Positions 1 through 64,000 of a stretch of 64,000 nucleotides of DNA are shown here, piece by piece. Numbering within the stretch: the first letter of the stretch is position 1; each line of letters opens with the position of its first letter. The notes under the pieces were generated by a model. The model was not told the origin of the DNA, did no database searches, and saw only the letters and a program-made list of their open reading frames with translations. The position numbers and the translations under genes were made by a program. Origin of the DNA: Anaerolineae bacterium (GTDB lineage: Bacteria; Chloroflexota; Anaerolineae; Aggregatilineales; Aggregatilineaceae); NCBI GenBank assembly GCA_018432315.1, contig JAHDLB010000004.1, forward strand, positions 1 to 64,000, read 5' to 3'.

Positions 1-2
1 AA

Positions 3-554
3 GCCATCCCCGCCAACCCGGACAACGAATACGGCTGGGAGAAGCTCTACGCCGAGCGGATGGCGCAGGCGTACGAGCGCAACCGGGGGATGGTGGTGCG
101 CATCGCGCGCTTCCAGAACTGCTACGGGCCGGAGGGCACGTGGACCGGCGGGCGCGAGAAAGCCCCGGCGGCGATCTGCCGCAAGGTGGCCGAGGCCGAG
201 GACGGCGGCACGATCGAGGTGTGGGGCGATGGGTCGGCGATCCGGTCGTACACCTACGTCGATGACATGGTCGAGGGCATCTTCATGCTGATGCACTCGG
301 ACCTCAAGGGCGCGGTGAACATCGGCAGCCCGCAGTACGTGAGCGTCAACGAGCTGGTCGAGACGGTGGCGGCGGTGGCGGGCAAGCGCATCCACATCAA
401 GCACGTGGAGGGGCCGGTGGGCGTGCAGTCGCGCAACTTCAGCAACGCGCGCATCTACTCGATCGGCTGGCAGTCGCGCTTCGACCTGCGCGCCGGCATC
501 GAGCGCACCTATCCCTGGATCGAGGCGCAGGTCAAGGCCGCGCAGCGCGCCTGA
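3..554 (+). CDS. NAD-dependent epimerase/dehydratase, GDP-mannose 3,5-epimerase-like (C-terminal part)
   Basis: The gene enters from the left edge, so its N-terminal NAD-binding Rossmann part is missing. The frame is open from base 3. The visible part begins just before a YGWEK segment, which is the Tyr-x3-Lys catalytic pair of extended short-chain dehydrogenases, followed by RIARFQNCYGPEG and a SYTYVDDMVEG segment typical of GDP-mannose 3,5-epimerases and related sugar-nucleotide epimerases. It would act in the cytoplasm on a nucleotide sugar for polysaccharide or glycan synthesis. The exact substrate cannot be read from this fragment. It ends with TGA at 552-554 and is followed by a hairpin terminator. 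Family assignment is firm; the GDP-mannose epimerase subfamily is likely but not certain. Confidence 0.85.
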   Translation, partial: AIPANPDNEYGWEKLYAERMAQAYERNRGMVVRIARFQNCYGPEGTWTGGREKAPAAICRKVAEAEDGGTIEVWGDGSAIRSYTYVDDMVEGIFMLMHSDLKGAVNIGSPQYVSVNELVETVAAVAGKRIHIKHVEGPVGVQSRNFSNARIYSIGWQSRFDLRAGIERTYPWIEAQVKAAQRA

Positions 555-588
555 TCCGCGCCCGGCAAGGACATACCCATAACGAAAA

Positions 589-614
589 TAGCCCCGCTCT
601 GGGGCTACTTTTTT
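589..614 (+). terminator. Rho-independent terminator after the epimerase gene
   Basis: A 7-bp perfect stem (TAGCCCC at 589-595 pairing with GGGGCTA at 601-607) with a 5-base loop is followed by a run of six T at 609-614. The left flank is A-rich (GAAAA), so it may also slow transcription arriving on the minus strand from the ABC permease gene that ends at 639. Confidence 0.85.
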
Positions 615-638
615 CACTGCGGACGGTGGTCGCGGGGA

Positions 639-1493
639 CTATCCCTTGACCGCCCCCATCGTCAAGCCCCGCACGATATAGCGCTGCACGAACAGGGACA
701 GGATCAGGGGCGGCACGACCGCCATCAGCAGGCGCGTGGAGACGAAGCCGAAGTGGATGCCGCGCACCGTCCCCGTGCTGACGATCTTGACGGTGAACGG
801 CTGCGCCTCGCGCACGGTGAGCACGCTGGCAAACAGGAATTCGTTCCAGGCGAAGGTGAAGCAGATGATGCCTGCCGCGACCAGCGCCGGCCCGGCGATC
901 GGCAGGGCCACGCGCAGGAATACCTGGACGTGGGACGCGCCATCGACCAGCGCCGCTTCTTCCAGGTCTTTGGGGAAGTCCGCGAAAAAGTCGCGCGTGA
1001 TGAGGACGGCAAACGGCATGACGAACGTGGCGTTGACGATGATCATGCCGGCGTAGGTGTCGAACAGGTCCAGCCGCTGGAGCAGCAGGAAAAACGGGAT
1101 GAGCGTCGCCACCGGCGGCAGGAACCGCTGCGAGAGAAACCACGAAACCAGGTTCCGGTTGCCGATCCCGAAGCGGAAACGGGCCAGGCTGTACCCGGCC
1201 ATCGTGCCCAGCGTCAGGGCGATGAGCGTGGCACCGACGGCGATGATGGCGCTGTTCTTCAGCGCGGTGATGTTTTCCCTGCCGGTGCGGCCCAGCTCCG
1301 CGTTCCAGTTGTCGATGATCGGCTCGAACTGGACGAACGGAATCAGGGAGGATTGCAGGGCGTCGCGCTGGGGCTTGAACGACGTGATGATGGCCCACAC
1401 GAACGGGTACAACGCAATGAGCGTCACCAGGGCTACCGCTGCCCACAGGGCGATGCGCTCGACGCTTTGTTTGAGAGATACCTGCCCAACCAT
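639..1493 (-). CDS. Sugar ABC transporter permease, MalG-type
   Basis: Inner-membrane permease subunit of a carbohydrate importer of the CUT1 type (284 aa, usual length for MalG homologues). Six hydrophobic segments are visible, and the EAA loop that contacts the ATPase appears as EEAALVDGASHVQVF with the conserved Gly. The start at 1493 is chosen because AAGGAAGG lies seven bases upstream and the gene then begins 11 bases after the stop of the partner permease; the open frame extends further upstream but would overlap that gene. It is the last gene of a three-gene unit with the MalF-type permease and the binding protein. No ATPase is present here, so it probably shares an MsmX/UgpC-type ATPase encoded elsewhere (inference). 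Confidence 0.92.
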   Translation of the reverse strand: MVGQVSLKQSVERIALWAAVALVTLIALYPFVWAIITSFKPQRDALQSSLIPFVQFEPIIDNWNAELGRTGRENITALKNSAIIAVGATLIALTLGTMAGYSLARFRFGIGNRNLVSWFLSQRFLPPVATLIPFFLLLQRLDLFDTYAGMIIVNATFVMPFAVLITRDFFADFPKDLEEAALVDGASHVQVFLRVALPIAGPALVAAGIICFTFAWNEFLFASVLTVREAQPFTVKIVSTGTVRGIHFGFVSTRLLMAVVPPLILSLFVQRYIVRGLTMGAVKG

Positions 1494-1504
1494 CGGTGCC
1501 TTCC

Positions 1505-2380
1505 TTATTCGATGTCGTAGCGGTGACGAACGCGCCAGAAGAAGATCGAGCTGATGATGATCGCGGTGATAACCAGCAGGTACGCCAGCGCCGAGGCGTA
1601 TCCCATATCGAAGAAGCGCAGCCCCTCCAGGTAGATGTAGTAGGAGTACGTCTGCGTCGATACGCCCGGCCCGCCGCCCGTCAGCGTGTAGGGGATGTCC
1701 AGGATTTTGAACGTTTCCACCAGCCGCAGCATCGTCACCGTGCCGAGCGCCGGAGTGATCATCGGGAACGTGATCCGGCGAAACATGGTCCACGCCGAAG
1801 ACGTGTCCAGCCGCGCCGCCTCGTACAGCTCGTTGGGGATCGACTGCATCGCGGCCAGCACGATGATGAAGACGAACGGCGTCCACTGCCAGACATCCAC
1901 GATCAGCACGGCGAAACGCGCCGACCACGGGTCAGTGATCCAATATACGGGATCGAGTCCCACGCCGCGGATCATGTGGTTGATGGGGCCGCTCTGCTCG
2001 TTGAACAGGATCATGCCGAGCTGGCCCAGGGCGATGGGCGCGGCGAAGATGGGCAGCGTCAGGATCGAGCGAAACGCGCGCAGACCGGGGATCTCGTGAT
2101 TGAACAGCCAGGCGATGAACGTGCCCAGCACGACGGTCAGCAGCACGCTGCCCACGATCACGAAGATGGTCATCTCCATGACTTCGGCGACGCGGTTATC
2201 CTGAAAAATATCCCGGTAGTTCTGGAATCCGATGAATTCGCCCGGACGTGTGCGCCTGCCCATCCGCTTGTCGGTGAAGCTGAGGCCAAGCGAATAAACC
2301 AACGGAAACAGGGTGAAGCAGAGCACCCAGAGCGCACCGGGCAACAAAAAGATCAGCCTGGCTCGGTTGGCACTTTTCAT
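1505..2380 (-). CDS. Sugar ABC transporter permease, MalF-type
   Basis: Second inner-membrane permease of the carbohydrate importer (291 aa). An N-terminal membrane segment follows the start, with further helices and the EAA loop EAARLDTSSAWTMF near the C-terminus. The start at 2380 is preferred because GGGAG sits just upstream, although the spacing is short. An in-frame ATG at 2398 would add six residues but has no ribosome-binding site and lies close to a strong hairpin. It pairs with the MalG-type permease immediately downstream. The hairpin between this gene and the upstream binding-protein gene probably sets the ratio of binding protein to permease. Confidence 0.92.
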   Translation of the reverse strand: MKSANRARLIFLLPGALWVLCFTLFPLVYSLGLSFTDKRMGRRTRPGEFIGFQNYRDIFQDNRVAEVMEMTIFVIVGSVLLTVVLGTFIAWLFNHEIPGLRAFRSILTLPIFAAPIALGQLGMILFNEQSGPINHMIRGVGLDPVYWITDPWSARFAVLIVDVWQWTPFVFIIVLAAMQSIPNELYEAARLDTSSAWTMFRRITFPMITPALGTVTMLRLVETFKILDIPYTLTGGGPGVSTQTYSYYIYLEGLRFFDMGYASALAYLLVITAIIISSIFFWRVRHRYDIE

Positions 2381-2405
2381 AGACTCCCGCCTGTGCATGG
2401 TGTGT

Positions 2406-2436
2406 AAAGGGGAGGGGATCAGCTCCCCTCCCCTTT
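2406..2436 (-). other. Strong intergenic hairpin between binding-protein and permease genes
   Basis: AAAGGGGAGGGGA at 2406-2418 pairs perfectly over 13 bp with 2424-2436, leaving a 5-base loop. On the minus strand it follows the stop of the binding-protein gene by about 30 bases and precedes the MalF-type start. Only three U residues follow the stem, so it is a weak terminator at best. A leaky terminator or a 3'-end stabiliser of the binding-protein message are both plausible, as known for malE-malF type operons. Confidence 0.75.
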
Positions 2437-2465
2437 CAAGCAGTCACTGGGTTCAACCTCATCCT

Positions 2466-4133
2466 TTACTCGGGCGAGTAGCCGATCGATTCCCGGTAGA
2501 TATCCAGCAGGTAGTCACGTCCGATGTCGTCGGTGATTTCCTCCCATTCCTCGGCCACGGCGTCCAGCGCGTCCTGGGGCGAGAGCACGTCGATCATGGC
2601 CTCGGCCAGGCGAATGTCGAGGATGTTCCAGTATTCGGGCGTGCCGGGGATTCGCAGGTAAGTCAGCGTGGTCGGCGGATCGAACAGGTTCTGCCCGTAC
2701 GCCGTGATGTACGACTCGACGTCATCGGCGTTGTACCCCGCCGCCACGTAATCCTCGACCGTGGCCTCGCCGGCGGGCGGGAACAGGTGCGGCAGCGAGC
2801 TGGGATCGACGCCGGTCCAGCCGTAGACCACGTTCCAGAACAGGATGGACGGGTTGGCCTGCATCGCCAGGAAGTAGTAGGCCAGCTCCGGTACGTTCGA
2901 GCGGCTCGAAATGACGCCGTGCCACGACGCGCCGACCAGGTTCCCGACGCAGTTCGGGTTCTCGGCGTCTTCGACGAACTCACCAAGCTCGCGGTCGTAC
3001 CACACTTCAGAGCACGGAATGGGCGCGCCGCCGAGCTTGCCCTGAATGACCGACTGGTTCGGGTCCTGCGCCAGCGAGCCGACGTCGCCCCACGAGAAGG
3101 TCAGCACGGCGTTGTCGTTCAGGAAGTTGTCCCAGGCTTCGCCCAGTTCCCACCCGAACTGTGACTGCGAGCCGGTCGCGGCCAGTTCCTTCAGGAACTC
3201 GAGCGCGGCAACGTGGCCGGGCGAGTTGATGACGGGCGTCATGTCGTCCGGGTCGAACCAGTAGATGTTGTCGTACTTGGTCACGGCGCGCGGATCATCG
3301 CCCTCGGCGGGCGTGATGGCGAACGGTGAGGACAGCGCCATGTAGTGGAAATGGCCCTGGCCGCCCACTTTCAGGTGCAGGCTGATGCCATCATCCGCAT
3401 CGCCGTCGCCGTTCCAGTCTTTGCCGTTGAAGAAGCGGGACACTTTCAACACCTGCTGCCAGGTGCGCGGTGGGACGGGCATCGGCTCGCCCACTTCTTC
3501 TTCATAGGCGGCCTGCCACTCCGGGTCTTCCAGAATGTCGCGGCGATAGTAGAGCATCTGCGCGTCGCCATCGTTGACGACCCCGTACCAGTTGTCGCCC
3601 CATTTGAGCAGTTGCTGCAGCGGGGCGGCCACTTTCTCAGGCTCCCAAACGGGATAGCCCTCAGCGCCGATGTAATCATCGATCGGGATGATCCAGTCGT
3701 TGCTGATGTAGTCGCCGTAGAACCACGACGCGTTGATGATGGCATCGTAGGTGTTCTGGTTGGTCGAGAAGTCGATGGTGAGCGTGGTGAGCATCTGCTC
3801 GAAGGGGATTTCGATGATCTCCAGCTCGGCGCCGGTGACCGCCTGGAACGCCTCGCGCCAGAAGTAGGGAGCCCCCGAGATCACGCCGCGCGTGCCGCTG
3901 GCGAGCACACCGATCGTCAGTGTCTCGCCCTCGAACCGGTCGCGCGCATCAGGGAGATCGGCGGCCAGCAGCGCGGCCATGGCGCTCTCGCGCTCAGCAT
4001 CGTCGATGGCGTTGGGGAACAGGTCCTCCGCGCTCATGCCGTCGAACGGGCCGCCATCCTGAGCGCCCACCATCATGCTTCCGGAAGGCACAACCAGGGC
4101 TAGCAGAACGCATAAAACGATTAGCTTCCTCAT
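2466..4133 (-). CDS. Extracellular sugar-binding protein of an ABC importer
   Basis: Exported solute-binding protein (555 aa), longer than the usual 400-450 aa of family 1 carbohydrate-binding proteins. It starts with a signal peptide (MRK, a hydrophobic core, then an AQD cleavage region near residue 24). The body contains a fold-typical LTIGVLASGTRG strand, a TYDAIINASWFYGDYIS segment and many Trp/Tyr residues suited to sugar stacking. No lipobox Cys is evident, so anchoring is unclear. AGGAGG eight bases upstream fixes the start. It is first in a minus-strand unit with two permeases, behind a strong promoter and a palindromic operator-like site. The substrate is unknown; oligosaccharides or polyols are the likely range. 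Confidence 0.9.
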   Translation of the reverse strand: MRKLIVLCVLLALVVPSGSMMVGAQDGGPFDGMSAEDLFPNAIDDAERESAMAALLAADLPDARDRFEGETLTIGVLASGTRGVISGAPYFWREAFQAVTGAELEIIEIPFEQMLTTLTIDFSTNQNTYDAIINASWFYGDYISNDWIIPIDDYIGAEGYPVWEPEKVAAPLQQLLKWGDNWYGVVNDGDAQMLYYRRDILEDPEWQAAYEEEVGEPMPVPPRTWQQVLKVSRFFNGKDWNGDGDADDGISLHLKVGGQGHFHYMALSSPFAITPAEGDDPRAVTKYDNIYWFDPDDMTPVINSPGHVAALEFLKELAATGSQSQFGWELGEAWDNFLNDNAVLTFSWGDVGSLAQDPNQSVIQGKLGGAPIPCSEVWYDRELGEFVEDAENPNCVGNLVGASWHGVISSRSNVPELAYYFLAMQANPSILFWNVVYGWTGVDPSSLPHLFPPAGEATVEDYVAAGYNADDVESYITAYGQNLFDPPTTLTYLRIPGTPEYWNILDIRLAEAMIDVLSPQDALDAVAEEWEEITDDIGRDYLLDIYRESIGYSPE

Positions 4134-4169
4134 TAGTATTGCCTCCTGAAACTATAATCATTAAGCGAT

Positions 4170-4187
4170 GTTCACCTACCAGTGAAC
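4170..4187 (-). promoter_or_regulatory. Palindromic operator candidate for the sugar ABC operon
   Basis: GTTCAC-N6-GTGAAC is a perfect inverted repeat. It begins just downstream of the start point predicted from the promoter at 4196-4224, the classic position for a repressor such as LacI or GntR types. No regulator gene lies next to it. Confidence 0.6.
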
Positions 4188-4195
4188 TCAAAGAC

Positions 4196-4224
4196 AGTAT
4201 ATTACAATGGTGAGTGCAAGTCAA
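4196..4224 (-). promoter_or_regulatory. Sigma-70 type promoter of the sugar ABC operon
   Basis: On the minus strand TTGACT (4219-4224) and TATACT (4196-4201) are separated by exactly 17 bases. The predicted start is near 4189, giving a leader of about 55 bases to the binding-protein start. Confidence 0.75.
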
Positions 4225-4312
4225 TAAAACACAGCGCGGCTTGAACCATCGAACAGGTTTCGCGCCGCGCGTTGTGTCAGCAGGCCGGGGCCTGGACGGC
4301 ATCCAGCCGGAG

Positions 4313-4714
4313 TTAGTCGAGGACGGCGAACGCCTCGATCTCGATCAGGAATTCCGGGCGCGCCAGCCCGGGCACGCCGATCCACGTGGTGGCGGGCGGG
4401 TTGTCGGGGAAGAACGCGAGCAGCCCGTCGCGCACCGGCCTCGTGTCGTCGATCGCGGCCTGGACAATGTAGATGCGCAGCGACGCGATGTCGCCCAGCG
4501 TGCCACCCGCGGCGCGCATGGCCGTTTCGAGATTCTCGAGCGCCCGGAACGTCTGCCGGCGCAAATCGCCCGGCCCGACGATCTGCCCGTGCTCGTCCCA
4601 GGCCACCTGGCCCGAGATCGACACGATGCGCGATCCCTGGCTCACGACGATCTGCGAGAAGCCGTACTGCAAGCTGTCGAACAGCTCTCCGGGGTTGATA
4701 GCGTGTTTGGTCAT
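4313..4714 (-). CDS. RidA/YjgF family reactive-intermediate deaminase
   Basis: 133-aa cytoplasmic protein of the Rid family. Family members hydrolyse reactive enamine/imine intermediates released by PLP enzymes. Family features seen are VSISGQVAWDEHGQIVGPGD, a TFRALENLETAMRAAGG helix, and a C-terminal GLARPEFLIEIEA strand where archetypal RidA has the substrate-binding Arg. AGGAG eight bases upstream supports the start. It is transcribed alone from its own promoter (4786-4814), between the sugar ABC operon and the divergent deacylase gene. The subfamily, and so the true substrate, cannot be fixed by eye. Confidence 0.88.
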   Translation of the reverse strand: MTKHAINPGELFDSLQYGFSQIVVSQGSRIVSISGQVAWDEHGQIVGPGDLRRQTFRALENLETAMRAAGGTLGDIASLRIYIVQAAIDDTRPVRDGLLAFFPDNPPATTWIGVPGLARPEFLIEIEAFAVLD

Positions 4715-4785
4715 CGCTTGTGCTCCTGTGGTAGTGCGAACGGGCCTCGCTCATCCGGCCTGCCTGCCAGTTCGAGCGGGCGATC

Positions 4786-4814
4786 ATTATAGTGCTCGCG
4801 GCGGCGGGCGTCCA
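4786..4814 (-). promoter_or_regulatory. Promoter of the RidA gene
   Basis: Minus-strand TGGACG (4809-4814), 17-base spacer, perfect TATAAT (4786-4791). It lies about 70 bases before the RidA start. Confidence 0.6.
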
Positions 4815-4820
4815 CGCTTC

Positions 4821-4850
4821 TTGCGCCTTTCGCGGCGTTCGCGGTATGGT
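4821..4850 (+). promoter_or_regulatory. Weak promoter candidate for the deacylase gene
   Basis: TTGCGC (4821-4826), 18-base spacer, TATGGT (4845-4850). It would start transcription about 30 bases before the ATG at 4886. The match is modest and the call tentative. Confidence 0.3.
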
Positions 4851-4885
4851 TGGCGCAGCGGTTCGGAACGGATAGCGAGCGTGGA

Positions 4886-5338
4886 ATGAGAGCAGTCTTA
4901 CAGCGGGTGAAACGCGGCGCGGTGCGCGTCAATGGCGCGGTGGTGGGCGAGATCGATCACGGCTTCGTGATCCTGGTGGGCGTGGGGCATGGCGACGGCG
5001 ACGCCCAGGCGCAGTGGCTGGCGCGCAAGATCGCCGGGCTGCGCGTGTTCGAAGACGCGGACGGCAAGTTCAACCGCTCGCTGCTGGACGTGGGCGGCGG
5101 GTGCCTCGTCGTGTCGCAGTTCACGCTCTACGCCGACTCGCGCAAGGGCCGCCGCCCCAGCTTCGTCGATGCCGCCCCGCCGGAGATCGCCGAGCCGCTG
5201 ATCGAGCGGTTCGCCGGGATGCTGCGCCAGGCGGGCGTCGAGCGGGTGGCGATGGGTGTCTTTGGCGCGCGGATGCAGGTCGAGATCCACAACGATGGCC
5301 CGGTGACGATCTGGTTGGATACCGATCAGGTGGGCTGA
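4886..5338 (+). CDS. dtd: D-aminoacyl-tRNA deacylase
   Basis: 150-aa cytoplasmic enzyme that hydrolyses D-aminoacyl-tRNAs (D-Tyr-tRNA and others), protecting translation. Both diagnostic motifs are present: SQFTLYAD near residue 77, and NDGPVT near the C-terminus, which supplies the cross-subunit Gly-Pro. The start MRAVLQRV at 4886 matches the family N-terminus; an in-frame ATG 36 bases upstream would fall inside the predicted -10 element and add unconserved residues. The downstream PstS-like gene is on the same strand 77 bases away and need not be co-transcribed. Confidence 0.95.
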
Positions 5339-5415
5339 ATCAGCGCAGCAGAGGGCGAGGCTCCTCCGAACGACCTGCCGCGCGATCGATATCGATGGAG
5401 TGTGGAGGTTGCTCG

Positions 5416-6474
5416 ATGAAAAACACGCCGTTGGCCGGATTCGTGATCCTGGCCGCTCTCTTCGTTTTGGTCGCCGCGATAGGTTTTGCGGCGTCCCTTC
5501 CCGCCGCCGCCCAGCAGGACGCCACCCCCTCGCCGACCCCATTCCCGACGCCGTTCCCCACCCTGGCGCCGGTGGGTGACCTCGCGATCATCGCAGCGGA
5601 CTACCCGCGCGTCGATGGCTCGACGTCGACGCTGCCGCTCCAGCAGTTGGTTGCCTGCAAGATTCTCGGCGCGTCCTGCGTGTGGCTGGAGGGCATCTTC
5701 GGCCCGGAGCGCTGGATCGCGCACGTCGTCGCCATGGATGAGCCAATCTCGCCGGAGCTCGACGTGCTCAACAGGCTGCACCATACCGGCACGCACGAGT
5801 CCTACCTGAACCTGATCGGCGGGGCAGTCGACCTCATCCTGGTGGCGCGCGAGCCGTCAGGCGACGAGCTGACCCTCGCGGAGACGGAAGGTGTCGCGCT
5901 GGATGCGCGGCCCATCGCCCTGGACGCGTTCGTATTCCTGGTCAACGCGGAGAATCCCATCCCCACCCTCAGCCTGGACGCCGTTCGCGGGATCTACACC
6001 GGGGAGATCACGAGCTGGTCCGAGCTGGGCATCGACGAGCCGCTCGGCGGCGATCCGGAGGACCCGATTCATGCGTACCTGCGCAATCCGAACTCCGGCA
6101 GCCAGGAACTGATGGAGGCACTGGTCATGCAGGGGGGCGCGATGATCGAGGCGCCGGACATGATCCTGGAGTCCATGATCGGGCCAATCAACGCGATCAG
6201 CACGGACGTGGCTGGTATCGGCTATTCGGTCTACTACTATGCCACGGCCATCAATCCCGACGAAAGCGTGAGGCTGCTGGCGGTCGAGGGCGTGCCGCCG
6301 GAAGCCGGCACGATCGCCGAAAGGCGCTACCCGCTGACGGCGGAGGTGTACGCCGTCCTGCGCGCGGATACGCCGGCGGACTCCACGGCGGCGCTGTTGC
6401 GCGACTGGCTGCTCGGCGTCGAGGGCCAGCGCGTCGTCGCCGAAAGCGGCTATGTCCCGCTGCCGGTGGAGTAG
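5416..6474 (+). CDS. Exported PstS-like phosphate-binding protein
   Basis: 352-aa exported substrate-binding protein of the PstS type. Residues 1-32 form a signal peptide ending AAA, followed by a Thr/Pro-rich linker (about 36-50). The family's phosphate-loop features follow: DGSTST near the mature N-terminus, a DLILVAREPSGDEL segment, RNPNSGSQELM in the second lobe and AGIGYSVYYY. GGAGG seven bases upstream selects the start at 5416 over an ATG at 5395. No pstC, pstA or pstB is nearby, so it could be a stand-alone phosphate binder or sensor. It converges with the regulator gene ending 18 bases away. Confidence 0.85.
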   Translation: MKNTPLAGFVILAALFVLVAAIGFAASLPAAAQQDATPSPTPFPTPFPTLAPVGDLAIIAADYPRVDGSTSTLPLQQLVACKILGASCVWLEGIFGPERWIAHVVAMDEPISPELDVLNRLHHTGTHESYLNLIGGAVDLILVAREPSGDELTLAETEGVALDARPIALDAFVFLVNAENPIPTLSLDAVRGIYTGEITSWSELGIDEPLGGDPEDPIHAYLRNPNSGSQELMEALVMQGGAMIEAPDMILESMIGPINAISTDVAGIGYSVYYYATAINPDESVRLLAVEGVPPEAGTIAERRYPLTAEVYAVLRADTPADSTAALLRDWLLGVEGQRVVAESGYVPLPVE

Positions 6475-6492
6475 GCGCGCGGGCAGGGGCGG

Positions 6493-7554
6493 TCAGTGGT
6501 GGAGGACGTCGAACAGGGTTTCCGGCAGCGCGTTGATCGCGTCTTCCCGGACGGTGTAGGTGATGGTGCGGTTGTCGTGGGTTTCCTCGGCGATCAAACC
6601 GGCTTCCTTGAGCTGGGCCAGGTGCCGCGACACTGCCGAGGGGGATAGGTTCAGCTTGTGGGCGATTCGCTTGCCGTGCATCTGTTGGCCGTGGTGCGCG
6701 ATCAGGCGCAGGATGTCGATCCGCGAACCGTCGGACAGCGCCTTGAAGACGTTCACCAACTGCTGCTTGCTGCGTTCCAGCTCGGCCAGCCGCGCCTCGG
6801 TGCGCTCGCTGTTGAACAGCACCGTGATATTGCCGTAGCCGTAAAACATGTACACCGACGAGGGCATCAGGTACACCGGGACGTACACGATGTCCGTCAC
6901 CGGGTATTCTTCCGGCAGCGGCGGCAGCATCTCGGACTTGCCGGTGACGTGCTCGAGCAGGCCCGCGCCCCCCAGCCGGGCGAGCAGGGCCGATTTATCG
7001 TCGAGCGCGCGCTCCCAATGGGGGCGCAGGGACTCGATCTGCCCGGCGAAGAAGTCCTCCCAATACCACTGCCACAGATCGGCCAGGCGGTTCTGGAAGG
7101 CGGGCACGTCGGCCAGGATCGCTTCGAGCGGCACGTGGGTATACATCCAGTGGGTATCGTACTCCGACCCCACGAGTTTCTCGCGCAGCCGGTCGGCGTC
7201 GAGGCCGGTCTCGGCGATCTCCTCGCGCCGCAGAATGCGCCCCATGCAGTAAAAAATGAAGGTGACCGGGTCCATCGTGCGGATATACTCGATATATCCG
7301 GGCACGTCGTCGTGATCGGCGTAATCAACCGCCAGCTCGAAAAAGAGCGCGCCGTTGAAGTACGGCTCGTACAGATCGTCCAGCTCGCGCAGCAAGCCGG
7401 GTGGGAGGACCGCCCGCGCCGCAGCCGTCCACTCGGCGCGCGCGCCCGGTTTGCGCAGGGTCTGGAGACTGAGCATCATCTCGTAGACCGGCGAGGACTG
7501 GAAACGAACCATCTCGGTAATGGGGTCGGTTGCGTCGATCACTTCGAGCGGCAT
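6493..7554 (-). CDS. ArsR-type winged-helix transcriptional regulator with large N-terminal domain
   Basis: 353 aa. The C-terminal about 90 residues are an ArsR/SmtB winged helix: LVNVFKALSDGSRIDILRLI, a recognition helix LSPSAVSRHLAQLKEAGLI, and a THDNRTITYTVRED wing. The N-terminal 250 residues are Trp/Tyr-rich and lack recognisable metal-binding Cys; they resemble the DUF5937-type extension found on some ArsR-like proteins. It probably senses a ligand through that domain, but no ligand is apparent. An AAGGTG ribosome site precedes the start. It lies 39 bases downstream of the receiver-like gene on the same strand, so the two may share the promoter at 8106-8134. Confidence 0.85.
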   Translation of the reverse strand: MPLEVIDATDPITEMVRFQSSPVYEMMLSLQTLRKPGARAEWTAAARAVLPPGLLRELDDLYEPYFNGALFFELAVDYADHDDVPGYIEYIRTMDPVTFIFYCMGRILRREEIAETGLDADRLREKLVGSEYDTHWMYTHVPLEAILADVPAFQNRLADLWQWYWEDFFAGQIESLRPHWERALDDKSALLARLGGAGLLEHVTGKSEMLPPLPEEYPVTDIVYVPVYLMPSSVYMFYGYGNITVLFNSERTEARLAELERSKQQLVNVFKALSDGSRIDILRLIAHHGQQMHGKRIAHKLNLSPSAVSRHLAQLKEAGLIAEETHDNRTITYTVREDAINALPETLFDVLHH

Positions 7555-7593
7555 ACGGTCACCTTCTTGTCATGGGCATAAGGATGTCTTCGT

Positions 7594-8052
7594 TCACTCG
7601 CACGAGGCCCAGGCCGGGCTGAGATACGCGCCGGCCATCTGCCCGACGAGCGCTTTCAGGTCCGCGGCCCGTTCGGGAAGCTCTACCACGTCGTCGGCGC
7701 CAAGCCGGCGAGCGCGATCGCGCAGCAGGTGCGGCAGGCGGCGCCCCACCACCAGCACCGGGACGGCGGGATGCTCCACCCGCACCGGCGCCAGGATCGA
7801 CAGGTCGACCAGGTGGCGGGCATCGACCCCGACGACGACCAGGTCGAAGTCGTAGAACTCCAATGCGCGCAGGGCATCGTCCTGCTGGTCGACCAGCACC
7901 ACCGAAATGCCCTGGTTCAACAGCAAGCTCACGGTATCGACCAGCACGTTGGCAGGGCCGTTAGGACGATCGATGACCAGCACCTGGGCCGGGCAGCGAA
8001 AGGCGGGGGACAGGTGGTTGACGGTTGGAGCCAACTCGGTTTGTGATTGCAT
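7594..8052 (-). CDS. CheY-like (pseudo)receiver domain protein
   Basis: 152 aa, single domain. Alternating hydrophobic strands (VLVIDR, SVVLVDQQ, DLVVVGVD, VPVLVVGRR) and a C-terminal ADDVVELPE segment fit a response-regulator receiver fold. At the expected phosphoacceptor position after the third strand (DLVVVGVD) Gly replaces the canonical Asp, with an Asp two residues later, so phosphorylation is doubtful. The N-terminal 20 residues look disordered. It is first in a minus-strand pair with the ArsR-type regulator, behind a good promoter and a palindrome. A signalling adaptor is the best guess. Confidence 0.65.
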   Translation of the reverse strand: MQSQTELAPTVNHLSPAFRCPAQVLVIDRPNGPANVLVDTVSLLLNQGISVVLVDQQDDALRALEFYDFDLVVVGVDARHLVDLSILAPVRVEHPAVPVLVVGRRLPHLLRDRARRLGADDVVELPERAADLKALVGQMAGAYLSPAWASCE

Positions 8053-8078
8053 AAGGCCCTCGCTTGTTCACTTGCTTA

Positions 8079-8098
8079 ATTGCGTGATTGTGCAATTG
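8079..8098 (-). promoter_or_regulatory. Palindromic operator candidate before the receiver-like gene
   Basis: AATTGC-N8-GCAATT is a perfect inverted repeat inside an AT-rich leader and starts right after the predicted transcription start. The binding protein is unknown; the ArsR-type product of the same unit is an obvious candidate (inference). Confidence 0.45.
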
Positions 8099-8105
8099 TG
8101 ATATC

Positions 8106-8134
8106 AGTTTAGCATGAAATCGTCCCGCCGTCAA
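8106..8134 (-). promoter_or_regulatory. Promoter of the receiver-like / ArsR-type pair
   Basis: Minus-strand TTGACG (8129-8134), 17-base spacer, TAAACT (8106-8111) preceded by TGC, an extended -10. The predicted start is near 8099. Confidence 0.65.
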
Positions 8135-8208
8135 GACCCCCGGCCCGCTTTTGCGCCCCTCTCTCACATCCACTAAGATCACTCCCATCCGCAAACAGGA
8201 GGTTGACC

Positions 8209-9522
8209 ATGCCACGCTCCCTCATTCCCCTGACCGCCCTGTTGTTCGCCGTTTGGATAATCCTGCCCGCCGCCGCCCAGGACGACGCCGGGCCGTATAC
8301 GCTGCACAGCCGCCTGGGGCGCGGGCTGGTGCGCAGCGTCGCCTGGAGCCCGGACGGGGACACGATCGCCATCGGCGGCGCGCTGGGCATCTGGCTGTCC
8401 GCGCCCGACGGGGCCGATCGCGGCCTGCTCACCGGGCACGCCCGCGCCGTGTACGCGCTCGCCTTCAGCCCGGATTCCGCCCGGCTGGCGAGCGCCAGCC
8501 ACGACTGGACCGTACGCCTGTGGGACGTGGCCGCGCAGGTCGAGCTCGCGGCGATGGAAGGCCACACCGACCTGGTGGTCGCCGTCGACTGGCGCCCGGA
8601 TGGTGCGGAGATCGCCAGCGGGAGCTATGATGGCACCGTGCGCCTGTGGGACGCCGCGACCGGCGCGGAGCGCGCCGTGCTGGAAGGCCACACCGGCTGG
8701 GTGACGTCGGTCGCGTACAGCCCGGACGGCGCGGTGCTCGCCAGCGGGAGCTATGACGGCACGGTGCGCCTGTGGGACCCCGCCGGCGGCGACCCGCTCG
8801 CCACGCTGGAAGGGCACGACGGCACCGTGAGCGCTGTGGCGTGGCACGGCGGGCTGCTGGTCAGCGCCGGGTGGGACGGGACCATCCGCGCGTGGAATCT
8901 GCTCGATTTCAGCGAGGCGTGGGTCTTTCAGGCGGGCGCCGACGTGATCGATGACGTCGCGTGGAATCCGACCGGCATGACGTTCGCCACCGCCGGTTGG
9001 GATGGCTCGGTCCGGCTGTGGTACACGCGCGATATGCGTGAAGTGGGCCGCTTCGACGAGCACACCGGCCCGGTGCACGATCTGGCGTGGAATCCGGACG
9101 GCACGGCGCTGGCGTCGCTGGGCTGGGACGACACGGCGATGATCTGGGAAGTCTCGCGCGGGAGGCCGGGCACCCGCTGGGACCAGTTCATGGGCTGGGT
9201 CGGGGCGGTGGGCTGGACGGCGGACGGACACGTCACCAGCGCCAGCCTGGACCGCCGCCTGCGCACCTGGGACCCCGCGACCGGCGACCTGATCGAGCTG
9301 GTCCCTGGCACGATGGCGCCCCTCCCGCTTCCGGCGGCCAGCCCGGACGGCGCGCGCGAAGTGGATATCGACGAGGAAGGCATCGTGCGCATCACGGCGG
9401 CGGACACCGGCACGGTGATCGCCACGCTGCCGGGCCGCGCCAACGCCGCCGCGTGGAGCCCCGCCGGGGATCAGTTGGCGGTTGCCGCGCGGGACGGTAC
9501 GATTGTCGTCTGGGCGGAATGA
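8209..9522 (+). CDS. Exported WD40-repeat beta-propeller protein (shorter paralogue)
   Basis: 437 aa. A signal peptide (residues 1-23, ending AAAQ) is followed by about nine or ten WD40-type blades with the pattern VAWSPDG...LASGSYDGTVRLWD. The final blades end in TIVVWAE. Such propellers act as protein-binding scaffolds; export suggests a cell-surface or periplasmic-space role. AGGAGG ends at 8202, so ATG 8209 is the right start and the TTG directly after the Shine-Dalgarno is not. Two consecutive blades are nearly identical at DNA level (around 8613-8655 and 8731-8777), pointing to recent duplication or gene conversion. A longer paralogue follows 35 bases downstream. Confidence 0.9.
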   Translation: MPRSLIPLTALLFAVWIILPAAAQDDAGPYTLHSRLGRGLVRSVAWSPDGDTIAIGGALGIWLSAPDGADRGLLTGHARAVYALAFSPDSARLASASHDWTVRLWDVAAQVELAAMEGHTDLVVAVDWRPDGAEIASGSYDGTVRLWDAATGAERAVLEGHTGWVTSVAYSPDGAVLASGSYDGTVRLWDPAGGDPLATLEGHDGTVSAVAWHGGLLVSAGWDGTIRAWNLLDFSEAWVFQAGADVIDDVAWNPTGMTFATAGWDGSVRLWYTRDMREVGRFDEHTGPVHDLAWNPDGTALASLGWDDTAMIWEVSRGRPGTRWDQFMGWVGAVGWTADGHVTSASLDRRLRTWDPATGDLIELVPGTMAPLPLPAASPDGAREVDIDEEGIVRITAADTGTVIATLPGRANAAAWSPAGDQLAVAARDGTIVVWAE

Positions 9523-9557
9523 GCGCGTAGCCTGATCGGTCACTCAAGGGAGTTGGC

Positions 9558-11438
9558 ATGAAAACCCGGTTTCTTTTCGTTGGTGCGATCCTGGTCGTGA
9601 TTCTGGCGCTGGGGAGCGGCGCGGCGGCGCAGGATGGCGCGTCCTATGCCGAGAGCGCGGTGTGGGGGCGCGGGAGCGCCGCGGCGGTGGCGTGGAGCCC
9701 GGATGGCGCGCGCCTCGCGGCGGGCGGCTCTGGGGGCGTCTGGCTGTATGACGGCGACCTGTCCGGCGAGGGGGAGCATCTCCCCGGTGAGGCGGGCGGC
9801 GTGCTGGACGTGGCGTTCAGCCCGGACGGAAGCCAGATCGCCACGGCGGGCGCCGGTGGGGTTGTCGCCGTCTGGGATGCAGCCAGTGGCGAACAGCTCT
9901 GCACCTGTGAGGGCCACACCGACCGCGTGACGGCCGTCGCGTTCAGCCCCGATGGGACGCCGTTCGCCGGGCTGCTCGCCAGCGCCTCCGACGATGGGAC
10001 GCTGCGCATCTGGAACGCGGCCACCGGCGGCGAATGGGCCGTGCTGCAGGGCCATGATGGCTGGGTGCAGGCCCTGGCGTGGAGCGCCGACGGCTCGGCG
10101 GTGATCAGCGCGGGGGCCGATGGAACGCTCCGCCGCTGGGACGCTGCCACGGGCGACGCCCTGCCGGGCTTCGAAAATCACGCCGGGATCGTGCTCGATC
10201 TCGCGCTGAGCCCCGACGGCGCGCGGCTGGCGGGCGTGGGGCCGGATGGTCGCGCCTGGGTATGGGATGCCGAGACGGGTGACGAACTGGTCGCGCTGCC
10301 GGGCACGCCGGGCGTGGTGTACGATGCGGTCGCCTGGAGCCCGGACGGATCGCGGCTGGCGGTCGGCTACCGGAATTACGCGGGGGATGGCGGCCTGACG
10401 TTCTGGGACGCGGAAACGCTCGAAAGCCTGGGCGCGGCGCTGCAAGGGGCGTGGCTCGGCGTCCGGCAGGCGGCCTTCAGCCCGGACGGATCGCGGCTGG
10501 CGACCGCCGGCTGGGATCACATGCTGGGCGTGTGGGACGCCGCGACCGGCGCGCCGCTCGCCAGCCAGCCGGGGCACAACGGGCCGATCGGCGCCCTGGC
10601 GTGGAGCCCGGATGGCGCGCGTCTCGCCGGACTGACCGCTGACCGCGTGCTGGCGATCTGGGACCCGGTGGGCGGCGCGCTCGAAGCGGCGGTCCCGGTC
10701 CGCGCCGATGCCGTGGCGATGGCCTGGACCGAGGCGGGCGAGGTGGCCGTGGTGCGCTACGGGCTGGCGAATGGCTACTGTGGCGTCATGACCTGGGACA
10801 GCGCCGCCCCGCCGGAGTCGGTGGTGCCGTTCCGCGCGGTGTGGAGCCAGCAGGGCGCGTGCAGCGCGGCGCCCCGGCCCGATCTGGTGCAGATCGCTGT
10901 GGCGAGCGACGACGGGACGCTGGCGCTGGTCAATGTGGCGAGCGGCAGTGTGGACCTGACCTGGGACGCGGGCCGGGTTGCCCTGCTGGGAGATGCCCTG
11001 TTCTGGAGCCCGGACGGGCGCAAGCTGGCGACCGAGGATGAGTCGGGCGGCGTGCGCGTGTGGGACACTGCGACGGGCAAGCTGATCGGCGAGATGGACG
11101 GCGCGCTCGACCCGCGGGACCCGCGCCTCGCCTGGAGCGCGGATGGCGCGTGGCTGGCCGGCATCGCGGCGGACGGGCGCGTCCAGGTGTGGGACGCGAC
11201 GATGGGCACCGCGCTGCAAACGATCGAGGGGCGCTGGCGGGCCGTCGCGTGGCAGCCGTCCGCCGCGATCCTGGCCGTGGGCGGTGACGAAGGGACGCAG
11301 GTGCTCGACCCGGGGGCTGGCACCGTCATCGCCACGCTGCCGGACCGCGCTACGGCGCTGGCGTGGCGGCCCGATGGCCGCGCGCTGGCGGTGGCTGTGC
11401 GCGATGCGAATATCATCCGGCTTTGGGAGGCACAATGA
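9558..11438 (+). CDS. Exported WD40-repeat beta-propeller protein (longer paralogue)
   Basis: 626 aa. Signal peptide 1-25 (hydrophobic core ending AAAQ), then about thirteen WD40-like units built on VAWSPDGARLA...VWDAATG, enough for two propellers. No enzymatic domain is visible. GGGAG precedes the start. The last four bases overlap the start of the membrane TPR gene (ATGA at 11435-11438), so translation is coupled and the two proteins probably work together at the membrane. The shared AAAQD signal-peptide end and blade consensus show common origin with the preceding gene, though the two differ in length and in the middle blades. Confidence 0.9.
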   Translation: MKTRFLFVGAILVVILALGSGAAAQDGASYAESAVWGRGSAAAVAWSPDGARLAAGGSGGVWLYDGDLSGEGEHLPGEAGGVLDVAFSPDGSQIATAGAGGVVAVWDAASGEQLCTCEGHTDRVTAVAFSPDGTPFAGLLASASDDGTLRIWNAATGGEWAVLQGHDGWVQALAWSADGSAVISAGADGTLRRWDAATGDALPGFENHAGIVLDLALSPDGARLAGVGPDGRAWVWDAETGDELVALPGTPGVVYDAVAWSPDGSRLAVGYRNYAGDGGLTFWDAETLESLGAALQGAWLGVRQAAFSPDGSRLATAGWDHMLGVWDAATGAPLASQPGHNGPIGALAWSPDGARLAGLTADRVLAIWDPVGGALEAAVPVRADAVAMAWTEAGEVAVVRYGLANGYCGVMTWDSAAPPESVVPFRAVWSQQGACSAAPRPDLVQIAVASDDGTLALVNVASGSVDLTWDAGRVALLGDALFWSPDGRKLATEDESGGVRVWDTATGKLIGEMDGALDPRDPRLAWSADGAWLAGIAADGRVQVWDATMGTALQTIEGRWRAVAWQPSAAILAVGGDEGTQVLDPGAGTVIATLPDRATALAWRPDGRALAVAVRDANIIRLWEAQ

Positions 11439-12451
11439 ACGGGCTGAGGCGCGCGTGGGAATCGGTGGGGCCGCTGGAGGCGATTGCGCTGATCGGGGTT
11501 GGCCTCGTGCTGGCGCTGGTGCTGGCCGGGGCGTTGGACGGCGTGGCGCTCATCATCCTGCTGGTGGTGAGCTATTTCGGCTACATGGCCCAGGGCGTAG
11601 TCGTCCAGGCGCAGCGCTTCCGCCCCGTGGAGCCGCCGCGCACCTGGGCGATCACCATGATCGGCAACCTCGTGCTGATGGCGCTCGGCATTGGCGCGTT
11701 CGGCTGGTACCTGGCCGGCGGCGGGACGCGCGCCTGGATTCCCCTGCTGATCTTCATCGCCGGGTTCGTGGCGCTGCGCGCGTGGCGGCGCAGCGTAGTG
11801 GCGAACCTGTACGCGTGGCGCACCCCCGCGCTGACGCTGCTCCAACAGGGCGAATACCGCAAGCTGGTCCGCGAGCTGGAAGACGAGGCCACCGCCGGGC
11901 GCGGGCACCCGGACAAGCTGGCGATGGTCGCCCTGGCCTACATCGAGCTGAACAAGTGGGAGCGCGCCGACCAACTGCTGGCCCGCGCGCGCCAGCTCGC
12001 GCCGGAGTTCGCCTCGGTCAACGGCGCGCTGGGCTCGCTGCGGCGCCACCAGGCCCGCTACGCCGAGGCTGCCGAGGCCATCCGCCAGGCGCTGCGGTTC
12101 GAGGACAACATCAACTCAGTTTATTACCTCGGCCTGTGCCAGTTTCTGGCGGGGGACCATGCCGCCGCCGAGCAAACGCTGCGCGATATCATCGACGACC
12201 CGACGCTGATCCGCCAGGGACAGGTCTACGGCGCGTACATCCTCGGCCAGGTCGCCGAGGGCCGGGGCGACGCGGCGGACGAGTGGTACGCGCGCCTGGC
12301 CGAGGGCGCGCCGAAGGTGCTGCCCCTGCTGCACGAAGAGGCGCGGCGCCACAAGCAGACTCCCTATGGTGAGGCGCTCAAAGATCACGTGCGCAGCATG
12401 GAGCAGATCATCGCCCGGCGTCCACTGGCGCGCGGTAATAATCCGGACTAA
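11435..12451 (+). CDS. Membrane protein with C-terminal TPR-like repeats
   Basis: 338 aa. Four hydrophobic segments in the first 115 residues, in two pairs, form a membrane anchor. From about residue 130 to 290 the sequence has tetratricopeptide-like helices (LAMVALAYIELNKWERADQLLARA, QARYAEAAEAIRQAL, YYLGLCQFLAGDHAAAEQTL). It overlaps the upstream WD40 gene by ATGA, with GGGAGG as ribosome site, which excludes a more upstream in-frame start. Probably a cytoplasmic-facing protein-interaction scaffold. The precise role is unknown. Confidence 0.85.
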   Translation: MNGLRRAWESVGPLEAIALIGVGLVLALVLAGALDGVALIILLVVSYFGYMAQGVVVQAQRFRPVEPPRTWAITMIGNLVLMALGIGAFGWYLAGGGTRAWIPLLIFIAGFVALRAWRRSVVANLYAWRTPALTLLQQGEYRKLVRELEDEATAGRGHPDKLAMVALAYIELNKWERADQLLARARQLAPEFASVNGALGSLRRHQARYAEAAEAIRQALRFEDNINSVYYLGLCQFLAGDHAAAEQTLRDIIDDPTLIRQGQVYGAYILGQVAEGRGDAADEWYARLAEGAPKVLPLLHEEARRHKQTPYGEALKDHVRSMEQIIARRPLARGNNPD

Positions 12452-12551
12452 AATAGTCCTTAATAGAGACTTAGGCTGCCTATCGTCAGCAGCGTGAAAG
12501 TCGATCCCGACTGGCAGCCCTACGTCCCGACGGCGGCCCCGACTGCCGGCG

Positions 12552-12563
12552 AAAACTAGTTTT
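12552..12563. repeat. 12-bp perfect palindrome upstream of the receiver gene
   Basis: AAAACTAGTTTT lies 25 bases before the ATG at 12588. The remainder of 12452-12587 holds no gene; AGTCG-ATCC-CGACT at 12499-12512 is the only other short inverted repeat seen. Confidence 0.5.
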
Positions 12564-12587
12564 AGATAGTGCGAAAGAAGCGAAGCC

Positions 12588-13160
12588 ATGGCGCTGCCGT
12601 TTTCGATCGATCGATGGCGTGACCGCACGTTGTTCTCCTGGCTGGTCGCTGCCGGGGCGACCCTGTTCTTGTGGCGATTGGCCCGGTTGGCTGTTTCCCG
12701 CCCCGAATGGGTCGATCTCCCCGCGCTGACGCGCGCCAACCCGGTCCTGCTCACCGACGACGATCCCCACGTGCTGGACCTGCTGCGTCTCATGCTGGAG
12801 CGTTTCAACCTCAGCGTCGTCACCACACCATATGGCGACGAGGCGCTGGCGATGTGCCGCACGATGCCGATCTCGCTCGTGATCTCGGACGTGATGAAGC
12901 CGGGCATGAGTGGGTTCGACCTGCTCAAGCAGTTGCGCGCCGACCCGGCCACGCGCGAGATTCCCCTGATGTTCGTGTCGGCGGGCAGCGGCATCCAGCG
13001 CATTCTCGCCGCCCGCGAAATGGGCGCCGACGACTACCTGGTGAAGCCGGTGTCATTCCAGGAACTGGGGACGCGCGTCTGCGACCTGCTCGACAGGCGC
13101 GGACGCTGGTCCGCTGCGCCCGGCGACGAGTCCCGCGAGCTGGCCCATTTCGGCGACTGA
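12588..13160 (+). CDS. Membrane-anchored response-regulator receiver protein
   Basis: 190 aa. A hydrophobic segment at about residues 14-36 (FSWLVAAGATLFLW) precedes a complete receiver domain (about 52-175). Phosphorylation-site residues are all present: acidic DDD at 57-59, phosphoacceptor Asp101 in VISDVMKPGMSGFD, a Ser at 131 in place of Thr, and Lys153 in YLVKP. There is no output domain; the last 25 residues look disordered. N-terminal membrane anchoring of a receiver is uncommon. The partner kinase is not adjacent; the GAF kinase at the right edge is one of many possibilities. The ribosome site is weak (AAGAAG). Confidence 0.85.
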   Translation: MALPFSIDRWRDRTLFSWLVAAGATLFLWRLARLAVSRPEWVDLPALTRANPVLLTDDDPHVLDLLRLMLERFNLSVVTTPYGDEALAMCRTMPISLVISDVMKPGMSGFDLLKQLRADPATREIPLMFVSAGSGIQRILAAREMGADDYLVKPVSFQELGTRVCDLLDRRGRWSAAPGDESRELAHFGD

Positions 13161-13171
13161 GTCGCCCTCGC

Positions 13172-14263
13172 TCAATCCACCTGCCGCGATTCGATCCCCG
13201 TGTCGATGGCGTACCGCAGCGCGCGCACCAGGTCGGGATACGCGCGCGCCAGCCGGTCCTGGGCGGCGCGCACGGCGTCGCCCTCCTCGCGCATCCGGTC
13301 GGCATGAGTGGGCGCGATGTCGTAGGCGGCGCGCCCGCTGCCCCGGTGCACGTGAGGTTGGTTGCACAGCCCGCGAGCCACGATGTCTTCCTCGACCAGC
13401 GTCACCAGCCATTCGTACGGATCGCGCTCGTCGTTGTCGAAGATGGCCGCCATCAGCTTGTCGACCTCGATCCCCTGGCCGGGTGGAATCTGCCAGCTCA
13501 CCGCCAGCCGCCGGATCTTGATGTCGCTGGCCGGCGTGCGTTCCGGCCACTGGATCACCTCGACCATCAGGCGTTGTTCGAGCGCGCCCTCCACGTCGGC
13601 CAACTCGGCCAGCGGGCCGGGTTCCAGCGCGTACTTGATCGAATCGAGCTTCAGCGGGCGGCCCCAATAGCGGTCGTAGCGGCGGCCCACGCGCACGGCG
13701 AGCAGCCCCTGCGCGATGAGCGCGACCACCGTGCGCAGGACGACGTCGATCGCGTGCTGGCGGTCGTCGCCGCCCACGAGGCTGGTGTCCGTCTCGCACA
13801 GCGCGGACGCGCTCGCCGGGTACTGGAGCGTGAAATCCAGCGACAGGTCGAGCGGGAGCGGCTCGGTGGGCAGCGTGATCTGGTCGGAGATGGTCCAGCC
13901 GGCCAGGGTGAGGCGGTGCCACGATGCGCCGGTCGCGCGGTTGACCAGCAGGTAGGATGGCTCGGAGAACAGGCTCAACACGCCCAGCGATCCACCCGCC
14001 GCGAACAGCAGGGCGAGCAGCAGGATGATCAGCCGCATCAGGTAGTCCGCGGGCTGCTGCGAGAGCCACAGCGCGCCAATCGCCAGCGCCCAGAGCGCCG
14101 CCGCCACGAGCAGGCGCGTCAGGCGGCTGCCGCCCACGTTCTCCAGCAGGAAGGGACAGTTGCCGTCACGGCGCTGCGGGCAGTCGAACAGAGCGTCCCA
14201 GGTGCGGCGGTCGCACTGTTCGCACCGGAAGATCGTCTCCGGCGAAGGGGGAGTGGGGGACAT
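13172..14263 (-). CDS. Membrane protein of unknown function with N-terminal zinc ribbon
   Basis: 363 aa, not recognised as a named family. The N-terminus has CEQC and a CPQRRDGNCP pair that could form a zinc ribbon. Two hydrophobic segments follow at about residues 47-95. The rest is soluble and rich in Asp/Glu/Arg, with LPLDLSLDFTLQYPAS and repeated acidic stretches. It lies 18 bases downstream of the 178-aa gene on the same strand and is probably co-transcribed from the promoter at 14860-14887. It converges with the receiver gene ending at 13160. Confidence 0.75.
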   Translation of the reverse strand: MSPTPPSPETIFRCEQCDRRTWDALFDCPQRRDGNCPFLLENVGGSRLTRLLVAAALWALAIGALWLSQQPADYLMRLIILLLALLFAAGGSLGVLSLFSEPSYLLVNRATGASWHRLTLAGWTISDQITLPTEPLPLDLSLDFTLQYPASASALCETDTSLVGGDDRQHAIDVVLRTVVALIAQGLLAVRVGRRYDRYWGRPLKLDSIKYALEPGPLAELADVEGALEQRLMVEVIQWPERTPASDIKIRRLAVSWQIPPGQGIEVDKLMAAIFDNDERDPYEWLVTLVEEDIVARGLCNQPHVHRGSGRAAYDIAPTHADRMREEGDAVRAAQDRLARAYPDLVRALRYAIDTGIESRQVD

Positions 14264-14281
14264 GCGCGCCTCCGTAGTCGT

Positions 14282-14818
14282 CTAGCCGGTTGCCAGGTTC
14301 TCGCCGCTGGCGGGGTCGTCGCCGGGCGGCTCATTGCCCTGTTCGTACTCGTCGAGCATGTCCAGCAGCGGCTTGTCGGTGAAGGCAAAGGTGCGCTCGC
14401 TGCCGCTGAGAATGCCGCGAAACTGGCCCTGGTTGACCACGACCAGCACCCGCCCCGGACTGTCGCGCATGATCTGGAGCGCGCGCGCCGTGCCCATCGC
14501 CGCCTGTTCGACCACCACCGGCGTCACCACGCCGGGCAGCGGCGGGCCCCACGCGTCCGGATTCTCGCGGCGCGGGGGCAGGTCGCCGAGCCGGGTGTGC
14601 ATGGTGACCCGCTGCTCGGAATCGCGCAGCAGGTCGCGCACGGCCTCGAAGCGCAGGGCGGTGAACTGCGCGTCGCCGTGATCGATGACCAGCCACCACC
14701 ATTCGTAGCTGTTGGGCGTGCTGCGCCAGACCTGCAGCGCCGTGTAGAGGGTATCCCCGGCGGGGCGTACCAGGTGCGCGTTCGCGGTTTTGTCGAGTTC
14801 GCTGTCGGCGATAGGCAT
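14282..14818 (-). CDS. Hypothetical soluble protein
   Basis: 178 aa, function unknown. It contains an LVRPAGDTLYTALQVWR segment and a GRVLVVVNQGQFRGILSGSE strand-turn-strand that faintly resembles a CBS-type half repeat, but I would not assign it. The acidic tail EYEQGNEPPGDDPASGE looks disordered. The start at 14818 has GGAG nine bases upstream and lies 41 bases after the -10 element; a longer frame upstream would read through the promoter. First gene of a two-gene unit with the zinc-ribbon membrane protein. Confidence 0.7.
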   Translation of the reverse strand: MPIADSELDKTANAHLVRPAGDTLYTALQVWRSTPNSYEWWWLVIDHGDAQFTALRFEAVRDLLRDSEQRVTMHTRLGDLPPRRENPDAWGPPLPGVVTPVVVEQAAMGTARALQIMRDSPGRVLVVVNQGQFRGILSGSERTFAFTDKPLLDMLDEYEQGNEPPGDDPASGENLATG

Positions 14819-14859
14819 GGATGTGCTCTCCGGGATGCTCGGACGAAGACTATGCTTGC

Positions 14860-14887
14860 ATAATAGCACGCTTGTCCGGGGTGACAA
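14860..14887 (-). promoter_or_regulatory. Promoter of the 178-aa / zinc-ribbon membrane protein pair
   Basis: Minus-strand TTGTCA (14882-14887), 16-base spacer, TATTAT (14860-14865) with extended TGC directly before it. Confidence 0.6.
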
Positions 14888-14991
14888 ATGCGGCCCGGTG
14901 GCCCGGAGCGTTTCCGGCGTGGGCTGCGCGGGGCGCAACTCCGCCGCCAGGGGTGCGTATACGAGGATAGATGTCAGCGCGTGGGCAACAA

Positions 14992-15020
14992 TTGGCGCGC
15001 CGCTGGCGCTTTGCTATAAT
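14992..15020 (+). promoter_or_regulatory. Promoter of the flippase-like gene
   Basis: TTGGCG (14992-14997), 17-base spacer, TATAAT (15015-15020) preceded by TGC, giving an extended -10. The leader to the ATG at 15060 is about 33 bases. Nothing else is seen in 14888-14991. Confidence 0.7.
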
Positions 15021-15059
15021 TCGCCCGCTATCCCATAATGCCGAAAGCCGCCTTAGTCT

Positions 15060-16103
15060 ATGACCGATAGCCCATCCAAATCACCGCCACCCCGCCACTC
15101 TGCACCGCCGCCCAAGCCGATCATCGCCTGGTTGAAACAGCACCGGTCCCGGTTGCTGCTGTGGGGGCGGCTCGTCGTCTCCGTCAGCCTGATGGCGCTG
15201 GTGGTCATGCTGGTGCTCGACAACCGCGACGAGCTCCAGAACGTCAACTGGAACTGGATTCCGCTGGCGTGGCTGCTCATGCTGGTCAGCACGCTGGTCA
15301 AAGCGCTGCGCTGGAGCCTGCTGGTCCGGCTGAGCCACATGAGCCTGTCGTATCGCCGCCTGCTGGGGACCTACCTCGTCGGGGCGTTTTTCAGCACCGT
15401 GCTGCCGACGTCCATCGGCGGGGACGCGGTGCGCGCCGTCGATACAGCGGCCAAGACGGGCCGCGTGGCCGACGCGACCTCGTCGGTTCTCATCGAGCGC
15501 GGAACCGGCCTGCTGGTCGTGATCGGCTCCGGCAGCCTCTTCGGGCTGTTCATCGAGGCGGGCAAAGTGCCCCAGGTGTTCCTGCTGGTGGTTCACGCCA
15601 TGTTCCTCGCCGGGGTGATCGGCCTGATCTTCCTGCGCCAGGGCTGGTTCGTCGAGCCGATCGCCGCGCTGATGACCCGCCTCAGGATGGGCAAGCTGGT
15701 CGACAAAGTGCGCCACCTCCAAGAGGCGCTGTCCGGCCACCTGGGACACCCGTGGGTGCTGGTCCAGATGCTGCTGCTCTCGATCGTGGCGAACGCGCTG
15801 ACGATGGGCGCGACGTACCTGGTGCTGAGCGCCGTCACCGATCCGATCGCGCTGGCGTCGTTCGTGCCGATGATCGCGCTGATCACCGTCGCCGAGCTGA
15901 TCCCGATCTCGATCGCGGCGCTGGGCGTCAAAGAGAGCGCCTACATCTTCTTCCTGGGGTTGGTGGGCGTGGGCAGCGCCGAAGCTGGCGTGACGGCGAT
16001 CATCATGCGCGCGCTGGTGTGGGCGCTGGCGCTGTTGGGCGGCGTGGTCTACATCGGGCGGACGTTCGGCGCGTCGCCCAAAGACAAAACAGCCGAGGTC
16101 TAG
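15060..16103 (+). CDS. Flippase-like membrane protein of the UPF0104/AglD family
   Basis: 347 aa with about eight transmembrane helices after a Pro-rich cytoplasmic N-terminus. Family marks include [11 protein letters not shown], a [25 protein letters not shown] loop and IERGTGLL, as in lysylphosphatidylglycerol synthetase N-terminal domains and AglD-type proteins. These are thought to move or modify lipid-linked sugars or lipids. No synthetase domain is attached. The phosphatase gene follows 40 bases downstream on the same strand. Family call is firm, the substrate unknown. Confidence 0.88.
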
Positions 16104-16143
16104 CCGACCACAACGCCCCATGACCGGGGTTCTCAGGACGAGG

Positions 16144-16725
16144 ATGCCCAACATGCTGTCATCCATACGCAAAGCCATCCGGATCGTGATTCACCGGCTG
16201 CGCACGCAGGGGCTGCGCACCACCCTGCTGTGGATCTACGGGCGCGGCGTGCCCAAGCTGACCGGCGTGCCGCTGCTGCGCTTCAGCGAGATCACCCCGC
16301 AGATCGCCGTGGGGCCGCAGTACGGGCGGCGCGGCAAGCGCCACCTGGAGGCGCAGGGCTACACCGCGGGCGTCAACCTGCGCACCGAGTTCGACGACGC
16401 GGCGCACGGGCTGGCCCTGGCGGCGTACTGCCACCTGCCCACCGTCGACGACGACGCGATTTCGCTGGAGCACCTCGAGCAGGGCGTCGCGTTCATCCGC
16501 GACGTGGTCGAGCGCGGCGGCAAGGTCTATATTCACTGCGCGGGCGGCGTGGGGCGCGCGCCCACCATGGCCGCCGCCTACTTCATCGACCAGGGCATGG
16601 CGCTCGACGAGGCGCTGGCGCTCATCCGGCGGACGCGGCCCTTCATCAACGTCATGCCGCCGCAAATGGCCCGCCTGCGCGAGTTCGAGGCGCTGCGCCG
16701 TTCCGCGCCGGAACCGGCGTTCTAA
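16144..16725 (+). CDS. Dual-specificity (tyrosine-type) protein phosphatase
   Basis: About 193 aa. The Cys-x5-Arg catalytic loop is seen as [10 protein letters not shown], preceded by a VDDDAIS segment holding a likely general-acid Asp, and followed by the helix [13 protein letters not shown]. It dephosphorylates phosphoproteins or possibly phosphoinositide/nucleotide-like substrates through a Cys-phosphate intermediate. Starts at 16120, 16144 and 16153 are in frame; 16144 is preferred because AGGA lies five bases upstream. The first 30 residues are basic and amphipathic, so membrane association is possible. Confidence 0.85.
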
Positions 16726-16766
16726 CGCGTTTCTTAAAGGCTCGCCATTCAACGCAGGCGAAAGTC

Positions 16767-16775
16767 TGGTATAAT
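16767..16775 (+). promoter_or_regulatory. Extended -10 promoter of tmRNA
   Basis: TGG followed by a perfect TATAAT (16770-16775), ten bases before the tmRNA 5' end. The -35 region is poor (ATTCAA at 16747-16752), as is common with extended -10 promoters. Confidence 0.7.
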
Positions 16776-16784
16776 ATGGGCACA

Positions 16785-17170
<386 letters not shown>

Positions 17171-17229
17171 AGCGAACGACGAAGAAACCGGCCTGTGTGC
17201 GCCGGTTTCTTTGCGTTTCGGGGTGGCGA

Positions 17230-18189
17230 TCAGTGCGGGCTGTCGCCTGCCGGGTGCAGCCGGCGCTGGCGCGCGCCCTGGCCCAGGTCTAGCAGGGCGC
17301 GTATCACCTGCTGCTCGACGAAGACGAAGACGAAGATCGCCGTCGCCGTCAGCACGATGGCCGGGCCGGTGGCGATGTCCTGGTGGTACGACACGTAAAA
17401 CCCGATGATGCTCGACGCCGCGCCGATCAGTGCCGAGACGAGCATCATCGGCAGCAGGCGCCGCGTCATCAGGTTGGCGGTGGCGGCGGGCGTGACCAGC
17501 AGCGCCACCATCAGCGCGATGCCCACCGTTTGCAGCGACACGACGATCGTCACCGCGATCAACACCAGCAGCAGCAGCCGGAACAGCTCGCTGGGCATCC
17601 GCAGCGTGCGGGCCAGGGTGGGATCGAACGAAATGATCATGAATTCCTTGTAGCACAACGCCACCACGGCCAGCACGCCCAGCCCGAACAGCCGGATCAG
17701 GTTCAGGTTGCTCTGCGACACGCCCAGGATCTGCCCGAACAGGATGTGCGTCAGGTCGCCCGCGTAGTTGTCGATGCGCGAGATCATGGCGATGCCGAGC
17801 GCGAACGACGCCGCGAACACCACGCCGATCGCCGTGTCTTCCTTGATCTTCTCGTGGCGGGTCAGGAAGCCGATACCCAGCGCGCTCAGAATCCCCGCGG
17901 CCAGCCCGCCCCAGAACAGGTCATCCGTCCGGCCATTCGTCCGCTGGTACATGAAGGCCACGCCGGGCAGGATGGCGTGCGCCAGCGCGTCGCCGAAGAA
18001 GGCCATGCCGCGCACGACCACGTAGGTCCCCAACACGCCGCTGATGATGCCGACGATGATCGCGGCCTCCATGCTGCGCGCCAGCAGCGGGTAGGTCAGC
18101 GGTTCCAGGAGCAACACGTCGATGTTGTGCATCAGGACCGCCCACCCCTCTTTGAGCAGCGTTCCCAGGCTGGCCGCCAGCACGATCAT
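17230..18189 (-). CDS. Metal ABC transporter permease (ZnuB/MntB family)
   Basis: 319-aa inner-membrane permease with eight to nine hydrophobic segments. Family marks are VGIISGVLGTYVVVRGMAFFGDALAHAILPGVA near residue 60 and a LVTPAATANLMTRRL segment. It forms the channel of a Zn2+, Mn2+ or Fe2+ importer with the ATPase encoded two genes upstream. GGGGGA six bases before the start gives good initiation. It is the last gene of a Fur-regulator-headed operon and is separated from its ATPase by surE. No metal-binding lipoprotein gene occurs in the window. Confidence 0.92.
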   Translation of the reverse strand: MIVLAASLGTLLKEGWAVLMHNIDVLLLEPLTYPLLARSMEAAIIVGIISGVLGTYVVVRGMAFFGDALAHAILPGVAFMYQRTNGRTDDLFWGGLAAGILSALGIGFLTRHEKIKEDTAIGVVFAASFALGIAMISRIDNYAGDLTHILFGQILGVSQSNLNLIRLFGLGVLAVVALCYKEFMIISFDPTLARTLRMPSELFRLLLLVLIAVTIVVSLQTVGIALMVALLVTPAATANLMTRRLLPMMLVSALIGAASSIIGFYVSYHQDIATGPAIVLTATAIFVFVFVEQQVIRALLDLGQGARQRRLHPAGDSPH

Positions 18190-18200
18190 AGCCGTTCCCC

Positions 18201-19034
18201 CTAGCGCGCCGCCTCGTCGCGGCGCACGGTTTCGCCTGCCCCGTCCAGGGCGCGATAGAGCGCGTCCGGCCCGGTGCGCGACGTGATGTCGAGGCTCAGC
18301 GGCGTGACCGAGATCATGCCGCGCAGCACGACCGCCGCGTCCGTGTCCGGGTCATCCGGCATATCGGGATTCAGCTCGTAGGCGATGCGCCCCTCGTCGT
18401 CCAGGGCGCGGCGCGCCGGACGCAGCGGGCGGTAATAGATGCCCCGCTCCAGCCGGGTGATCCGCCAGGGCGTGTCCGGCGTGGCGTCCTGCGGGATGTC
18501 GATCTTGAGCACGTCCACGTCGGGCAGGCGCTCGGCGCCCAGCCAGCGCTCGGCGAACAGCCGCGTGAAATGCATCGCCATGCGGAAATCGACCGACGCG
18601 TCGTTGGTCATGTGGTGCGCGGGATCGGTCTGGAGCGACACGGCCAGCGCCGGAACGCCAAACGCGGCGGCTTCGAGCGCGGCGCCCACCGTGCCCGACA
18701 TGGTGATCGCGGTGCCCACGTTCTCGCCGTAGTTGATGCCCGACACGGCCAGCGCCGGGCGGCGGTCGATCAGCTCCAGCATGGCGTGCTGGACCGCCTG
18801 GGCGGGCGAGGCGTTGGCGCGGTAGGCGCGCCAGGTCTGGCCGTGCGCGCTGATCGCCGTTTCGATCAGGCGCCCGTCGTTCCAGGCGGGCATGCTGCGC
18901 CCCATGCCGGACTGCTGCTCGGTAGGCGCGACGATCAGCAGGTCGCCCAGCGGATCGAGCGCGGCTGCCGAGGCGGCCAGCCCCGGCGAATCGATGCCGT
19001 CGTCGTTGGTCAGGATGATGAGCGGTCGTGTCAT
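18201..19034 (-). CDS. surE: 5'/3'-nucleotidase SurE
   Basis: 277 aa. Metal-dependent phosphatase of nucleoside monophosphates and, in some species, short polyphosphate. Signature LTNDDGIDSPG at the N-terminus holds the Asp-Asp metal ligands; PTEQQSGMGRSM and VSGINYGENVGTAITMSGTVGAALE complete the active site. The start at 19034 places the motif at residues 7-17, as in the family, with AAGGA upstream. It sits between the metal ABC ATPase and permease genes with 11 and 14 base gaps, so it is co-transcribed with a metal importer. SurE requires a divalent metal, which may explain the arrangement (inference). Confidence 0.95.
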   Translation of the reverse strand: MTRPLIILTNDDGIDSPGLAASAAALDPLGDLLIVAPTEQQSGMGRSMPAWNDGRLIETAISAHGQTWRAYRANASPAQAVQHAMLELIDRRPALAVSGINYGENVGTAITMSGTVGAALEAAAFGVPALAVSLQTDPAHHMTNDASVDFRMAMHFTRLFAERWLGAERLPDVDVLKIDIPQDATPDTPWRITRLERGIYYRPLRPARRALDDEGRIAYELNPDMPDDPDTDAAVVLRGMISVTPLSLDITSRTGPDALYRALDGAGETVRRDEAAR

Positions 19035-19048
19035 AACGCGTTCCGTCC

Positions 19049-19915
19049 TTAGAATGGTCGCGCATGCGAATGCGCGTGCTGGTAGTCGTCGTGATCGTGA
19101 CAGGGCTTGTCCGCAATCATGATGTACTGGTCGCCGTCCTGCCACAGCGCGATCCGGTCGCCGAACGTGGTCGCCAGGTTGGCGGGCGTGTAGACCTGCT
19201 GGGGCGGGCCAAAGGCCAGCATCCGGCCCCCGTTGATCATCATGAGTTTATCGTAGTGCGTGGCGGCCTGGGCCAGGTTGTGCGTCGCCAGCAGCACGGC
19301 CACGCCTTCCTCGCGCAGCACGTCCAGCACGTCGAAGATCTCGGTTTCGGCCTGGGCGTCCACCCCGCTGAACGGCTCGTCCAGCAGCAGGACGCTGGCC
19401 TGCTGGGCCAGCGCGCGCGCCACGAACACACGCCGCCGCTGCCCGCCGGACAGCTCGCCGATCTGCCGCCGGCGCAGGCCCCACAGGCCCACGCGCTCCA
19501 GCGCCGCGCGCACGGCGTGCCGGTCGCGCTTGCGCGGTGGCAGGATGTAGCCGATCTGCCGGGCGCGGCCCATCATGACCACGTCCCACACCGTCGCCGG
19601 GAACTTCCAATCGATCGCCTCGTGCTGCGGCACGTAGCCGACCATCGTGTGACTCTGGCGGCAGGACGCGCCCTGGATCGAGATCGAGCCGTGGTGGGGC
19701 AGCAGGCCGACGATGGCTTTGAACAGGGTCGATTTGCCCGCGCCGTTCGGCCCCACGATCCCCACGCGCTCACCCCGGTACACGTCGAACGAGACGCTAT
19801 GCAGCGCCGGCGCGCCGTTGTAGCTCGCCGACAGATCATCGACGCTCATCACCAGCGCGGGATCGGCGCAGTTGTCGCTGCCGTTGCGGGACGGGATGCT
19901 CGGCAAATGGACCAT
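19049..19915 (-). CDS. Metal ABC transporter ATP-binding protein with His-rich tail
   Basis: 288-aa ATPase of the ZnuC/MntB-type metal importers. Walker A GPNGAGKST, signature LSGGQRRR, Walker B VLLLDEPFSGVDA and H-loop LLATHN are all intact, and YVPQHEAIDWKFPATV is a family Q-loop. The last 17 residues (CHDHDDYQHAHSHARPF) hold five His, one Cys and three Asp, a likely metal-binding tail, which favours zinc. The first 22 residues are an extension before the nucleotide-binding domain. It works with the permease encoded beyond surE and is downstream of the Fur-family regulator by 56 bases. Confidence 0.93.
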   Translation of the reverse strand: MVHLPSIPSRNGSDNCADPALVMSVDDLSASYNGAPALHSVSFDVYRGERVGIVGPNGAGKSTLFKAIVGLLPHHGSISIQGASCRQSHTMVGYVPQHEAIDWKFPATVWDVVMMGRARQIGYILPPRKRDRHAVRAALERVGLWGLRRRQIGELSGGQRRRVFVARALAQQASVLLLDEPFSGVDAQAETEIFDVLDVLREEGVAVLLATHNLAQAATHYDKLMMINGGRMLAFGPPQQVYTPANLATTFGDRIALWQDGDQYIMIADKPCHDHDDYQHAHSHARPF

Positions 19916-19971
19916 GGTGGTATCGACTCCCTCTCAGTTGAAGCCGGACGATCGACGGTGGTTGAAAACGG

Positions 19972-20409
19972 CTAGCGGGCCTGCTGGCGCTGGCAGGCCG
20001 GGCAGATCCCGGAGATCTCCAGCCAGTGGCCGGTGATCGTGTAGCCGGTCGTTTCGGCGACGCGATCCAGGAAGTGGCCCAGGTCGCACCCGACGATCTC
20101 CACGACGTCGTGACAGCGCTCGCAGACGACGTGATGCGTGTGGCCGGGCGTCGCCAGGGCGTACCCGTGACAGCCATCGGCCACGTGCACCGCGCGCAGC
20201 ACGCCCATCGTCTCCATCAGCTCCAGCGTGCGGTAGACGGTCACCAGCCCCAGGTCGCCGTACAGCTTCTGGCCGCGCTCCTGGATTTCGGCGGGCGAGA
20301 GCGGCTTGGGCGTCGCCAGCAGCGTGCGCAGGATCGCGCGGCGCGGCTGTGTGAGCTTGTGTCCCTGGGCGCGGAACTGCTGGGCCAGGGTTTCGAACGA
20401 GGTCGTCAT
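19972..20409 (-). CDS. Fur-family metal-responsive repressor (Fur/Zur type)
   Basis: 145 aa. Winged helix with LTQPRRAILRTLL and the recognition region GLVTVYRTLELMETMGVL, then the metal-binding dimerisation part with HTHHVVCERCHDVVEI and a C-terminal CPAC, giving two CxxC pairs for structural zinc. Co-transcription with a metal ABC importer whose ATPase has a His tail makes zinc sensing (Zur) most likely, but Fur or Mur cannot be excluded. The start at 20409 is used because the frame upstream runs through the promoter and operator. It is the first gene of its operon and probably autoregulated. Confidence 0.92.
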   Translation of the reverse strand: MTTSFETLAQQFRAQGHKLTQPRRAILRTLLATPKPLSPAEIQERGQKLYGDLGLVTVYRTLELMETMGVLRAVHVADGCHGYALATPGHTHHVVCERCHDVVEIVGCDLGHFLDRVAETTGYTITGHWLEISGICPACQRQQAR

Positions 20410-20431
20410 GTTGTGTGAGAACCTTCGCAAT

Positions 20432-20446
20432 TGAAAAAGATTTTCA
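20432..20446 (-). promoter_or_regulatory. Fur/Zur-box-like palindrome
   Basis: TGAAAA-AGA-TTTTCA, a perfect 15-bp inverted repeat in an AT-rich patch, starting at the predicted transcription start of the Fur-family gene. Size and base make-up fit Fur-family operators. Confidence 0.75.
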
Positions 20447-20452
20447 GTACAG

Positions 20453-20481
20453 ATTCTAATGATCCATCCGGGGTGTGTCAA
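20453..20481 (-). promoter_or_regulatory. Promoter of the Fur-metal ABC operon
   Basis: Minus-strand consensus TTGACA (20476-20481), 17-base spacer, TAGAAT (20453-20458). The predicted start falls at the edge of the 15-bp palindrome. Confidence 0.82.
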
Positions 20482-20517
20482 GGGGCAGTCGGGCCGGTGC
20501 GCGAAACCGGGGCGCCC

Positions 20518-21363
20518 TCACGCGGCGATCAGGGGAATGGCCGCGACGGCGGCCAGGATCCCGGCGGTTTGCAGGCGCGTGACGTGCTCGTGCAGCACCA
20601 GCCGGGCGAGGATCACCGTCACCATAGGGTAGAGCGACGACATCACGGTCGAGACGTCCAGCCGGCCCGCCTGCGCCGCCAGCAGGAAAAACGTGTTGCC
20701 CGCCACGTCCAGCACACCGGCCACCGCGATCAGCCGCAGCGCGCCCCGGTCGGGACGCCACGCGACGCGGCTGGTCATGACGATCAGCGCCATTACGACG
20801 AAAGACGTCCCGCGGGCGGCGACCAGCGGCCAGAACACGGCGCCGTCGCTCACCCGGTCGATCAGGATGAAGAACGCGCCGAATCCCAGCCCGGCCAGGA
20901 CGGCCAGCCCCAGCCCGTCGGGTCGCCCGCCGGCGCGTTCGGGCCGCGCGATGATCCACACCCCCGCGATCGCCAGCGCGAATCCGGCCACCTGGCCCGC
21001 GCCGGGCAGCCCTTCCGTGGCCGCGGCGAACAGCACCGGGACGGTGGTGCCCAACACGGCGGCCACCGGCGCCACGATGCCCATGCGCCCCACGGCCAAC
21101 GCCCGGTACTGCGCCGTCAGGCCGGTGACCCCGGCCAGCCCGGCAGCGCCGCCCCACGCCAGATCGTCCCCGCCGGGGATTGTCTCGGACCGGGCCAGCG
21201 CCAGCGCGACCAGCAGCGCCAGCCCGATGACGTACGACACGGCGATGACGCCGAAGACGTGCACCCGCCGCGTCGAGAGGCCGCCGCCGAAGTCGCTGGC
21301 GCCCCACGACAGCGAGGCCAGCAGCCCGAACGTCACGGCCCCCAGGCCGCCGCCGTCGATCAC
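20518..21363 (-). CDS. EamA/DMT-family membrane transporter
   Basis: 281 aa with about ten hydrophobic helices in two homologous halves (LLASLSWGASDFGGG opening the first; LGLAVLAGLGFGAFFILID opening the second), the drug/metabolite-transporter EamA pattern. The substrate is unknown; exporters of amino acids or metabolites are typical. Translation probably begins at GTG 21363, whose GTGA overlaps the stop of the upstream glycosyltransferase-thioredoxin gene, giving coupling. Longer readings upstream would run antisense-like through that gene in another frame and are not credible. Confidence 0.85.
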   Translation of the reverse strand: MIDGGGLGAVTFGLLASLSWGASDFGGGLSTRRVHVFGVIAVSYVIGLALLVALALARSETIPGGDDLAWGGAAGLAGVTGLTAQYRALAVGRMGIVAPVAAVLGTTVPVLFAAATEGLPGAGQVAGFALAIAGVWIIARPERAGGRPDGLGLAVLAGLGFGAFFILIDRVSDGAVFWPLVAARGTSFVVMALIVMTSRVAWRPDRGALRLIAVAGVLDVAGNTFFLLAAQAGRLDVSTVMSSLYPMVTVILARLVLHEHVTRLQTAGILAAVAAIPLIAA

Positions 21364-22679
21364 GCGCCCTCGCCCAGCCGGTCGAGATAGGCGGCGATGT
21401 CGTCCGGCTCGATCTCGCCGATGTGCCGGAAGCGCACGATCCCCTCGCGGTCGATGACGAACGTCATGGGGATTTGCAGCACGCTGAAACGCTGGTACAG
21501 CGCCAGGTCGGACGACAGCGCCACCGTCAGCGTCAGGTCGCGGGTTTCCACGAAGGCGCGAATGTCGTCTTCGGTCTGCCCCTGGTCCGGATCGGTGACG
21601 CCGATCACGCGCACCGCGTCCCCGCGCGCGTCGAGCACGTCCTGGAGCGCGGGCATCTCGCGCTGGCACGGCTCGCACCACGTCGCCCAGAAATTGAGGA
21701 AGACGACCTGCCCGGCCAGGTCGCGCAGGCGGACCTCGCCGCCGTCGAGCGTGGTCAGGGTGATGTCCGGCACCGGCTCGTCGATCAGGGTGTCGGCGGC
21801 GGGCACGACGGTCGGCGGCGCGGTGGGCCGGGGCGTGGGCGGCACGAAGGTCACCGGCGGCGGCGAGGGAAAGCTGGCGGCGGGCGCGCCGGAATCGCTG
21901 TCGCCGTCCCGCGTGCTGAGGATGATCAGCGCGGCGGCCAGGATGCCCACCAGCGGCAGGATCGCCAGCGGCAGCCACTGGAGCGCCCCCTGGCGCGTCC
22001 CGCCCGTGGCGCGGCGCGTGTGGCGGATCACGCGCATGTAATGGACCAGGTGGTGCCAGGGCCGGATGTGACTCCGCTCGTCGCCGTAAATGGTGCGGAT
22101 CGGCACGCCTTCCAGCGCCATGCCCTGCCGCACGCAGGTCACGATCATCTCGACTTCGAACTCGAAGCCCTCTTCGCGGCTGGCGAGAGTCGCCTCCATC
22201 AGGCGGCGGCTGATCAGCCGGTAGCCGGACTGGTTGTCGTGCACGCGCTGGCCGAGCGCCCACGAGAACAGCCAGCGCCCGATCGTGTTGGTGAGATTGC
22301 GCGGGAACGGCATCTGGGTGAAGCGCCGCTCGCCGATGATCAGGTCGGGCTGGCGGGCGCGGAACGCCTCCAGAAACAGCGGGATCTCTGCCGGGTCGTG
22401 CTGGCCGTCGGCGTCGAGCGCGATCACGGCGTCGTAGCCACGATCCAGCGCCCAGCGGAATCCGGCCCGCAGCGCGGCGCCTTTGCCCTGGTTGGGGACC
22501 TGGTGCAGGATGGTCGCGCCGGCGCGCTCGGCGTGCGCCGGGGTGTCGTCGGTCGAGCCGTCGTCGACCACCAGCACCGGCAGGCAGGCCAGAGCGCCGC
22601 GTACCACGCCGGCCACGCGCTCGCCTTCGTTGTAGGCTGGAATCAAGGCCAGCACGCGCTGTGATTCGGCTTCGCTCAC
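21360..22679 (-). CDS. Glycosyltransferase family 2 fused to a TlpA-like thioredoxin domain
   Basis: 439 aa in one uninterrupted frame. Residues 1-215 are a GT2 domain of the polyprenyl-phosphate sugar transferase kind: VLALIPAYNEGE, VVDDGSTDDT, the DxD motif DAD at 89-91 and QSGYRLISRR. A single membrane helix at about 236-254 is followed by a Pro/Thr linker (265-295) and a TlpA/ResA-type redoxin domain (300-439) with active site WCEPC (Cys335, Cys338) and cis-Pro in QIPMTF. This puts the sugar transferase in the cytoplasm and the thioredoxin outside. GTG at 22679 follows GAGGT; GTG at 22715, overlapping the preceding stop, is an alternative. Each domain call is firm; the functional link is unknown. 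Confidence 0.85.
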   Translation of the reverse strand: MSEAESQRVLALIPAYNEGERVAGVVRGALACLPVLVVDDGSTDDTPAHAERAGATILHQVPNQGKGAALRAGFRWALDRGYDAVIALDADGQHDPAEIPLFLEAFRARQPDLIIGERRFTQMPFPRNLTNTIGRWLFSWALGQRVHDNQSGYRLISRRLMEATLASREEGFEFEVEMIVTCVRQGMALEGVPIRTIYGDERSHIRPWHHLVHYMRVIRHTRRATGGTRQGALQWLPLAILPLVGILAAALIILSTRDGDSDSGAPAASFPSPPPVTFVPPTPRPTAPPTVVPAADTLIDEPVPDITLTTLDGGEVRLRDLAGQVVFLNFWATWCEPCQREMPALQDVLDARGDAVRVIGVTDPDQGQTEDDIRAFVETRDLTLTVALSSDLALYQRFSVLQIPMTFVIDREGIVRFRHIGEIEPDDIAAYLDRLGEGA

Positions 22680-22711
22680 CACGCTACCTCGTACAGCCTG
22701 CCCGGCGGCCC

Positions 22712-23083
22712 TCACTCAGCCGAGTCTCTCCGGCGAGGGCGAATGCCAATCGTGCGATCGACGGGCAGCACGAACGCGACGCCGTTGCCTTCGGCGTCCA
22801 GGCTTTCGGTTTCCAGCACTTTGCACGCCTTATCGATCAGTGTGTCGACCAGATCGTCATCGACCACGGCCATGATCGTCTGGTTGGTCTGCTCGATCTG
22901 GCGCATGAGCCGCGCCATCGACACGAACAGCGGAATTTCGAGCGACTTGCTTCTCTCGCGCAGGTCGTGCAGGCCGTAGCTGTCGATCAGGGTGACGCCG
23001 GGCGCGCCCGCCGCTTCCCAGGCCTCGGCCACGGCTAACCCCTTTTCGACGTGCGTGGTGATGAGCATCACGAGCTTCGCCAT
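22712..23083 (-). CDS. PII-like signalling protein next to an antiporter
   Basis: 123 aa. Small ferredoxin-like alpha/beta protein with LVMLITTHVEKGLAVAEAWEAAG, a loop LRERSKSLEIPLF and a second beta-alpha-beta unit (QTIMAVVDDDLVDTLIDKACKVL), matching the PII/CutA superfamily rather than true GlnB. A strong AAAGGAGGAGG site precedes ATG 23083. It lies 11 bases downstream of the CPA2 antiporter gene, so it probably senses a nucleotide or other small ligand and controls that transporter (inference). Its stop overlaps the upstream GTG option of the glycosyltransferase gene. Confidence 0.7.
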   Translation of the reverse strand: MAKLVMLITTHVEKGLAVAEAWEAAGAPGVTLIDSYGLHDLRERSKSLEIPLFVSMARLMRQIEQTNQTIMAVVDDDLVDTLIDKACKVLETESLDAEGNGVAFVLPVDRTIGIRPRRRDSAE

Positions 23084-23094
23084 ATCCTCCTCCT

Positions 23095-24342
23095 TTATGC
23101 GGCGTCGATCGAGTACTGTACTTCGCGTTCTTCGGACTTGTGGCGGAAGACCAGTCGCACCAGCGGCGGCGTCAAAACGGTGGTGAGCAAGATCACCAGG
23201 AACAGCGGCTCGAACAATTTCTGCCCCAGCAGGCCCAGCGACAGCTCGAGCGAGGCGATGATCAGGCCAACTTCGCCGCGCGATATCATGCACACGCCCA
23301 GCCGGAACGATTCGCCGTTGTTGAAGCCGCCGAGTCGCGCGCCGATGCCGGCACCGGCCACTTTCGAGACGATCGCCACGAACAGCAGCACGACCGCCAG
23401 TGGGAGCATGTCGACCCCGATGCGCGTCAGGTCGGTATGAAGCCCCACGTTGACGAAGAAGATCGGTACCAGAAAGGCATACGAAATGTGGTGGATGGCG
23501 CTCTCGATCTCGGTTTTGACCGTCTCCGTGGTCTGGCTGAGGCCCATCCCGGCGATGAACGCCCCGGTGATGGCCGCGATGCCGCCCAGGTAGTCTGCCG
23601 ACCAGCCGAACACCAGCGCGGCGACCAGCCCGAACGACGCGACGCTGCGGGCCAGCTCGCGCTGGCGGTGCAGCCAGTTGAACAGGCGCGGCAGCACGGT
23701 CCACGCGACCGCCAGCGCGCCGCCCAGGTAGAGCACCATGCGCACGAAGATCCAGACCAGCTCCAGCACCGAGGCGTTTTCCGCATCGGATCCCAGCGTC
23801 GCGATCGCGATCGACAGCAGCAGGATCGCCAGAATGTCGTCTACCACGGCGGTCGCCAGCAGGCCGATCCCCTCCTTGGTGCGCAGGATGCCCAGCTCCA
23901 GCAGCGTCTGGGCGGAGATGCTCACCGAGGTAGCCGCCAGCACCACCCCGACGAAGATCCCGGTTTCCAGGGAGTAATCGAACAAGACGATCGTCGGGAC
24001 GCCCATCAGCACCGGCAGCAGCCCCCCCAGGATGCCGCCCCAGATCGCCACCTTGCCCACCGAGAGCAGCTCGCTCAAGTGCACTTCGAGGCCGACGGTG
24101 AACATCAGGAACAGCACACCCAGCTCGGCGAAGTCCTCGATCGTGTGCTGGAGCGTTTCGGGATCGTTGAAGACCCCCCAGCTCGTCATGCCCAACATGG
24201 TGGGGCCGAGAACGACCCCCGCCAGCAGCTCGCCAAACACGCGCGGCTGGCCGATGGCGCGGGCCGCCGCACCGGAAAACTGGGCCCCGGCGATGATCAC
24301 GCCGAGCGCCAGAAATAGCTGAACAACGAATCCGCTCTCCAC
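23095..24342 (-). CDS. CPA2-family cation/proton antiporter (KefB/NapA type)
   Basis: 415 aa with about 12 or 13 membrane helices. Family marks: RVFGELLAGVVLGPTMLG, FLMFTVGLEV, the ion-site Asp-Asp in ATAVVDDILAI and SRGEVGLIIASL. It exchanges Na+ or K+ for protons across the cytoplasmic membrane. No C-terminal TrkA-N/KTN domain is attached, unlike KefB/KefC; the adjacent PII-like protein may supply the regulation. Translation begins at GTG 24342 with AAGGAGG just upstream. It follows the PPOX-fold gene by 83 bases with no clear terminator. Confidence 0.92.
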   Translation of the reverse strand: MESGFVVQLFLALGVIIAGAQFSGAAARAIGQPRVFGELLAGVVLGPTMLGMTSWGVFNDPETLQHTIEDFAELGVLFLMFTVGLEVHLSELLSVGKVAIWGGILGGLLPVLMGVPTIVLFDYSLETGIFVGVVLAATSVSISAQTLLELGILRTKEGIGLLATAVVDDILAILLLSIAIATLGSDAENASVLELVWIFVRMVLYLGGALAVAWTVLPRLFNWLHRQRELARSVASFGLVAALVFGWSADYLGGIAAITGAFIAGMGLSQTTETVKTEIESAIHHISYAFLVPIFFVNVGLHTDLTRIGVDMLPLAVVLLFVAIVSKVAGAGIGARLGGFNNGESFRLGVCMISRGEVGLIIASLELSLGLLGQKLFEPLFLVILLTTVLTPPLVRLVFRHKSEEREVQYSIDAA

Positions 24343-24425
24343 AACCCCTCCTTACGTTTGTTAGCGCGGTGCAAGCCCGTGGGGAGGCAAAATCGGGGGC
24401 CAATCCACCGGACACAGCCAGCGCA

Positions 24426-24929
24426 TCAGCTCTCGCGCGCGCTGCTGTTGGCGGGTTCCAGCCGGAACTCTTGTTTGTATCCAAACCGCCGCGCGTTGTC
24501 CAACCAGCGAATCCAGCGGGGACGCAACACGTAGATCACGCTCTGATCCATCAACGGCTCGAACCGCTCGTTGACGAACGGGAACTTGGCCCGGTACAGT
24601 GCCAGGGCGTGTTGGCGCTCGTCGTCATTATCAGTGACCGCCCACACGTCGCCTTCGATCTGCACGCCTTTGATCCCGGTCCATTCCCAGGTATGAGCGT
24701 AAATCGCCGCCGCCACGTCGTTCCAATCCGCGACGTTGCGGCTGTGGCGGCTGTCGGGGCTGGAAATCCAGTAGATGTTGAAGTCGTCGTCGCTGGCGAA
24801 AAAGAGCGGCGCGACCTGGGGGCGCCCATCCCGTTCCCCGGCAGTTGCCAGCGCCATCGTCGACTGCCCGTTCAGGAAATCCCGCAGCACCGGGCGCATG
24901 TCGTCAGGCAGCAGGGGAAGCTCGTTCAT
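24426..24929 (-). CDS. Pyridoxamine 5'-phosphate oxidase-fold flavoprotein
   Basis: 167 aa. Split beta-barrel (PPOX) fold: MALATAGERDGRPQVAPLFFASDDDFNIYWISSPDSRHSRNV fits the strand order and the FMN/F420-binding loop of this superfamily, and IQIEGDVWAVTD-like strands follow. The reaction is unknown; members oxidise or reduce small molecules or bind flavin, F420 or haem. ATG 24929 overlaps the UbiX stop (ATGA), which decides the start over ATG 24956. It is the last gene of the menaquinone-type cluster. Confidence 0.85.
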   Translation of the reverse strand: MNELPLLPDDMRPVLRDFLNGQSTMALATAGERDGRPQVAPLFFASDDDFNIYWISSPDSRHSRNVADWNDVAAAIYAHTWEWTGIKGVQIEGDVWAVTDNDDERQHALALYRAKFPFVNERFEPLMDQSVIYVLRPRWIRWLDNARRFGYKQEFRLEPANSSARES

Positions 24930-25516
24930 GGCGTTCTGCCTCTCAATCCCAGCCATTCGAAATACAGATCGTTGGCGATGCCCAGGCGCAGCAGCACCCG
25001 GCCCACGATCCCATTTATCATATCATCGACTGACTGCGGATGGCTATAAAACGCGGGCATCGGCGGCAGGATCACGGCGCCGATCTCGGCGGCCTGGACC
25101 ATCAGGCGCAGGTGCCCCAGGTGCAGCGGCGACTCGCGCACGACCAGCACCAGCGGGCGCCCTTCTTTGAGCTGGACGTCGGCGGCGCGGGTCAGCAGCT
25201 CGTCGGCGTAGCTGTGCGCGATCGCCGACAGGCTCTTGATGCTGCACGGCACCACGACCATGCCCATCGTCTGGAACGAGCCGCTGGCGATGCTCGCGCC
25301 GATGTTGCCCGCCTTGTGGACCTCACTCGCCAGCGCTTCCACATCGCTGATCTTCCAATCCGTTTCCTGCGCGATGGTGATCTTGGCCGCGTCGGTCAGG
25401 ATCAGGTGCGTTTCGATCGAATCGTCCTGCCGGAGCGCTTCCAGCAAGCGGATTCCCAAAATGGCGCCGCTGGCGCCGGAAATGCCCACGATCAGGCGGT
25501 TGGGGTCAGGTGGCAT
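24926..25516 (-). CDS. ubiX: Flavin prenyltransferase UbiX (MqnM-like)
   Basis: 196 aa. UbiX joins dimethylallyl phosphate to FMN to make prenylated FMN, the cofactor of UbiD decarboxylases. The N-terminal VGISGASGAILGIRLLEAL motif binds FMN; VVPCSIKSLSAIAHSYADELLTRAADV and LVLVVRESPLHLGHLRLM are the conserved UbiX blocks. Length is normal. It lies in the same minus-strand cluster as a UbiD homologue, its obligate partner, although seven genes separate them. In the futalosine menaquinone route the equivalents are called MqnM and MqnL. Confidence 0.95.
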   Translation of the reverse strand: MPPDPNRLIVGISGASGAILGIRLLEALRQDDSIETHLILTDAAKITIAQETDWKISDVEALASEVHKAGNIGASIASGSFQTMGMVVVPCSIKSLSAIAHSYADELLTRAADVQLKEGRPLVLVVRESPLHLGHLRLMVQAAEIGAVILPPMPAFYSHPQSVDDMINGIVGRVLLRLGIANDLYFEWLGLRGRTP

Positions 25517-25544
25517 CGAACGGGCAGGTGTGGTGTGAAGGCGC

Positions 25545-25757
25545 TTAGTGATCGATGCCGATCATCACGTTCGAAGCCTTGATCACGGCGTAGGCGTCTT
25601 TGCCCACGGCCAGCCCCAGGCTCTCGGCGGACTCCTTGGTGATCACCGACACGATCTCGGTGCCACCCGGCAGCGCGATGACGACCTCGGTGTTCACTGC
25701 ACCGGGCGTGATCTGCTTGACCGTGCCTTTGAGCGTGTTGCGTGCGCTGAGTTTCAT
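25545..25757 (-). CDS. Molbindin (single Mop/TOBE domain)
   Basis: 70 aa, one Mop domain: MKLSARNTLKGTVKQITPGAVNTEVVIAL, then VITKESAESLGLAVGKDAYAVIKASNVMIG. Such proteins form hexamers that bind molybdate or tungstate and buffer it in the cytoplasm. AAGGAG nine bases upstream selects ATG 25757 over a longer frame. No molybdate ABC genes are close, so its place in a quinone cluster is unexplained. A TATATT -10-like sequence lies at 25798-25803 without a convincing -35. Confidence 0.92.
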   Translation of the reverse strand: MKLSARNTLKGTVKQITPGAVNTEVVIALPGGTEIVSVITKESAESLGLAVGKDAYAVIKASNVMIGIDH

Positions 25758-25829
25758 GAGGGTTGACTCCTTGTGATTGACGTTGAGGGTACACACGAAT
25801 ATAACATAAATTCCCCGCCGGGTGGCAGT

Positions 25830-26531
25830 TTAGGGCGGCCTGGTGCCCCAGTGAACGGCCATCGTGCCCAGCATGAAGCGCCGGTAGCCGACCTCGACCA
25901 GCCCGGCGGCGCGCATCAGCCCGGCGAGCTCCTCGGCGGTTTTGAAGCCGAGCGTGCTCTCCGGCAGGTAGCGGTACGCGTCCGCCTGCCCGCTGATGAT
26001 CCGGCCCAGCGCGGGGATCACGAACTTCAGATGAAACTGGATGAACGGGCGCAGCGGGCCGCGCGGGGGCGGAGTCGTGTCCAGCGTGACCAGCCGCCCG
26101 CCGGGCCGCAGCACGCGAACCTGCTCGGCCAGCGCGCCGGGGATGTCGGTCACGTTGCGGAACAGGTAGCCGCTGGTCACGGCATCGAAGGCGGCGGTGG
26201 CATACGGCAGGTGCAGCGTATCGGCGGCCTGCCACGCGATCGCATGCGCGCCGCTGCGCTGCTGGCCGACGCGCATCATCGGCAGGGCGAAATCCGCCGC
26301 CACGACGTGCAGGTCGGGCACCTGCCGCCGGGCCTCGAAGGCGATGTCGCCGGTGCCGGTGGCGATGTCGAGCAGCCACCCGCCGCGCGGCAGGGCCGCC
26401 TGCCAGACGACGAAGCGCCGCCAGCGCCTGTCCTGCCCGAAGGTCATCAGGCGGTTCATCAGGTTGTAGCGCCGCGCGATGCGCCCAAACATATCCTGCA
26501 CGTAGGCGGCGTGATCGGTGGTGGCGTTCAT
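25830..26531 (-). CDS. ubiE: UbiE/MenG-type quinone C-methyltransferase
   Basis: 233 aa. SAM-dependent methyltransferase for the last step of menaquinone (demethylmenaquinone) or ubiquinone synthesis. N-terminal VQDMFGRIARRYNLMNRLMTFGQDRRWRR is the UbiE signature, LLDIATGTGDIAFEA the SAM-binding motif I, and GYLFRNVTD (usual G[FL]RNV) the family motif. An anaerobic or Gram-positive-like quinone profile would make menaquinone the product, but the sequence alone does not prove it. It sits between MsrB and the molbindin in the cluster. Confidence 0.93.
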   Translation of the reverse strand: MNATTDHAAYVQDMFGRIARRYNLMNRLMTFGQDRRWRRFVVWQAALPRGGWLLDIATGTGDIAFEARRQVPDLHVVAADFALPMMRVGQQRSGAHAIAWQAADTLHLPYATAAFDAVTSGYLFRNVTDIPGALAEQVRVLRPGGRLVTLDTTPPPRGPLRPFIQFHLKFVIPALGRIISGQADAYRYLPESTLGFKTAEELAGLMRAAGLVEVGYRRFMLGTMAVHWGTRPP

Positions 26532-26579
26532 GCGTTGCGCGATCCTAACCAGCGGCTGGTCCGGGCCGGGAAGCGGAGA

Positions 26580-26987
26580 CTACTCTCCGGTGGCGGGCTT
26601 CAGTTCCAGCGCCACCGAGTTGATGCAGTAGCGCTGGCCGGTCTTGTCGCGCGGGCCATCGTCGAAGAGGTGGCCCAGGTGCCCGCCGCACCGGCTGCAC
26701 ACGACCTCGGTCCGGTTCATGCCGTGGCTGTAGTCCGGCTTCAGCTCGACGCTGCCCTCCTGGATGACGTCCCAGAAGCTCGGCCAGCCGCTGCCCGAAT
26801 CGAACTTGGTGTCGGACGAAAACAGCGCCTGCCCGCAGGCCGCGCAGTGGTAGGTGCCCTGGGTCTTTTCGTGAACGTACTCGCCGGTGAATGGGCGCTC
26901 GGTGGCCGCTTTGCGCAGCACGGCATACTGTTCGGACGTCAATTCTTCGCGCCATTCCGCGTCGGTCTTCTGGATTTTGTCGGTCAT
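26580..26987 (-). CDS. msrB: Peptide methionine (R)-S-oxide reductase
   Basis: 135 aa. Repairs oxidised methionine. Zinc site CAAC and CSRC, the substrate loop SGSGWPSFW and the catalytic Cys in RYCINSVALEL are all conserved, with the family's HLGHLFDDGP segment. CAGGAG nine bases upstream supports the start. Cytoplasmic, as there is no signal peptide. It is embedded between the ABC permease and ubiE with gaps of about 50-70 bases. Confidence 0.97.
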   Translation of the reverse strand: MTDKIQKTDAEWREELTSEQYAVLRKAATERPFTGEYVHEKTQGTYHCAACGQALFSSDTKFDSGSGWPSFWDVIQEGSVELKPDYSHGMNRTEVVCSRCGGHLGHLFDDGPRDKTGQRYCINSVALELKPATGE

Positions 26988-27053
26988 GGTGTTGCTCTCC
27001 TGCTCTCTCTTCGGATGAGGGAATCGGGCCAGTCTCGCCGCGTGCCATGCGCC

Positions 27054-27932
27054 CTAGTCAAGCTCCCCGGCGCGGCGCCAACGCCCGACGATCCGCTCCA
27101 GCACGTCGACCACCATGTACAGCAGCAAGCCGAGCAGGCTCATCGCCAGGATGCCGGCGTACATCTGGTCGAAGCGCAGCCGCTGCCATGTCAGCGTGAC
27201 GATATAATACCCCAATCCCTCGCGCGTGCTGTACTGCTCCGCGATGAACAGGACGGCGATGGCCGTGCCCACCGACACCCGCAGCGCCGTCAGCACGGCG
27301 GGCAGCGAGGCGGGCAGGTACACGTAGCGAAACAGCGCGCGCCGTCCCGCGCCCAGCGACCGCACCGACTGGATCAGTTCCGGGCGCAGGCTGGCCGCCT
27401 CGTCGCGCACCACCACCAGGATCTGGAAGAATAGGATCAGCGCGATCAGGAAAACCTTCGACGTTTCGCCGATGCCCATGATCACCAGGATCACCGGCAG
27501 GAACACGACCTTGGGGATCGGGTGGACCAGCCCGATCAGCGGCGAGAAAATGCGGTTGAGCACACGAATCTGGCCCAGGCCCATGCCGATCGGCGTGGCG
27601 AACAGCACGGCCACGGCGATCGCTTGCAGCACGCGCCCGGCGCTGATGACCGTGTGATCCCACAGGTCGCCCTCGCGCATCTCCTCGACGAAGACCGGCA
27701 GCACCTCCCACGGATAGGGCATGATGTCGCGGTCCAGGTAGGCCGCCAGCGCGATCCAGCACGCGACGAAGATCGCCAGCGCCAGCGCCAGATTGCCCAG
27801 CCGGGCGAGCGTCGTTTTCGCGGCCCGTTTCGCCGTGGCCGTGTCGCCCTCCCACACCGCCGGCGGGGCGGACAGGGGCCGCGCTTCGGCGGCGCGGGCG
27901 GCGTCGGTGAAGGGAGTCGCTTTGTCGTTCAT
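27054..27932 (-). CDS. ABC transporter permease, NitT/TauT (SsuC) type
   Basis: 292 aa, six membrane helices after a 45-residue hydrophilic N-terminus. The EAA loop is SVRSLGAGRRALFRYVYLPASLP. Members import nitrate, sulfonates, taurine, thiamine precursors or similar. It starts inside the stop of the ATPase gene (ATGA at 27929-27932), so the two are co-translated. Its binding protein is the unusual cytochrome c fusion encoded two genes upstream. Confidence 0.92.
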   Translation of the reverse strand: MNDKATPFTDAARAAEARPLSAPPAVWEGDTATAKRAAKTTLARLGNLALALAIFVACWIALAAYLDRDIMPYPWEVLPVFVEEMREGDLWDHTVISAGRVLQAIAVAVLFATPIGMGLGQIRVLNRIFSPLIGLVHPIPKVVFLPVILVIMGIGETSKVFLIALILFFQILVVVRDEAASLRPELIQSVRSLGAGRRALFRYVYLPASLPAVLTALRVSVGTAIAVLFIAEQYSTREGLGYYIVTLTWQRLRFDQMYAGILAMSLLGLLLYMVVDVLERIVGRWRRAGELD

Positions 27933-28747
27933 GCCTTCAGCCCCAAAAGCTCGCGCAGCTCGTTACACCTGTCGAGAAAGGCCGGCGTGCTGCGGTAGCC
28001 AGGCACGCCCGCGCCCGGATTCGACACGATCACCGGCTCGGTGTTGGGCGGCTGGCCCAGCACCAGGATGTGCCGCCCCAGGATCGCGGCCTCCTCGATG
28101 GCGTGCGTGACGATGACGCTGGTCAGGTCCATCTCGCGCTGGAGCTGGATGACCAGGTTTTGCAGGTCTTCGCGGGTGGGCGCGTCCAGGCTGCTGAACG
28201 GCTCGTCCATCAGCAGCAGGTCCGGCTGGAGCGCCAGCGTGCGGGCGATGGCGGTGCGCTGGCGCTGGCCGCCGCTGATCGCGCCGGGGTACTTGTTGCG
28301 CTGGTCGGCGATGTTCAGCCGCCGCAGCCACTGCTCGACCATGCGCCGCGCTTCCTGGCGCGACGGGGGCGGGGCGGTGCGCGGCGCGTGAGTGCCGTCC
28401 GGCCCGTATAAGCGACGCACGCGCAGCCCCAGCGCGACGTTGTCCCACACCGTCGCCCAGGGCAGCAGGCCGTAATCCTGCAGGATCAGCCCCGTCTCCG
28501 GGCGCGGGCGGCGGATCACGGTGTCGCCCACGCGGATCGTCCCGCTGGTGGCGCGGCGCAGCCCGGCGATCAGCGTCAGCAGCGTCGTCTTGCCGCAGCC
28601 CGACGCGCCGATGATCGACCACGTTTCGCCCGGCGCGACCTGCCAGTTGAAGCGGTCGAATACCGGGGTGCTGCGCGGCCCGTAGCGGAAGGTCAGATCG
28701 GTGATGGCGATCATGGCCTGGGTGTTGGTGGCGCTCATGTGAACCAT
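27929..28747 (-). CDS. ABC transporter ATP-binding protein, NitT/TauT (SsuB) type
   Basis: 272 aa. Walker A GASGCGKTT, Q-loop LILQDYGLLPWATVWDNVALGL, signature ISGGQRQR, Walker B LLLMDEPFSSLD and H-loop VTHAIEEA, all intact and typical of the SsuB/TauB group. An insertion (RRLYGPDGTHAPRTAPPPSRQ) lengthens the helical domain. The start is uncertain between ATG 28747 and ATG 28738; neither has a strong ribosome site. It energises the permease that overlaps its 3' end. Confidence 0.92.
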   Translation of the reverse strand: MVHMSATNTQAMIAITDLTFRYGPRSTPVFDRFNWQVAPGETWSIIGASGCGKTTLLTLIAGLRRATSGTIRVGDTVIRRPRPETGLILQDYGLLPWATVWDNVALGLRVRRLYGPDGTHAPRTAPPPSRQEARRMVEQWLRRLNIADQRNKYPGAISGGQRQRTAIARTLALQPDLLLMDEPFSSLDAPTREDLQNLVIQLQREMDLTSVIVTHAIEEAAILGRHILVLGQPPNTEPVIVSNPGAGVPGYRSTPAFLDRCNELRELLGLKA

Positions 28748-28809
28748 CCGGCAGGGTGCCGGGGCGAGCCGGTGGCGTGTGCTGCCCGCTCGCCCCGCGC
28801 CCGCGATCC

Positions 28810-30078
28810 CTATTCCAGCGTCAGCAGGTAGGCGACCAGGTCGTTCAGGTCGCTCTCGGACAGGTCCGTGTAGGCGGGCATGACGCCATCGGGAAAGCCC
28901 TCGGCCACGACCGCGCCCGGCTCCACGATGGATTCGTGCAGGAATGCCGCCACATCGACGTCCTCGTACTCCTCGGCGACTTCCTCGGCGATGCCCTGCA
29001 TTGTCGGCCCGGTGGCCTGCGCTCCGTCCAGCGAGTGGCAGCCGATGCAGCCCAGGTTGACGAACAGCGTTTCGCCGTTGGCCGGGTCGCCAGCCGCCGC
29101 TTCGGCGGGCGCGATGGCGTCCAGGAAGGCCGGGTTCACGCTGCTCTCATAGCTGGGCGCCTCGTCGATGATGCCCTGCTCGACCAGCCAGGCCATCGTG
29201 TCGTCCCAGGCCAGCGGCTGCGTGATGGCGTAGGTCGGGAACGGCGGCAGCTCGTACGAATCGCGCACGCTGTCCGGCACGTTCGTGTTCTCGATCCACA
29301 GGTCGCGGTAAGCCTCCGGGTCGGCGTTCACGTCCTCGGCGGCGCGCATCCACGCCCGCAGGAAGGCTTCGACCGCCTCGGGGTTGTCCTCGACGATCTC
29401 GGTGCGGAAGCTGAGCACGCTCTGGCTGAATTCGCTCTCGACCAGCGACGAGTCATCCGCGATCAGGATCGCGCCACCCTCGATCGCCGCCTGGGCCAGC
29501 GGGTCCGGCAGGCAGACGGCCTTCATCGTGCCTTCCATCAGCAGTTGGAAGCGCACCGGGATGTTCGGCTCGGCGATCCAGCTCAGCTCGCCGGCGCTCA
29601 CGCCGTTTTCTTCCAGGATGCGCTGGGCGATGTAGTGGATCACCGAGTTCTCGCTGATCCCGATCTCGACATTCTTCAGGTCGTTGGGGATGGTGATGTT
29701 GCTGCGCGGCGCGGCCAGGATGCGAAACTGTGGCGCGTCTTCGTAGGCGCGGCGGGCCATCGCCACGATCTGGATGCGGGCCTCGTCCTGGTTGAAGATG
29801 CCCGTGCTGATCAGGTCGTTGAGCATGCCGTCGATCTCGCCCGCCAGCAGCAGTTGATCGCGTTCCAGCGCGCTGCTGACCGGCACCAGCTCGATCTCCA
29901 GACCTTCGTCGGCGAAGTAGCCCGCCTGATCGGCCACGTAGAACGGCAGCACGTCCAGGATCGGCAGCAGCCCCATTTTGAGCTTCGTCTGCGCCTGGGC
30001 GCCCGGCTGGCCCAGCGGCAGCAGCGCCGCCGCGACCAGAGTCAACGCGAGCATGAGGGAAAACAGGTTTTTGCGCAT
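28810..30078 (-). CDS. NMT1/SsuA-like substrate-binding protein fused to a c-type cytochrome domain
   Basis: 422 aa. Signal peptide 1-29 (ending AQAQ). Residues about 30-310 are a type 2 periplasmic-binding fold of the NMT1/SsuA/TauA kind (KMGLLPILDVLPFYVADQAGYFADEGLEIELV, then IGISENSVIHYIAQRIL). From about 330 to 422 a class I cytochrome c domain follows, with haem motif CIGCH at 344-348 and a MPAYTDLSESDLNDLVAYLL tail giving Met400 as sixth ligand. Both domains are complete and in one frame. It is followed by its ATPase and permease genes and preceded by ubiA and ubiD. The substrate is unknown. Export is required for haem attachment, consistent with the signal peptide. Confidence 0.9.
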   Translation of the reverse strand: MRKNLFSLMLALTLVAAALLPLGQPGAQAQTKLKMGLLPILDVLPFYVADQAGYFADEGLEIELVPVSSALERDQLLLAGEIDGMLNDLISTGIFNQDEARIQIVAMARRAYEDAPQFRILAAPRSNITIPNDLKNVEIGISENSVIHYIAQRILEENGVSAGELSWIAEPNIPVRFQLLMEGTMKAVCLPDPLAQAAIEGGAILIADDSSLVESEFSQSVLSFRTEIVEDNPEAVEAFLRAWMRAAEDVNADPEAYRDLWIENTNVPDSVRDSYELPPFPTYAITQPLAWDDTMAWLVEQGIIDEAPSYESSVNPAFLDAIAPAEAAAGDPANGETLFVNLGCIGCHSLDGAQATGPTMQGIAEEVAEEYEDVDVAAFLHESIVEPGAVVAEGFPDGVMPAYTDLSESDLNDLVAYLLTLE

Positions 30079-30109
30079 GAATCGACTTTCTCCTTGTGTG
30101 TAGTCGGTA

Positions 30110-31039
<930 letters not shown>

Positions 31040-31041
31040 GC

Positions 31042-32856
31042 CTATACCCCGACCTGCGGCCACTTCTCGTCCACGCGGCGCCGGACGTCCTCGCTCATGG
31101 CGATCTCGACCGGCCAGCCGCGCGGGTGCCCATCGTCGGCGGTCTTGGTCGTGGCGTCGATCCCGATCTGCCCGCGCGGGCCATCGTCCCCGGCGAAGTG
31201 ATCGATCGGGCCGCCCCGGATGGCGATGTCGCGCCGCCAGTCGACGTTCCCCAGCGCCCGCCACGCCGCGTCGGATACGTTCTGCACGTCAACGAAGCTG
31301 TCCAGCGCTACAATATTCACCCCCGGCGCGGCGTCCCAGATCGCGTCGAAGACCTCGCGGACCGGGCGCTGCGCCTTGTCCACCGCCACCAGCACCACGC
31401 CCGCGCGCGGGCTGTGCCAACCCTCGCCCACCGCCGCCGTGATCGCCTCGGCGGGCAGGGGCGCGATCTCGACCGGGGCGCGGTCGGGCTTGCGCGTGGC
31501 GTCAACGCCGATCTTGCCGCCATACGAGTCGCGGATCGCGGCATGGTCGAGCTGGTCCACCGGGCCATCGACGATCGTCACGTCGCGCCGCCAGTCCACG
31601 TTGTTCAGCACGGCGGCGGCCACGGCGTCCAGGTCGTGGACGTTCACATCGGCGTCGACCACGACGAAGCCTTTGCTCAGCATCATCAGGCCCAGGCCCC
31701 ACAGCCCGTACATGACCTTCTGCGCGTGGCCGGGAAAGCGCGGCTTGAGGCCCACGATCACCAGGTTGTGAAAGACGCCCTCGGCGGGCATGTTGACGTC
31801 GGCGATCTCGCCCTGGAACAACTGCATCAGCGGCAGGAACAGGCGCTCGGTGGCCTTGCCCATCCAGTAATCTTCCATCGGCGGCTTGCCGACCACCGTC
31901 GTCGGGTAGATCGCGCCGCGCTTGTGGGTGATCGCCGTCACGTGGAAGACGGGGAACAGGTCCGGCGGCGTGTAGAAGCCGGTGTGGTCGCCAAACGGCC
32001 CTTCCATGCGGTGCTCGTTGGGATCGACGTAGCCCTCGATCACGATCTCGGCGTTGGCCGGGGCCTCGATGTCCTGCGTGATGCATTTGACGAACGGCAC
32101 CGGCTGGCCGCGCAGCCAGCCCGCCAGCAGGTACTCGTCGATGTTGGGCGGCAGCGGCGCGGACCCACACCACATCTGCGCCGGGTCGCCGCCCAGCGCA
32201 ATCGCGCACGGGATGCGGTCCTTCTGGACGGCGCGCGCCTCGCGCTCGTGTTCGGCGCCGCCCTTGTGACGCTGCCAGTGCATGCCCAGCGTGCGGCTGT
32301 CGTATTTCTGCAGGCGATACATGCCCACGTTGCGCGCGCCGGTGACCGGGTCGCGGGTGATGACCTGCGGCAGCGTGATGTACGGGCCGCCGTCCTCCGG
32401 CCAGCAGGTGGGGATCGGCAGCAGGTCCAGCGAGGGATCGTCGGTGATGATCACCTCCTGGCAGGGCGCTTTGCCCTGGCGGACGCGCTTCGGCCCCAGG
32501 CCGATGCTCCGCAGCGCGCCGAGGAAGTCCATCCCCCGCCCGGCCATGGCGCGCGGGCCCTGCGGCAGCCGGGGATCGATCAGCCGGCCCAGGTCGCGGC
32601 GCAGGTCTTCGAGATCGTCCACACCCAGCGCCAGCGCCATCCGCCGCGCCGAGCCGTAGGCGTTGATCAGCACCGGCATGGCCGAGCCTTCAACGTTTTC
32701 GAACAGCAGCGCCTTGTTCTGCGCGGCAGGCCCTTTGCTCACCCGGTCGGTGATCTCGGTGATTTCCAGGTGCGGGCTGACGGGCGTGGTGATGCGCACC
32801 AGCTCGCCTTCTGCTTCGAGCCGGTCGATGAACGCGCGCAGGTCGGCATAGGCCAT
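31042..32856 (-). CDS. ubiD: UbiD-family decarboxylase (MqnL-like)
   Basis: 604 aa, long for UbiD (about 480-500). Removes the carboxyl group from a prenylated aromatic acid using prenylated FMN from UbiX. The family core is clear: LFENVEGSAMPVLINAYGS, LPIPTCWPEDGGPYITLPQVIT, and the active-site Glu in HRMEGPFGDHTGFY. The C-terminal part contains two similar copies of an NVDWRRD...GGPxD...G(K/Q)IG(V/I)DAT block, so the last 100 or so residues look duplicated. AGGAG seven bases upstream fixes the start. First gene of the cluster, behind a promoter and palindrome. Confidence 0.93.
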   Translation of the reverse strand: MAYADLRAFIDRLEAEGELVRITTPVSPHLEITEITDRVSKGPAAQNKALLFENVEGSAMPVLINAYGSARRMALALGVDDLEDLRRDLGRLIDPRLPQGPRAMAGRGMDFLGALRSIGLGPKRVRQGKAPCQEVIITDDPSLDLLPIPTCWPEDGGPYITLPQVITRDPVTGARNVGMYRLQKYDSRTLGMHWQRHKGGAEHEREARAVQKDRIPCAIALGGDPAQMWCGSAPLPPNIDEYLLAGWLRGQPVPFVKCITQDIEAPANAEIVIEGYVDPNEHRMEGPFGDHTGFYTPPDLFPVFHVTAITHKRGAIYPTTVVGKPPMEDYWMGKATERLFLPLMQLFQGEIADVNMPAEGVFHNLVIVGLKPRFPGHAQKVMYGLWGLGLMMLSKGFVVVDADVNVHDLDAVAAAVLNNVDWRRDVTIVDGPVDQLDHAAIRDSYGGKIGVDATRKPDRAPVEIAPLPAEAITAAVGEGWHSPRAGVVLVAVDKAQRPVREVFDAIWDAAPGVNIVALDSFVDVQNVSDAAWRALGNVDWRRDIAIRGGPIDHFAGDDGPRGQIGIDATTKTADDGHPRGWPVEIAMSEDVRRRVDEKWPQVGV

Positions 32857-32881
32857 GGGATTCTCCTGAGTGTTCAGTTCG

Positions 32882-32897
32882 TTTAGAACAATCTAAA
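32882..32897 (-). promoter_or_regulatory. Palindrome in the ubiD leader
   Basis: TTTAGA-ACAA-TCTAAA, a perfect inverted repeat about 25 bases before the ubiD start and just downstream of the predicted transcription start. Operator candidate. Confidence 0.5.
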
Positions 32898-32906
32898 ACC
32901 TTGTTG

Positions 32907-32936
32907 ATTTTATCACGAGCGCGGGCGGGTTCCCAA
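32907..32936 (-). promoter_or_regulatory. Promoter candidate of the ubiD cluster
   Basis: Minus-strand TTGGGA (32931-32936), 18-base spacer, TAAAAT (32907-32912). Moderate match; no better site is seen in 32857-33026. Confidence 0.45.
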
Positions 32937-33026
32937 CGCGCGCCGGTCCGCCAGGACCTTTTGCCTATTTAACCCCGTATGGCGCGTCTTTAGAATGAAA
33001 ATGACAGGTTCGCGAGGCATTCATCG

Positions 33027-33326
33027 ATGAAACAGCGTGTGACGCTCAAAGGGGGAATCAAGGCGCTGGTCCTGCTCACCGGCGCCGTGTTGGCTATGGC
33101 GATGATCCTGGCCGCCGCGTTCGATCCGGGCGGCCTGTCGCCGTCGCTCGTCGCCGGGAACCTGGTCAGCGCCGCCGCCATCGCCGCCAGCGCGCTGGGC
33201 TGCCTGGCGATCTTGCGCCTGCTGGATGGCGTGTTCCACCGGCTGGACGCCCCGCCCACGCTGCCGCGCCGGGACTCCTCGCCCGACGGCCCCGCCTATC
33301 CCGCCGATTCGGTCTGGAACGACTGA
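33027..33326 (+). CDS. Small membrane protein, unknown
   Basis: 99 aa with two hydrophobic segments (about residues 11-33 and 42-66) and a hydrophilic, Pro/Asp-rich tail ending DSVWND. GAGG nine bases upstream and strong third-position G/C bias support coding. It converges with the zinc-ribbon gene, with one base between the stops. A short antisense frame exists but lacks a ribosome site. Function unknown. Confidence 0.6.
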   Translation: MKQRVTLKGGIKALVLLTGAVLAMAMILAAAFDPGGLSPSLVAGNLVSAAAIAASALGCLAILRLLDGVFHRLDAPPTLPRRDSSPDGPAYPADSVWND

Positions 33327-33327
33327 C

Positions 33328-33597
33328 TCAGCCGCTCACCGGGCTGTCCACCTGGATCCGCTGCGGGTTCGCCAGCACCGCTTCGACGGTCAGGCCCTCA
33401 TCGTCGTGATACCATTCTTCGTGATCGGACCACGCGCCGCAGCCGATAATCGGGCTGCACTGCGTCACGGTCCAGGCGCGCCCGCAGGCCGGGCATACGC
33501 CGTGCGTGTCGAACGTGTGCCACGTGTGCCCGCACGAGCAGCGCCACACGTGGCTCGGCGCGGGCCGCCAATCACAGCGCGGACAGGCAATATACAC
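33328..33597 (-). CDS. Small zinc-ribbon protein, unknown
   Basis: 89 aa. Cys pairs CPRC, CSCGHTWHTF and CPAC suggest one or two zinc-binding knuckles in the N-terminal half, followed by QCSPIIGC. The C-terminal half is acidic. GTG 33597 follows AGGAGG by six bases, so the start is good. It lies 18 bases downstream of the FtsX-like permease gene on the same strand. Nucleic-acid or protein binding is possible but not shown. Confidence 0.75.
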   Translation of the reverse strand: MYIACPRCDWRPAPSHVWRCSCGHTWHTFDTHGVCPACGRAWTVTQCSPIIGCGAWSDHEEWYHDDEGLTVEAVLANPQRIQVDSPVSG

Positions 33598-33615
33598 GAG
33601 ACACCTCCTGGGAGA

Positions 33616-36459
33616 TCACTGGTACCGTAGAATCTGCGCGACGGTCTTGCGCGCGGCGGTGATGGATGGGTAGAGCGTGGCGCTGGTCGTGATCAGCAGC
33701 ATGCCGATCAGTCCCACCAGCGGCGCCCGCGACGTATACTCGAACACGATCACCCCGCTGAACGGAACCGACGCGATCAGGATTTTGCCGAGCAGGTAGC
33801 TGAGCGGCAGCCCGGCCAGCCACGCCGCCAGCCCCACCAGCACGCCCTCCAGCCAGAACTGGATCAAGATGGCACCGGACGACGCCCCGACCGACCGCAT
33901 CACGCCGATCTCGCGCTGGCGCTCGAAGACGCTGATCGAGGCGATCGTCAGCAGGCCGATGCCGCCGACCACCGCCATCAGCAGCGAGGCGGCCCCCATC
34001 ACCACGCCGACGCTCAGCAGAGTCTGCGTGACACGGTTAGTGAATTCTTCCTGGTTGCGATAGACGGGCACCGGCGAGGTAAACGTGTTGTTGATCGCCG
34101 GGTTCGCCAGGTCGATGTAAATCGTGCGGGGCTTGATCTCGGAATAGTCGAGCTGGGTGAGGGAGGCCAGCGCGTACCAGTGCATCGCGATCACCGCCGG
34201 CTGGTCGGATTCCAGCAGATCGGGCGGCACCTGCCGCGCGACGAGGCTCAGCTCCTGGGGGTTCACGTCGACGATTTCCAGGATCGGGTAGGTGCGGCTC
34301 CGGTCTTCGAGCAGGGTGTCGAGCAGCGAGCCGTCGCCGGTGCGCAGGGTGATCTCGTCGCCTTTCGCAAAGCCGCCCGCGTCGGCCACAGCCAGGCTGA
34401 TGATGACGCCCGGCGTGTCCGGATCGAATCTCGAATACAGGAACCGGCCAAAGCGTTCGTCGATGCCGACGGCCCACACGCCGGCTTCCTCGTAAGGATG
34501 GTCGAGACCCTCGATTTCGACCTGAACCCGTTCCCAATAAGCGTTGGGGATGGGCGAGTCGCCCAGGTCGCCGACGAAAGCCGCCAGTTGGTTCCACTCC
34601 ATGAAGGCGGTTTCGATCGGGAAGTCGGAAATGCCGATGATCTCGAATTCGCCCTCTGCCGCGGGGGACTGCAAGCGCAGCGGGTCGCCGACGGTTTTAT
34701 CGAACTGCCCGGCCATCTTCGGCGTGATGACGATGCCGGGCCGGGTGGGGTCGCCGGTCCAGCCGGTGCCCTCGGTCAGCGTCAGGTCGACCAGCTCGGT
34801 CGTGGTGTCGATCCCGGTGACGTAGATCTGCGCGGTTTCGTCGTCCGATTCCGCCTGAAGCATGTCCTGGGACTCGTCGGGCACGACGTTGCGCACCGGC
34901 TCGGTATCCGCCGGTTCTTCCGGCTGCGGGGCGAACACGGCGGTCAGCTCCACCGCGACGCCGGGCCGGATCTCCTGGATCGGCTCCTCGGTAAGCAGGC
35001 TCTGCATCAGGTCGATCACCTCGATGTTGCCGGGATTGACCGACACCGGGTGATCGAGCTTGTTCTCCACGTAGCCCACCACGTCGTTGAGCATGTTGAA
35101 CACGGCGAACATGCCCATGAACGCGGCCACCGCCAGCGTGAGCGTCAGCAGGGTGAGCGCCAGCCGCGCCTTGTGGCGAAAGACGTTGTTGAGCGCCTGC
35201 ACCGTGGTGAGCGGCAGGTGCAAGATCCGCACCACGTAGGGCAGCAGCCCGCGCCCGTAATTGGCCGAGATGCCCTGGTCGGTCATGGCTTCCAGGATGG
35301 AGATCTTCGAGGCGTGGTAGACGGGAATGATCGCGGCCAGCACCGGCACGCCCAGCCCCAGCAACACGCCCAGCCCCAACGCCAGGGGCGGCGGCGACGT
35401 GTCTTCGAGGATGGTGTTGGCGAGCGGGGCGGCGGCCAGCGCGGCCTCTCGGCCCACGATCATCCCCAGGATGGTGCCCGGCACGGTGCCGATCAGCCCG
35501 TAGAGAAACGCCATGCCCAGGTAGATGCGCAGGATGTCCCCCTGCGTGGCGCCCAGGGCTTTCATCGCGCCGATCTGCTGGCGCTGCTCGGAGACGATGG
35601 TGCTGATCACGTTGGTGACCAGGAAGCTGGACACGATCATGGCGACCGTCGCCAGGATCACCAGCACGCGTGAGAACTGCTGCACGGCGACGAGGAGCAC
35701 GTTGTCCTCTGGGTCGGTCAGCAGGTAGAACGCGATGTCGTAGGACGTGCCCTCGCTGAGCGTCTTGCGGAACGACGACTGCTGGCGGGCCGTTGCATAG
35801 GTATCGAACCGCGCGTAGATCGAGCTGAACCCCGCAAAGCCCACGATCTCCTGGGCGTCGGCGTAGGTGGCATACACGCTGTTCGAGCCGTCGTCGCCGC
35901 CCATATACATATAGGGCTGGAACGTGATCCCGACGACGCGCATCTCGTACTCGCCGAAGCCGTTGCGCAGGGCGATCAGCGTGTCGCCGATGTCCAGGTG
36001 ATAACGGTCGGCCATGCGCTGCTCGATGGCGATCTCGCCCTGGCCCTCGACCGGGTAGCGGCCCCGCAGCAGGCGCAGCGGCTCCAGCCTGATCGCCTCC
36101 AGCGGCTCGGAGGAGGCGTAAATCTGGCCGGTCCGGACGGTGTCCTCGCCGAGCAGACGCCACTTGAACTCGTAGACGGCCTGGCCTTCGATCGCGGTAA
36201 CGCCCGGCTGCACGCGCAGCAGTTGGAGCACGGAGCTGTTGTCGATGCGCGCGCCGCGCGGCGTTTCGACGAACAGGCGCATCATCGCCATTTCTTCGGG
36301 GACGAGGTCTTTTTCGAGCTGGTTGCTGACGAGCTGGCCCATAGTCGTCATGGCGACGACGCCCAACACGCCCACGAAGACGCTTAACGTAACCAGGGCA
36401 GTCCGGCGTTTGCGCGCCGTGATGTCCCGAAAAATCTTCAGGTTACGCGTTCTGAGCAT
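33616..36459 (-). CDS. Large MacB/FtsX-type ABC transporter permease
   Basis: 947 aa with two FtsX/MacB-type permease modules. Each has an extracellular (MacB-PCD-like) domain and membrane helices: an N-terminal helix (TALVTLSVFVGVLGVVAM), a three-helix block around 270-390 with the QRQQIGAMKALGATQGDILRIYLGMAFLYGLIG motif, and a second block at the C-terminus with RQREIGVMRSVGASSGAILIQF. Members drive lipoprotein trafficking, peptide export or cell-wall signalling using an ATPase partner. No ATPase gene is adjacent, which is unusual. AAGG precedes the start. The substrate is unknown. Confidence 0.9.
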   Translation of the reverse strand: MLRTRNLKIFRDITARKRRTALVTLSVFVGVLGVVAMTTMGQLVSNQLEKDLVPEEMAMMRLFVETPRGARIDNSSVLQLLRVQPGVTAIEGQAVYEFKWRLLGEDTVRTGQIYASSEPLEAIRLEPLRLLRGRYPVEGQGEIAIEQRMADRYHLDIGDTLIALRNGFGEYEMRVVGITFQPYMYMGGDDGSNSVYATYADAQEIVGFAGFSSIYARFDTYATARQQSSFRKTLSEGTSYDIAFYLLTDPEDNVLLVAVQQFSRVLVILATVAMIVSSFLVTNVISTIVSEQRQQIGAMKALGATQGDILRIYLGMAFLYGLIGTVPGTILGMIVGREAALAAAPLANTILEDTSPPPLALGLGVLLGLGVPVLAAIIPVYHASKISILEAMTDQGISANYGRGLLPYVVRILHLPLTTVQALNNVFRHKARLALTLLTLTLAVAAFMGMFAVFNMLNDVVGYVENKLDHPVSVNPGNIEVIDLMQSLLTEEPIQEIRPGVAVELTAVFAPQPEEPADTEPVRNVVPDESQDMLQAESDDETAQIYVTGIDTTTELVDLTLTEGTGWTGDPTRPGIVITPKMAGQFDKTVGDPLRLQSPAAEGEFEIIGISDFPIETAFMEWNQLAAFVGDLGDSPIPNAYWERVQVEIEGLDHPYEEAGVWAVGIDERFGRFLYSRFDPDTPGVIISLAVADAGGFAKGDEITLRTGDGSLLDTLLEDRSRTYPILEIVDVNPQELSLVARQVPPDLLESDQPAVIAMHWYALASLTQLDYSEIKPRTIYIDLANPAINNTFTSPVPVYRNQEEFTNRVTQTLLSVGVVMGAASLLMAVVGGIGLLTIASISVFERQREIGVMRSVGASSGAILIQFWLEGVLVGLAAWLAGLPLSYLLGKILIASVPFSGVIVFEYTSRAPLVGLIGMLLITTSATLYPSITAARKTVAQILRYQ

Positions 36460-36545
36460 GTGGTGAAACCTTGGCCAGATGCTGGCACCTTGCGGCCATC
36501 ATGTACGGATGTGGACACCCCCCCGGGCGCGAGATAGGTCCTTCT

Positions 36546-36551
36546 ATTATA
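36546..36551 (-). promoter_or_regulatory. -10 element upstream of the FtsX-like permease
   Basis: Minus-strand TATAAT preceded by a T-rich stretch inside an AT-rich island at about 36540-36620, the only such region for kilobases. No good -35. Short frames here (36471-36709) look non-coding. The remainder of 36460-36685 holds nothing else recognisable. Confidence 0.4.
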
Positions 36552-36685
36552 AACAAAAAATGGATAAATGCGGTATGGAAAATAGTATTTATTCATTCAT
36601 TATTCGGAAATCTCGTCGCCGCGCTGCCCCGGCGGCTGAGGTCTATCCCCACGGCTCCCCGCACGCTTCACTGATCACGATCATA

Positions 36686-36714
36686 ACCAAAACCGCCCTA
36701 CCTGGGTAGGGCGG
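36686..36714 (-). terminator. Terminator of the acyl-CoA mutase gene
   Basis: CCGCCCTACC (36693-36702) and GGTAGGGCGG (36705-36714) form a perfect 10-bp stem. On the minus strand it is followed by TTTTGGTT, a short U-rich run, 25 bases after the mutase stop. Confidence 0.8.
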
Positions 36715-36739
36715 CACATGTGGCGCGGGCTGAGTGAGG

Positions 36740-38413
<1,674 letters not shown>

Positions 38414-38547
38414 GGTTGCTGCTGCCCACCTGATTCACTAACCACAGAGAACACAGCGATCACAGAGGTTTTCCCCGTGGTGAAACGTAACTCTATGATA
38501 CCCGATGCAGGCCGAGTTATCAGTTATAACCCTCACGTCAAACGACG

Positions 38548-38760
38548 TTACGCGTCAGATCGCGGGCGCGGGCGCCGGGCCGCGCGGGGCGGCTCGACCA
38601 CGTACACCGTGTTGCAGATCTTGCAGTGGATCACGTCGCCGGGGCGGTTGCCGCCGCGCGGCTGGCAGCCATCGACCGTGCAGTCCCAGTGATACGCCCC
38701 GCAGACGAAACACCCGCCGAGCAGGTCTTTGGAGTCGGAAATCAGGATCATCTGGCTCAT
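38548..38760 (-). CDS. Small Cys-rich (zinc-ribbon-like) protein
   Basis: 70 aa. Cys pattern CFVC, CTVDGC and CKIC, enough for one zinc knuckle plus extra Cys, then a basic Arg/Pro tail (RRPRPRSD). AGGGG precedes the ATG. It could be co-transcribed with the mutase gene 134 bases downstream, but that gap holds only an ACCACAGAG-type direct-repeat-like sequence near 38440-38470. Function unknown. Confidence 0.6.
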   Translation of the reverse strand: MSQMILISDSKDLLGGCFVCGAYHWDCTVDGCQPRGGNRPGDVIHCKICNTVYVVEPPRAARRPRPRSDA

Positions 38761-38847
38761 GGGGATCCCCTGTGGGCTGGCCGGGCGTCACGTCACACCC
38801 AGAGTGTACGGCATTCTTCCGGCGCGGTGCAAAAGGCGCGGCCATGT

Positions 38848-38876
38848 TTGGACGTGTGCGGGCGCTAGGCTATAAT
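38848..38876 (+). promoter_or_regulatory. Promoter of the carboxylase gene run
   Basis: TTGGAC (38848-38853), 17-base spacer, perfect TATAAT (38871-38876). The ATG at 38885 is only eight bases past the -10, so the transcript would have almost no leader. Confidence 0.65.
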
Positions 38877-38884
38877 GCTGCGCA

Positions 38885-39340
38885 ATGGTCGGCTTATCTC
38901 GTCGCTTAAGGCCCTGGAGCCTGCTGCTGCTCACTCTGATCGTCCTGTCGATCGGGGTCTATAACGCGCTCCTGGCGCTGGATCACCTGCGGCACGCGGA
39001 CCACTACCGCGCCCTGGGCGTATCCTACCCGCCGCTACTGCGGGCCGGGCTGGCGTTGGTCTGGAGTGTGGTGCTGCTGGCGACGGGGGCCGGGCTGTGG
39101 AATCGCCGTCCCTGGGCGCGCCGCTGGCTGGCCGTCGTGCTGAGTAACTATGGCGCGTTTGGCGTGTTATGGATGATCGTATTTGCCCGTTCCGATTTCG
39201 CCAGGGAGCGTATCGCGTTTCAGGCTGCGGTGACGGCGCTGCTGGTCGGCCTGGTGACATGGTTCATGCGTTGGGGCCGCGTCCGCGCTGCGTTCGACGT
39301 GACATCATCGCAAACTAATCCCGGAGAAGTGCCCGAATGA
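38885..39340 (+). CDS. Four-helix membrane protein, unknown
   Basis: 151 aa with four hydrophobic segments (about 10-30, 52-74, 83-102, 112-128) and short basic loops. It starts eight bases after a TATAAT, suggesting a leaderless message. Its TGA overlaps the ATG of the carboxyltransferase gene (ATGA at 39337-39340), so the two are co-translated. I do not recognise the family. A role in anchoring or supporting the carboxylase is only suggested by context. Confidence 0.75.
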
Positions 39341-40896
39341 CCCGAAACCATCCCAAGATCGAACAGCTCAACGACATGCGTCTGCGCAGCGTGGCAGGCG
39401 GTGGCCCGCAGCGCGTCGAGAAGCAGCACCAGTCCGGCAAGCTCACCGCGCGCGAGCGGCTCGACCTGATGCTCGATCCCGGCAGCTTTCGCGAGATCGA
39501 CGCGTTCGTCGTCCAGCGCGAGCGCAATTTTGGCATGGATGACCCGGACAAGCAGTTTTTGGGCGACAGCGTGATCACGGGGTGGGGCACGATCAACGGG
39601 CGGCTGGTGTACGTCTACGCCCAGGATTTCACCGTGATGGGCGGCTCATTGAGCGAAGCCCACGCCGAGAAGATTTGCAAGGTCCTGGACATGGCGATCA
39701 AGAACGGCGCGCCCGTGATCGGCCTGAACGATTCCGGCGGGGCGCGGATTCAGGAGGGCGTCGTCAGCCTGGGCGGCTACGCGGACATCTTCCTGCGCAA
39801 CACGCTCGCCAGCGGGGTCGTCCCCCAGCTCAGCGTGATCATGGGGCCGTGCGCGGGCGGCGCGGTCTACAGCCCGGCGCTGACCGACTTCATCTTCATG
39901 GTCAAGGACACGTCCTATATGTTCGTGACCGGCCCGGACGTGGTCCGCACGGTGACGCACGAGGACGTCAGCTTTGAGGAGCTGGGCGGCGCGATGACGC
40001 ACAACGCGCTCAGCGGCGTGAGCCACGTGGCGGCCAACACCGAGGAAGACGCCCTGTTTCTGATCCGCGAGATCCTGGGCTACATGCCGCAGAACAACAT
40101 GGAAGACCCGCCCTTCGAGCCGACGAAGGACGATCCGCTGCGCACCGACGAGGCGCTCAACGACATCGTGCCCGACGATCCCAGCAAGCCCTACGACGTC
40201 AAAGAGGCGATCAAGCTGATCGTCGACGAGGGCCGCTTCTTCGAGATTCACGAGCATTTCGCGCAGAACATCGTCGTCGGGTTTGCGCGGCTGGGCGGGC
40301 ACAGCGTCGGCATCGTCGCCAACCAGCCGGCGGTGCTGGCCGGGGTGCTCGACATCAAGGCCAGCGAGAAGGCGGCCCGCTTCATCCGCTTCTGCGACGC
40401 GTTCAACATCCCGATCATCACGTTCGAGGACGTGCCCGGTTTCATGCCCGGCACCGATCAGGAGCACGGCGGGATCATCCGCTCCGGCGCCAAGCTGTTG
40501 TACGCCTACTGCGAGGCGACGGTGCCCAAGATCACGGTCGTGACGCGCAAGGCGTACGGCGGCGCGTACTGCGTGATGAACAGCAAGCACATCCGCAGCG
40601 ACCTGAACCTGGCCTGGCCGACCGCCGAGCTGGCCGTGATGGGGCCGGACGGCGCGGTGAACATCATCTTCCGGCGCGAGCTGGCCGAGGCCGAGGACCC
40701 GGTGGCGCGCAAAGCGGAGCTGGTGCAGGAATATCGCGACCGGTTCGCCAACCCCTACGTCGCCGCCGCGCGCGGGTACATCGACGACGTGATCGTGCCG
40801 TCCGAAACGCGCCCGCGCCTAATCAACGCGCTGGAAATGCTGCAAAACAAGCGCGACACCAACCCGCCCAAGAAGCACGGCAACATCCCGCTGTAG
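39337..40896 (+). CDS. pccB: Acyl-CoA carboxylase carboxyltransferase (propionyl-CoA carboxylase beta type)
   Basis: 519 aa, normal for PccB/AccD5-type beta subunits. It transfers CO2 from carboxybiotin to propionyl-CoA (or acetyl-CoA). Conserved blocks: [67 protein letters not shown] and the second oxyanion loop [15 protein letters not shown]. It is co-transcribed with a biotin carboxylase two genes downstream. The nearby methylmalonyl-CoA mutase makes propionyl-CoA the probable substrate. Confidence 0.95.
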
Positions 40897-40905
40897 GCAC
40901 CCGCG

Positions 40906-41100
40906 ATGACCGGCGATCCGTCCCCCACGCAGATGCACCCCCGCCGCCGCTGGCCGGTCGGGCTGGCGACGCTGGCCGGGCTGGTGATCGGGGCGGTGGC
41001 CGGTGTGCTGGCCGGATCGCTGCCGGTCGGGACGGCGGCGGGGACCGGGCTGGGCGTGGCGGTGGATTCCGTGATTCATTACCTGGCCGAAAGGCGTTGA
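40906..41100 (+). CDS. Tiny membrane protein between carboxylase genes
   Basis: 64 aa: basic N-terminus (HPRRRWP), one or two Gly/Ala-rich hydrophobic helices (VGLATLAGLVIGAVAGVLAG), and a short soluble tail. The ribosome site is weak. Gaps of nine bases to the beta-subunit gene and one base to the next gene support its reality. Function unknown. Confidence 0.6.
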   Translation: MTGDPSPTQMHPRRRWPVGLATLAGLVIGAVAGVLAGSLPVGTAAGTGLGVAVDSVIHYLAERR

Positions 41101-41101
41101 T

Positions 41102-41671
41102 GTGAGTGACAACCGCCCGTCTGACGTCCAAAACGAGAACGAGACCCCAGCCGCGCCGGTTCGCCCGCAGCGGTGGCTGGTCGCCCAGGCGAGCGCCCTG
41201 CTGGAAACGGTGGCGGCGACGAATGTCGCCTGCTATGGCAGCGGCGGCGTCCCGCGCTACGGCGTCGACGCGCCGCCCCGGCAGCCCAAAGACGCCTCGA
41301 CGCTGTGCGCCGAGTTGATGCTGCGCAGCCCCCAGGGCGAGACCCGGCTGGCCTGGATCGACCTGGACCTGGAGCCGGTCCAGCATTCGGACCGGCAGGT
41401 CGTCTGGGGCGCGTATGACTCCGCGCGGCGGCTCCAGGTGCTGTGGGTGTGGGACTTCTACCGGATTCTGAGCCACATCGTGCTGCGGGGCGGGCTGCCG
41501 CCTACGCCGGACGAGACGCTCGATCCGGCATGGCAAACGACGCTCGACGCGCTGCGCGCCGCCGCGCCCGGCGACCAGGTCGAGATCAAGGTGCAGTCCG
41601 CCTGTGGGAACATCCACCAGCAGCACACGCTCGACCGCCCGGCGGCGGAGTGGGCGCCGGAGACGCGCTGA
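41102..41671 (+). CDS. Hypothetical soluble protein in the carboxylase operon
   Basis: 189 aa, family not recognised. GTG start with AAGG seven bases upstream, directly after the stop of the small membrane protein gene. Contains a TLCAELMLRSPQGETRLAWIDLDLEP strand pair and a LWVWDFYRILSHIVLRGG helix. No catalytic motif is obvious. Its place between beta subunit and biotin carboxylase suggests a role linked to acyl-CoA carboxylase, as the small epsilon subunits have in Actinobacteria, but it does not look like epsilon. Confidence 0.65.
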   Translation: MSDNRPSDVQNENETPAAPVRPQRWLVAQASALLETVAATNVACYGSGGVPRYGVDAPPRQPKDASTLCAELMLRSPQGETRLAWIDLDLEPVQHSDRQVVWGAYDSARRLQVLWVWDFYRILSHIVLRGGLPPTPDETLDPAWQTTLDALRAAAPGDQVEIKVQSACGNIHQQHTLDRPAAEWAPETR

Positions 41672-41705
41672 TGCGGCTCGACCCGGAGATGACAAAGAGG
41701 AACTG

Positions 41706-43220
<1,515 letters not shown>

Positions 43221-43283
43221 TTGTGGGCGGTCCGGTGACCTGCTGGCGCTTCACGGGCCACCATCCCCAGGGGGACAAACAGC

Positions 43284-44363
43284 ATGGCGCAGAGTTTCGA
43301 ACCGAAAAAACTGTTGAGCCTGAACAGCCTGCTCGCTTTCGGCGTGCTGGCGGTGATCTTGCGGCTGTCGGATGGCGGTGACGTGGCGATCTTCGCGACC
43401 TCGGCGCTGGCGATCATCCCGCTGGCCGGGCTGATCGGGACGGCGACCGAGGAGATCGCCGCGCGCACCGGGCCGCAGATCGGCGGGCTGCTCAACGCGA
43501 CGCTCGGCAACGCGGCGGAGCTGATCATCACCATTTTCGCCCTGCGCGAAGGGCTGCTCGAGCTGGTCCGCGCGTCGATCATCGGCTCGGTGTTGGGCAA
43601 CCTGCTGCTGGTGATGGGCCTGGCGATCCTGCTCGGCGGGCTGAAGAACGGCCTGCAAACCTTCGACCGGCGGGGCGCGACGATGAACGCCACCCTGTTG
43701 ATCCTGGCGTTCATGGCGCTGGCGATCCCGTCGCTGTTCGATGCGACCTTCGTCGAGGAACAGGCGTTTGGCGACGAACTGCTGCTGAGCGAAGGCGTGG
43801 CGATCGTGCTGATCCTGCTCTACGCGGCCAGCATCGTCTATTCGCTGCGCAACACCCACGCGCCGGGCGACGTGAGCGCCCATTTCCACCACGAGCCGCG
43901 CTGGTCGGTGCGGACGGCGATCGGCGTGCTGGCCTTCGCGACGCTGGGCATCGTGGTGATGTCCGAATTCCTGGTCGGGTCCGTCGAGCCGGTGGTCGAA
44001 GAACTGGGCTGGAGCGAGCTGTTCGTCGGCGTGATCATCGTGCCGATCGTCGGCAACGTGGCCGAGCACCTCGTCGCGGTGCAGGTGGCGCTCAAGAACC
44101 GCATGGAACTGAGCATGAGCATCGCGCTCGGCTCCAGCCTGCAGATCGCGCTGTTCGTCGCGCCGGTGCTGGTCTTCATCAGCCTGCTGTTCGACGACAA
44201 GCTGGTGCTGGCCTTCTCGCTGCCGGAGGTGATCGCGCTGGCGGCGGCGTCGTACGTGGCGGCGCTGGTGGCCGAAGACGGCGAGTCGAACTGGTTCGAG
44301 GGGCTGATGCTGCTCGGCGTGTACGTGATCATCGGCTGGGCGTTTTTCCTGCTGCCGCAGTGA
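43284..44363 (+). CDS. Ca2+/H+ antiporter (CAX/ChaA family)
   Basis: 359 aa with 11 hydrophobic helices. The two ion-binding repeats are LGNAAELIITIFAL (first half) and VGNVAEHLVAVQVAL (second half), each with the essential Glu. An acidic/His cytoplasmic loop (APGDVSAHFHHEP) joins the halves. Exports Ca2+ in exchange for protons. AGGGGGA precedes the start. It follows the biotin carboxylase gene by 63 bases and its stop overlaps the hydrolase start. Confidence 0.95.
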   Translation: MAQSFEPKKLLSLNSLLAFGVLAVILRLSDGGDVAIFATSALAIIPLAGLIGTATEEIAARTGPQIGGLLNATLGNAAELIITIFALREGLLELVRASIIGSVLGNLLLVMGLAILLGGLKNGLQTFDRRGATMNATLLILAFMALAIPSLFDATFVEEQAFGDELLLSEGVAIVLILLYAASIVYSLRNTHAPGDVSAHFHHEPRWSVRTAIGVLAFATLGIVVMSEFLVGSVEPVVEELGWSELFVGVIIVPIVGNVAEHLVAVQVALKNRMELSMSIALGSSLQIALFVAPVLVFISLLFDDKLVLAFSLPEVIALAAASYVAALVAEDGESNWFEGLMLLGVYVIIGWAFFLLPQ

Positions 44364-45127
44364 TGAGCCGGACACGGTTTGTCACCTCGCGCGACGGAAC
44401 GCGCATCGCTTATGATGTGTCTGGAAACGGACCATCATTAGTGCTGCTGCATGGCTTCAGCAACAACCGCACGATGATCTGGCACGAGCTCGGTTGGGTG
44501 GATCGGTTGAGCAGCCACTTCCGAGTAATTACCGTTGATTTGCGTGGTTGTGGTGAGAGCGATACCTACGATGATCCGGCTCATTACACCGCGACGCGGC
44601 ACTTAGAGGATGTGCTGGCAGTCGCGGACGCATGTGACGCAAGTGACTTCAGGTTATGGGGATGGTCATTTGGCGCGACGATCGGCACGCATCTGGCCTC
44701 CAGGTCCGACCGCGTGACACGCGCCGTCATCGCCGGAACGTATTTTGGCCCATTGTATACGAGTGAGAGGGTTAATGGCTGGGTGGCGCACACCGAGATG
44801 CTGGCGCGCGCCAAAGCTGAGGGGCGGCTGGATGATCTGACGCCGGGTGAGCGCGATCTGGCTGCGCGGACCGATCTTACGGTTCTGTCGGCGCGCTACC
44901 GGGCTCTATTAGGTTGGCCCCAGGTGGAACCGAAAGAGTTGCGCTGTTCGACTCTGGTCTATTCCGGGACTCGCGATGGCCGGATCGTCGCCGCTCTGAA
45001 CCAACAACAGCCCGACATCGAAGCGGCTGGGATAACGCTGCAACTCTTCGACGATCTGGATCACGCGGGATTGGTAACGGCGGTGAAGGTTATACAGCCG
45101 CACGTTTTGAGCTTTTTAGGTGAATAA
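44363..45127 (+). CDS. Alpha/beta-fold hydrolase
   Basis: 254 aa. Nucleophile elbow GWSFG (Ser), oxyanion loop LLHGFSNNRT, Asp in VITVDLRGCGESD and a C-terminal DLDHAG supplying the catalytic His. Probably an esterase or C-C hydrolase; the substrate is unknown. It starts in the stop of the antiporter gene. Codon use is visibly different from neighbours, with many A/T third positions (TTATGGGGATGG, ATTACCGTTGAT), so this gene may be a recent arrival that was fitted into the operon. Confidence 0.88.
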   Translation: MSRTRFVTSRDGTRIAYDVSGNGPSLVLLHGFSNNRTMIWHELGWVDRLSSHFRVITVDLRGCGESDTYDDPAHYTATRHLEDVLAVADACDASDFRLWGWSFGATIGTHLASRSDRVTRAVIAGTYFGPLYTSERVNGWVAHTEMLARAKAEGRLDDLTPGERDLAARTDLTVLSARYRALLGWPQVEPKELRCSTLVYSGTRDGRIVAALNQQQPDIEAAGITLQLFDDLDHAGLVTAVKVIQPHVLSFLGE

Positions 45128-45178
45128 CGTGTTATAGTAGCCCCTCACGCTATGGATTGGAGACTTGAGGAGAATCTG

Positions 45179-46519
<1,341 letters not shown>

Positions 46520-46617
46520 CGTTCGAGCGGAGCGCGGCGGGCGAATCGCCATGTGAGGCGACTCGCCCGCCGGCGATCACCGCGAGATGGGATAGGCACA
46601 TCGAGGACGAGGCGCGC

Positions 46618-47115
46618 ATGCGATACCAGACGATCATCAACGACGAAACCTTCGACATCGACATCAACGAGGATGGCCGCATTTTCGTCAACGGCGAGGA
46701 GCGGGCCATCGATTTCCGCGTGCTGCGCCAGGGCGAGATGTACTCGCTGCTGCTCGATCACCTCAGCTTCGAGGCCGTGGTCGAGGAGCGCGACGACCTG
46801 TACCACGTGATGATCGTCGGCAGCCTGTACGAAGTGCAGGTGACCGACGAGCGCAGCCGCCGGCTGGCGAGCGCGTTCATGGCCTTCGGCGATTCGGGCG
46901 GCGAGCTGTCGATTCGCTCGCCCATGCCGGGGCTGATCGTCCGCGTGCCGATCGAGCCGGGGCAGGCGGTCGCCAAAGGCGACACGATCATCGTGCTGGA
47001 GTCGATGAAGATGGAGAACGAGCTCAAAGCGCCGCGCGATGGCACCGTCCACATGATCCACGTCGCCGAAGGGGACAACGTCGAGCAGAACAAGGTCCTC
47101 GTCACCATTTCGTAG
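46618..47115 (+). CDS. accB: Biotin carboxyl carrier protein
   Basis: 165 aa. C-terminal biotinyl domain with ESMKMEN (the Lys carries biotin), flanked by SPMPGLIVRVPIEPGQAVAKGD and the GTVHMIHVAEGDNVEQNKVLVTI hairpin. The N-terminal 80 residues form a beta-rich domain of the kind found in biotin subunits of propionyl-CoA and oxaloacetate-type carboxylases. GAGG upstream supports ATG 46618. It serves the separate biotin carboxylase and carboxyltransferase encoded upstream, and ends the gene run before a strong terminator. Confidence 0.93.
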   Translation: MRYQTIINDETFDIDINEDGRIFVNGEERAIDFRVLRQGEMYSLLLDHLSFEAVVEERDDLYHVMIVGSLYEVQVTDERSRRLASAFMAFGDSGGELSIRSPMPGLIVRVPIEPGQAVAKGDTIIVLESMKMENELKAPRDGTVHMIHVAEGDNVEQNKVLVTIS

Positions 47116-47168
47116 GGCGAGCGCGGGACGCCTTTGGGGGAACAAGCGGTATCATCAGGCGGTAGTGT

Positions 47169-47201
47169 CCGGTCGCGAGAGTCAAGGCGACCGGGTTTTT
47201 T
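47169..47201 (+). terminator. Rho-independent terminator after the biotin carrier gene
   Basis: CCGGTCGC (47169-47176) and GCGACCGG (47187-47194) form a perfect 8-bp stem with a 10-base loop, followed by G and six T. The next gene starts only 12 bases later. Confidence 0.9.
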
Positions 47202-47212
47202 ACGGATTCGGG

Positions 47213-48568
47213 ATGATGGCCTTTCTCAAAAACCGGTGGTTGTGGCTGGCGCTGGACGTGATCTTGCTGGTCGGGCTGTCGCTGTACGTCGGCGCGGGGA
47301 CCGATAACGTGCCGTTCCACGGCGACGAGTCCAGCCTGATCTACATGAGCCGCGACTACCATTACCTCGTTCAGCAGCGCGACCTGGACCGCGTGCTCTA
47401 CACCGAGTCGCCGGAGAATCCCTCTGAGCAGGAGCTGCGCCTGTTGAACGGGACGGTCGGCAAGATGGCGATGGGCCTCGCCTGGGACCTGGGCGGGTAC
47501 ACCGTCGAGGACCTCAACGAGCCGTGGGCGTGGGGCCTGGGCTGGGACCTCAACGCGGCCATGCTGCACGTCCCCACGGATGACGTGCTCTACGCGGCGC
47601 GCCTGTCGTCGGCAGTGCTGACCATCATCAGCGTGTGGGCGGTGTTCGCCATCACCCTCGCCGCGTTCCCGAACCACCTGGCCGCCTGGGCCGCGAGCCT
47701 GATCTACGCCACGACGCCCGCCCTGCTGCTCAACGGGCGGCGCGCCATGATGGAAGGCTCGCTGCTGGCCTTCTCGGCGCTAACCGTGCTGGCCGCCCTG
47801 CTGGTGATCCGCGAGCAGGCGCGCGACCCCCGGCCCCGGCGCGGCGTTTTGCTGGCCTGGACGGCGGCCTGGGCCGTCGCCGGCGGGTTCGCCATCGCCA
47901 GCAAGCACACGGCGGTGATGACGGTCGCCGTTACGTTCGCGATCATCGCGCTGGAGCCGGCGATCCGCAAGCGCCGCTGGGAATGGCCCCACTGGCGGCG
48001 GCTCGCCCGCTGGACCGGCGCCGGGCTGCTGGTGATCCTGACGTTCCTGGCGCTGACCCCGGCCTGGTGGTCCGACCTGGTGGGGATGCCGGATCGCGTG
48101 CTGACCATGCGGCGGAACATGCTCGATGCCCAGGTCGAGAAATACGGCGGCTACGAGACGCTCGACGACCGGCTGGTTGGCCTGTTCGAGGGCATGTTCT
48201 CCGCCGAGCCGCAGTATTACGAAGACCGGATGTGGGACGATTTCCCGGTCATTCAGGACGAGATCGCCGCCTATGAAGCGACGCTGCTCGACGGGCGGGC
48301 CGGGGGGCCGGTGTGGGGCGCGCTGCTGTTGATCGCGTTCGCGGCGGGGCTGGTCGCGCTGGGCTACCGCTGGCGGGCGGGCCCGGCGTGGGCGGTGCTG
48401 GTCTGGACGGCGGTCACGGCGCTGGGCCTGCTGGCGCTGACGCCTTTCGACTGGCAGCGCTATTACCTGCCCCTGCAAGCGCCGGTCGCCGTCGTCGCCG
48501 GGATCGGCGCGGTGCGCTTCGTGTGGTACGTCCTGACGGCGCTGCTGCCCGTGGCGCCGGAAGCCTGA
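47213..48568 (+). CDS. GT39-like membrane glycosyltransferase (ArnT/PMT superfamily)
   Basis: 451 aa with about ten hydrophobic helices. The first extracytoplasmic loop holds HGDESSLIYMSRDY, with the Asp-Glu pair that GT-C enzymes use. Such proteins move a sugar from a polyprenyl-phosphate donor to lipid, glycan or protein outside the membrane. Two adjacent ATGs (47213, 47216) follow the terminator closely, with little ribosome site; an upstream reading through the terminator is rejected. A larger relative follows after six bases. Confidence 0.82.
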   Translation: MMAFLKNRWLWLALDVILLVGLSLYVGAGTDNVPFHGDESSLIYMSRDYHYLVQQRDLDRVLYTESPENPSEQELRLLNGTVGKMAMGLAWDLGGYTVEDLNEPWAWGLGWDLNAAMLHVPTDDVLYAARLSSAVLTIISVWAVFAITLAAFPNHLAAWAASLIYATTPALLLNGRRAMMEGSLLAFSALTVLAALLVIREQARDPRPRRGVLLAWTAAWAVAGGFAIASKHTAVMTVAVTFAIIALEPAIRKRRWEWPHWRRLARWTGAGLLVILTFLALTPAWWSDLVGMPDRVLTMRRNMLDAQVEKYGGYETLDDRLVGLFEGMFSAEPQYYEDRMWDDFPVIQDEIAAYEATLLDGRAGGPVWGALLLIAFAAGLVALGYRWRAGPAWAVLVWTAVTALGLLALTPFDWQRYYLPLQAPVAVVAGIGAVRFVWYVLTALLPVAPEA

Positions 48569-48574
48569 TCGACC

Positions 48575-51130
48575 ATGGCGGGCTGGCTCGAACCGACGAT
48601 CGTCCTGTTCCCCTTCGCCGCGTGGATGTTCGCGGGCGTCGGGCTGCCGTGGGCGCTGGCGCTGCTGCCCCGCGAATTGTGGCGCGAGCGCGTCACCGTT
48701 CTGGCGGTCGGGTTGGCGCTGGGGCCGGTCGGCCTCACGGCGGTGATGTTCCTGCTCGGCACGTTCGGCACGATCACGCTGGGCGGGACGCTGCTCGGCA
48801 GCGCGCTGGTGGCCGCGCTGGGGCTCGGGCTGGCGTGGCGGCGGCGGGCCGCATTCCCCGCCGGGCCGGACGCTCCCGCGCCGGGGCCGCGCCTGTCGCG
48901 CGCCGAAGGACTGCTGATCGCGGGGATCGCGCTGCTGCTGCTGATCAACGTGATCGTGACGGCGTACTGGCCTTTCCTGGCGTATGACGCGCTGTGGGTC
49001 TACGCCTACAACGCCAAGATTTTCACGATGGAGCGCGCCATCCCGTCCGACATGGGCTACTATCCGCAGCTCGTGCCGCTGGGCTACACGTTCATGCAGC
49101 AGGCATGGGAGGCACTGCACCCCGGCGCGGCCTTCGACGATCACGCCGCGCGGACGATCATCCCCTGGTTCAACATGGCGACCGCGCTCGTGGCGTACGT
49201 CCTGGGGCGGCGCGTCTTCGGGGCGCGGCGAACCGGCCTGCTAGCGGCGGCGTTATGGATGTTCTATCCGCACGTGGCCGCGTGGTACGGCTCCGGCGAC
49301 CTGGAGATCCCGCTGACGCTGTACGTGACCGGCGCGGCGGCCTTTTTCATCGACGCGTGGCAGTCCGGGCGGGCGCGCTCGGCCATCGTGAGCGGGCTGC
49401 TGCTGGCGGGCGCGCTGTGGACCAAGCCCACCGGCGGCGCGCTGGCGCTGGGCGTGATGCTGGCCGTGGCGGGGTGGTGGGCGGCGGTTCGCTTTCGCCC
49501 GGCGGCGGGCTGGCCGAAATTGCGGCTCGCGATCCTTGCAGGGATTGCCAGCGCCCCGATCGGCGGCATGTGGTACCTGCGCAACGTGGCGCTCGGCCAT
49601 ACGGCGGTCGTCTTCCCGGCGGACTACTGGCACAACCTCGCCCAGCGATCCGGGCAAGAGCTGGGCTGGCCGCTGCTGATCGCCGCGCTGGCCGTGTTCG
49701 CCCTGCTGGTTCGCCCCGCGCCGGACCGCGCGCGCCGGGCGCGGATCGCGCTCCCGCTGGCGGCGCTGGCGCTGCTGCTGGCCGGGACGCTGCCCACCGC
49801 CCTGAATCTCGACATCCTCTTCGAGAACCGGAACGTCTGGGAGTGGGTGAAGGGCAACCTGCCCGCCGCGCGGCGGTTTTCGCCGCTGGAAGCCGGGCTG
49901 GTGATGGCGGGCGCGGCGCTGCTGGCCTGGGCCGGGCGCGACCGCTGGCGGGCGCTGCCGCGGGCGCGGCGCGAGGCGGTCCTGCTGCTGTGGGCGCTGC
50001 TGCTGCCCTACGCGGTGGTATGGTTCCTCGATTTCTCGTACCACTACCGGCTCAGTTTCGCGATCGTGCCGCTGCTGGCCGTGCAGGCCGCCGCGCTGAT
50101 CGACGGCGCCGTGTGGCCGTGGCTGGCGGCGGGGCGCGTCCGGCGGTGGGCGGGCGCCGCCTTGATCGCGGGCGCGATCGGGCTGGCGGCGTTCGTCGCG
50201 CTGGAGCACAGCGCCCGGTACTGGCGGGATGGCGGCCTGCCGGACGACACCGCCAAGTACGACGCGGGCAACCCGGCGCTGATGCACCTCGTCCACGCGC
50301 TGGAGGACTACGCCGCCGAACACGGCCCGCCGGTGGTCGCCATCCCCGGCGAGGAGCGGCTGCCGTTCTTCTTCCCCACCTGGGACATTCGCAACAGCCG
50401 CGACCCGGACGACCTGCCCACCCGGCTCGAAGACCTGGCCGGCGCGGATATCTTCGTGCACAGCTCGACGCTCATGACCCTGCTGCAGGACGCGGGCAAC
50501 TGGCCCACGTCGCTGGCGGCGGATGCCGAAGTGGGCGCGGCCTACGCCCGCGAGCGCGTCACCGATCCCCAGGGCGAGCCCTGGCCGACCGTGCTCCAGC
50601 CGATCCCGCTGAATCCCAACGGCGAGCTGGGCGTGTTCGACGGCAGTTTCCTGTTCATGGCCTACACGGTCCACCCCGAGGCGCGGACCAACCCCATCCA
50701 GCCGGGCGGCCCTGCGCCGGGCCGGACGATCATCGGCGGGTTTGCCGAATACCTGGGCCACGACGTGACCGGGCTGGTGTGGTACCGGGGCGACAAGGCG
50801 TTCATCTCGCTGTACTGGCGGCCCACCGAGGAAGCGCCCCCGCCCAAGGATTACAGCGTGTTCATTCACCTGCTCGACGGCGAGGACAACTTGATCGCGG
50901 GATGGGACGGCGAGCCGCTGATGGGTGCTTACCACACGCGCTACTGGCGGCCCGGCGAAACGCTGCTCGATTGGTGGGAAGTGCCGATCCCGGCGGACAT
51001 CCCCACCGGGCCGGTCGAGCTGCGCATCGGGCTGTACGATCCGTTGAGCGGCGAGCGGCTGCCGGTGACGGTCGACGGGCAGCCCGCGGGCGACGCCTTG
51101 ACGATCAGCACGCGGATCGAGGTCAAATAA
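48575..51130 (+). CDS. Large GT39-like membrane glycosyltransferase with C-terminal beta domain
   Basis: 851 aa. About 13 hydrophobic helices up to residue 540, with the GT-C acidic site near LAYDALWVYAYNAKIF in the first large loop and SYHYRLSFAIVPLL later. The last 270 residues are soluble and extracytoplasmic: an EERLPFFFPTWDIRNSRD domain, then a beta-sandwich-like stretch (SVFIHLLDGEDNLIAGWDGEP, WEVPIPADIPTGPVELRIGLYDP) similar to carbohydrate-binding tails on such enzymes. Co-transcribed with the preceding gene. The acceptor is unknown. Its stop codon lies inside a minus-strand terminator. Confidence 0.82.
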   Translation: MAGWLEPTIVLFPFAAWMFAGVGLPWALALLPRELWRERVTVLAVGLALGPVGLTAVMFLLGTFGTITLGGTLLGSALVAALGLGLAWRRRAAFPAGPDAPAPGPRLSRAEGLLIAGIALLLLINVIVTAYWPFLAYDALWVYAYNAKIFTMERAIPSDMGYYPQLVPLGYTFMQQAWEALHPGAAFDDHAARTIIPWFNMATALVAYVLGRRVFGARRTGLLAAALWMFYPHVAAWYGSGDLEIPLTLYVTGAAAFFIDAWQSGRARSAIVSGLLLAGALWTKPTGGALALGVMLAVAGWWAAVRFRPAAGWPKLRLAILAGIASAPIGGMWYLRNVALGHTAVVFPADYWHNLAQRSGQELGWPLLIAALAVFALLVRPAPDRARRARIALPLAALALLLAGTLPTALNLDILFENRNVWEWVKGNLPAARRFSPLEAGLVMAGAALLAWAGRDRWRALPRARREAVLLLWALLLPYAVVWFLDFSYHYRLSFAIVPLLAVQAAALIDGAVWPWLAAGRVRRWAGAALIAGAIGLAAFVALEHSARYWRDGGLPDDTAKYDAGNPALMHLVHALEDYAAEHGPPVVAIPGEERLPFFFPTWDIRNSRDPDDLPTRLEDLAGADIFVHSSTLMTLLQDAGNWPTSLAADAEVGAAYARERVTDPQGEPWPTVLQPIPLNPNGELGVFDGSFLFMAYTVHPEARTNPIQPGGPAPGRTIIGGFAEYLGHDVTGLVWYRGDKAFISLYWRPTEEAPPPKDYSVFIHLLDGEDNLIAGWDGEPLMGAYHTRYWRPGETLLDWWEVPIPADIPTGPVELRIGLYDPLSGERLPVTVDGQPAGDALTISTRIEVK

Positions 51131-51155
51131 AAAACCGGGCAGCGTCTCTGCCCGG
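51126..51155 (-). terminator. Terminator of the CHAD gene, overlapping the convergent stop
   Basis: CCGGGCAG (51135-51142) and CTGCCCGG (51148-51155) form a perfect 8-bp stem with a 5-base loop. The A-run at 51129-51134 becomes a U-run on the minus strand. It overlaps the TAA of the plus-strand glycosyltransferase gene. Confidence 0.85.
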
Positions 51156-51181
51156 CAGCGGGCGCGCCCGCGCGCGCGCGC

Positions 51182-52426
51182 CTACAGCACCGACACCGCC
51201 AGCGCCAGGTCGCGCCGGACCTTGTCGCGGTTGAAATTGGCCCACGCTTTGGGGAAGGTGTCGAGCAGGCGGCGCTTTTCCTCGTCTTTCGCGGCGGCAT
51301 AGGCCAGCACCCCGCTGATGTCGGGCCGCATGACCAGCGGCACGCCGCTGTATGCCTGGTTGTGGTGATCCACGAACTCGCGCAGCATGGTTTCGGCCAC
51401 GTCGGCATCGTTCAGATCGCCCAGGTGATCCTGCATGGTCTTGATCTCGTTGATCACTCCCCGGGCCTCGGAGCCGAGCACCTCTTCGAAGAACTCCAGG
51501 GTATAGCGCAGCCGCTTGAAGTCGATCCGCAGCGCGTGCAGCGTGGAGATCGCCCCGTTGCCGGCCACGGTTTCGTAGGCGCGCACCTGCTCGTAATGCT
51601 CGTAGATCAGGCGCGGCGCCACGTGGCGCACCTGGTAGGCCGCGACGTCGCCCGGTTCGGATGCCAGCGCGCCCGCCCCCGGCGTGATCAGGAATTCGTG
51701 AAAGCGATCCACGAAGCGCGCGTATTTGCCTTTGTCCAGCGTGGCGATGAGCTTGCGCCGGGCTTTGGCGTAACGCTGCTCCCACCCGGCGAGCAGCGGC
51801 GTCAGGTCGGCTTCGGGATGATCCGCCATGAAGCGCTCGGCCTTCTCTTTGAACACGTCCAGGTCGCGCACCGTCCCCAGTGCCCCGGCGATGGTCCGCA
51901 GGTCGCGGCGAAACGGCTCGATCGCCTTCTCGTCGAAGAACGGGCCGAACAGGCCCAGCGCGCTGCGCATCCGGCGCGTGGCGACGCGCATGTCATGGAC
52001 TCCCTCGATGTCCTCGCCCAGCCGGCTGACCGGCTCGTTGAGCAGCATCCGCTCGAAATGGAAGAACAGCGCCTTGCGCCCCGCCTCGGCCATCGGGTCG
52101 TCGGGACTCATGCCGACCGTGTCGCGCAGTTCCAGCGGCAGGCGCGGCATGTCCACGCCGGGCACCGGCGCGGCGGCGGCCTCTTCGGCGTCTGCCTGGG
52201 GAGCGTTGTCGTTCCCCGTCTGGTCGGGGAAAATATCCAGCCCCTGCTGGTTCCAGGCGCGGGTCCAGTGGCGGACGCGGCTCGCGCTGAGGGCCACGGC
52301 GGCGGCGATGTCCGCTGTGGAGGCGCCTTCCGCGCGCATGAGCACGATCCGGGCGCGGCGGGATTCGGCGGGCGTGCCGTGCGTCTGGAAATGGAGCAGC
52401 ACGACGCGGTCCTGGTCTGAGATCAT
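51182..52426 (-). CDS. CHAD-domain protein with N-terminal helix-turn-helix
   Basis: 414 aa. Residues about 20-66 form a homeodomain-like HTH of the IS630/winged type (ARIVLMRAEGASTADIAAAVALSASRVRHWTRAW). From about 110 to 400 is a CHAD domain, an all-helical fold with conserved His and basic residues (VHDMRVATRRMRSALGLFGPFF, LHALRIDFKRLRYTLEFFEE, MQDHLGDLNDADVA). CHAD domains are known to bind inorganic polyphosphate. AAGGAG seven bases upstream fixes the start. The upstream region has a TATAAT (52462-52467) without a -35, and phased TTAA repeats resembling a Pho box. It may link polyphosphate to transcription (inference). Confidence 0.9.
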   Translation of the reverse strand: MISDQDRVVLLHFQTHGTPAESRRARIVLMRAEGASTADIAAAVALSASRVRHWTRAWNQQGLDIFPDQTGNDNAPQADAEEAAAAPVPGVDMPRLPLELRDTVGMSPDDPMAEAGRKALFFHFERMLLNEPVSRLGEDIEGVHDMRVATRRMRSALGLFGPFFDEKAIEPFRRDLRTIAGALGTVRDLDVFKEKAERFMADHPEADLTPLLAGWEQRYAKARRKLIATLDKGKYARFVDRFHEFLITPGAGALASEPGDVAAYQVRHVAPRLIYEHYEQVRAYETVAGNGAISTLHALRIDFKRLRYTLEFFEEVLGSEARGVINEIKTMQDHLGDLNDADVAETMLREFVDHHNQAYSGVPLVMRPDISGVLAYAAAKDEEKRRLLDTFPKAWANFNRDKVRRDLALAVSVL

Positions 52427-52461
52427 GCACGTACTCCTTGTCAGGCGTCACATTTCGAGGG

Positions 52462-52467
52462 ATTATA
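52462..52467 (-). promoter_or_regulatory. -10 element of the CHAD gene
   Basis: Minus-strand TATAAT about 36 bases before the ATG. The hexamer 17 bases upstream (GATTCT) is a poor -35, which suggests activator dependence. A perfect ATAGAT-AGA-ATCTAT inverted repeat lies at 52479-52493. Confidence 0.5.
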
Positions 52468-52493
52468 GCTATTGTAACATAGATAGAATCTAT

Positions 52494-52531
52494 TTAAGAT
52501 AGGTTAAAGAGATTTTAACACCCATCTAACA
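52494..52531. repeat. Phased TTAA repeats, Pho-box-like
   Basis: Four hexamers, TTAAGA (52494), TTAAAG (52504), TTAACA (52515) and CTAACA (52526), start 10, 11 and 11 bases apart in AT-rich DNA between the divergent CHAD and HD genes. A perfect GTTAAA-GAGAT-TTTAAC palindrome (52503-52519) overlaps them. The spacing of about one helical turn fits tandem binding of an OmpR/PhoB-type regulator. Confidence 0.5.
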
Positions 52532-52566
52532 CGCAATGCCTGCGTCCCCGGCGGCCAACCGGCAGG

Positions 52567-53349
52567 ATGCGGGCGGAAAGTTCAGCCATGTGGAGCCACG
52601 ACCATGATCGCGCGGCCATGGCCGCGTTGTTGAACGGGCTGCTGGCCGGCGCCGGCGCGCTGCTGGAGTCGGTCGGTGACTGGGCCGAGCGGCTGGTGAA
52701 CGACCACTCTGCCGGGCTGGCGGCGCAGTTCGTGAACCAGCTCGACGACGAATGGTTCGACGCGCTGCCTCCGGACTCGCTGTGCGAGGAGATTACCGGC
52801 CTGGTCCGCCGGCGGCTGTCCGCCTGGCACCCCGGCTGGCCGCACCTGTGGGGCCACATCCTGCGCGTGACGGGCGCGGCGGTCGCGCTGGCCGAGGAAG
52901 AAAACGCCGATCCGGTCGCCGCGTACCTGATGGGCATCTGCCACGACGTCGCCAAGCTGGACGAGGCGCGCACCGGCGAGCCGCACGAGGAGGGTGGCGC
53001 CGATTTCGCGGGGCGCGTGCTGCGCGGGCACCTGTCTCCCGCCGTGATCGAGACGATCGAGGCCGCCATCCGTAAAGAAGATGATGGGGCGTTGGGGGCC
53101 ATTCTCCACGACGCCGACAAGCTGGACAAGATCGGCGCGGCGGGCGTGCTGCGGCGCATCTCGACCGGCACGGATCCCGGCTGGCTGCCCCCGGCGCTGT
53201 GGCGCGTGGGCGACGATTGGGAACGGTTCCCGCCAATGCACTACGATCTGAGCATCGATCTGGCCCATAGTAAGAGCGATTTTCTGGCCTGGTTCCTCCC
53301 GCTGGCCGAAGACGTCGCTGCCGGGTACGACGACGACGGCGGCCTGTAA
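52567..53349 (+). CDS. HD-domain phosphohydrolase-like protein
   Basis: 260 aa. Metal-binding HD pattern: HLWGHILRVTGAAVAL (His), AYLMGICHDVAKLDEARTGEPHEEGG (His-Asp) and later ILHDADKLDKIGAAG (Asp), as in HD hydrolases of nucleotides or phosphoesters. The N-terminal 75 residues look helical and specific to this protein. ATG 52567 or ATG 52588 may be used; ribosome sites are weak for both. It is divergent from the CHAD gene, sharing a regulatory region. Confidence 0.78.
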   Translation: MRAESSAMWSHDHDRAAMAALLNGLLAGAGALLESVGDWAERLVNDHSAGLAAQFVNQLDDEWFDALPPDSLCEEITGLVRRRLSAWHPGWPHLWGHILRVTGAAVALAEEENADPVAAYLMGICHDVAKLDEARTGEPHEEGGADFAGRVLRGHLSPAVIETIEAAIRKEDDGALGAILHDADKLDKIGAAGVLRRISTGTDPGWLPPALWRVGDDWERFPPMHYDLSIDLAHSKSDFLAWFLPLAEDVAAGYDDDGGL

Positions 53350-53354
53350 AGGGC

Positions 53355-53382
53355 TTGACAGTCTTCGCGGCGGTGCTATGCT
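53355..53382 (+). promoter_or_regulatory. Promoter of the third GT39-like gene
   Basis: Consensus TTGACA (53355-53360), 16-base spacer, TATGCT (53377-53382) preceded by TGC. It begins five bases after the HD gene stop and rules out coding starts upstream of about 53389. Confidence 0.75.
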
Positions 53383-53422
53383 TGCGGGCGGTTCCATCGC
53401 ATATTCAAGGAAAATGATCGGA

Positions 53423-55156
53423 ATGGCTGCAAAGTGGTCTCGCGTCCAACTGGCGCTTATTGTGCTGCTCTTGTTGAGCCAATTCTACCTGCGCGTGCGC
53501 AACCCGCTGGAGATGCCCGCTTTTGTGGACGAGCATTACCACATCGGGCGCGCCGAGATCGTCTACAACTTCGACCGCAACCCGGTCCAGTTCAGCAACG
53601 GCAAGCTGCTGTTCTATTACTGGCTGGGGCTGTTCTTCGTCGGCGGCGACTCGGCGCTGGTGGTCGGGCGGCTGGCGGTGGCCGTGTTCGCGCTGGTCAA
53701 CGGCGCGATGGTCGCCGCGCTCGCGCGCGCCCTGTTCGGGAGCCGCGCTATGCTGCCCGCCCTGCTGGTGTATGCCGTCATGCCGTGGAGCGTGTTCTTC
53801 GAGCGGATGGCGCTGGCCGATCCCTTCGCGGCGGGTATTGCTGCGATCGCGCTCTGGGGGAGTATCCGGCTGGCCCGCATGTCCCGCCCCACGGCGGCGC
53901 GGGGCGCGCTGGTGGGCCTGCTGGTGGCCCTCACGCTGCTCGCCAAGCTGACCACCACCTTCTTCCTGGCGATCCCGGTGGTGGCCGCGCTGCTGCTGTC
54001 CGACATCCGCCCGGCGGCGCACACCCGCGCCGCGTACGAAGCCTGGGGGCGGGCGCTGTGGGCGCGCTATGGCCGCTCCTGGCGCGCGGCGGCAGCCGTC
54101 ATAGCAGCGATCTGGGGCGTGTACATCGTCGCGATGCTGCTCAGCACGTGGCTGGGACGGCGGCCCAAGTTTTTCACCAGCACGCTCGTGGACAGCACGC
54201 CCAATCCGATCAACCTGCTCGACAACCTGATCGCGACCGCCGAAGCCGCCAGCGTGCTGATCTCGATCCCGGTGGCGCTGCTGCTGGTGGCGCTGGCCGC
54301 GGTGGCGATCCGGTGGCGCCCGCGCCAGGGGCTGCTGGCCGTGTGCTGGCTGGCCGCGCTGTGGCTGCCCATTGTGCTCTTCGGCGCCCCGGTCCAGACG
54401 CGATACCTGGCGGTGGGCCTGCCGGCGCTGGCCGTCCTGGCAGGCGGGGGACTCGCCGCGCTGCAGCACCACGCCACGCACTATCGCGCGGCCTATCCCG
54501 CCCTGCTGCCGGGCTTGCGACGGCGGTGGGCGGCGCTGGCGCTGGCGTGGATTGCCATCGCCGGGTGGGTGGTCCTGTTCGCGCTGCCCTTCGGCTGGCA
54601 GGCATCCGGCAAGGCGTCCCGGCTTCGCCTGACGAACGCCGACAGCTTCACCTACCTGTCCGGGCCGTTCAACGGCGCCGGCTCGCGCGAGTCGCTGGCG
54701 TACCTCCGCACCTGGGGGCGGCGCGTCGATGGCCGGATTCCGGCGGTGGGCGTGCTGCTGCACTGCGGCAGCATCCGGCTGCACGTCACCGACGAGTTTG
54801 AGTGGACCTGTTTCGACGCGCGCAACACCGCCGGGCGCGACCAGATTCTGTCCGACGTGCGCCGCTGGACGCCGCTCATGCAGGCGGTGCAGAACTGGCC
54901 GTTCGTCTATCTGATCACCGATATTGGCGAGAATGTCCCCATGCGCGACTACCCGCTGGAGTGGAATCTGGTCTTCATGTCGGCGCGGCCCCAGGGCGGC
55001 AAGATCGTCTCGGTGTGGCGCGTGTCGAACCAGCACGTGGCCGAGGAATCACCCAACCTGTCGCGGACGCAGGCCGGCGAAGACGAGTCCTACGTGCAGG
55101 AGGCCGCGCACGTCCCGGCTGCGTCGGAGACGGTGGCCGGTATCGCGGCTTATTGA
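53423..55156 (+). CDS. GT39-like membrane glycosyltransferase
   Basis: 577 aa with about ten to eleven hydrophobic helices. The first loop carries PAFVDEHYHIGRAEIVYNFDRNP with the Asp-Glu of GT-C catalytic sites; FERMALADPFAAGIAAIALW matches the dolichyl-phosphate-mannose mannosyltransferase family pattern. The C-terminal 160 residues are extracytoplasmic. ATG 53423 is preferred (AAGGA at suitable distance); ATG 53414 is close, and an ATG at 53378 lies inside the -10 element. Donor and acceptor are unknown. Its strand and function match the two GT39-like genes before the CHAD gene. Confidence 0.82.
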   Translation: MAAKWSRVQLALIVLLLLSQFYLRVRNPLEMPAFVDEHYHIGRAEIVYNFDRNPVQFSNGKLLFYYWLGLFFVGGDSALVVGRLAVAVFALVNGAMVAALARALFGSRAMLPALLVYAVMPWSVFFERMALADPFAAGIAAIALWGSIRLARMSRPTAARGALVGLLVALTLLAKLTTTFFLAIPVVAALLLSDIRPAAHTRAAYEAWGRALWARYGRSWRAAAAVIAAIWGVYIVAMLLSTWLGRRPKFFTSTLVDSTPNPINLLDNLIATAEAASVLISIPVALLLVALAAVAIRWRPRQGLLAVCWLAALWLPIVLFGAPVQTRYLAVGLPALAVLAGGGLAALQHHATHYRAAYPALLPGLRRRWAALALAWIAIAGWVVLFALPFGWQASGKASRLRLTNADSFTYLSGPFNGAGSRESLAYLRTWGRRVDGRIPAVGVLLHCGSIRLHVTDEFEWTCFDARNTAGRDQILSDVRRWTPLMQAVQNWPFVYLITDIGENVPMRDYPLEWNLVFMSARPQGGKIVSVWRVSNQHVAEESPNLSRTQAGEDESYVQEAAHVPAASETVAGIAAY

Positions 55157-55268
55157 CGTTGATATGGGTTCCGGGGCGATCGCTGGTTGCACGGCGCCGG
55201 ATTTGTCGCCAGAATACGACTCACGGATAATGCAACCATCCAGATGATCGCCAGGAGACACACGATTT

Positions 55269-56465
55269 ATGTCCTCTCAACTTCACCAGGCAGTCGGGCT
55301 GGCACAGTCCGGCCAAACCGAAGAGGCGCGCCAACTGCTGCGCCAGGTGGTCCAGGCCGATCCGGCCAACGAGGTCGCGTGGCTGTGGCTGGCCTCGGTC
55401 GCGGCGGACCAGCCCGAATACGTCCGGGCGCTGCAAGAGGTGCTGCGCATCAACCCGAACAACCAGCAGGCGCAGCAGTTGCTGGCCGAGTTCCAACAGC
55501 AGTACGGCTCCGAGGTCGCGCCAGCGCCCGTCCCGCCGCCCGCCGACCAGCCCGAGCCGCGGGTCAGCACGCCGCCGCCCGCCGCGCCGTACCAGAGCCA
55601 GCCGCCATCCACCCCGCCGCCGCAACCGGAACGCAGTTTTTCGTCCGTGTTTCCATCGTCGTCACCGCCCCCCAGCGCCTACCCGGCGCCGAGCATGCCC
55701 CAGGTGTCCGAGCCGCCACGCCGGCGGCGCGGGTGCAGCGGCTGTTTCTTCCTGCCGGGGTTGTCGGGGTGCGGCGGCTGCGGATGCTTCCAAAGCTGCT
55801 TCGTCATGTTGATCCTGCTCGTGATCCTGCCGGTCGTGATCTGCGGCGGGGTGACGTATGCCGGGTTCAGCCTGGGCCCGTTCGACATCGTGGCGGGCTA
55901 TCTGCCGGACCAGTTTGGGCGCAAGACGACCACCCTGGAGGCGGACAACTTCGAGTTCACCCTGGTCGTGCCGCGAAGCTGGTACCTGGCCGAGCGCGAT
56001 AATCCATGGTGGGAGGTCGCGCGCGGGCTGCTGGACGAGATCGTGCCGTTCGCCGACCCCAACACGACGTGGAGCGACCAGGAAGCCGCGCCCGGCGAGG
56101 GCCGGCGGTTCCTGGAGACGAATCCCGAAGTGCTCAGCTCTGCCGGGGACCTGATCAGCCTGACGTATGCGGGATTGGTCGAGGGTGATTTCTCGTGCGA
56201 GGCAGTGCGCGCCCAGGACGGCATCGTGACCGAATACGAGAACGGCCTGTGCGGGACGCGCTCGTTCGCCGTCGAGGACCAGGACCAGGTCGAGATCTTC
56301 GATGGGCGCGACGCGCCGGCCCAGGTGCGCACGATCACGTTCGAGGTGCCGATCGATCGGGGCACGGCGGCGGCCTTCGAGATCCGGCTGCCCGAAGCGC
56401 GGGTCGCGGATTTCACCGGCGACATCGACAAGCTGATCGAGTCGGCGGAGGTCACGCGGCCCTAG
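55269..56465 (+). CDS. TPR-containing single-pass membrane protein
   Basis: 398 aa. Two TPR-like repeats at the N-terminus (LHQAVGLAQSGQTEEARQLLRQVVQADPANEVAWLWLA and the next 34 residues), a Pro/Ser-rich linker (about 85-150), a Cys-rich patch (GCSGCFF...CGGCGCFQSC) next to one membrane helix (about 180-203), then an extracytoplasmic domain of about 190 residues containing FEFTLVVPRSWYLAERDNPWWE. AGGAG lies upstream. It resembles other Chloroflexota-style TPR membrane proteins in layout. Function unknown. Confidence 0.8.
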   Translation: MSSQLHQAVGLAQSGQTEEARQLLRQVVQADPANEVAWLWLASVAADQPEYVRALQEVLRINPNNQQAQQLLAEFQQQYGSEVAPAPVPPPADQPEPRVSTPPPAAPYQSQPPSTPPPQPERSFSSVFPSSSPPPSAYPAPSMPQVSEPPRRRRGCSGCFFLPGLSGCGGCGCFQSCFVMLILLVILPVVICGGVTYAGFSLGPFDIVAGYLPDQFGRKTTTLEADNFEFTLVVPRSWYLAERDNPWWEVARGLLDEIVPFADPNTTWSDQEAAPGEGRRFLETNPEVLSSAGDLISLTYAGLVEGDFSCEAVRAQDGIVTEYENGLCGTRSFAVEDQDQVEIFDGRDAPAQVRTITFEVPIDRGTAAAFEIRLPEARVADFTGDIDKLIESAEVTRP

Positions 56466-56497
56466 CCCGATTGTGCATCTCGACAGGCCGGGCCGGA

Positions 56498-56526
56498 TTG
56501 ACAGCCGGCGTGGGAGGATGTATAAC
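56498..56526 (+). promoter_or_regulatory. Promoter of the ATP-type phosphofructokinase gene
   Basis: TTGACA (56498-56503), exact 17-base spacer, TATAAC (56521-56526). The leader is about 43 bases. Confidence 0.82.
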
Positions 56527-56575
56527 CGCCCGGCATATTTACGTGACTGAACACGCTCAGTAGGGAGCAGTTAAC

Positions 56576-57550
56576 ATGGCAACCATGCGACGTATCGCTG
56601 TCTTGACCGGCGGAGGCGACGCACCGGGGATGAATCCTGCCATCCGCGCGGTGGTGCGCACCGCGACGGCAGCCGGCATCGAAGTCTATGGCATCCGCCA
56701 GGCGTATTCGGGCCTGCTGGCGGGTGATTTCGAGCGCATGTCCAACCGCGACGTCAGCGGTATCATCCAGCGCGGCGGCACGATCTTGCAGACCGCGCGC
56801 AACCTGGAATTCAAAACACCGCAGGGCCAGAAGCGCGGTCTGCGGCGCCTGAACGAACACGGCATCGATGGCCTGATCGTGATCGGCGGCGACGGCAGCC
56901 TGCGCGGCGCGCTGGCGCTGCATACGCTGGGGTTCCCGGTGGTGGGCGTGCCCGGCAGCATCGACAACGACATCTGGGGCACCAACATGAGCATCGGCGT
57001 CGACACCGCGCTCAACACCATTCTCGACGCCATCGACAAGCTGCGCGACACGGCCAGCAGTCACGAGCGCTGCTTCCTGCTGGAGGTGATGGGGCGCAAC
57101 TGCGGCTATCTGACGCTGATGGGCGGCATCCTGGGCGGCGCGGAGTTCATCGTGATCCCGGAGCGCGAGTCAACGCTCGAGGAGATCGGCCAGGCGCTGG
57201 AAGACGCGTACATGCGCGGCAAGAGCCACGCGATGGGCGTCATTGCCGAGGGCGCCTCGCTCAACATCGACGAGGTGGCGACCTACCTGGAAAGCCACGA
57301 GATCGGCTTCGAGGTGCGCGTGACGGTGCTGGGCCACGTGGTGCGCGGGGGCCGCCCCAGCGCGTTCGACCGCCTGCTGGCGACGCGGATGGGCGTGGCG
57401 GCGGTCGAGCACCTGCTGGCGAACGAAACCGGCATCATGGTCGGGCTGCAGGGCCGCGAGATCGGCACGGTGACGCTGGAAGACGCCACCACCAAGCAGC
57501 GCAGCGTATCGCTGGAATACGTCAACATGGCGGAGTTCCTCGCCAAATAG
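56576..57550 (+). CDS. pfkA: 6-phosphofructokinase, ATP-dependent type
   Basis: 324 aa, normal for bacterial PfkA. Phosphorylates fructose 6-phosphate in glycolysis. AVLTGGGDAPGMN binds ATP; GGDGS has Gly at the position that marks ATP use; PGSIDND holds the catalytic Asp; MGRNCGY and GGRPSAFDR bind the sugar phosphate. GGGAG eight bases upstream supports the start. A second PFK-family gene with the opposite cofactor signature follows after its terminator. Confidence 0.95.
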   Translation: MATMRRIAVLTGGGDAPGMNPAIRAVVRTATAAGIEVYGIRQAYSGLLAGDFERMSNRDVSGIIQRGGTILQTARNLEFKTPQGQKRGLRRLNEHGIDGLIVIGGDGSLRGALALHTLGFPVVGVPGSIDNDIWGTNMSIGVDTALNTILDAIDKLRDTASSHERCFLLEVMGRNCGYLTLMGGILGGAEFIVIPERESTLEEIGQALEDAYMRGKSHAMGVIAEGASLNIDEVATYLESHEIGFEVRVTVLGHVVRGGRPSAFDRLLATRMGVAAVEHLLANETGIMVGLQGREIGTVTLEDATTKQRSVSLEYVNMAEFLAK

Positions 57551-57579
57551 CCCGCGCCGGGCTTCGGCTGGTCGCTACA

Positions 57580-57611
57580 GGGGCCTCCGCGTGTGCCGGG
57601 TGGCCCTTTTT
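57580..57611 (+). terminator. Terminator after the ATP-type phosphofructokinase
   Basis: GGGCC (57581-57585) pairs with GGCCC (57602-57606), with further GC pairing inside, followed by five T. Confidence 0.65.
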
Positions 57612-57655
57612 GTGCTAATTGATGACGAATGTCACGCGCAGACCCGCCGGGGCTT

Positions 57656-57663
57656 GGTATAAT
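57656..57663 (+). promoter_or_regulatory. -10 element of the PPi-type phosphofructokinase gene
   Basis: TATAAT (57658-57663) directly preceded by TTGG, an extended -10 pattern. No good -35. The leader to 57750 is about 80 bases. Confidence 0.55.
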
Positions 57664-57749
57664 CAAGGGGACAACTTAACATTATGGCGCGTCGGTTTCG
57701 CGCGCTTGCACGCAGCTTAGTTTTTTCGCGATCATAACAGGAGGCTATG

Positions 57750-58928
57750 ATGTTGCGTATTGGTGTGCTGACGGGCGGTGGCGATGTTCCCGGCCTGAAC
57801 CCCTGCATCAAACAGATTGTCAATCGCGCGGTCGATGCCGGGCACGAGGTTTTTGGCATCCGGCGCGGGTGGGCCGGGCTGCTGGATTACCGGTTGGATG
57901 AGAAGAATCAGGAACAGCTTCACAAGTGGGTGATGCCGCTGGACAAACAGCGTGTGCGCACCGTAGACCGCACGGGCGGGACGTTCCTCCACACGTCGCG
58001 AACCAACCCCAGCAGCGTGCAGCTCGACAGCGTGCCCGAACATCTGGCCGATATGGAAGTGCCGCATCACAAGGACAAGCACAACCGTGACGTGGGCGAC
58101 TACACCGAGCACGTGATGCGCGTGTTGGAGCACCTGGGCATCGACGTGCTGATCCCCATCGGCGGCGACGACACGCTCAGCTACGGCGAGCGGATGCACC
58201 GCGAAGGCGTCAAGGTTGTCGCGATCCCTAAGACGATGGATAACGACGTCTACGGGACCGACTACTGCATCGGCTTCTCGACGGCGGTCACCCGCTCGGT
58301 GGAGTTCATCCACAACCTGCGCACCAGCGCCGGGTCGCACGAACGCATCGCGGTCGTCGAGCTGTTCGGGCGCAACTCGGGCGAGACCTCGCTGATCGCG
58401 GCCTACCTGGCCGGCGTCGATCGCGCGATCATCTCCGAAGTGCCCTTCGACCCGCACCGCCTGGCCGAGTTGATCATGGAAGACAAGGCGACGAACCCGA
58501 GCAACTACGCTATGGTGACCATCTCCGAGGGCGCGCACCTGATCGAGGGCGAGATCATCGAGACCGGCGAGGCCGACGCCTATGGGCACAAGAAGCTCGG
58601 CGGCATTGGCGCCGTGTTGGGCAGCGTGTTGAAGGACCTGACGCACGAGAACATCATCTATCAGCAGGTCGCGTACCTGATGCGCTCCGGTGCGCCGGAC
58701 TCGCTGGACCTGATGGTGGCGGCCAACTACGCGCAGATGGCGATGAGCCTGGTCGAGCAGGGACGGTTTGGCCGGATGGTCGCCCTCCAGCGCGGTCTGT
58801 ATACCGACATTAACCTCAGCACGATCATGCAGGGCATCAAGCGCGTGAACGTGGCCGAGCTGTACGACGTGGGCCAGTACCGCCCGAAGGTGCGCCACGT
58901 CTTCGGCATGCCGATGTTCCTGATGTAA
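57750..58928 (+). CDS. Phosphofructokinase, PPi-dependent type
   Basis: 392 aa, longer than Pfk[12 protein letters not shown] opens the fold, GGDDT has Asp in place of the ATP-type Gly, and PKTMDND carries the Lys typical of pyrophosphate-dependent enzymes. GRNSGE replaces the MGR-CG motif, and insertions lengthen the first half ([24 protein letters not shown]). Pyrophosphate-dependent enzymes work in both glycolysis and gluconeogenesis. AGGAGG is followed by two adjacent ATGs; 57750 has the better five-base spacing. Confidence 0.9.
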
Positions 58929-58947
58929 GCGGGCGACAGCCAATCCG

Positions 58948-58974
58948 GGCAGGTCCATGCGGCCTGCCTTTTTT
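58948..58974 (+). terminator. Terminator after the PPi-type phosphofructokinase
   Basis: GGCAGG (58948-58953) and CCTGCC (58963-58968) form a perfect stem with a 9-base loop followed by six T. Confidence 0.9.
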
Positions 58975-59037
58975 GTTGCCGGGTAGGCGTGTACAATGGT
59001 GGCACGTCACCTGCTATGAAATCGGAGAGAAACGATC

Positions 59038-59715
59038 ATGGAATATACCATTCACGGCACTGTCATGCAGGCGCTGGAGATCACCCTCAAGCAAGGGGAA
59101 TCGGTCTATACCGAGTCGGGCGGCATGGCCTGGATGTCCGATGGCATCGATATGCAGACCAGCGGCAAGGGCGGGCTGGGCAAAGCGTTTGGCCGGATGC
59201 TCTCCGGCGAGAGCTTCTTCATGACGACCTACACCTGCCGGGTGCCCCAGGGCGTGATCACTTTCACCCCCGAAAGCCCCGGCAAGGTGATCCCCGTGCC
59301 GCTCAAGGCCGGGCACAGCATCATCGCCCAGAAGGACGCCTTCATGTGCGCCGAGGAATCGGTCGATCTGGCGATGCACTTCCGCAAGCGGCTGGGCACC
59401 GGCCTGTTCGGCGGCGAGGGCTTCATCCTGCAAAAGCTGACCGGCCCCGGCACCGCGTTCGTCGAGATCGCGGGCGAGGTGCAGATGATCGAGCTTCAGG
59501 CCGGGCAGAAGCTGAAGGTCGACCCCGGCCACATCGCCATGTACGAACCGACCTGCGATTACGACATCGAAATGATCAAGGGCGTCATGAACTGGCTGGG
59601 CGGCGGCGAGGGCCTGTTCCTGGCGACGCTGAAGGGGCCGGGCAAGGTCTGGCTCCAGACCATGCCGCTGGCAAACCTGGCGAGCAAGATTCGCGGGTAT
59701 ATCGGAACGAAGTAG
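59038..59715 (+). CDS. AIM24 / TIGR00266-family protein
   Basis: 225 aa. Trp-Met-Gly-rich beta-helix-like protein: QALEITLKQGESVYTESGGMAWMSDGIDMQTSGKGG at the N-terminus and GPGKVWLQTMPLANLASKI at the C-terminus are the family marks. It is related to mitochondrial AIM24 and widespread in bacteria; the function is unsettled. GGAGA nine bases upstream. A TACAAT (58992-58997) may be its -10, without a clear -35. Confidence 0.9.
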   Translation: MEYTIHGTVMQALEITLKQGESVYTESGGMAWMSDGIDMQTSGKGGLGKAFGRMLSGESFFMTTYTCRVPQGVITFTPESPGKVIPVPLKAGHSIIAQKDAFMCAEESVDLAMHFRKRLGTGLFGGEGFILQKLTGPGTAFVEIAGEVQMIELQAGQKLKVDPGHIAMYEPTCDYDIEMIKGVMNWLGGGEGLFLATLKGPGKVWLQTMPLANLASKIRGYIGTK

Positions 59716-59721
59716 GCCGGA

Positions 59722-60123
59722 TCACTCGGCGGGGCAATAGGGCTCGCGCGGTGGGCCGTCGAACTGCTGGACGTAGTGCGGCCCCAGCAGGCCGGCCCAC
59801 CACGTCTGATAAGCCGTGTTGCTGATGTCGAAGATGAAGCTGTAGCGCTCGCGGCACCCGCAGCACAGCGTCACGATCTCGCTCAGGCCCTGGCCGGCCC
59901 GGTTCAGGTGCGCGACGACCGTCAGCGATGCGCCGCACGAGGGGCAGGATGTGGCCTCGACGTATTCCGTCTGGCAGGCCACATCCTGGGCGATCAGGTA
60001 GCCTTCTTCGGTGAGCCAAAACAGCGTGTCGTCCCGGTTGGGGTTGTAGCCCACCGACATATCCTCAGGCGCGCGCTCGGAGCCAAGCGCCCCGTCGCGC
60101 CGCTTCTTTCGCCCAAAAACCAT
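59722..60123 (-). CDS. Hypothetical zinc-ribbon protein
   Basis: 133 aa. CPSCG and CCGCRER pairs separated by about 30 residues form a likely zinc ribbon at residues 60-92, before an aromatic-rich tail (NTAYQTWWAGLLGPHYVQQFDGPP). The N-terminus is basic (GRKKRRD). GAGGGGG upstream. It is downstream of the YbaK gene by 19 bases on the same strand. Function unknown. Confidence 0.7.
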   Translation of the reverse strand: MVFGRKKRRDGALGSERAPEDMSVGYNPNRDDTLFWLTEEGYLIAQDVACQTEYVEATSCPSCGASLTVVAHLNRAGQGLSEIVTLCCGCRERYSFIFDISNTAYQTWWAGLLGPHYVQQFDGPPREPYCPAE

Positions 60124-60142
60124 CCTGCCCCCTCGGTCCCAC

Positions 60143-60661
60143 TCAGTTGGCGCCGTCGTCCGAGCCGGCGCCGTCGTCCGCCTGGCCGGACAGGTCCACC
60201 ACGCGCGCGTTCAGGACGCGCACCAGATCATCGACCTTGATCTTGAGGTTCACGCCGCGCTGCCCGGCGTTGACCAGGATCGCCTCGTGGGCCTTCGCGG
60301 ATTCGTCCAGGTAGACGCCCCACCGCTTGTGGGTGAGCGCCAGCGCGCCAATGCCGCCGGTCTTCAGGCCGGTGGCGGCCTCGGCCCCGCGCTTGGTGGG
60401 CATCGACGCTTTCTTGAGCCCGATCGACCGGGCGAACTGCTTGAGGTCGAGCGTCTGGTCCGACGCGATCATGACCAGCGCATACTCCCCGCCCTTCAAC
60501 TGCACGACCAGCGTCTTGTAAACCTGCTCGGGCGGGAACCCCATCGCGTCGGCGGCGCCGATGCCGTCCTGGATCGCCTCGTCATAGGTGAACGCCTCGT
60601 AGGGCACACCCTGGGCTTCCAGGAAGCGCATGGAATTGAGTTTCTTGATGTCTTCGCTCAT
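60143..60661 (-). CDS. ybaK: YbaK/EbsC-type aminoacyl-tRNA deacylase
   Basis: 172 aa. Editing-domain fold that hydrolyses mischarged tRNA, Cys-tRNA(Pro) in the best-studied YbaK. Marks: KTLVVQLKGGEYALVMIASDQTLDLKQFA with the catalytic-pocket Lys, KKASMPTKRGAEAATGLKTGGIGALALTHK, and VYLDESAKAHEAILVNAGQRGVNLKI. GAGGA seven bases upstream selects ATG 60661. The C-terminal tail is Asp/Gly-rich and probably disordered. It follows the small beta-repeat gene by 13 bases. Confidence 0.93.
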   Translation of the reverse strand: MSEDIKKLNSMRFLEAQGVPYEAFTYDEAIQDGIGAADAMGFPPEQVYKTLVVQLKGGEYALVMIASDQTLDLKQFARSIGLKKASMPTKRGAEAATGLKTGGIGALALTHKRWGVYLDESAKAHEAILVNAGQRGVNLKIKVDDLVRVLNARVVDLSGQADDGAGSDDGAN

Positions 60662-60674
60662 GGATTCATCCTCG

Positions 60675-60902
60675 TCATTCGATCTCGTCATCCGACACAG
60701 GTTCGCCCACATAGCCGATCACGTTGGCCTGCAGGTCGAGCAAGGCGTCGCCGTCCAACAGCCAGCGGCGGTTTCCTTCCAGATCGTACACCGTTCGTCC
60801 ATCGACCACGCCGGTTTGTACGCCGTTCAGATCGTAAATCCGGTTGTGGTCCAGATACGCGAACACTTCACCGTCACGAGTGCAGATCCCTCGAGTTGAC
60901 AT
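60675..60902 (-). CDS. Small protein with short beta-type repeats
   Basis: 75 aa. About three tandem units of roughly 18 residues built on (V/L)DG....DL.GN (VVDGRTVYDLEGNRRW, LLDGDALLDLQANVIG and a first, divergent unit), which suggests a small propeller- or beta-flower-like fold. AGGAG upstream. First of a likely three-gene minus-strand unit with ybaK and the zinc-ribbon gene. Function unknown. Confidence 0.7.
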   Translation of the reverse strand: MSTRGICTRDGEVFAYLDHNRIYDLNGVQTGVVDGRTVYDLEGNRRWLLDGDALLDLQANVIGYVGEPVSDDEIE

Positions 60903-60940
60903 GTGCTGTTCTCCTCTCTGGATTGGACTGCCATACGTCT

Positions 60941-60946
60941 ATTATA
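60941..60946 (-). promoter_or_regulatory. -10 element upstream of the small repeat protein
   Basis: Minus-strand TATAAT with a TT-rich left flank, about 40 bases before the ATG. No recognisable -35 upstream. Confidence 0.45.
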
Positions 60947-60988
60947 AACCGTCGGCGTGCGGTTGGGCGCCCAAAACGGCATTTTCGC

Positions 60989-63900
60989 TCACGGAACTTC
61001 GGGCGCGCGCTCCGTTTCGGCGACGACCGGCAGCGTGAAATGGAAGGTCGTGCCGGCCTCCAGCGCGCTCTCGACCCACACTTGGCCCCCGTGCTGCTCG
61101 ATCAGGCCGCGGGTGATGGTCAGCCCCAGGCCGGTGCCCGGCTGTTCGCGCGTTTTCGGGTTGTCGCTGCGGAAATAGGGCACGAAAAGCTGGCTCAGGT
61201 CATCCTCGCTCATGCCGATGCCCGTGTCCTGCACGGCGCAGTGAATCACCTGGGGCGGGCCGTGCGGGTCCCAGGTGTTGCGCGCGGCCTCGGCGGTGAT
61301 GGTGATCCGCCCGCCGGGCGGCGTGTACTTGTTCGCGTTGGAGACGAAGTTGGTCATGATCTGGATCAGGCGCGTTTGATCGCCCAGGACCGCCGGCAGG
61401 TCGAACGGCACCCGGATGTCCAGCTCCTGCTCTTTCTCGTCGATCTGGCGCTGCTGGGCCTGGACGGTTTCGTCGATCACCTCGCGGAAGTCCACCGGCG
61501 CGATGTCGAGCCGCATGTTGCCCGTTTCCTGCTTGGTGAGGTCGTTCAGGTCGCTCACCAGGGTTTCCATGCGCGTGACGTTGTTGAGGATCGTGCTCAG
61601 GAAGCCGGACTGCTGCTCGTTGACCGGCCCGACCACGCCCTTCAGCAGCAGGTCGGTGTAACCTTTCATACTGGTCATCGGGTTTTTCAGGTCGTGGGCC
61701 ACGAAGCTGACGAACTCGCTCTTGGCCTGGTTGGCCCGCTGAAGCTCCTGGAACAACTGGGCGTTGACGATGGCCGGGCTGGCGTGCTCGGCCAGGCGGG
61801 CGACGAAGTCCAGGTCCAGCAGGTCGAGCTGGCCCTCGCGGGCGCTCTCCAGCACGATCACGCCGATCACGCGGTTGGCGCTGAACAGCGGCACGGTGAG
61901 CTGGGCGACGCAGCCCTCGAGCGTTTCTTCGTAGTCCTGATCGATCGACACGTCCGTGATCAGCGACGGCTGCGCGCTGCGGATCACGCGCCCAACGATG
62001 CCCCGGTCGGTGGGGTAGACCATCTGCGCGGGGTCGTCGCGGCGGCCAAACGGGCTGCCGGGCTGGTACCCGTAGGATGCCACGATGCGCAGCTCGCCCT
62101 GTTCGCGGTCGAGAATCGCCAGGATGCCGGCTTCGGCGCCGCTCTTGCGCAGCGCCCAGTCCATCGTGATCTCGACCACGCTGGTCAGGTTGAGCGTGCG
62201 GTTCAGCTCGTGATCGATGCGCTGCATGGTGTCCAGCTCCTGCACGCGCAGCGCGAGCTGCTGGTCGGTCATGTCGAACAGGCGCGCGTTTTCGATGGCG
62301 ACGGCGGCCTGCCCGGCGAAGGTTTCGAGCAGGTCGGCGTCCTCGTCGATGAAGATGCTGCCGTCGGCCTTGTTGATCGTCTGGAGTACGCCAATCGCCC
62401 GCCCGCCGATCATCAGCGGCACGGAGAGGATCGCGCGCGACTGGAAGCCGGCGTCGTCCAGCGCGGCATCGTCGCTCGCCAGGTCGTAACGCTCGCCCCG
62501 GTCCAGCGCGGCGGCCAGGTCATCCGGCCCGTCGAGATCGCCGTACCAGCGCGCGTCCCGCGAGGGATCGTTGACGATGATCGGCGTGCCGCGCTCCACG
62601 GTCGCCCCGGCCAGCCCGCTGCCCGCCGGGATGCGCGTGCCGATCAGGTCCTGCCCGCCGCCGCCCACCACGACGTGAAACTCGAGATGGCCGGTGTCCT
62701 CGTCCACCAGCAGCAGGCTGCCCGCTTCGGCGCCCAGAATCTGCACGGCGTTCTCGGTGATCAGGTGGAGCAGGCGGTCCACGTTGCCCATCTCGGACGC
62801 CAACTGGTTCGCGATTTCGTTGATCGCGCTGAGCTGGCGCGCGCGCTGCTGCGTCTTGTCGAACAACTGGAGCTTGTCGATCGCGCTCGAAGCCAGGTTA
62901 GCGATGTCCCAGAACAGGTCGAGCTGGTCGTCGTTGAAGGTGACGTTCGGCTCGGTCGTGGCGGCGACCATCACGCCCAGCACGCCCCCGCCGGTATCGG
63001 CCAGCAGCGGCACGCCCATCCACGCCTTGAGGTTCGGGTTGTCCAGTTTGACGCGCGGATCGCGCGCCAGCGAGTCGCGGGCAAAGTCGTCGGTGCGCAC
63101 CGTCTGGCGCGTGCGCACGATCTCGCTCATCAGGTCGCGGCCCATGCGCCAGCGCTTGCCCTCCATGGGCGCGATGCGCTCGTCGCCCTCGTTGTAGAAC
63201 ACGTAGATCAGCTCGTCGACGTTCGGGTTGCGCAGCGCGATGTAGAAGTTGGGCACGTCGATCACGCGGATCGTCTGCGCGTAGATCAATTCGAGCAGCG
63301 TGTCGAAGTCGATCGCGAAGTTGAGCGCGCGGCTCACCTGGCTCAGCACGTCCTGCACGCGGACGCGCCGCTCCAGGTCGTCGATGGCCTGGGCGCGCTC
63401 GACGGCCAGCGCCACCTGGTCGCTCAGGCTTTCGATGAAGCGCAGGTCTTCGTGCAGGTAGGGCGCGTTGTTGCGCCGCGGGCCGATGACCATGAAGCCG
63501 TTGAGCACCCGCTGGCCCTGCAACCCCACGATGACCGGCGCGCCCAGCACAGCCAGCCGCGAGCGGTCGCTGACCACGTCCAGCGGCAGGGGCCGGCCTT
63601 CCTCCAGGTAGAGCAGGCTCGATCGCTCGCTGAGGTAATGCACCAGCCCGCTTTCGGGCGCAAACGTGATATCGGTCGGCGGCGCGCCGGTGGCCGGATC
63701 GACCTGGGGCCGGTATTCGTAGGTCACGTTATCGCGCACGAACACGATCACGTGCGTGGGGGCGAGCGTGTCTTCCAGCGAGCGGGCGATCAGGCTGGTC
63801 ACGTCGCCCAGCGAGACGGCGTGCGTCACCTCGCGCGAGAACTGCTCCAGATAGGTCTGGTAGGCGCGGCGCGTCCGGAAATACACGGCGTCGATCACGC

Positions 63901-64000
63901 GCTGGAGCGCGGCGCGGACCGGGTAGAACACCATCGCGACCACGAAGATCGAGGCGACGATCAGCGCCGGGCTGAGCGCGGTGTCGCGCGTGCTGCGCCC
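60989..64000 (-). CDS. Multi-GAF sensor histidine kinase (N-terminus beyond right edge)
   Basis: At least 1,003 codons, open to the right edge of the window. The first visible residues form a membrane helix (ALIVASIFVVAMVFYPVR), so more helices probably lie upstream. Four GAF-type domains follow (first near SLIARSLEDTLAPTHVIVFV; later ones near NFYIALRN, AGSLLLVDED and AGILAILDRE). Then comes a kinase core: H-box FVAHDLKNPMTSMKGY with phospho-acceptor His, N-box IMTNFVSNANKYT, G1 DTGIGMS and G2 GTGLGLTI. It autophosphorylates on a signal sensed by membrane or GAF domains. No cognate regulator is visible. Confidence 0.93.
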   Translation of the reverse strand, partial: GRSTRDTALSPALIVASIFVVAMVFYPVRAALQRVIDAVYFRTRRAYQTYLEQFSREVTHAVSLGDVTSLIARSLEDTLAPTHVIVFVRDNVTYEYRPQVDPATGAPPTDITFAPESGLVHYLSERSSLLYLEEGRPLPLDVVSDRSRLAVLGAPVIVGLQGQRVLNGFMVIGPRRNNAPYLHEDLRFIESLSDQVALAVERAQAIDDLERRVRVQDVLSQVSRALNFAIDFDTLLELIYAQTIRVIDVPNFYIALRNPNVDELIYVFYNEGDERIAPMEGKRWRMGRDLMSEIVRTRQTVRTDDFARDSLARDPRVKLDNPNLKAWMGVPLLADTGGGVLGVMVAATTEPNVTFNDDQLDLFWDIANLASSAIDKLQLFDKTQQRARQLSAINEIANQLASEMGNVDRLLHLITENAVQILGAEAGSLLLVDEDTGHLEFHVVVGGGGQDLIGTRIPAGSGLAGATVERGTPIIVNDPSRDARWYGDLDGPDDLAAALDRGERYDLASDDAALDDAGFQSRAILSVPLMIGGRAIGVLQTINKADGSIFIDEDADLLETFAGQAAVAIENARLFDMTDQQLALRVQELDTMQRIDHELNRTLNLTSVVEITMDWALRKSGAEAGILAILDREQGELRIVASYGYQPGSPFGRRDDPAQMVYPTDRGIVGRVIRSAQPSLITDVSIDQDYEETLEGCVAQLTVPLFSANRVIGVIVLESAREGQLDLLDLDFVARLAEHASPAIVNAQLFQELQRANQAKSEFVSFVAHDLKNPMTSMKGYTDLLLKGVVGPVNEQQSGFLSTILNNVTRMETLVSDLNDLTKQETGNMRLDIAPVDFREVIDETVQAQQRQIDEKEQELDIRVPFDLPAVLGDQTRLIQIMTNFVSNANKYTPPGGRITITAEAARNTWDPHGPPQVIHCAVQDTGIGMSEDDLSQLFVPYFRSDNPKTREQPGTGLGLTITRGLIEQHGGQVWVESALEAGTTFHFTLPVVAETERAPEVP

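What the first reader, a model, noticed from the sequence alone, without database searches (positions are those of the whole stretch)
28810..30078. Substrate-binding protein fused to a c-type cytochrome in an ABC importer operon
One uninterrupted frame joins an NMT1/SsuA-type binding domain to a complete class I cytochrome c domain (CIGCH 344-348, Met400 in MPAY). The ATPase and permease genes follow directly. Binding proteins normally have no redox centre. The fusion could sense redox state, pass electrons to or from the bound ligand, or gate uptake. I know of no described system with this layout.
Basis: partly seen in the sequence, partly recalled or inferred. Interest (0 to 1): 0.78.

Follow-up and report, generated by a model that had tools for sequence, protein, structure and literature searches.

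The report
Haem-tagged importer in vitamin-K2 gene cluster
A bacterial nutrient-uptake system whose catching protein carries a haem sits among the last genes for making vitamin K2 (menaquinone) in bacteria that lack the known early genes, so it probably imports a ready-made vitamin K2 precursor.

Summary
The fusion is real. Window 28810-30078, minus strand, is one 422-aa frame: signal peptide, NMT1/SsuA-type binding domain (SBP), class I cytochrome c (CIGCH 344-348, Met400). It recurs in 14 of 18 same-family genomes, and once, with another cytochrome type, among 37 genomes inspected outside the family; it is no frameshift. Four of the 18 have the SBP without cytochrome.

In 396 genomes of the class the SBP occurs in 103; 3 of those hold MqnA/D or MenD, against 139 of the other 293. 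MenA is found in 31 of the 36 SBP genomes without UbiD, and in 5 of 30 with UbiD that I tested.

Best explanation: an importer of a dihydroxynaphthoate menaquinone precursor (salvage). The haem is a later, lineage-specific accessory, inferred to give redox contact with the respiratory chain or to dock there; the same module sits on unrelated exported proteins in this genome. Against: in some relatives the SBP has no ATPase or permease nearby. Transport, ligand and haem are untested.

The parts
28810..30078 (-). Binding protein fused to cytochrome c (422 aa)
   Evidence: NMT1 and Cytochrom_C over cut-off; conserved fusion
29989..30078 (-). Sec-type signal peptide, residues 1-30, no lipobox (cleavage site read by eye)
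   Evidence: Sequence; lipobox scan
29311..29952 (-). NMT1/SsuA-type binding domain, residues 43-256 by Pfam
   Evidence: fold of PDB SBPs over model residues 27-337
28816..29082 (-). Class I cytochrome c domain, residues 333-421
   Evidence: PF00034 E 2.7e-11
29035..29049 (-). CIGCH haem-binding motif, residues 344-348
28879..28881 (-). Met400, predicted sixth haem ligand
   Evidence: a Met at offset 54-57 in all 14 f1 fusion sequences printed
27929..28747 (-). ABC ATPase
   Evidence: PF00005 E 2.3e-31
27054..27932 (-). ABC permease, overlaps the ATPase by 4 nt
   Evidence: PF00528 E 1.7e-17
30110..31033 (-). UbiA-type prenyltransferase (MqnP-like)
   Evidence: PF01040; TIGR01475 over cut-off, MqnP model best but under its cut-off
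31042..32856 (-). UbiD-type decarboxylase of menaquinone synthesis
   Evidence: TIGR03701 609.8 bits, cut-off 495.9
26580..26987 (-). MsrB methionine sulfoxide reductase
   Evidence: TIGR00357 over cut-off
25830..26531 (-). UbiE/MenG methyltransferase
   Evidence: TIGR01934 over cut-off
25545..25757 (-). Small TOBE-domain protein
   Evidence: PF03459 E 7.7e-21
24926..25516 (-). UbiX flavin prenyltransferase
   Evidence: NF004685 and TIGR00421 over cut-off
24426..24956 (-). Pyridoxamine-phosphate-oxidase-like protein, beside UbiX also in six f1 relatives
   Evidence: PF01243

Best explanation
The ABC operon is a salvage importer for a menaquinone precursor, most likely a dihydroxynaphthoate (1,4-dihydroxy-6-naphthoate, or 1,4-dihydroxy-2-naphthoate where MenA is present). 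It serves bacteria that keep late enzymes (UbiA/UbiD/UbiX/UbiE, or MenA/UbiE) and lack the tested genes of both known early pathways. The exported binding protein catches the precursor, the permease and ATPase bring it in, and the neighbouring prenyltransferase, decarboxylase and methyltransferase make menaquinone. In this family a cytochrome c domain was appended later. It most likely puts the binding protein, and perhaps its redox-active hydroquinone/quinone ligand, in one-electron contact with the respiratory chain. SHOWN by sequence: the fusion, the gene order in the window, the absence of the tested early-pathway genes, the near mutual exclusion, the switch to MenA where UbiD is missing. 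INFERRED: transport, the ligand, haem attachment, any electron transfer.
For: Gene order ubiD-ubiA-SBP-ATPase-permease-ubiE-ubiX in the window and in G001, G002, G007, G009, G014; ubiD-ubiA-SBP-ATPase-permease-ubiE in two genomes outside the class (L167, L168). Own genome: no MqnA/D (PF02621; 0 of 34 genomes given), no MqnE/MqnC (of 46 SBP-bearing genomes tested none has more than a marginal match, E 2e-4 to 9e-4 in three; 8 of the 10 PF02621-bearing genomes, G401 counted in both lots, are over cut-off), no MenD, MenB only as paralogues (best 151 bits, cut-off 342.7), no MenA. Class draw of 396: SBP 103, MqnA/D 45, MenD 107; either of these in 3 of the 103, against 139 of 293 without SBP. The alternation occurs inside 9 families. 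Among 105 UbiD-bearing genomes, 67 have SBP, 30 MqnA/D, 0 both, 8 neither. MenA in 31 of the 36 SBP genomes of the draw without UbiD, in 5 of 30 SBP genomes with UbiD. SBP within 8 kb of UbiD in 34 of 67 genomes, of MenA in 14 of 36. In family f23 the SBP lies beside a polyprenyl synthetase gene (G297, G075). Salvage of external DHNA by a bacterium that keeps the last two genes is established elsewhere (PMC9704088, passages). Haem ligands kept in the f1 fusions.
Against: No transport or binding data; the ligand is guilt by association. Three genomes hold SBP plus an early gene: G263 and G425 (MenD), G401 (PF02621, but no MqnE). In the 14-19 kb stretches of G021, G070, G261, G297 and G348 no relative of the ATPase and permease lies beside the SBP. 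33 of 67 SBP-UbiD pairs and 22 of 36 SBP-MenA pairs are not within 8 kb: mostly different contigs, but in single-contig G070 and G297, and on one contig in G348 and G195, they are apart. Even in family f1 the order is not universal: no UbiA/UbiD in the 3.9-4.8 kb upstream in G004, G015, G016; no UbiE in the 2.0-3.8 kb after the permease in G003, G013, G017; no ATPase in the 1.0-1.8 kb after the fusion in G006, G010. An unknown naphthoate pathway cannot be excluded. Fisher p-values ignore shared ancestry. Against the haem part: haem-free SBPs are the rule, and the cytochrome module is promiscuous in this genome.
Confidence: 0.65

Rival explanations
1. The cytochrome domain is only a docking or retention module: it holds a binding protein that has lost its lipid anchor near the membrane respiratory complexes and plays no part in ligand chemistry.
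For: A lipobox pattern is found in 29 of 37 SBPs outside the family and in none of the 15 f1 members whose N end is held (G020 and G027, counted without, show one in the longer frames). Relatives without lipobox carry cytochrome c (most of f1; G022) or a fasciclin domain (G054, PF02469 E 5.4e-29). The same cytochrome type is fused to a WD40 protein, COX2 and other exported proteins of this genome.
Against: Haem motif and Met are kept in all 14 f1 fusion sequences, which a pure tether does not need. Four f1 members and G046 have neither lipobox nor CXXCH (a Pfam scan of G007 and G046 shows no extra domain), so a replacement anchor is not required.
Confidence: 0.35
2. These bacteria make the naphthoate by an undescribed route. 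The SBP-type protein is then part of that route (other proteins of this fold are enzymes, such as MqnA, MqnD and THI5), or the ABC system imports something else needed for menaquinone, or menaquinone itself.
For: Absence of known genes is not absence of synthesis. In several genomes the SBP stands without ATPase and permease nearby (G021, G070, G261, G297, G348). 154 of 396 genomes of the class have none of SBP, MqnA/D or MenD.
Against: The SBP has a signal peptide or lipobox, so it should work outside the cell; it goes with either MenA or UbiD, whose shared input is a dihydroxynaphthoate, and is nearly absent where that input can be made.
Confidence: 0.2
3. An ordinary NitT/TauT importer for sulfonate, nitrate, a thiamine pyrimidine or riboflavin that sits in the cluster by chance.
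For: By sequence the SBP matches SsuA, THI5 and NMT1 families.
Against: SsuA_fam 83 bits against a cut-off of 163.5; no riboswitch at Rfam gathering score in window 20000-36000; linkage to quinone genes recurs in distant relatives.
Confidence: 0.08
4. The fusion is an assembly frameshift joining two genes.
For: None found.
Against: Same one-frame architecture in 14 of 18 family genomes.
Confidence: 0.01

Closest known systems
NitT/TauT-type ABC importers (SsuABC, TauABC, NrtABCD)
   Same: NMT1/SsuA-type binding domain, permease, ATPase; fold match to TauA, SsuA and NrtA with Z 26-28
   Different: Scores below the SsuA and TauA curated cut-offs; lies in a menaquinone cluster; carries a cytochrome c domain
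PqqT, the PQQ-binding SBP
   Same: Same fold (Z 26, 279 aligned residues); solved with a bound quinone cofactor (PQQ), so a quinone ligand has precedent in this fold
   Different: 15-16% identity; haem domain and menaquinone context here; ligand here unproven
MqnA/MqnD of the futalosine pathway
   Same: Same general fold (MqnD 2czl Z 21.9, MqnA 6o9a Z 17.6); MqnD releases 1,4-dihydroxy-6-naphthoate (recalled)
   Different: Cytosolic enzymes (recalled); the protein here has a signal peptide, shows no PF02621 match at E <= 0.001 and is encoded with a permease and ATPase
DHNA salvage in Porphyromonas pasteri and gut bacteria
   Same: P. pasteri lacks five menaquinone genes, keeps the last two and is rescued by DHNA (PMC9704088, passages); quinones as growth factors (PMC5738691, passages)
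   Different: [quoted passage not shown] the passages of PMC9704088 that I saw name none
Cytochrome c domains fused to caa3 oxidase subunit II
   Same: Best solved match of the haem domain is 1w2l, named cytochrome oxidase subunit II (E 4.8e-11); own-genome COX2 carries such a module
   Different: Here fused to a transport binding protein

Membership tests
NitT/TauT-type ABC importer | NMT1/SsuA-type substrate-binding protein | tested here: met
   PF09084 and PF13379 over cut-off; SBP fold Z up to 28
NitT/TauT-type ABC importer | ABC ATPase and BPD_transp_1 permease in the operon | tested here: met
   Window: proteins 3 and 4; spacing 62 and -4 nt. Not so beside the SBP in G021, G070, G261, G297, G348
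NitT/TauT-type ABC importer | ATP-dependent uptake of a ligand | not testable with these tools
   Needs biochemistry
SsuA aliphatic sulfonate binding protein | TIGR01728 at or above its curated cut-off | tested here: not met
   83.4 bits against 163.5
Class I cytochrome c | CXXCH and a distal Met ligand in a PF00034 domain | tested here: met
Class I cytochrome c | Covalently bound haem | not testable with these tools
   Haem stain or spectrum needed
Futalosine menaquinone pathway | Late UbiD-type decarboxylase | tested here: met
   TIGR03701 609.8 bits, cut-off 495.9
Futalosine menaquinone pathway | MqnP prenyltransferase at curated cut-off | tested here: inconclusive
   Best model NF041586 318.7 of 430 bits; subfamily TIGR01475 met
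Futalosine menaquinone pathway | MqnA and MqnD (PF02621) | tested here: not met
   No match in own genome, 0 of 34 given
Futalosine menaquinone pathway | MqnE and MqnC | tested here: not met
   No match in own genome with TIGR03700; in the 8 positives that model also finds further frames below cut-off that I take for MqnC
Futalosine menaquinone pathway | MqnB futalosine hydrolase | not tested
   No search made
Classical Men pathway | MenD, MenB, MenA | tested here: not met
   Own genome: no match; only sub-cut-off MenB matches. MenF, MenC, MenE not tested
Thiamine or riboflavin precursor importer (ThiXYZ, RibXY) | Riboswitch or thiamine/riboflavin context | tested here: inconclusive
   No Rfam match at gathering score in window 20000-36000; no such genes among the nine scanned
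PqqT | PQQ binding | not testable with these tools
   Only a shared fold

The most novel reading that the evidence does not exclude
A haem-bearing ABC importer for a quinone precursor: the binding protein is also a dihydroxynaphthoate:cytochrome oxidoreductase. While the hydroquinone sits in the cleft, its electrons pass through the fused haem to the terminal oxidase (the downhill direction for a typical Met-ligated cytochrome c; potentials recalled, not measured), so the carrier fixes the redox form delivered to the permease and couples vitamin K2 salvage to respiration. Cytochrome fusion to this SBP family arose more than once on the tree (G022 apart from f1), which would be convergence for a reason.
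Probability: 0.15. Interest if true: 0.92.

Novelty: new variant of a known kind. Interest (0 to 1): 0.7.

Why it matters
A 2017 paper on quinone cross-feeding states that transporters for menaquinone or its precursor DHNA had not been described (PMC5738691, Discussion passage). My searches for such a transporter, or for menaquinone auxotrophy in this phylum, showed none in their listings (most subscription papers are not held). If the reading holds, this gene set is a candidate with strong genomic support. It could explain how about a quarter of the sampled class (103 of 396 genomes) can have menaquinone without a known early pathway, predict that these bacteria depend on neighbours, and suggest a growth supplement. 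The haem-bearing form would be an importer whose carrier protein can exchange electrons.

Tried and rejected
Frameshift or artefact: rejected. Separate cytochrome gene in unfused relatives: none credible. Riboswitch control pointing to thiamine or riboflavin: no match. Methyl-plastoquinone instead of menaquinone: UbiE scores 166 bits with the MpqE model against a cut-off of 335; the one paper that search found is known to me from its listing only. Structure: the fused protein was modelled (pLDDT 91.5, pTM 0.77), but no coordinates were in the Python box, so haem-to-cleft distance and domain orientation could not be measured; the PDB comparison covers mainly the SBP part (residues 27-337). PF02621 hits co-occur with MenD in 10 genomes of family f45; G283 and G401 of that family have no MqnE, so those hits may not be pathway enzymes; I kept them in the counts. 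Dropped before the UbiD counts: six genomes (G129, G224, G226, G236, G275, G315) whose only match was a weak paralogue (111 became 105). Thresholds: SBP and MenD E <= 1e-30, UbiD E <= 1e-80. The 70 genomes for MenA and the 55 for MqnE were chosen by me from those with handles, not drawn at random. One search printed 34 of 40 for MenA without UbiD because it added G021, G022, G026 and G042, whose UbiD status was never tested genome-wide; I drop those four (3 have MenA) and report 31 of 36 (repeats the test on these numbers). The MenA adjacency list also leaves out G022, G026 and G042; G026 and G042 do show MenA beside the SBP. The tree holds 36 SBP sequences, with 10 open forks. One stretch given to (L092) was a wrong frame and matched nothing.

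Full report
OBSERVATION. Window 28810-30078 on the minus strand encodes one uninterrupted frame of 422 residues. Residues 43-256 match NMT1 and residues 333-421 match Cytochrom_C, both above Pfam's cut-offs. The motif CIGCH lies at 344-348 and the predicted second ligand is Met400. The N end looks like a Sec signal peptide without a lipobox. An AlphaFold2 model has mean pLDDT 91.5. The binding part has the fold of TauA, SsuA, NrtA/CmpA, PqqT and, further away, MqnD and MqnA.

CONTEXT. The neighbours on the same strand are, in order: UbiD-type decarboxylase (TIGR03701, 609.8 bits against a cut-off of 495.9), UbiA-type prenyltransferase (the best model is an MqnP model, under its cut-off), the fusion, ABC ATPase, permease, MsrB, UbiE/MenG, a small TOBE protein, UbiX, and a PPOX-like protein. 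Gaps run from -31 to +72 nt. This is a late menaquinone cluster with an importer in its middle. In family f1 UbiD and UbiA directly precede the SBP in nine other genomes of the stretches read (G001, G002, G007, G008, G009, G010, G013, G014, G017), and the run goes on to UbiX in five of them (G001, G002, G007, G009, G014). UbiD-UbiA-SBP-ATPase is seen in the f30, f38, f41 and f46 genomes read (permease found in G116, G166, G244 and, cut off by the contig end, G093; not in G082, G186, G266), and SBP-ATPase-permease-UbiE in f3 and f4. With a profile of the SBP, 17 of 156 genomes drawn from the phylum match, 10 of them outside the class. I read the surroundings of 9 of these 10: all nine have the ATPase next to the SBP, five have UbiE behind the permease, two have UbiX on the other side, and two (L167, L168) show UbiD-UbiA-SBP-ATPase-permease-UbiE at 37-53% identity.

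WHERE THE LINKAGE FAILS. In f1, no UbiA or UbiD lies in the 3.9-4.8 kb held upstream in G004, G015 and G016; no UbiE in the 2.0-3.8 kb after the permease in G003, G013 and G017; no ATPase in the 1.0-1.8 kb after the fusion in G006 and G010. In stretches of 14-19 kb around the SBP of G021, G070, G261, G297 and G348 no ATPase or permease of this type lies nearby. In two genomes of family f23 (G297, G075) such an SBP stands beside a polyprenyl synthetase gene, which still fits quinone synthesis (the prenyl chain) but not a compact importer operon.

WHAT IS MISSING. The genome is 99.4% complete. It has no PF02621 protein (MqnA/MqnD), no MqnE or MqnC, no MenD, no MenA, and only sub-cut-off MenB matches. 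MqnB, MenF, MenC and MenE were not searched. The searches worked: each rang in well-known control genomes, and 8 of the 10 PF02621-bearing genomes given to one search were over cut-off.

CO-OCCURRENCE. In the 396-genome draw of the class the SBP is found in 103, PF02621 in 45, MenD in 107. Three of the 103 SBP genomes also hold PF02621 or MenD (G401, G263, G425), against 139 of the 293 others (Fisher p 1.6e-19, ignoring shared ancestry). Nine families contain both states, and the overlaps fall in two of them. Among 105 genomes with the menaquinone-type UbiD, 67 have the SBP, 30 have PF02621, none has both, and 8 have neither. Thirty-six SBP genomes of the draw lack UbiD: 31 of them have MenA over cut-off, while 5 of 30 SBP genomes with UbiD do (Fisher p 1.2e-8). 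The five without either are G103, G123, G230, G319 and G340, four of them 82-87% complete. In L065, L092 and L172-L175 MenA sits beside the transporter, and its family was confirmed for L065 and L174. So the SBP accompanies either of two different late routes whose common input is a dihydroxynaphthoate, and it is almost absent where that input can be made. That is the main argument for precursor import. In support, a bacterium elsewhere that keeps only the last two genes lives on external DHNA (PMC9704088, passages).

DISTANCES. The SBP lies within 8 kb of UbiD in 34 of 67 genomes and of MenA in 14 of 36. Most of the rest are on different contigs, but in single-contig G070 and G297, and on one contig in G348 and G195, they are apart. 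The ligand is not proved, and an unknown naphthoate pathway remains possible.

THE HAEM DOMAIN. The fusion is present in 14 of 18 f1 genomes. The other four (G002, G007, G008, G009) have the SBP without CXXCH. Of 37 genomes outside f1 that I inspected, one (G022, family f6) has a CXXCH domain; four of the 37 do not show an intact C end in the stretches used. The G022 domain is a different cytochrome type (better match to Cytochrome_CBB3) with the Met at offset 44 instead of 54-57, 32% identical to the window's over 76 aligned columns. The tree needs four label changes and its well-supported branches force at least two, so fusion probably arose more than once. G054 carries a fasciclin domain at the same place. 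A lipobox pattern is found in 29 of 37 SBPs outside f1 and in none of 15 f1 members with an N end. In the own genome PF00034 matches 19 stretches, some in proteins that are otherwise a WD40 protein or COX2. The domain's best solved match is a cytochrome oxidase subunit II domain (1w2l). The haem ligands are kept in all 14 f1 fusion sequences, so the haem probably matters; but close relatives do without it.

MECHANISM. Most likely the exported protein binds dihydroxynaphthoate and hands it to the permease. The haem stands in one-electron contact with the respiratory chain. Because the ligand is a hydroquinone and a Met-ligated cytochrome c usually has a high potential (recalled), any electron flow would run from ligand to haem. 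Docking to the respiratory complexes without ligand chemistry is about as likely.

LITERATURE. I saw passages of PMC5738691, PMC9704088, PMC3914697 and PMC9888254, and search listings otherwise. PMC5738691 says transporters for menaquinone or DHNA have not been described. Searches for a DHNA or menaquinone transporter, for an SBP-cytochrome fusion, and for menaquinone in this phylum showed none in their listings. The library lacks most subscription papers.

VERDICT. The system is a NitT/TauT-type importer by its parts, tied by context and distribution to menaquinone-precursor salvage, with a lineage-specific haem domain: a new variant of a known kind, with a testable function. After the recount I lowered the importer confidence from 0.70 to 0.65, raised the unknown-route rival from 0.15 to 0.20 and set interest at 0.70 instead of 0.72, because of the SBPs that stand without ATPase and permease.

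Noticed in passing
window 26580-26987: An MsrB gene lies between the permease and ubiE; one also lies next to the permease in G002 and G011 (L056, L059). A link to Met repair is speculation.
   Followed up: no
window 25545-25757: A stand-alone TOBE-domain protein (PF03459) sits between ubiE and ubiX; a match in the same place was seen in G001, G002, G012 and G014 (whose query for it was an out-of-frame reading of the gene).
   Followed up: partly
L002, L003, L004, L006, L007 (own genome): Cytochrome c modules of the same type are part of otherwise different exported proteins, including a WD40 protein and COX2: a promiscuous module.
   Followed up: partly
L031 1480-2844: SBP of G054 fused to a fasciclin domain instead of a cytochrome.
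   Followed up: yes
L100 8464-10484; L184 7237-9247: In family f23 the SBP has no ATPase or permease beside it but a polyprenyl synthetase gene.
   Followed up: partly
L097 6948-14408: G046 carries a tandem run of about seven SBP copies before the ATPase and permease, next to MenA.
   Followed up: no
L058 9230-11235: G009 has two SBP genes in tandem in the menaquinone cluster.
   Followed up: no
family f45 genomes: PF02621 proteins, often two, in genomes that also have MenD (10 genomes); G283 of these has no MqnE: their role is unclear.
   Followed up: no
class draw: 154 of 396 genomes show neither SBP nor MqnA/D nor MenD; whether they have quinones was not examined.
   Followed up: no
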